From a virus, in the IMG/VR virus record IMGVR_UViG_3300024359_000388, positions 1 to 23,132 of that record: a stretch of 23,132 nt of DNA. One strand, written 5' to 3'. The translations under genes were made by a program, and so were the position numbers. The notes under the pieces are model-generated. The model was not told the DNA's origin. It was given only the letters and a program-made list of their open reading frames with translations, and searched no databases. Shown here piece by piece: positions 1 to 23,132 of the stretch. Each line of letters starts with the position of its first letter. Positions within the stretch are counted from its first letter, which is position 1.

Positions 1-2182
1 TACTAAAGCTACGCTAACAGAAGGTAGTAATATAACTATTACTAATGGTAATGGCAGTATAACAATAGCTTCTACTGACCAGCATGTTGGTACAGTAACT
101 TCTGTTACTTCAGGCGATCCAAATACTATAACTATTGTTGGCGGAACATCTGCTACTCCTACTGTAGCTGCTAATACAGCTGCTGTTGCCACTTCTGGAG
201 CCAAACTAGCTACAGGTGGTCAAATAGCAACTTACGTAACTGGATTAAGTGTAACAGATCTAACAGCTCCTACATCTTCTTTTAGTATGAACAGCCAAAA
301 AATCACTGGCTTATTAAATCCAACAGCTAATCAAGAAGCGGCTACAAAAAACTATGTAGATGCTAGTGTCTCTAGTGCAACAGTATTCCAGGGTGATTAT
401 GATGCTACTACAGATCCTGCTACTGGAACTGGAGTATTAACAGGTTTTACTTATGTTGTTACAGTTGCTGGAACAGGAGTTAATAATTTCTGGTCTAGTA
501 CTGTTGATGTAGGTGAATTTATTATAGCTAAGCAAGATAATCCTACTTCAGAATCTAATTGGACAGTTGTTCCTTCTACTGTTGGTTTAGCCACTGCTGG
601 AAATTCAACTACTGCTGTAGCTGGTAAAGCTAGTTTTGATAATTCTTATTTTACTGTAGCTTCAAATGGTTTTACTTCTTTACTTACTGTAGGTGGTCTT
701 ACAGCTGCTAAATACAATAACGCTAATGTAACAGTAGATGTAAAAGGTAGAGTAACCGCAATAGAAGCTGGAACTGACAATGACACTACATATGATTTAC
801 AAGGTATTGGAAGTGGCAACAATGACTCTGGTATTAGTTTAATAGGTGGCACAAATAATGACGATGTATTAATAAAAGGTAGCGGCAGTGTTACAACTTC
901 TCAAAGTAATAACATAATAACTATTGATGGAACTGATACTACATATTCAGAATTTACTAATTCAAGCGAAGGTTTAGTGCCTAGCCCAGGTGGTAGTGGT
1001 AATAGTATTAAATTCTTAAATGAAGATGGGACTTTTAAAGTTCCTAGTTATACTACATATCCATTATTTTACGATACTAACAATAATCCAGCCGCTCAAA
1101 ACGGTTTAGTACCTGCTCCAGCTGCTAATGAAACTACTAAGTTTTTAAAAGGTGATGGTACTTGGGGCTCTCCAGCTGCTGGAAGTGATACAACTTATAC
1201 TATAAGTATAGGCCAAAACTCAGGTAGCGATTCAAATCCTGAAGTTATACTAACTGGTAGCGATTCTACAACTGATACAATAGTATTCACAGGCGGAACT
1301 GATATTTCAGTTACTAGAGTAGATGATAATAATTTAACTATAGCTTCTACAGCTACTGCTTATAGTTTACCTTTAGCAGCTGATGGAACTAGAGGTGGTA
1401 TACAAATTGGAGCTACTGGCTTAGGGACTAAAGAATATGCAGTTCAATTAAGCTCGGAAAAAGCTTTTGTAAATGTTCCTTGGACAGATACTACAGATAA
1501 TGCCGATGGTACAACTGGTCAATTACAATATACTACTGGAAACGGCGTTTTTGCGGCTACATCTGATATGGTTTATACAACTGATCAGTTAAAAGTTCAA
1601 AACACTCTTTACTTAGATGGTAATGGATCTGACGCTGGTATAGTTAAACTAGGCTGTGAATCTGCTGGAGCAAATCATTATGTAGGCTTAGAAGGTCCAA
1701 CTCACGCGGGTAGTAATAGTTATATTATTAAATTTCCAGATCCTGATCCTTCAGTTGGTAAAATACTAAAAGTAAGTAGTTTTGCTAATGATAAAGCGGT
1801 TATGGAGTGGGCTGATGCAGGAGGTACTGTAACAGAAAGTTTTATAATAGCTGCTTCAGATGAAACAACAGATTTAGCTACAGGTACAGCTAAGGCTACT
1901 TTTAGAATGCCTTATGCATTTACTTTAACAGCTGTCAGAGCAAGTGTTACCACTGCTCCAGCAGGATCAGCAATAACAGTAGGTATAAATCAAAACGGAA
2001 CTAGTATATTAAGTACTGATATAACAATAGCCGATGGATCAAAAACATCTGTAGGAGGAACAGCTCCAGTAATAAGCACTTCAGCTTTAGCAGACGACGC
2101 AGAAATCACAATAGACATAGACACAATAGGTAGTAGTACAGCAGGAACTGGACTAAAAGTTACTTTAATAGGAAATCAATAA
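1..2182 (+). CDS. Tail-fibre-like protein, 5' truncated by window
   Basis: The reading frame is open from the window edge (first whole codon at base 2), so the ATG at 287 is internal and the gene begins outside the window; 726 residues are visible. The protein is rich in Thr, Ser, Gly, Asn and Asp, as in beta-structured phage fibres. A fibre-type motif ATKNYVDA lies just after base 340. Two copies of a GLVPxP...KFLxxDGT(F/W) unit follow at 971-1045 and 1103-1174; such units are common in tail fibres. The last ~115 residues, from about 1838, form a distinct beta-rich tip (FRMPYAFTLTAVRAS, then ADDAEITIDID and VTLIG near the end), a C-terminal domain type I recall from many phage fibres. The role is presumably host attachment at the virion surface. 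The LamG genes follow 9 bp downstream. Family-level call good; receptor unknown. Confidence 0.8.
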   Translation, partial: TKATLTEGSNITITNGNGSITIASTDQHVGTVTSVTSGDPNTITIVGGTSATPTVAANTAAVATSGAKLATGGQIATYVTGLSVTDLTAPTSSFSMNSQKITGLLNPTANQEAATKNYVDASVSSATVFQGDYDATTDPATGTGVLTGFTYVVTVAGTGVNNFWSSTVDVGEFIIAKQDNPTSESNWTVVPSTVGLATAGNSTTAVAGKASFDNSYFTVASNGFTSLLTVGGLTAAKYNNANVTVDVKGRVTAIEAGTDNDTTYDLQGIGSGNNDSGISLIGGTNNDDVLIKGSGSVTTSQSNNIITIDGTDTTYSEFTNSSEGLVPSPGGSGNSIKFLNEDGTFKVPSYTTYPLFYDTNNNPAAQNGLVPAPAANETTKFLKGDGTWGSPAAGSDTTYTISIGQNSGSDSNPEVILTGSDSTTDTIVFTGGTDISVTRVDDNNLTIASTATAYSLPLAADGTRGGIQIGATGLGTKEYAVQLSSEKAFVNVPWTDTTDNADGTTGQLQYTTGNGVFAATSDMVYTTDQLKVQNTLYLDGNGSDAGIVKLGCESAGANHYVGLEGPTHAGSNSYIIKFPDPDPSVGKILKVSSFANDKAVMEWADAGGTVTESFIIAASDETTDLATGTAKATFRMPYAFTLTAVRASVTTAPAGSAITVGINQNGTSILSTDITIADGSKTSVGGTAPVISTSALADDAEITIDIDTIGSSTAGTGLKVTLIGNQ
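971..1174 (+). repeat. Two-copy fibre repeat inside the tail-fibre gene
   Basis: Two in-frame units, at 971-1045 (25 codons) and 1103-1174 (24 codons), encode GLVPSPGGSGNS-IKFLNEDGTFKVP and GLVPAPAANETT-KFLKGDGTWGSP. The spacing and shared GLVPxP and KFLxxDGT cores indicate a tandem structural repeat of a beta-rich fibre shaft. It is a protein-level repeat, with the DNA diverged between copies. Confidence 0.75.
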
Positions 2183-2191
2183 AATATACTA

Positions 2192-2836
2192 ATGAGTATT
2201 TTTTTAATAAATCCATATATATACCAAGTTACAGGTACTCCAGTAGAGCGAATAGCTAATATGGAAGCTATGTCATTTAATGGGACAGATCAATATGTGG
2301 ATGCTGGTTCTGCTTCTCTAAATTCTAATGAAGGTGCAGTTTTAGCTTGGATTAAAACAAGCTACACAAGTGATTTTCAAATAATTACTGCTATAGATAA
2401 CCAATTACAATGCAGAGTATTAACAACTGGTGAAATTAGATTAATATTATATCACGGTGGTTCTTTTACAACTCTTAATAGTACAGAAATAGTTAATGAC
2501 GGTGATTGGCATCACGTAGCATTTACTTATAATAGTTCAGGTATGAATATTTACATAGATGGCTCAAGTATTAGTAATTCGGTAGATGTTACTCCATTAA
2601 CTACAGCAACAGATAATTTTTTAATTGGAGCAAGAAGAATTTCTGGTACTCTAAGCAAATATTTTAATGGCTCTATTGACGAAGTAGCAATTTTTAATAA
2701 AGCATTATCAGCTAGTAAAATACAACAAATATACGACGCTACAGCAGTAGTAGATGGTGTACCACAAACAGCAAACTTATTTACAGGTGGACTGTCGTCC
2801 TCTCTTGTATATTGGAACCGAATGGGAGATAGTTAA
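2192..2836 (+). CDS. Single LamG-domain (lectin-like) virion protein
   Basis: This 214-residue protein is essentially one LamG / concanavalin A-like jelly-roll domain (about residues 24-185). The diagnostic pattern is visible: MSFNGTDQYVDAG at the start, VLAWIK, DGDWHHVAFTY, IYIDG, then the closing GSIDEVAIFNKALSASKIQ helix-turn. There is no signal peptide or membrane segment. The tail ends in QTAN...LVYWNRMGDS, and the 1416-residue gene downstream ends almost the same way (QTAD...VAWYRMGD), so the two are paralogues. LamG domains usually bind carbohydrate or protein ligands; here, beside a tail-fibre gene, host-surface glycan binding is the likely role (inference). Start ATG 2192 follows an A/T-rich leader with no Shine-Dalgarno sequence. 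Confidence 0.8.
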   Translation: MSIFLINPYIYQVTGTPVERIANMEAMSFNGTDQYVDAGSASLNSNEGAVLAWIKTSYTSDFQIITAIDNQLQCRVLTTGEIRLILYHGGSFTTLNSTEIVNDGDWHHVAFTYNSSGMNIYIDGSSISNSVDVTPLTTATDNFLIGARRISGTLSKYFNGSIDEVAIFNKALSASKIQQIYDATAVVDGVPQTANLFTGGLSSSLVYWNRMGDS

Positions 2837-2846
2837 ATTATAGAAT

Positions 2847-5800
2847 ATGTCAGCAAAGTATAAAAGTCCAAGTTTTTTATTACCTAACGAGTTAAATACC
2901 TCAGCTAACCCAGCTAATGATACCGGTGTCAATAGTTTGTATTCTATGGACTTTGATGGGGGTAGCGAAACCATATCTTTAAATACATCAACTATTTCTT
3001 TTGCAGATAGTTTTAGTATTTCAATGTGGATTAATCCTTCCTCATTATCTGGATTTCAAATGTTATTTAGTGGTTCTGGATATAGCGGAGGAAGTGCAAT
3101 TGGACATTATATATATAATAATACTGTTAGAACTTATGCTTCTGCAAGTGGGAGTGCCACACAAATTTTTCAATCTTCAGCTTTGTTAAGTACAGGTAGT
3201 TGGACACATATAGTAATACAAAGAGAAAAAGGAACTAATTGGGAAATGTGGATTGATGGTGTTTTAGAAGAAACTAACACTTCAGCAAGATTAACAGATG
3301 ATTTAACAAGTGCAAATAGCACTATTGCCAAACATTATAATAATAGTAGTTATAATTTTAACGGCAAAATAGACGAAGTAGCTATATTTAATAGAGCTTT
3401 AGATTCTACAGAGATAGCTGCACTATATGGAGGGACTAGTCCCAACATATATCCATCTAACATAATGGCTTCAAATTTAAATCCTATAGCTTATTATCCA
3501 TTAGGCGAGCAAGCACAAAACTCTGGGTATCCTTCAGCTACAGGAAACGAATGGCAATTTCCAAATGGTGTATTGCAAGATTATGTAATGGATTTTGATG
3601 GAAGTACGGATTATATAGATGCTGGTTCTTCAGCTGGCGTTGTTGGAACAGGAGTTAGAACTTTTTCAATGTGGTTAAAAACATCTAATACTGGCGGTCA
3701 AACTATACTTAGTACAAGAAATCAATCAACTGATGATGGGTGGGTTATACAAATAACAAGTACTACTGTACAGTTTTTTAATGAAAAAAATAATAAAATG
3801 ATATATACAACATTGTCACCAACTTTATCAAATGGAAGTTGGCATAATGTTGTAATTATAAGAGGTGGTTCAACAGCAACCAATGCTATTTATGTAGATG
3901 GAAATTCTATAAATTTGACAATAAACACCGAGAACGGAACTTCACCAGAAAGCAGCTCTAATCTTTCGATAGGTTCTACAATTACAAGTTCAAGTACTCC
4001 AGGATTTTTTAATGGTGAATTATCAAATTTAGCTATATGGAACTCTGACCAATCAACCAACATAGATAACATATATAACAACGGCTCTCCTCAAACAGCT
4101 TATACAGTTACTCCACAAAACTGGTGGAAACTAAATGCAGATTCTGTTTATACGCCTAGTGCACCTAATTACACAAAGGCTTTAGATTTTGTAGCTTCAG
4201 AGTCAGATTATATAGATGCTGGCTCTTCGATTGGTTTAATTGGAACAGGAGTTAGGACTTTTTCAGTATGGTTAAAAACATCCAGTAATGCAATACAAAC
4301 TATTTTAGGTACAAGAAACGTAAATACTGACGGCTGGGTTATTCAATGGAACGGCCCAAGTACTGGTGTATTATTTTATAGGCCTGGTGGAGTAAATAAT
4401 GGCATATATTCAACAACAGGAAATGCCGCAAATTTAACTGATGGTAATTGGCATCATCTTGTAATAGTTAGGGCTGGTACTGGTAATAATAAAATATATG
4501 TCGATGGAGTTTCTCAAACTTTAAATACGGCGTTTGGAGATGAAAACTTAACAGACCCACAAAGCTCTAAAAATTTATTAATAGGAGCTGGATATACTAC
4601 TGGAGGAGCTTTATTTAGATATTTTGATGGTGAAATATCTAATTTAGCTATATATAACTCAGCTTTATCTGCTTCACAAGTTTCAACTCTATTTAATTTT
4701 GGTACTCCAGAAACTAATATATCTTTTTCTCCTCAAGCTTGGTGGAAACTAGATGATCAAAACGCAATAACAGATTCTTCTGGTAATGGATATACAGGAA
4801 CTAATAATGGCGCTACAGACATCTCCTCTGGAGTGGCTGTCACCCCATCTTGGAAAATACCAAGTGCACTTACTATTCCAACTGTAAATTATACAACAGC
4901 TTTAGATTTTAATAGAAGTGAATATGACAACTTAAACACTACAGCTGTAACAGACTTCGACACAGGTGATGTTTCTTTTTCTGTTTGGGTTTTCAAAGAT
5001 GATAGCTCAACTTCTGGAATGGTGTTTAGTAATTCTTTCAATAGCGGCAAAGCAGGGATTACTGTAGCTATTAATGATCTAGAAAGAGTTTCAATAAAAA
5101 GAAGTACAAGAACACACGCGAAAGATAGTGGTTATAGAAATTTTGGTTTTACAACTAATAAATGGCATCAAATAGCCTTTACTTATAATGACTCAACACA
5201 TACTTTAAGAACGTTTTTAGATGGTCAATTTAAACAAGAATTTTCAGCTCCGTCAGCTACTCTTGTTGCTAGTACTGATGTTTGTGTTGGAGGTAGAGGA
5301 CCTGGCGCTACAAATGCAGCTCTTTTTTTTGATGGTAAAATAAGTAATTTAACAATATTTAATTCCAAGCTAGAAGATAGCGATATAAACACTTTATATA
5401 ACAGCGGGCAACCTCTTAGTGATTTATCTTCATTTACTACTCTTGCTACTTGGTGGAAATTAGATAATTTGACTACTGGAATACAAGATTCTGCTGGATC
5501 AATAAATTTAACTAATGATGGAGCTACAAAAGTAACTTCAGATGTATATGCAGAAAACATTCCAGTAAATGGAGTAAGTACAACTTTACCAAGTACAGCT
5601 TTACAACAAAGTGATTTACAATTTGATTCACCTTATAGTAACTATAGTTTAAGTTTTGATGGAACAGGAGATTATATAGATTGTGGTGCAATATCTCAAA
5701 TTCCTTCAGCAACAAATTTAACAGTTTCTTGCTGGTTAAATGCAAATATTATTACAACAAATCAAGTTGTTTGGGGTGATGACTCAAGTAGTTATATTTT

Positions 5801-7097
5801 TTCTTTTGAGTTTGCTGGAACAGCTAATAAAATGTATTTTGAATATGCTCCTGGATATGCTTCTATAGCTTTAAACTCTGTGATAACAGTAGGTACTTGG
5901 CATCACGTTGTAATGGTTTATGATGCAAGTGGTTCTGCTAATACTGATAAAATTAAATTTTATATAGATGGAGTTGATAAAAGTTCTTCTATGTCTTATT
6001 TTGGTAATATACCGTTATCATTAAGTCCAAGTATAGGTGATTTTTTAATAGGATATGGTACAGCTTATAGTAAGTATTTTAATGGTAACATAGATGAAAC
6101 TTCAATATTTAATTATAGTTTGTCAGAAGCTCAAGTATTAGAAATATATAATAATGGTAGACCAAAAGATTTAAGTACTTTCTCTGGAACTGCACCTATT
6201 TCTTGGTGGAGACTTGGTGAAAATGCTTATTTCGACAATAATTCATTTGTTGTTCCTAACTCAATTACTGGAGCGCCTAATGGTGTTGGCTCTGGTACTA
6301 TTACTACAATGATTTCAGCTGATGCACCTGGAACTTATGCAAATGGTATAGGAACAAATTTAGACATCTTAGATCGTGTAGGAGATGCACCTTTATCAAC
6401 CTCTAACTCTCAGAGTTATAATATGATTCCAAGTGATATTAGCCCTTATGTACCTGCATATGTAGGTAATCAAATAGCTAATAATTTTAGTATGACGTTT
6501 GATGGGGTAAATGATTATTTTACAACTGGTAATACTTTTTCTACTTTTGATGGATTAAGTAAGTTAAGTATTTCAATGTGGGTTAAATGGGATAATGTTT
6601 CTTCTTATAGAATTTTAGCATCAGTAACAAGAGACTCTAATGCAAATAATTTTGTTTGGATGCTATGTAATATAGATAACCATTTAAGATTTTTTGCAAG
6701 TACTACTTCAGAATACTGTTATAGTAACTATGTATTAACCGCAAACACTTGGACTCACGTTGCGGTAACCATGGATAAAACACAATCAACACAGGCGAAT
6801 AAGTGTAAAATATTTATCAATGGAGTTGACGAGACTTTAAATAATACAAACAATATAAATTCAAGTCCTTTACAAACTTCTAATTCACCATTATATATAG
6901 GAGAAAATCAAAACGGGAAATACAATCCAATGCTTGGAGAAATTGACGAAGTAGCAATATTCGATACAGCTTTAAATGCTGGACAAATTTATAATGATAT
7001 TTACCAACCGACTGCAACAGGAACTAACCAAACAGCAGATTTCGTAAATAATCCAAACTTACCTAATCCGGTAGCTTGGTACAGAATGGGAGATTAA
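2847..7097 (+). CDS. Six-LamG-domain giant receptor-binding-like protein
   Basis: This 1416-residue protein has six LamG-type domains, at roughly residues 32-195, 246-412, 444-615, 683-850, 934-1100 and 1215-1385. Each carries a (M/L)xFDG-like opening strand, FS(V/M/I)xW, a Trp-His pair in the third quarter (NWHHLVIV, TWHHVVMVY, TWTHVAVT), an (Y/F)I(D/N)G turn and a closing G(K/E/N)I(D/S)(E/N) x(A/S/T)IFN segment. Linkers carry WWKL(D/N) or WWRLGE and YNNGxP signatures. Domains 2 and 3 are a visible DNA duplication. The N-terminus (MSAKYKSPSFLLPNELN) resembles that of the next gene (MSTKFLSPGWRMPRNAN), suggesting a common virion-attachment peptide. No catalytic motif was recognised. Probable function is multivalent adhesion to host surface glycans; the domain call is firm, the ligand unknown. 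Confidence 0.82.
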   Translation: MSAKYKSPSFLLPNELNTSANPANDTGVNSLYSMDFDGGSETISLNTSTISFADSFSISMWINPSSLSGFQMLFSGSGYSGGSAIGHYIYNNTVRTYASASGSATQIFQSSALLSTGSWTHIVIQREKGTNWEMWIDGVLEETNTSARLTDDLTSANSTIAKHYNNSSYNFNGKIDEVAIFNRALDSTEIAALYGGTSPNIYPSNIMASNLNPIAYYPLGEQAQNSGYPSATGNEWQFPNGVLQDYVMDFDGSTDYIDAGSSAGVVGTGVRTFSMWLKTSNTGGQTILSTRNQSTDDGWVIQITSTTVQFFNEKNNKMIYTTLSPTLSNGSWHNVVIIRGGSTATNAIYVDGNSINLTINTENGTSPESSSNLSIGSTITSSSTPGFFNGELSNLAIWNSDQSTNIDNIYNNGSPQTAYTVTPQNWWKLNADSVYTPSAPNYTKALDFVASESDYIDAGSSIGLIGTGVRTFSVWLKTSSNAIQTILGTRNVNTDGWVIQWNGPSTGVLFYRPGGVNNGIYSTTGNAANLTDGNWHHLVIVRAGTGNNKIYVDGVSQTLNTAFGDENLTDPQSSKNLLIGAGYTTGGALFRYFDGEISNLAIYNSALSASQVSTLFNFGTPETNISFSPQAWWKLDDQNAITDSSGNGYTGTNNGATDISSGVAVTPSWKIPSALTIPTVNYTTALDFNRSEYDNLNTTAVTDFDTGDVSFSVWVFKDDSSTSGMVFSNSFNSGKAGITVAINDLERVSIKRSTRTHAKDSGYRNFGFTTNKWHQIAFTYNDSTHTLRTFLDGQFKQEFSAPSATLVASTDVCVGGRGPGATNAALFFDGKISNLTIFNSKLEDSDINTLYNSGQPLSDLSSFTTLATWWKLDNLTTGIQDSAGSINLTNDGATKVTSDVYAENIPVNGVSTTLPSTALQQSDLQFDSPYSNYSLSFDGTGDYIDCGAISQIPSATNLTVSCWLNANIITTNQVVWGDDSSSYIFSFEFAGTANKMYFEYAPGYASIALNSVITVGTWHHVVMVYDASGSANTDKIKFYIDGVDKSSSMSYFGNIPLSLSPSIGDFLIGYGTAYSKYFNGNIDETSIFNYSLSEAQVLEIYNNGRPKDLSTFSGTAPISWWRLGENAYFDNNSFVVPNSITGAPNGVGSGTITTMISADAPGTYANGIGTNLDILDRVGDAPLSTSNSQSYNMIPSDISPYVPAYVGNQIANNFSMTFDGVNDYFTTGNTFSTFDGLSKLSISMWVKWDNVSSYRILASVTRDSNANNFVWMLCNIDNHLRFFASTTSEYCYSNYVLTANTWTHVAVTMDKTQSTQANKCKIFINGVDETLNNTNNINSSPLQTSNSPLYIGENQNGKYNPMLGEIDEVAIFDTALNAGQIYNDIYQPTATGTNQTADFVNNPNLPNPVAWYRMGD
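3609..4283 (+). repeat. Nucleotide-level duplication between LamG domains 2 and 3
   Basis: Bases 3609-3686 and 4206-4283 align without gaps, with 12 differences in 78 positions. The offset is 597 bases (199 codons), so the frame is kept. Both encode DYIDAGSS..G..GTGVRTFS plus (M/V)WLKTS. Similarity continues more weakly along the two domains. This is a relatively recent in-frame duplication of a whole lectin module; the other four domains in the gene have diverged much further. Confidence 0.8.
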
Positions 7098-7109
7098 TAA
7101 AATAAAAAT

Positions 7110-10100
7110 ATGAGTACAAAATTTTTAAGTCCAGGCTGGCGAATGCCAAGAAATGCTAATCAGAGTAAATTTAGTAACTATTCTATGGACTTTGATTCTG
7201 CAAGTAGTGATAAAATAACAGGAACAGGTGCTTTAATATCTGGAAATGAACCAAGAAGTTTTTCTTTATGGTACAAAACAACTTTGTCTACTCCTATGAT
7301 TCCATTTTCTTTAGGTAATCCAGATTCAACTTTAGGTGGTACAAATACACAATTTGCATATTGTATTAATAGGCAAAACTCAACAACTCGAGCTGCAATA
7401 TTTGGAAGAGGCAACGATGTTTCACCAATAACAGTTCCAGCAACTAATGACGGAAATTGGCATCATTTAGTAGTGACTTACGACCAAGTTTCTTTAAAAG
7501 TTTATATTGATGGAAGTTTAGAAGCGACTCCAAGTTTACCTTCTCTTAATTATTCAACTAATAATGGTTTTAGTATTGGCGGGTGGAGTGTAAATGATAG
7601 AAAATTTGATGGACAAATAGACGGAGTAGCAATTTTCAATTACCCTCTTTCTTCAAGCCAAATAACAACTCTTTGGGGCGGTGGAACATCCGTTTCAAAC
7701 CCTATGGCTTTACCAAGTCCACCTATCGCTTATTATCCTTTAGGTAAATCTGCTTGGAACGGAAATTATTTAGCTGAAAACAATGCAATTGGAGATTATG
7801 TTTTTGATTTTAATGGTAGTAGTAAAATACGTTGTGGAACAGCTAGCACCTACAATGAGTTTTGTTTATCTGCTTGGATAAAAAAAGATTCTACTGCTCC
7901 AAATTATGCTGGTATTTTTGGAACAAGAAATTCAACTGCTGTACAGTTTCCTTATTTGCTTTCTCTTGATAATACGGGAAAAGTTAGATTGATAGCAGGC
8001 GGAAATACAAGTGTATTGAGTGATAGTGCAATAAACAATGATACTTGGTACCACGTTGTTGGTTTAGGAGATGGCACTAACTTAAAACTGTACATTAACG
8101 GACAACTACAAACAGCAACAGCAACTTATACTACACAATCTGCAAATAATGATTTAGTGATTGGAGGTCAATTTGATACTGACTCATCTTCTTTATGGGT
8201 TGGAGAAATTTCAAATGCTCAAATATGGGATACATCATTATCATCTACAGAAATAGAAACTCTTTATAATAATGGCTCACCAATAAGAACTTTATCTAAT
8301 ATACCTCAGAACTCTAATATTCAAGGATGGTGGAAATTAGATGCTTCTGATACTTATGATTCTTCTACAGGAAATTGGACGATTGAAGACCACGCTGGTT
8401 CTAACGATGGCACAAGCTCAGGAATGTCTCAAGCAAACCTTGTTCAAAGTGACTTACAAACAGTTGCGCCTTATAGTAAATATGCTATGAATTTTCTTGG
8501 AACAGATAATGATTATATAGATTGTGGTAATTCTGCATTAACAGCTATTTCAGGGGGCTCTACAACTTTAACCACCACTATGACTATTTCAACTTGGTTC
8601 AAGCTTGGTTCATCTTCAGCAAGTAAAGGTTTAGTAGGTTTCGGTGACTTAAACAACAACTATGGAGGTTTAGCTATTAGACACGAATCAGGTGTATTTA
8701 GCTTTTTAAGGAGTAATCAGCATATGGTTTCTGGAGGTTATAGCTTTTCAGATACAACAAATTGGCATAATATGGTTTTTGTTTATGATCCAAATAGTGC
8801 AAGTAATTGCAAAGTTTATATTGATTCTGTAAATGTAAATTTAAGTTTTGTAAACGTTGGGGATGTTAGTCTTGAAAATAAAAAGCTAACAATTGGAGCT
8901 TATTATGGACTTTCTGACACTTTCACAGGTGAGCTTTCAAATTTTTCAACTTGGAATGCTGCTTTAACATCTGCACAAGTATCAGAAATTTACAATGAAG
9001 GCCTTCCTAGTAATTTAAATTCACATTCTGCATATTCTAACCTTGTTTCTTGGTGGCAGTTAGGTGAAAACAGTAGTTTTACAGGCGGTTGGATATTTGC
9101 AGACGAAAAGGGAAGTAATAATGGAGATGGTCAAAATATGACTGAAGCAAAACTAACAAATGGCGTAGGCACAACAGCTAATGGAGTATCTAGCGGAATG
9201 TCAGAAGGTAATTTAGTAGGTGATGCACCATATAGTACGGCAAATGCAATATCAAGTGGGATGAGTGTTGTGTCAAGAGTTACAGATGTAGCTCCAACGC
9301 CTCCTCTATTATTAGATGATTATGGAACAGATGCCTTATTAGCTGTATCTATGAGAAAGCTTAGAACAAATTATACTGGTTTTTCTATGAGAATACAAAG
9401 ACGAGGCACAGCTGGTTCAACAGGAACCGCAGATGACCAAGCGGATTTACATTTTGATAGTAATGATTACACATCTTTAGATAGTCCAATAACAGCTGTC
9501 ACATCTGGTGTTTTATCTACTACATTAGGAGAGTTTTGTGCGGCTCCTGGGTATAGTAATCCTGATTCAATGCCATCTGCTGATACTGTAGAAGTTGTTA
9601 AATTTTATAATCAAACACAGAACACAGCAATAACTCAATTTTCTGGTGGATCATTCCAGCTTAATGAACTTGTTACAAATGGTGTTTTAGAAACTATAAC
9701 AAGAGGCGGTAGTACGTTTGTAGCATTAAATTGTGCTTATAGAGAAAATTATGCAGTTGTTCCAGGCACAAGTGTTATGGGGGGAACGCCTTTGAGTACA
9801 TTTACAGTTACTAATGTAAAAGACCCTGCTGGTGGTTTTACTTTTGAAGGTGTTTCTATTACTCCTACAGCTTATAATATTCCAGCAAGTGAAATTTTAT
9901 ATGATGATACTACAGACCAATTAGAATTAAATAACAGTGTAAATTCAAATCAAATTTTAAGCTCAACAAATACATTTGCAACAGATACACCATATTTATT
10001 CAGTGTTCTAATACAAGATGCACCAGATACAACTGCATATTATGTAAACAATACTTTACAAGCATCAAGAACAAATTTTACTCATCCAAACAAATCAAGT

Positions 10101-10238
10101 ATAAGTGGTATTAAATATGACCAAAACAACAAGGCGGCAGGCCCTGAATTTATGGAAGCTATTTATTACAATGGAAGTAAAGAAACAGACCTTAGTAGTA
10201 TAAATCAAAATATAATAAATTATTACAATTTAACATAA
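7110..10238 (+). CDS. Three LamG domains plus arabinofuranosidase-like C-terminal region
   Basis: This 1042-residue protein has LamG-type domains at about residues 24-190, 230-388 and 458-630, with the same signatures as the preceding gene (YSMDFD, NWHHLVVTYD, VYIDGS, GQIDGVAIFN). The linkers contain a decapeptide-like repeat, SSGMSQANLV, SSGMSEGNLV and SSGMSVVSRV. From residue ~733 the architecture changes: LLAVSMRKLRTNYTGFSMRI followed by VEVVKFYNQTQN resembles the 'YSLRKL...YTG...RVRR...VVxWYDQSGNG' pattern of arabinofuranosidase B-type folds found at the ends of many phage tail proteins. The usual WYDQSGNG core is degenerate here (FYNQTQNT), so I infer a binding fold rather than a working hydrolase. 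It is the last gene of the receptor-binding block; a 106-base gap follows. Confidence 0.78.
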   Translation: MSTKFLSPGWRMPRNANQSKFSNYSMDFDSASSDKITGTGALISGNEPRSFSLWYKTTLSTPMIPFSLGNPDSTLGGTNTQFAYCINRQNSTTRAAIFGRGNDVSPITVPATNDGNWHHLVVTYDQVSLKVYIDGSLEATPSLPSLNYSTNNGFSIGGWSVNDRKFDGQIDGVAIFNYPLSSSQITTLWGGGTSVSNPMALPSPPIAYYPLGKSAWNGNYLAENNAIGDYVFDFNGSSKIRCGTASTYNEFCLSAWIKKDSTAPNYAGIFGTRNSTAVQFPYLLSLDNTGKVRLIAGGNTSVLSDSAINNDTWYHVVGLGDGTNLKLYINGQLQTATATYTTQSANNDLVIGGQFDTDSSSLWVGEISNAQIWDTSLSSTEIETLYNNGSPIRTLSNIPQNSNIQGWWKLDASDTYDSSTGNWTIEDHAGSNDGTSSGMSQANLVQSDLQTVAPYSKYAMNFLGTDNDYIDCGNSALTAISGGSTTLTTTMTISTWFKLGSSSASKGLVGFGDLNNNYGGLAIRHESGVFSFLRSNQHMVSGGYSFSDTTNWHNMVFVYDPNSASNCKVYIDSVNVNLSFVNVGDVSLENKKLTIGAYYGLSDTFTGELSNFSTWNAALTSAQVSEIYNEGLPSNLNSHSAYSNLVSWWQLGENSSFTGGWIFADEKGSNNGDGQNMTEAKLTNGVGTTANGVSSGMSEGNLVGDAPYSTANAISSGMSVVSRVTDVAPTPPLLLDDYGTDALLAVSMRKLRTNYTGFSMRIQRRGTAGSTGTADDQADLHFDSNDYTSLDSPITAVTSGVLSTTLGEFCAAPGYSNPDSMPSADTVEVVKFYNQTQNTAITQFSGGSFQLNELVTNGVLETITRGGSTFVALNCAYRENYAVVPGTSVMGGTPLSTFTVTNVKDPAGGFTFEGVSITPTAYNIPASEILYDDTTDQLELNNSVNSNQILSSTNTFATDTPYLFSVLIQDAPDTTAYYVNNTLQASRTNFTHPNKSSISGIKYDQNNKAAGPEFMEAIYYNGSKETDLSSINQNIINYYNLT

Positions 10239-10344
10239 TTTGTTTTATTAATAAGAATTTTATAGGAGTATTAACACTTCGTAAAAAAATATTAAAACAA
10301 GTAAATATATAAATAACAAGTAATTAACAAATAACAATTAAACA
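10239..10344. other. 106-base AT-rich gap between fibre block and packaging block
   Basis: This is the longest gene-free stretch of the window. It contains a short perfect palindrome, TTATTAATAA (10246-10255), and an isolated AGGAG (about 10264) that is not followed by a usable start codon at proper spacing. I see no convincing terminator hairpin and no clear promoter hexamers. Its position between two functional blocks makes it the likeliest place for a late promoter, but the sequence does not prove one. Confidence 0.35.
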
Positions 10345-10596
10345 ATGGCAACAACTTATGTAGTAATTAACTTATCTGATACAAACGCTGTTTTGTTCAG
10401 CCAAGTAAATCAGTCTTCTGCTCAAACAATGAGAAGAAACGTAGCAAATACTGAAGGTGTTTTGTCTTTTCAGGTAGAGCCTAGCTTTATTACAAACGGT
10501 TCGTTGACGCCTGTTGGGACTTATACTCATGAAGAAATATTAGTCTTATTAGCTACTCCAGAATGGACACCTGCTGAACCAGGACCAGGAGAATAA
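10345..10596 (+). CDS. Small protein of unknown function (83 aa)
   Basis: I do not recognise the family. The product starts MATTYVVINLSDTNAVLF, continues with a predicted beta/alpha mix, and ends in an acidic, Pro-rich tail (TPAEPGPGE). It has no signal peptide, Cys cluster or membrane helix. The ATG at 10345 follows an A-rich leader without Shine-Dalgarno, like its neighbours. It is separated by 27 bases from the coiled-coil gene downstream and is the first gene after the fibre block. Coding is supported by an in-frame start, composition like the neighbours and absence of any competing frame. A small virion or assembly factor is possible. Confidence 0.6.
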   Translation: MATTYVVINLSDTNAVLFSQVNQSSAQTMRRNVANTEGVLSFQVEPSFITNGSLTPVGTYTHEEILVLLATPEWTPAEPGPGE

Positions 10597-10623
10597 ATAA
10601 AACAAACAATTAAATCTAATCAA

Positions 10624-10872
10624 ATGAAAATCAAAGAAGAAGAATTAAAATTAATTCAAGAACAACAAAAAAAGCTTAATGAATTAGTCCATAACATTGG
10701 TTTATTAGAAAGCCAAAAGCATGGATTATTGCATGAAATAGCTGGTGTTAATAAAGAGATCGAAGACTATAAAGAAATATTAGAAGCTGAATACGGCGCT
10801 ATTAATATTGATCTTGAAGATGGCTCTTATACTAAGATAGAAGAAAATGTCGAAAGTAATAAGGAAGATTAG
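10624..10872 (+). CDS. Small coiled-coil protein (82 aa)
   Basis: Residues 1-55 are dominated by Lys, Glu, Gln and Leu with heptad-like hydrophobic spacing (ELKLIQEQQKKLNELVHNIG, then LLESQKHGLLHEIAGVNKEI), so a long coiled coil is expected. A more ordered acidic segment follows (YGAINIDLEDGSYTKIEE). Small proteins of this appearance are common in marine phage genomes, but I know of no established function. The 3' end overlaps the next gene by 26 bases in another frame, suggesting translational coupling. Start ATG 10624 has no Shine-Dalgarno. Its place in the packaging block is compatible with an oligomeric assembly factor; that is inference. Confidence 0.7.
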   Translation: MKIKEEELKLIQEQQKKLNELVHNIGLLESQKHGLLHEIAGVNKEIEDYKEILEAEYGAINIDLEDGSYTKIEENVESNKED

Positions 10873-11074
10873 TATAGGTTCTGATTACAAGAACGATGCA
10901 ATGCATTATTCAACTGGTCAGGAAGTATACGGTGGACATACTATTAGCGATATTCTTTTTGAAGACCAAGACCAATCATATAATATTTTTATAACTAAAA
11001 ATAATGAAGTCTTACCTTGGAAAAAGTTTAATGCTAATATGGCTATATCTGTAGAGTATGATCTTAAGTACTAG
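10847..11074 (+). CDS. Small conserved-looking protein of unknown function (75 aa)
   Basis: The product begins MSKVIRKISIGSDYKNDAMH, followed by YSTGQEVYGGHTISDI, and ends in a beta-rich segment. I recall similar short proteins in marine phages but cannot name the family. The start ATG at 10847 lies inside the upstream coiled-coil gene (26-base overlap), and the stop TAG at 11072-11074 shares its G with the GTG start of the GroES-like gene. That tight double overlap strongly suggests co-translation with both neighbours. It has no signal peptide, membrane segment or metal motif. A partner or regulator of the GroES-like protein is conceivable but rests only on linkage. Confidence 0.65.
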   Translation: MSKVIRKISIGSDYKNDAMHYSTGQEVYGGHTISDILFEDQDQSYNIFITKNNEVLPWKKFNANMAISVEYDLKY

Positions 11075-11667
11075 TGCAAAGCTTGTATTATTTCATTGTC
11101 AAACCATTAAATGATAGGTATGACAATACAAGAACAGTTGCTGGTACTGATCTTATTATCAACAGCGGCATTGAAGATCATAGATTTATTAGTAAAAAAG
11201 CTGTAGTAGTTTCGACTCCTGCAGCTTATACTACTAAAATAAATATAGGAGATGAATTATATATTCACCATAATATATTTAGAAGATGGTATGATCAAAA
11301 AGGCAAAGAACGAAATAGTTCAACTCATTTCAAAGATGATCTTTATTTTGTTGCGCCTGAGCAAATCTATATGTATAATTTAAAAACACATTTAGACTAT
11401 TGCTTCGTAAAACCACTAAAAAACCAAAGTGTCTTAGAGAACAGAAAAGAACAACCTAATATTGGAATAGTAAAATATTCTAACAAGTCCTTAGAAGCTC
11501 TAGAAATCACACCTGGAACACTTATTACGTTTACACCTAACTCTGAGTTTGAGTTTATTATAGAAGGTGAACGACTTTATTGTATGAAATCTAATGATAT
11601 AGCTTTAACTCATGAATACCAAGGAAACGAAGAAGAAAATAATCCAAGCTGGGCAAAAGGCAGTTGA
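11074..11667 (+). CDS. Putative tandem GroES-like co-chaperonin (197 aa)
   Basis: The protein looks like two GroES-fold repeats. Domain 1 (residues ~5-101) starts F7-I-V-K-P-L-N-D-R15, matching the RPLHDR strand of GroES. It then has AGTDLIINSG (23-32) where GroES has its mobile loop AGGIVLTG, with hydrophobic triplet L27-I28-I29, and later INIGDELYIHH (56-66), matching the VKVGDIVIF strand. Domain 2 (~107-182) repeats this: F111-V-K-P-L, GIVKYS, then EITPGTLITF (144-153) and GERLYCMKSNDIAL, close to the EEVLIMSESDILAI end of GroES; its loop is short. GroES caps GroEL during folding, and T4 gp31 does so for the T4 capsid protein. A similar role for late proteins is inferred from position upstream of terminase and capsid genes. 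The GTG start overlaps the previous stop; no better start preserves strand one. Confidence 0.62.
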   Translation: MQSLYYFIVKPLNDRYDNTRTVAGTDLIINSGIEDHRFISKKAVVVSTPAAYTTKINIGDELYIHHNIFRRWYDQKGKERNSSTHFKDDLYFVAPEQIYMYNLKTHLDYCFVKPLKNQSVLENRKEQPNIGIVKYSNKSLEALEITPGTLITFTPNSEFEFIIEGERLYCMKSNDIALTHEYQGNEEENNPSWAKGS

Positions 11668-11887
11668 GGAACTTATTAAGGTAGCAAAAGAAAAGATTGT
11701 TGACTCAGACGATGATGTAAGCGCTGACAGATTAAAAAACGCTGCCGCAACTAAAAAACTAGCTATATTTGATGCTTTTGAAATACTTAATCGTATTCAA
11801 CAAGAGGAGGATATATTAAATGAAAAACCTAAAGAAGTAAAAGAACAAAAAACTTTTAAAGGTTTTGCAGAAGGGAGAAGCAAGTGA
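11612..11887 (+). CDS. Small helical protein, candidate small terminase subunit
   Basis: This 91-residue, almost wholly helical, Lys/Glu-rich protein contains KKIIQAGQKAVEELIKVAKE, then DDDVSADRLKNAAATKKLA and IFDAFEILNRIQQEE. It lies directly upstream of the large terminase gene and overlaps it by four bases (GTGA, 11884-11887), the usual place for the small subunit, which recognises phage DNA and feeds it to the motor. I see no classical helix-turn-helix with certainty, so the call rests mainly on position, size and helical character. The 5' end overlaps the GroES-like gene by 56 bases in another frame. An alternative is a general assembly adaptor. Confidence 0.55.
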   Translation: MNTKETKKKIIQAGQKAVEELIKVAKEKIVDSDDDVSADRLKNAAATKKLAIFDAFEILNRIQQEEDILNEKPKEVKEQKTFKGFAEGRSK

Positions 11888-14106
11888 GCTACGAGCAAAC
11901 TCTTTGGAAAGAAATTAAGGACGTTGTAAATCCTAAGATATTAGCTAAAAACAATAGATTTAAAAAATGGGATTATGGTTATAATTCTGATTATGATTTT
12001 ATAGTAATAAGTAAAACAGGTAAAATTGGACAAATCATTGAAATACAGAATCTCAGGATTGCTTTACCAGCAGCAAATGAACCGTTTAAACGAAGTAAAG
12101 AAAAAGCGGAGCAGTATTGGGAAAAGCAAGAATACCCAAAAGAATTAAGTAATATTAAAAGTAGATTTGACTGGGAGGAATATCCAGCTGAATTTAAAGA
12201 GAAATGGTACGATTATATTGACAATGAATTTACAAGAAGAGAACAAGGGTATTGGTTTTACAATAATGGTATTAATACTTACATTACTGGCACTCATTAC
12301 ATGTACTTGCAATGGTCAAAGATTGACATTGGAGCACCAGACTTTAGAGAAGCAAACAGACTCTTCTTTATATTTTGGGAAGCATGTAAAGCAGATGCAA
12401 GATGTTACGGCATGTGCTACCTCAAAAACAGACGATCTGGATTCTCTTTTATGTCAAGCGCAGAGCTTGTCAACCAAGCTACAATATCTTCCGATGCTAG
12501 ATTTGGAATACTTTCCAAGTCTGGAGCAGATGCCAAAAAAATGTTCACAGATAAAGTTGTACCCATATCAGTTAACTACCCGTTCTTTTTTAAACCCATT
12601 CAAGATGGTATGGACCGGCCGAAAACTGAATTGGCATATCGTGTTCCAGCATCGAAACTTACTAGAAGAAAGCTTGAATCGAATGAACAGCTTAGAGAAC
12701 TAGACGGACTTGATACAACTATTGACTGGAAAAACACAGGTGATAACTCTTATGATGGTGAAAAGCTAAAGCTATTAGCTCATGATGAAAGTGGTAAATG
12801 GGAGAGGCCTGATAATATATTAAACAACTGGAGAGTTACAAAAACTACATTAAGGCTAGGATCAAGAATCGTAGGTAAATGTATGATGGGCTCAACTTCA
12901 AATGCTTTAGACAAAGGTGGAGACAACTTCAAAAAATTATACTACGCTTCAGACGTTACTAAAAGAAATAGAAACGGACAAACATCTTCTGGGCTCTATA
13001 GCTTGTTCATTCCTATGGAATGGAACTACGAAGGATTCATCGATACTAATGGACTACCTGTCTTCGTTGGAGGCAAAACTCCAATCAAAGGAGTTGATGG
13101 CTATGAAATTACAACGGGAGTTATCGAGCACTGGGAAAACGAAGTTGACGGTTTAAGAGAAGATCCTGATGGTTTAAATGAATACTATAGACAGTTTCCA
13201 AGAACTGAAGCACATGCTTTCAGAGATGAAACAAAAGATAGTTTATTTAACTTAACTAAAATATACGAACAAATTGATTTTAATGCTGAGCTTAATAATT
13301 CAGCAGCTGTTACAACAGGTAGCTTTCAATGGGAAAATGGTATTAAAGATTCAAGGGTTATATTTAGCCCAAATAGATCAGGTAGGTTCCAGATAAGTTG
13401 GGTACCACCTAAAAGTCTTCAAAATCGAGTGATACTAAAGAATGGAGTTAAATACCCTGGAAATGAACACACTGGAGCATTTGGTTTAGATAGTTATGAT
13501 ATATCAGGAACAGTTGATGGCAAGGGTTCTAACGGAGCTTTACACGGACTTACAAAGTTTTCAATGGAAGACGTACCGCCAAATCATTTCTTTTTAGAAT
13601 ATATATCAAGGCCACAAACAGCTGAGATATTCTTTGAAGATGTATTAATGGCTATGGTATTTTATGGCATGCCTATACTTGCTGAAAATAACAAACCTAG
13701 GTTTTTATACTATTTGAAGCGAAGAGGTTACAGAGGTTATTCTATGAATCGTCCTGATAAAATATGGAATAAACTATCAACCACTGAAAAAGAAATAGGT
13801 GGAATACCTAACACAAGTGAAGATATTAAGCAAGCACATGCTGCTGCTATAGAATCTTATATAGAAAACTATGTAGGATTAAAAGAAGATGGTTACGGTG
13901 ATATGTACCATCAAAAGACATTAGAAGATTGGTCTAAGTTCAATATTAACAATAGAACAAAGCACGATGCTTCGATAAGCTCAGGTTTAGCTATTATGGC
14001 TTGTAATAAAAATAGGTATACACCTGTTAACAAAAGACAAACAAAAACTGTAGCTTTAGGTATTAAAAGATATGATAACACGGGTTATAATTCAAAAATA
14101 AAATAG
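11884..14106 (+). CDS. terL: Terminase large subunit (packaging ATPase/nuclease)
   Basis: This 740-residue protein is the DNA-packaging motor and headful/end-cutting nuclease docked on the portal. The N-terminal ATPase domain has a deviant Walker A, K181-N-R-R-S-G-F-S188. It lacks the usual GK(S/T) but aligns with the lambda gpA variant KSARVGYSK, in which the lysine sits at the front. Walker B is LKLLAHDE with D301-E302, followed by a coupling motif at GSTSN (~330). The C-terminal RNase H-like nuclease shows FGLD536-SYD539 and later KHD695-A-S-I, plausible metal-binding aspartates, with an acidic FLEY...FFEDVLMAM segment between. The start is GTG 11884, overlapping the small upstream gene by GTGA; the portal ATG follows the stop directly. 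Length is at the long end for large terminases and fits the crAss-like type. Confidence 0.9.
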   Translation: MSYEQTLWKEIKDVVNPKILAKNNRFKKWDYGYNSDYDFIVISKTGKIGQIIEIQNLRIALPAANEPFKRSKEKAEQYWEKQEYPKELSNIKSRFDWEEYPAEFKEKWYDYIDNEFTRREQGYWFYNNGINTYITGTHYMYLQWSKIDIGAPDFREANRLFFIFWEACKADARCYGMCYLKNRRSGFSFMSSAELVNQATISSDARFGILSKSGADAKKMFTDKVVPISVNYPFFFKPIQDGMDRPKTELAYRVPASKLTRRKLESNEQLRELDGLDTTIDWKNTGDNSYDGEKLKLLAHDESGKWERPDNILNNWRVTKTTLRLGSRIVGKCMMGSTSNALDKGGDNFKKLYYASDVTKRNRNGQTSSGLYSLFIPMEWNYEGFIDTNGLPVFVGGKTPIKGVDGYEITTGVIEHWENEVDGLREDPDGLNEYYRQFPRTEAHAFRDETKDSLFNLTKIYEQIDFNAELNNSAAVTTGSFQWENGIKDSRVIFSPNRSGRFQISWVPPKSLQNRVILKNGVKYPGNEHTGAFGLDSYDISGTVDGKGSNGALHGLTKFSMEDVPPNHFFLEYISRPQTAEIFFEDVLMAMVFYGMPILAENNKPRFLYYLKRRGYRGYSMNRPDKIWNKLSTTEKEIGGIPNTSEDIKQAHAAAIESYIENYVGLKEDGYGDMYHQKTLEDWSKFNINNRTKHDASISSGLAIMACNKNRYTPVNKRQTKTVALGIKRYDNTGYNSKIK

Positions 14107-16518
14107 ATGATAAATACTAATTACAATAGTTCTTTTCCGGATCAGGTTGTGCCAGATGTTGAAAAAGCTTCTTATGAGTATGGTTTACAAGTAGGTAGAG
14201 CCATAGAGTCTGAGTGGTTTAGAAACGACAGAGGTTGGTACGATAGATTTAATACGAACTATAATAATTTCCATAAACTAAGACTTTATGCTAGAGGAGA
14301 ACAATCTATTCAAAAATACAAAGACGAATTATCTATTAATGGCGACTTATCTTATTTAAACTTAGACTGGAAGCCCGTACCAGTTATACCTAAGTTTGTA
14401 GATATTGTTGTAAATGGTATGTCTCAAAGATCTTACGATATTAAAGCTTATGCTCAAGATCCTGAGTCTATAATGAAAAGAACTGCTTATGCTGAAGCTC
14501 TACAGAGAGACATGATGCAAAAAGATCTTATCAACCAAATACAACAAATGACAGGTCTTGATGTTTCTAAATCACAAGGTAAAGGTTTAGAGATGGAAAG
14601 CGAAGAAGATCTACAGCTTCATATGCAAATGGATTATAAAGAATCTATTGAAGTAGCTGAAGAAGAAGTTATTAATAATATATTAGCTAAAAACAAATAT
14701 GATTTAACTAGAAGAAGATTAAATCAAGATTTAACTATATTAGGTATTGCAGCTACTAAAACCTGTTTTAACAGATCAGAAGGTGTTACAGTTGATTATG
14801 TAGATCCAGCAAGTTTAGTTTATTCATATACTGAAGATCCTAATTTTGAAGATTTATATTATGTAGGTGAAGTAAAACCTATTAGTTTAGCAGAACTTAA
14901 AAAGCAGTTTCCTGAATTAACACCTAGTGAACTAGAAGAAATACAAAAGTATCCAGGTAATCAAAACTATACTAGGAACTGGAGTGGTCGTTATGATGAT
15001 GATACAGTGCAAGTATTATACTTTGAATACAAAACTTTTACTAACCAAGTATTTAAAATAAAGCAAACTGCATCAGGACTTGAAAAAGCATTAGAAAAAC
15101 AAGATACATTTATAGAAGCACCAGATGGTGACAACTTTAAAAAGGCATATAGATCAATTGAAGTATTATACTCAGGAGCTAAAATACTAGGGCACGAAAA
15201 AATGTTAAGATGGCAAATGGCTGAAAATATGACAAGACCATATGCTGACACTGTTAAAGTTAATATGAACTATAACATCGTAGCTCCTAGATTGTATAAA
15301 GGCCGTATAGAATCAATTGTAAGCAGAATAACTGGTTTTGCTGATATGATACAGTTAACTCATCTAAAGCTACAACAGGTGATGTCTAGAATAGTGCCTG
15401 ATGGTGTTTATATGGATATAGATGGTTTAGCAGAGGTAGATTTAGGTAATGGTACTAATTATAATCCAGCTGAGGCATTAAATATGTATTTCCAGACTGG
15501 TAGTATAGTTGGTAGATCAATGACGCAAGATGGTGGTATGAATCCAGGCAAAGTTCCAATACAAGAACTTGCTACATCAAATGGTATGGGTAAAATACAA
15601 TCATTGATACAAACTTATGAGTATTATCTTAAAATGATTAGAGACGTGACCGGACTTAATGAAGCTAGAGATGGTACGCTACCAGACAAGCAATCATTAG
15701 TTGGTTTACAAAAACTTGCTGCCGCTAATTCAAATGTAGCTACAAGACATGTGTTACAAGCTAGTTTATATTTAACTCTTAGAACTTGTGAAAACATATC
15801 ATTAAGAGTAGCTGATGCTTTAATGTTTCCAATGACTAAACAGTCTTTAATGTCTAGTATATCTAGATATAATGTAGGAACATTAGAAGAGCTATCTAGT
15901 TTAAATATGCATGACTTTGGTATATTCTTAGAATTAGAGCCAGATGAAGAGCAAAAACAAATACTAGAACAAAATATTCAAATAGCTTTACAAGCTGGAC
16001 AAATAGATCTTGAAGATGCTATTGACATTAGAGAAGTTGCTAATTTAAAGTTAGCTAATCAAATGTTGAAAAAGCGTAGAAAAGATAAAGCAGCTAGAGA
16101 CCAACAAGCACAACAAGCTAATATGCAAGCGCAAGCACAGTCTAATGCACAGTTAGCAGAACAAACAGCTATGGCAGAAGCTCAGAAACAACAAATACTA
16201 ACTGAGCAAAAAATGCAACTTGAAAAAGCTAAATCTGATTTTGAAGTACAAAAGATGGAGAGAGAAGCACAAATTAAACAACAGTTAATGGAACTAGAGT
16301 TTAATTACAATATGCAACTTACTCAAGCTCAAGGTCAAAGTAAAAAGTCTCAAGAAGAATTTAAAGAAGATCGTAAAGACGAACGAACTAAAATACAAGC
16401 AACGCAACAATCTGAGTTAATAGATCAAAGAAAAAATGATTTATTACCGAAGAACTTTGAATCCGCAGGTAATGATACTATGGGTGGATTTGGCTTAGAG
16501 CAATTTGCTCCTAAGTAA
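14107..16518 (+). CDS. Portal protein with Gln-rich coiled-coil tail
   Basis: This 803-residue protein would form the dodecameric ring at the unique vertex through which DNA enters. The ATG abuts the terminase stop codon. The N-terminal wing region includes NLDW (85-88) and the following KPVPVIPKFVDIVVNGM, and an acidic helical segment lies at ~150-200. A stem-region motif occurs near residues 512-550: IRDVTGLNEARDGT, then QSLVGLQKLAAANSN, the helix pattern seen in portals of this kind. From ~655 onward the chain becomes a Lys/Arg- then Gln/Ala/Glu-rich coiled coil of some 110 residues (DQQAQQANMQAQAQ), ending in a short Gly-rich tail. Such extended C-terminal helices in P22 form the portal barrel; whether that is so here is inference. 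No Shine-Dalgarno precedes it, so translation is probably coupled to terL. Confidence 0.85.
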   Translation: MINTNYNSSFPDQVVPDVEKASYEYGLQVGRAIESEWFRNDRGWYDRFNTNYNNFHKLRLYARGEQSIQKYKDELSINGDLSYLNLDWKPVPVIPKFVDIVVNGMSQRSYDIKAYAQDPESIMKRTAYAEALQRDMMQKDLINQIQQMTGLDVSKSQGKGLEMESEEDLQLHMQMDYKESIEVAEEEVINNILAKNKYDLTRRRLNQDLTILGIAATKTCFNRSEGVTVDYVDPASLVYSYTEDPNFEDLYYVGEVKPISLAELKKQFPELTPSELEEIQKYPGNQNYTRNWSGRYDDDTVQVLYFEYKTFTNQVFKIKQTASGLEKALEKQDTFIEAPDGDNFKKAYRSIEVLYSGAKILGHEKMLRWQMAENMTRPYADTVKVNMNYNIVAPRLYKGRIESIVSRITGFADMIQLTHLKLQQVMSRIVPDGVYMDIDGLAEVDLGNGTNYNPAEALNMYFQTGSIVGRSMTQDGGMNPGKVPIQELATSNGMGKIQSLIQTYEYYLKMIRDVTGLNEARDGTLPDKQSLVGLQKLAAANSNVATRHVLQASLYLTLRTCENISLRVADALMFPMTKQSLMSSISRYNVGTLEELSSLNMHDFGIFLELEPDEEQKQILEQNIQIALQAGQIDLEDAIDIREVANLKLANQMLKKRRKDKAARDQQAQQANMQAQAQSNAQLAEQTAMAEAQKQQILTEQKMQLEKAKSDFEVQKMEREAQIKQQLMELEFNYNMQLTQAQGQSKKSQEEFKEDRKDERTKIQATQQSELIDQRKNDLLPKNFESAGNDTMGGFGLEQFAPK

Positions 16519-16544
16519 TTTTATATTAACTATTATATTATATT
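16519..16544 (+). promoter_or_regulatory. AT-rich leader with (ATATT)n, copy 1
   Basis: The spacer between portal and scaffold-like genes is entirely A/T apart from one C. It ends in TATTATATTATATTATG (16531-16547), including the start codon. The same 17 bases precede the gene at 19307. There is no Shine-Dalgarno. It may be an unstructured translation-initiation leader of the Bacteroidota kind or an AT-rich promoter; the sequence cannot decide. Confidence 0.4.
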
Positions 16545-17717
16545 ATGTCAGAAAAAGTAAAAGAGGAAGGTTCTTTTAAAATAAAAAAGAAACCAGGTAG
16601 ACCTAAAAAACTTACCAACAAAGGAGAAACAATAAAAGTAGATTTATCTAAAAAAGAAGAAAAAGTAGAAGATGCCGTTCAAGAGCAAACAACAGATGAA
16701 GTACTTGTTCGCGACGAACCCAAAGCTAGCGAAGAAGTTTCTAAAGAAAACATCGAAGAAACAACTGAAAAACCTACCGAAGAAAGCAAAGAAGAAAAAG
16801 TAATTCCAATACAAGAGATTACTGAAGAGCCAAAGGTAGAAGAAAAGAAAGAGCCAGTTATGGAAACTGCTCCAGAGCCTGCTAAACCAGAAGTTAACTT
16901 ACCTGAAAATGTAGAAAAGTTAGTTAAGTTTATGGAAGAAACAGGTGGTACAGTTGAAGACTACGTTAGATTAAATGCTGACTATAGCAACGTAGATGAC
17001 AATACTTTAATTAGAGAATACTACAAACAGACTAAACCACACTTAGATATGGAAGAGGTTAACTTCTTATTAGAAGATAACTTTTCATTTGACGAAGACG
17101 TGGATGAAGAGCGAGATATAAAGAAAAAGAAACTTGCCTTCAAAGAAGAAATTGCTAAAGCCCGTAAATTTTTAGAGGACACTAAGAGTAAATACTACGA
17201 CGAAATCAAGTTGAGACCCGGCGTAACTCAAGACCAACAAAAGGCTATGGACTTTTTCAATAGATACAACGAAGAACAGAAAATGGTTCAAGATCAACAC
17301 AAGAGGTTCCAAAGTAACACTAAAAACTTCTTTAACCAAGAATTCAAAGGTTTTGACTTCAATATTGGTGAAAAGAAATTTAGATATGGACTTTCGGATA
17401 CTGATGGTGTTGCTAACACCCAATCTGATCTAACTAATTTTGTTGGGAAGTTCCTAAATGAAAAAGGTGAAGTAAAAGATTATGCTGGTTACCACAAAGC
17501 CATTTATGCTGCTGAAAACGCTGATACAATAGCTAATCATTTCTATGAGCAAGGCAAAGCCGATGCTGTAAAAGATATGATGGCTAAATCCAAAAACGTA
17601 AGTAATGAACCAAGGACTACGTCTACAGGTGATGTGTTTGTCAATGGATTAAAAGTAAAAGCAATTAGTGGTGTAGATAGTTCTAAGTTAAAATTAAGAG
17701 TAAATAAAAATAAATAA
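16545..17717 (+). CDS. Putative scaffolding / head-assembly protein
   Basis: The 390-residue product sits between portal and major capsid genes, the usual place of a scaffold. Residues 1-~125 are low-complexity Lys/Glu/Pro/Val-rich and presumably disordered; residues 14-22 read KKKPGRPKK, an AT-hook-like GRP core flanked by lysines. Residues ~125-300 are strongly helical and acidic, with a DEDVDEERDIKKKK switch of charge and KARKFLEDTKSKYYDEIK, as expected for an elongated oligomer. The C-terminus is basic (NGLKVKAISG, SSKLKLRVNKNK), like the capsid-binding ends of other scaffolds. There is no visible protease triad, signal peptide or membrane helix. Function is inferred from position, charge and helical character rather than from a family motif. 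ATG 16545 lies after the (ATATT)n leader. Confidence 0.65.
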   Translation: MSEKVKEEGSFKIKKKPGRPKKLTNKGETIKVDLSKKEEKVEDAVQEQTTDEVLVRDEPKASEEVSKENIEETTEKPTEESKEEKVIPIQEITEEPKVEEKKEPVMETAPEPAKPEVNLPENVEKLVKFMEETGGTVEDYVRLNADYSNVDDNTLIREYYKQTKPHLDMEEVNFLLEDNFSFDEDVDEERDIKKKKLAFKEEIAKARKFLEDTKSKYYDEIKLRPGVTQDQQKAMDFFNRYNEEQKMVQDQHKRFQSNTKNFFNQEFKGFDFNIGEKKFRYGLSDTDGVANTQSDLTNFVGKFLNEKGEVKDYAGYHKAIYAAENADTIANHFYEQGKADAVKDMMAKSKNVSNEPRTTSTGDVFVNGLKVKAISGVDSSKLKLRVNKNK

Positions 17718-17731
17718 TTAAAATTTAGAAA

Positions 17732-19243
17732 ATGGGAAATTTAAATCCTGGCGCAAATTTACCTGGATTGGAGCCTGCTCCAAAACAGATGACTTTAGCC
17801 AATAACTACTTAAGCTTTACTGATGGTACTAGAGATTTTGCTCAGCAATATCTACCTGAATTATATGAAGCTGAAGTTGAAAGATACGGAAACCGAACTA
17901 TTGGTGGTTTCTTGAGAATGGTAGGAGCTGAAATGCCTATGACTTCTGATCAAGTAATTTGGTCTGAGCAAAATAGATTACACGTATCTTATGATACTGC
18001 AACTGTACCTACTACTCAAACTATAACTATAACTATTGACCCTGCTGACACAGCGGCTGGTGTTGGTAACAAGCTATTAGCTATTAAACCTTACCAAACT
18101 ATTGTTGTTTTAGGTGCAGCTGGTGAGCAAAAGTGCCGTGTAAGAGACACAGCTTATGTATATGCTGGTGGTGGCGCTGGTGTTGCTAGAACTGCTACTA
18201 TTACTGTAGATCCTTATGATTCTGCTGGTTTATTAGTAGCTAATGGTGGTAAATTTGCTGCTGATGACGAAATTGCTGTATTTGTATATGGTTCTGCTTT
18301 TGAAAAAGGATCTGGTACTGATTATGATAATAATGTATTTAGTATTGAACCAGATTTTACACAATACAACAACAAACCAATTATCATTAGAGATAAGTTT
18401 GAAATAAACGGATCTGATGCTGCGCAAATCGGCTGGGTTGAAGTTGCTACTGAAGATGGTACATCTGGATACTTATGGTATCTAAAAGCTGAATCTGAAA
18501 CTAGATTAAGATTTGAAGATTATATGGAAATGGCAATGGTTGAAGCTGAAAAAGCTGATGCTACTTCTAATTTAAGTACTGATTTAGGATCTGAAGGTTT
18601 ATTTGCTGCTGTAGCAGATAGAGGTAATATTATGGCTGGATTTGCTGCTGCTGCTGGTGGTTCTGGAGCTTTAGATGACTTTGATGAAATACTTAAAGGT
18701 TTAGATAAAGAAGGTGCTATTGAAGAAAATATGCTTTTCTTAAATAGAACTGTTGCTTTAGAAATAGACAATATGATTGCTCAAGTAAATGGTAGCACTC
18801 AAGGCGCAGATGGTAATGGTGCTTCTTATGGTCTTTTTGACAACGAAGCTGAAATGGCACTTAATTTTGGTTTCTCTGGTTTTAGAAGAGGTTCTTATGA
18901 CTTTTATAAAACTGACTGGAAATATCTAAATGATTCTGCTACTGGTGGTATTGAATACGATCCTACTGGTACTCCAGGAAGAAGAAACGTAGAAGGTATA
19001 TTAATACCTGCTGGAACATCTACTGTTTATGATCAAATGTTAGGTCAAAATATCAGACGTCCTTTCTTACATGTAAGATATAGAGCTTCTGAAGCAGATG
19101 ATAGAAGAATGAAATCATGGATCACTGGTTCTGTTGGTGGTGCTTTCACATCTTCATTGGATGCTATGACTGTACATTTCTTATCTGAGAGATGCTTATG
19201 TGTTCAAGGTGCAAACAATTTTGTATTGTTTAACCAAGCATAA
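17732..19243 (+). CDS. Major capsid protein, HK97-fold type
   Basis: The 503-residue product follows the portal and scaffold-like genes and has the composition of an HK97-fold shell protein. The N-terminal arm carries MTLANNYLSFTDGTRDFAQQ and YGNRTIGGFLRMVGAEMP. An extra beta-rich insertion lies about residues 96-190 (TITITIDPADTAAG, KPYQTIVVLGAAGEQKCRV, DDEIAVFVYG). The spine-helix region is RFEDYMEMAMVEAEKADATS, and the C-terminal part includes GQNIRRPFLHVRYRASEADD with FLSERCLCVQGANNF. No N-terminal protease domain is fused. It would form the icosahedral shell. A hairpin terminator follows the gene, consistent with high expression. The fold is inferred from context and resemblance to remembered marine and crAss-like capsid proteins. 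Confidence 0.8.
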   Translation: MGNLNPGANLPGLEPAPKQMTLANNYLSFTDGTRDFAQQYLPELYEAEVERYGNRTIGGFLRMVGAEMPMTSDQVIWSEQNRLHVSYDTATVPTTQTITITIDPADTAAGVGNKLLAIKPYQTIVVLGAAGEQKCRVRDTAYVYAGGGAGVARTATITVDPYDSAGLLVANGGKFAADDEIAVFVYGSAFEKGSGTDYDNNVFSIEPDFTQYNNKPIIIRDKFEINGSDAAQIGWVEVATEDGTSGYLWYLKAESETRLRFEDYMEMAMVEAEKADATSNLSTDLGSEGLFAAVADRGNIMAGFAAAAGGSGALDDFDEILKGLDKEGAIEENMLFLNRTVALEIDNMIAQVNGSTQGADGNGASYGLFDNEAEMALNFGFSGFRRGSYDFYKTDWKYLNDSATGGIEYDPTGTPGRRNVEGILIPAGTSTVYDQMLGQNIRRPFLHVRYRASEADDRRMKSWITGSVGGAFTSSLDAMTVHFLSERCLCVQGANNFVLFNQA

Positions 19244-19256
19244 AAAGCAAAAAAAT

Positions 19257-19287
19257 GCTAGGGCGCGAAAGCGCTCTAGCTATTTAT
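19257..19287 (+). terminator. Hairpin downstream of the major capsid gene
   Basis: GCTAGGGCGC (19257-19266), GAAA loop, GCGCTCTAGC (19271-19280) forms a 10-bp stem with one G-U pair and a GNRA-type tetraloop. It is a GC-rich island in very AT-rich DNA, followed by TATTTATTAT, which is T-rich but not a pure T run. It could act as an intrinsic terminator or as a 3' stabiliser of the capsid mRNA. Confidence 0.72.
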
Positions 19288-19306
19288 TATTATATTATAT
19301 TATATT
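19288..19306 (+). promoter_or_regulatory. AT-rich leader with (ATATT)n, copy 2
   Basis: Between the capsid hairpin and the next ATG lies a pure A/T tract with period five. It shares TATTATATTATATTATG (19293-19309, including the start) with the leader at 16531-16547. Because a terminator-like hairpin lies just upstream, this tract is where a new promoter for the 256-residue protein gene would be needed. Confidence 0.4.
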
Positions 19307-20077
19307 ATGGAAACAAAAAAAATAAAAAACAAAGTTAAAGAAAATACTTGGGAAATAAAAGATAGAAAATACATTTTAAAACATATTTCTCCTTTAACAT
19401 ATAGATTACCAAGTAAACATACAAGAAAACTTCCTTTGCTCTGGTTCAATGAAGAAACAGGTGAAAATAAAGAAATTAGATATGCTACTAATCAAAACTC
19501 ACCTTTAGTAGATGAACAAAAAGGTGTAGCTACTTTAGGTCATGTAGTATTCAGAAATGGAGTTTTATTTGTAAACAAAAAAAATCAATCTTTACAAAAA
19601 CTTTTGTCTTTATACCATCCTCAAAAAGGTTTAATATACGAAGAATGGGATGCTAAAGAAATAGCTAAAGACGAAATAGTTGATATAGAAATTAAAATAG
19701 ACGCTTTAAATATAGCTAGAGAAATGGAAATTGACGATGCTGAAGCTATATTAAGAGTTGAGTTAGGTAACGCCGTTAGCAAGATGAGTAGTAAAGAATT
19801 AAAAAGAGATTTAATGCTTTTTGCTGAAAAAAGCCCTGAACTATTTATTGAACTAGCCAACGATGAAAATGTTCAATTAAGAAACTTTGGTATAATCGCC
19901 TGCGAAAAAGGCATTATGAAGCTATCTCAAGATCAAAGAACATTTACTTGGGCTAGTAATGGTAGAAAACTTATGAACGTTCCTTTTGATGAAAACCCAT
20001 ATTCAGCTTTAGCTGCGTGGTTTAAAACTGATGAAGGCGTAGAGGTTTATAAATCTATCCAGAAAAAGTTAAAATAA
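19307..20077 (+). CDS. Conserved phage protein of unknown function (256 aa)
   Basis: I recall this family from marine phages but know no function for it. Residues 1-~110 look beta-rich and basic (ISPLTYRLPSKHTRKLPLLW, then EIRYATNQNSPLVDEQKG and GHVVFRNGVLFV). Residues ~115-205 are helical and charged (DAEAILRVELGNAVSKMSSK, ELKRDLMLFAEKSPELF). The C-terminal ~50 residues hold the most distinctive motif, DQRTFTWASNGRKLM, VPFDENPYSALAAWFKT, DEGVEVYKSIQKKLK. There is no signal peptide, membrane helix or enzyme motif. The gene lies between the major capsid and neck genes and is flanked by a hairpin on each side, so it may be a separately controlled transcript. Minor head protein, capsid cement or head-completion factor are all possible. 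Confidence 0.75.
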   Translation: METKKIKNKVKENTWEIKDRKYILKHISPLTYRLPSKHTRKLPLLWFNEETGENKEIRYATNQNSPLVDEQKGVATLGHVVFRNGVLFVNKKNQSLQKLLSLYHPQKGLIYEEWDAKEIAKDEIVDIEIKIDALNIAREMEIDDAEAILRVELGNAVSKMSSKELKRDLMLFAEKSPELFIELANDENVQLRNFGIIACEKGIMKLSQDQRTFTWASNGRKLMNVPFDENPYSALAAWFKTDEGVEVYKSIQKKLK

Positions 20078-20094
20078 CAAGTGACTATAATTAC

Positions 20095-20121
20095 AAGGGG
20101 CTACATTAGTAGCCTCTTTTT
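20095..20121 (+). terminator. Intrinsic terminator after the 256-residue protein gene
   Basis: AAGGGGCTAC (20095-20104), loop ATTA, GTAGCCTCTT (20109-20118) forms a 10-bp stem with one G-U pair, and the T run continues to 20121. This is a textbook rho-independent shape. It lies 12 bases upstream of the next start codon, so downstream genes would need read-through or a promoter overlapping the hairpin. Confidence 0.8.
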
Positions 20122-20133
20122 AAAATATTAAAA

Positions 20134-20859
20134 ATGGCAATAAGCGTAGATACTGTATATAAAACTGTATTACTTATTTTAAATAAAGAACAAAGGGGTT
20201 ATATGACACCTGATGAATTTAATAAAATAGGTAGCCAAGTACAAAGAGAAATATTTGAGGCTTACTTTGAAGACTTAAATCAACAGCTACGTATACCACA
20301 GTCTGATGTAGAATATTCAGATAGAGTTGCTATTACAGATGAAAAAATTGCAGAATTTAAAACTGAAAACGACCAAACAGTAGCTGAAAAAACTATTGGT
20401 GGTACAAATCCTTTTACAACTCCTTCTGAGTTGTATAGACTAGGTTCAATTACTTATGAACCAAATGCTAGTACATATAAAGAAATACAAAGAGTAGGTA
20501 GAGCTGAAATATACAATATTAGAAAAGCTCCTTTAACTGCACCTACAACTAATTACCCAATATATTTATACGAAGACAATAAAGCTTTAGTTTATCCAGA
20601 TACAATAGTTGATCCTACGCATGTTAAAATGCAGTATGTTAAAAAACCAACTGATGTTAACTGGGCTTATACAACTGGTAGTTTAGGTCAATTAGTTTAT
20701 GACTCTGCTAATTCTATAAATTTTGAATTACATAATTCAGAGCAAACTGAAGTAGTTTTAAAAATGCTATTATACCAAGGTGTCGTAATAAGAGATCCAC
20801 AAATCGTACAAGTTGCCGCATCGAAAGTACAACAAGAAGAAGTAAACGAAAAATCATAA
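20134..20859 (+). CDS. Neck/head-tail connector (ring-type) protein, 241 aa
   Basis: The N-terminus MAISVDTVYKTVLLILNKEQ followed by RGYMTPDEFNKIGSQVQREI is a helical pattern I recall from conserved structural proteins of crAss-like and related marine phages, placed between the capsid and tail stabilization genes. A mixed beta region follows (ELYRLGSITYEPNA, YPIYLYEDNKALVYPDT, HVKMQYVKKPTDVNW), then a C-terminal helix (TEVVLKMLLYQGVVIRDP). The likely role is a ring stacked under the portal that joins head and tail. The stop is followed after three bases by the next ATG, so the two neck genes are probably co-translated. Family resemblance is from memory; the exact ring position is not determinable. 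Confidence 0.65.
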   Translation: MAISVDTVYKTVLLILNKEQRGYMTPDEFNKIGSQVQREIFEAYFEDLNQQLRIPQSDVEYSDRVAITDEKIAEFKTENDQTVAEKTIGGTNPFTTPSELYRLGSITYEPNASTYKEIQRVGRAEIYNIRKAPLTAPTTNYPIYLYEDNKALVYPDTIVDPTHVKMQYVKKPTDVNWAYTTGSLGQLVYDSANSINFELHNSEQTEVVLKMLLYQGVVIRDPQIVQVAASKVQQEEVNEKS

Positions 20860-20862
20860 TAA

Positions 20863-21741
20863 ATGGGACTTATAACAGAAACTAATGCTGAATATTACAC
20901 TGGAAATAATTACGGTAGCTACATATATATAAGTCTAGATGATATTATAAACAACTTTATAGTAGCATATATTGGAGCTGGCAAGTTAATACCATCTGCT
21001 AAAAGAACTGATGTAATGTTTCATGCTAAAAGAGGTTTACAAGAATTTAGTTATGATACTTTAAAAGTTATTAAATCTCAAGAATTAACTATACCACCTA
21101 GCTTATCTATAATAATACCACAAGATTATGTAAACTATGTTAAATGCTCTTGGGTAGACGGTGCTGGAGCTAAGCATATTATATACCCAACTAGAGTTAC
21201 TTCTAATCCAACTGAACTTCCAATACAAGATGACACTGGTGAACCTACTCAAGATCAAACAGGTGCTAACTTACTTTCACAGCAATCATTAACTGAAGAA
21301 AGATGGAAAAACAGATCTTTAACTACAGACTTTCAACCAGATGATTATAGATATCCTTTTAACGAAGGTTTAATAGGCCAAAGATATGGATTACAGCCTG
21401 AAGAAGCTCAAGTAAATGGTATGTTTACTATAAACGAAAGAACAGGTACGTTTTCTTTTTCAAGCGACTTAGCAGGTAAATTAATAATATTAGAATATAT
21501 ATCCGACGGTTTAGCCGTTGACTTAGATATGAAATTACCTAAAATGGCAGAGCAAGCAATGTACATGCATATAGCTTATTCTATATTGTCAGGTAGAGCA
21601 GGTGTTCCAGAATATGTAGTAAATAGATTTAAAAGAGATCGTTCTAGCGCTCTTAGAAACGCTAAAATACGTTTAAGCAACATAAAGATAGAAGAGATAG
21701 CTCAAGTGTTTAGAAACAAATCTAAATGGATTAAACATTAA
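20863..21741 (+). CDS. Neck/tail adaptor (ring-type) protein, 292 aa
   Basis: It begins MGLITETNAEYYTGNN and has an early helical segment SAKRTDVMFHAKRGLQEFSY, a beta region (LSIIIPQDYVNYVKCSWVDG) and a central acidic low-complexity stretch (~120-150). It ends in a basic helical tail: AYSILSGRAGVPEYVVNRFK, RSSALRNAKIRLSNIKIEEI, then NKSKWIKH. This layout matches my memory of crAss-like neck proteins with the gp4/tail-tube-adaptor role. It would connect the portal complex to the tail hub. It sits between another ring-type gene (three-base gap) and the stabilization protein gene (two-base gap), making a compact three-gene neck operon. Confidence 0.68.
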   Translation: MGLITETNAEYYTGNNYGSYIYISLDDIINNFIVAYIGAGKLIPSAKRTDVMFHAKRGLQEFSYDTLKVIKSQELTIPPSLSIIIPQDYVNYVKCSWVDGAGAKHIIYPTRVTSNPTELPIQDDTGEPTQDQTGANLLSQQSLTEERWKNRSLTTDFQPDDYRYPFNEGLIGQRYGLQPEEAQVNGMFTINERTGTFSFSSDLAGKLIILEYISDGLAVDLDMKLPKMAEQAMYMHIAYSILSGRAGVPEYVVNRFKRDRSSALRNAKIRLSNIKIEEIAQVFRNKSKWIKH

Positions 21742-21743
21742 GT

Positions 21744-23132
21744 ATGCCAGAAATTAAAAATACTTTTCTAAAGTCTAAGATGAATAAAACCTTAGACTCT
21801 AGACTTATACCAAATGGTGAATATAGAGACGCTAAAAATGTTAGTATTAGTAGATCTGAAGGTGCGGATGTTGGAGCTTTGGAAAATATATTAGGTAATA
21901 GAAAGTTAACAAGTTTAAAAACAGATTTAGGTTACTTAGAAGACGCTAAAAACAACGCTAAGTATTATGCTACAGATGGAGATGTTGTTTTAAATGGTTT
22001 AGATATTATTGGTTATTTCATGGATGTAACTAATGATAGAATATTTTTATTTTTAACTGATTATGCAGATTCATCTAATGATAGGTTAAGTAATTTTGCG
22101 CCTGGAGATATAACAACTACTTATCAACCGCCAGGTAACCCGCAGCCACCACCACAAACTACTTTCAATGCTAAAGGTGCTGCTTGCTATATAGTTCAAT
22201 ATAACGTACTAACTAATGAAAAAAGAGTTTTAATAGCTGGAAACTTTCTTAATTTTTCTAAAACACACCAAATAATAAATATAAGTTTATTAGAAAATTT
22301 ACTTTTTTGGACTGATAATAGAAACCAACCAAGAAAAATAAATATACAGAAAGCTTTTGATAATAGTTATGAGTTTTCTGGAACTAATAATCCTTACTAC
22401 TATAACGAAGACCATATTTCAGTTGCTAAATTCGCACCTGTAGAGCCTTTTAGTTTTTTAGACTCTTCTGATAATAGCACGCTAATATCCAACTCTGAAG
22501 AGTATTTACCAGCTCATATAATAACAACTGGAACATATAACCAATCAACTGGAGCTATAACTCTAGCCGGAACTTACACTACCCCTTCTACTGTTTCAGA
22601 TAATTTTGATTTATTTGGCAATGTCAATAATGGCGACTTAGTAACAGTAAATGACGAAAACGGAGGTTATATAGCTGTTTCAGTTGCGACACAATCTGTA
22701 AATATACAATCAGGATTAAGTCTAGGATCGGGAACTTTAAAAATTAAAATACAAAGACGTAATCAAGATTACGATGTTGACTACAAAGGAGATACTAGGT
22801 TATTAAAAGATAAGTTTTCTAAGTTTAGCTATAGATTTAAATATGATGATGGAGAATATTCTTTAATGGCTCCATTTACTCAATCAGCTTTTGTACCTAA
22901 ACAGTTTGGGTATTTTGTAAACAACGACGAAGACATTACATTGCAATCAGGTAATGTTAAGTTTATGGAAAACAGAGTTGACCAAGTAAAGCTTAATACT
23001 ACTCTACCTTATAGAGGAAACCTACTTAAAGATGCGTTAAAAATACAAGAAATACAAATATTAGTAAAAAACTCTGATGAACAAGCTGTAAGAGTTATAG
23101 AAGATGTTAGTGTTTCTACTTTAACAAGCTCA
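21744..23132 (+). CDS. Tail stabilization protein, crAss-like type, 3' truncated
   Basis: The frame is open from ATG 21744 to the last base (463 codons), so the 3' end lies outside the window. The N-terminus carries KMNKTLDSRLIPNGEYRDAK (12-31) and SISRSEGADVGALENILGN, a signature I associate with 'stabilization' proteins of crAss-like and related marine podoviruses. A Pro-rich linker (YQPPGNPQPPPQ, ~128-139) precedes a beta region with LLFWTDNRNQPRKIN (W189), resembling a propeller blade of the YWTD kind. Further blades are suggested by KFSYRFKYDDGEYSLMAPFT. The protein would close or line the tail/muzzle below the neck. It begins two bases after the preceding stop. Identification of the family is good; the structural role is inferred. 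Confidence 0.75.
   Translation, partial: MPEIKNTFLKSKMNKTLDSRLIPNGEYRDAKNVSISRSEGADVGALENILGNRKLTSLKTDLGYLEDAKNNAKYYATDGDVVLNGLDIIGYFMDVTNDRIFLFLTDYADSSNDRLSNFAPGDITTTYQPPGNPQPPPQTTFNAKGAACYIVQYNVLTNEKRVLIAGNFLNFSKTHQIINISLLENLLFWTDNRNQPRKINIQKAFDNSYEFSGTNNPYYYNEDHISVAKFAPVEPFSFLDSSDNSTLISNSEEYLPAHIITTGTYNQSTGAITLAGTYTTPSTVSDNFDLFGNVNNGDLVTVNDENGGYIAVSVATQSVNIQSGLSLGSGTLKIKIQRRNQDYDVDYKGDTRLLKDKFSKFSYRFKYDDGEYSLMAPFTQSAFVPKQFGYFVNNDEDITLQSGNVKFMENRVDQVKLNTTLPYRGNLLKDALKIQEIQILVKNSDEQAVRVIEDVSVSTLTSS

Follow-up and report, generated by a model that had tools for sequence, protein, structure and literature searches.

Leaders, linkers and gene ends in a three-gene array of this marine bacterial virus are specific to their position among relatives with the same genes, while the LamG cores between them are not. 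We consider it likely that a fixed chassis displays ten LamG domains and that the cores of these domains are replaced whole by recombination.

The window (the entire 23,132-nucleotide stretch that was analysed, to which all coordinates refer) carries ten Laminin_G_3 domains over three adjacent open reading frames, all on the plus strand. Gene 1 (2192..2836, 214 aa) has one LamG domain (about 2267-2746) and ends in YWNRMGDS. Gene 2 (2847..7097, 1416 aa) has six, at 2943..3458 (HMM residues 33-204), 3585..4106, 4179..4727, 4899..5429, 5646..6179 and 6489..7034, with position-specific linkers between them, the longest conserved one lying between domains 5 and 6 (6180..6488); the protein ends in AWYRMGD. 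Gene 3 (7110..10238, 1042 aa) has three, at 7182..7706, 7800..8297 and 8484..9026, followed by a C-terminal non-LamG module. A Pfam search found one, six and three PF13385 stretches in genes 1, 2 and 3 (E = 3.8e-31, 6e-112 and 3.7e-56; 108.7, 371 and 189.9 bits against a curated cut-off of 27.6), and an HMM made from the ten domains found the identical ten again, in agreement with the count of one, six and three given in a preliminary description. That description had also called the start and end peptides of the genes related. This is visible for the leaders of genes 2 (MSAKYKSPSFLLP) and 3 (MSTKFLSPGWRMP) and for the ends of genes 1 and 2, but gene 1 has a different start and gene 3, with its extra module, a different end; the similar starts and ends belong to the conserved linkers. 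Joining of the genes by frameshift or read-through was considered and is not favoured: two TAA codons close gene 2, and gene 1 is closed by TAA. Genes 2 and 3 lie in one frame. Separate genes also recur in relatives.

The structure predicted for domains 5 and 6 of gene 2 (pLDDT mostly 65-88 within the domain blocks and only 64.6 overall, with linker 6180..6488 as a low-confidence region) matches laminin LG4-5, neurexin, pentraxins and a sialidase carbohydrate-binding domain, which gives these two domains a predicted beta sandwich of the LamG/pentraxin type. We describe the three genes as an adhesin-like array; the domain type and the place upstream of packaging and structural genes suggest that the products bind glycans and are located on the virion. 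The earlier proposal of a multivalent adhesin set stands as regards a multi-lectin set, while its origin by local expansion gains no support. The ORF at 2-2182 next to the array has no Pfam match and only weakly matches a PHROG of unknown function, so that the separate tail fibre of the preliminary description is not borne out.

Linkers and cores were compared by position in 16 phages, with best matches counted for 114 linkers and 125 cores; all relatives are metagenome contigs. Same-contig duplicate loci (L084, L194, L094, L190, L095, L200, L196, L197 and L199) and L001 were dropped before counting. Cores were kept if HMM coverage ran from column 25 or lower to column 120 or higher. Linkers were excluded if they were shorter than 20 aa, came from gene 1 or stood at the N terminus of a truncated gene 2 fragment. 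Cores were trimmed because blast searches with untrimmed domains looked more positional owing to the conserved flanks. The same-position linker of another phage was the best match for 109 of the 114 linkers, whereas only 18 of the 125 cores found their best match in the same position (Fisher p about 1e-41), core best matches near 30% identity being noisy. Pair identity told the same two classes apart: 0.666 for linkers in the same position vs 0.329 in different positions, and for cores 0.281 in the same position, 0.276 in different positions and 0.277 within the same genome. Label changes by position numbered 13 on the linker tree (shuffled 84.3 ± 2.5) and 88 on the core tree (shuffled 92.8 ± 2.8), which is poorly resolved. 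Core identities showed a gap, with 7738 of 7750 pairs below 45% and 3 pairs at 90% or above. The pattern that would have counted against local expansion in the preliminary description, each domain closest to its same-position orthologue in other phages, holds for linkers only and not for cores.

The two kinds of sequence also differ at silent sites. A four-way alignment of gene 2 gave 78-90% amino acid identity and 78-87% identity at four-fold sites in conserved blocks, but 27-32% and 44-55%, respectively, in variable blocks, where cores differ as wholes and with indels. The borders of the variable block are sharp. In a per-codon analysis of the 114 domains with fuller coverage, the positional signal is lost from about column 4 to column 144 and is back at column 145. 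The replaceable block, about 140 codons long, starts just after the first strand (SMDF), and its final codon immediately precedes the D/S-E/N in the last strand (F-N/D-G-x-I/L); at this 3' edge, cross-position nucleotide identity is only 0.45-0.67 over five codons.

Close relatives retain almost none of these cores. Among phage pairs with terminases at least 90% identical in DNA, 1 of the 45 cores compared at matching positions was retained (the terminase table leaves out L111, whose terminase is cut, and L114, in which none was found). The backbone of contig L116 is 92% identical to the window over 10268-18002, and its array aligns only as linker islands; four-fold identity between the two is 82% in linkers, 38% in cores and 0.86 in the terminase. 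Linker 6180..6488 belongs to a segment whose DNA matches L112 and L116 at 87-89% identity, with unalignable cores on either side. Across contigs, linker DNA is about 80-98% identical and exact shared runs within the array reach 137 nt. Single replacements can be seen in relatives with two LamG domains, where L127 differs from L137 in core 1 and from L128 and L130 in core 2. Domain number differs among relatives as well, and in most of them one extra unit precedes the last LamG domain of gene 3.

Cores are also common to different slots. One core type, that of gene 3 domain 1, occupies four different slots in seven contigs at 60-97% identity (two weak loci, L236 and L237, were left out of this count). 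A 92% pair with differing flanks links L115 gene 1 to L198 gene 2 domain 6, and further cores shared between differing flanks occur in L113/L087 (75%) and L114/L192 (69%), the DNA of shared cores being about 75-94% identical. The array thus has the pattern of mosaicism known from phage receptor-binding domains, with recent fragments of high identity between unrelated flanks. Eight core pairs gave dN/dS of 0.10-0.54, which does not bear out strong selection acting by amino acid change.

The C-terminal module of gene 3 (9300..10235, about 310 aa) is missing from gene 3 of most relatives but is 90% identical in L086 and L229, and it is 63-64% identical to a separate gene of the 122 kb phage contig L230. 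It also has distant similarity (28% identity) to an L230 ORF that scores 17.6 bits against PF09206 (GH54 arabinofuranosidase B; cut-off 25). The module of the window itself gave no match to PF09206, no fold in structure prediction (pLDDT 30) and no convincing relative among solved structures.

Several other accounts of these cores deserve consideration. Repeated duplication of genes and domains within the phage lineage, as originally suggested, would fit the similarity of the second and third LamG domains in gene 2 (about 51-53% identical), the related leaders of genes 2 and 3 and the variable domain number of relatives. However, domains 2 and 3 are the sole clear local pair in the window, a core of the same genome is the best match in only 10 of 125 cases (6% at random), own-genome core identity is at the between-phage level, and a domain-level phylogeny did not group cores by phage (103 label changes vs a shuffled mean of 98.7). 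Local tandem duplication is therefore a very improbable source of the ten domains as they now stand, although the units may first have arisen in this way long ago. Very fast point mutation of vertically inherited cores under diversifying selection, the linkers being constrained, would agree with the continuous frame that joins cores and linkers, and the low amino acid identity of cores could reflect saturation. We regard it as highly improbable: in the L116 pair the silent sites of cores are saturated too and those of linkers and terminase are not, the positional signal disappears inside the block, identical core types occupy different slots, seven shared core pairs have dN/dS of 0.10-0.42, and core identities are gapped rather than continuous.

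Short-read assemblers might have linked cores of co-occurring phages at conserved linkers, and the exclusive use of metagenome contigs and the similarity of the linkers, with their exact runs, make chimeric assembly conceivable. Yet shared cores have diverged in DNA instead of being identical, the linkers differ from those of L116 (four-fold 0.82) about as much as the terminase does, reading frames stay open throughout all ten units, and matching linkers would not be expected to yield moves to other slots; an assembly artefact is accordingly very improbable. Error-prone reverse transcriptases are known to diversify lectin-type domains in phages (PMC7824862), but a diversity-generating retroelement is an exceedingly improbable cause here, since no reverse transcriptase (PF00078) was found in 21 records, many of them fragments, with positive controls, and the core changes are whole-block replacements with indels, not the scattered substitutions of a retroelement target.

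We favour block replacement on a fixed chassis, which would work as follows. Leaders, linkers and gene ends form a position-specific chassis for the ten domains, and the core block would be replaced entire by recombination, mostly from related phages, sometimes landing in another slot; gain or loss of whole units would be rarer. Same-slot exchange would take place when co-infecting phages recombine through their similar linker DNA, in some phages perhaps aided by an ERF-type annealing protein, and moves between slots would involve short or no homology. Counting against this account, ERF was found in 2 of 7 records and RecT in 0 of 7, so that a candidate recombinase can be named for a minority of the relatives. 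A site-specific recombination cassette would call for a recombinase gene and a fixed site; an integrase occurred in 1 of 7 records. When a bacterial source was sought, the gene 2 alignment retrieved no relative from genome_contigs, and hits to the core of gene 3 domain 1 were confined to partial ones (35-44%) in two MAGs. A bolder version, which we think unlikely, is a dedicated high-rate system in which a specific recombination activity swaps cores in frame at fixed codon borders across about a dozen slots, drawing on a shared pool of roughly a thousand or more types and so producing a combinatorial lectin surface without reverse transcriptase, for a purpose like that of retroelement diversification; the pool size is a naive birthday estimate from the 4 of 7270 between-phage core pairs that are at least 70% identical.

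The terminase is about 44% identical to that of elemo phages (Elemovirus, podoviruses of Flavobacteriaceae), and the window has the same order of terminase, portal and structural genes as Elemovirus-like podoviruses, with matches to PHROG 6681, 6547 and 13704 among the terminase, portal and capsid-region genes. In the phage collection, genes 2 and 3 found only weak LamG matches, in Synechococcus phages; neither the core of gene 3 domain 1 nor the long linker found any. Phage receptor-binding proteins that otherwise differ share fragments of high identity, pointing to ongoing shuffling (Smug et al. 2023, PMC10684548), and as in the array a conserved part is kept while the receptor-binding part is exchanged. 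The examples in section 14 of that paper involve exchange of terminal domains or domain gain and loss, whereas here internal cores are exchanged in at least ten slots of three genes, between position-locked linkers and with a border defined to the codon; the words LamG, laminin, lectin and concanavalin do not occur in its main text. Laminin G3/concanavalin-fold domains of jumbo phages have been tied to tail fibres and other virion components (PMC7824862), the same domain family, with no array, linker or exchange pattern in the passages concerned. Rad52-like recombinases of E. coli phages carry out homology-driven exchange that tolerates divergence (De Paepe et al. 2014, PMC3945230); an ERF-type protein occurs in 2 of 7 relatives here. 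A title-level literature search met no precedent for an array with exchanged internal LamG cores. We conclude that, receptor-binding domain mosaicism being known, what is new is its internal, multi-slot form, in which the border is sharp to the codon and turnover is close to complete.

Together, the data separate a scaffold from freely exchanged recognition cores within single proteins, the border between the two being locatable to a single codon, and they show where LamG domains are naturally exchanged in frame. Core turnover is nearly complete between phages whose terminases are at least 90% identical in DNA, and whether adhesion is retooled by mutation or by exchange of parts becomes countable directly from marine data. 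If, as we infer, the virion carries the three proteins and their cores bind glycans of Flavobacteriaceae hosts, whether on the surface or in polysaccharides, swapping cores would change what the particle adheres to.

On the plus strand, three adjacent open reading frames contain one (gene 1, 2192-2836), six (gene 2, 2847-7097) and three (gene 3, 7110-10238) Laminin_G_3 domains by Pfam search, the same counts that the preliminary description had claimed. The related gene starts and ends to which it had also drawn attention recur in relatives: at each gene boundary an end of the form W-x-R-M-G-D is followed by a leader carrying S-P-x-W/F-x-x-P-N or a variant. These are pieces of a conserved chassis (leaders, linkers and gene ends), as distinct from the replaceable middle of each domain, or core, of about 140 codons. 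The relatives are IMG/VR contigs, all metagenomic, that came up when the terminase and the three genes served as queries; some were found by chassis-like patterns, which biases the sample towards a conserved chassis. Besides the window, five contigs (L112, L113, L115, L116 and L118, the last with gene 3 cut) carry all three genes, gene 2 having six LamG domains, and two (L119, L121) carry them with four LamG domains in gene 2; in L111 and L114, two of the three array genes were seen. Among contigs with its start, gene 2 holds six LamG domains in 8/10 and four in 2/10. Gene 3 of the window clade holds three (the window, L112), four (twelve contigs) or five (L115), and looser relatives have one-, two- or three-LamG genes. 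Whole LamG units are also gained and lost: one gene 3 unit is present in L118 (locus L084), L087 and L113 (L095) and absent from the window and L112 (L094).

To compare positions, we gave each slot of 16 contigs a label from its gene and its order; the labels are our own and depend on HMM matches. The best match of a linker lay at the same position in another phage in 109/114 cases, at another position in 4 and in its own genome in 1. For cores (n = 125), the corresponding numbers were 18, 97 and 10, with random expectations of 9% for the same position and 6% for the own genome. At around 30% identity the best matches of cores are subject to noise, so we added an all-pairs comparison, in which mean core identity was 0.281 at the same position (n = 689), 0.276 at different positions (n = 6581) and 0.277 within a genome (n = 480), versus 0.666 (n = 586), 0.329 (n = 5453) and 0.326 (n = 402) for linkers. 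The linker tree required 13 changes of position label (84.3 ± 2.5 when shuffled). The core tree, which is poorly resolved (14/122 inner branches starred), required 88 position changes (shuffled 92.8 ± 2.8) and 103 phage changes (shuffled 98.7 ± 2.4). Codon by codon in 114 domains, columns 1-3 show a large same-position excess and columns 4-144 little or none (≤0.09); from column 145 the excess is abruptly large (0.69 versus 0.34 at that column). The 3′ border of the core falls between F-N/D-G-x-I/L and D/S-E/N, and the 5′ border is less sharp. In LamG domains generally, the two terminal strands, which here belong to the chassis, run next to each other in the folded domain.

Linkers and cores differ in how they evolve. 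In four gene 2 proteins, the conserved blocks (leader, linkers and end; ~400 residues) share 78-90% amino acid identity and 78-87% at four-fold sites, versus 27-32% and 44-55% for the LamG core (~920 residues); these blocks were picked by conservation, a choice that builds in part of the amino acid contrast and less of the silent-site one. When HMM position defines the blocks instead, the window and its close relative L116 have a four-fold identity of 0.82 for linkers, 0.38 for cores and 0.86 for the terminase. Because cores are low where linkers and terminase are high, this pattern indicates that the cores of this pair were replaced rather than mutated. At the DNA level, the two contigs match at 92% over 10268-18002, and the array matches only as islands coinciding with linkers. 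Against L112 the values are 0.82, 0.42 and 0.36; the linkers here are much more alike than the terminases, which suggests lateral sharing of the linker scaffold itself with that lineage. Window cores and linkers are alike in GC and third-position GC, which is consistent with donor phages of the same kind.

Cores were also found in more than one slot. Shared cores in differing surroundings occur between L115 gene 1 and L198 gene 2 domain 6 (92% amino acid identity), L113 gene 2 domain 2 and the third domain of L087 gene 3 (75%), and L114 gene 2 domain 5 and L192 gene 3 domain 1 (69%). In these pairs, the start of DNA similarity ranges from 7 nt ahead of the HMM domain start to 39 nt past it (uninformative for the first pair, as the L198 contig starts there), and the similarity stops 51-75 nt short of the domain end. 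The core of window gene 3 domain 1 recurs in the first (L085), second (L235) and last (L231, on the contig of L088, and L233) slots of gene 3 and in gene 1 of L232 and L234, with unrelated flanks. Among two-LamG relatives, L127 and L137 differ by a replaced core 1 between flanks that match at 93% and 91%, and the match picks up again exactly ahead of F-G-G-L-I-D-E-V; L127 and L130 have core 1 in common and not core 2. Sharing at ≥45% was seen in 4/689 same-slot and 7/6581 different-slot pairs (Fisher p 0.015), and some same-slot shared cores may be inherited.

Turnover is extensive. The 14 phages that have a terminase form 91 pairs, in which 4/528 same-position cores are retained at ≥45%; in nine pairs with terminases at least 90% identical in nucleotides the figure is 1/45, and between the window and L116 (92.8%) it is 0/10. 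We envisage that same-slot replacement would proceed by homologous exchange through the linkers, and that moves between slots would require rarer short-homology events. An ERF annealing protein occurs in 2/7 records, RecT in 0/7 and an integrase in 1/7; no reverse transcriptase was found in 21 records. For seven shared cores and the local pair, eight core pairs in all, dN/dS is 0.10-0.54, indicating that cores are kept once in place.

Gene 3 ends in a non-LamG module of ~310 residues (9300-10235, plus strand), for which a Pfam search gave no match and modelling no confident fold. It is common to one other contig at 90% (L086, L229), and gene 3 of most relatives stops before it. On a 122 kb phage contig (L230:1703-4927), three close-set genes carry different modules behind a related leader: arabinofuranosidase-like, LamG, and a relative of the gene 3 module. 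This trio looks like the same exchange of parts, at the gene level, in another phage. Upstream of the array, an ORF cut at the window start (2-2182) matches the neighbouring gene of L116 mainly over ~110 residues, and may for that reason be mosaic as well. In the intergenic stretch that follows gene 3 lies a period-18 A/T-rich tandem repeat (3.2 copies, 10285-10342).

In this 23132-base virus record, genes for terminase, portal and the capsid region (PHROG 6681, 6547, 13704) lie downstream of the array. The terminase shares 62.6% identity with a podovirus record from Manatee Spring and ~44% with Flavobacterium elemo phages. All but one of the 87 matched phage records (86) bear the name of Flavobacterium, Cellulophaga, Tenacibaculum or Maribacter, and the hosts are therefore probably Flavobacteriaceae. 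In the nearest named relatives, annotated GroEL and GroES genes lie near structural genes (L082:2943-4833, L083:6037-7850).

A structure model of gene 2 domains 5-6, with low confidence in the linker between them, resembles laminin LG pairs, pentraxins and a sialidase carbohydrate-binding domain, and on this likeness we infer a lectin function for the array domains. Searches of an open-licence library gave no account of a comparable multi-slot array. That phage receptor-binding proteins shuffle their domains is already established (PMC10684548).
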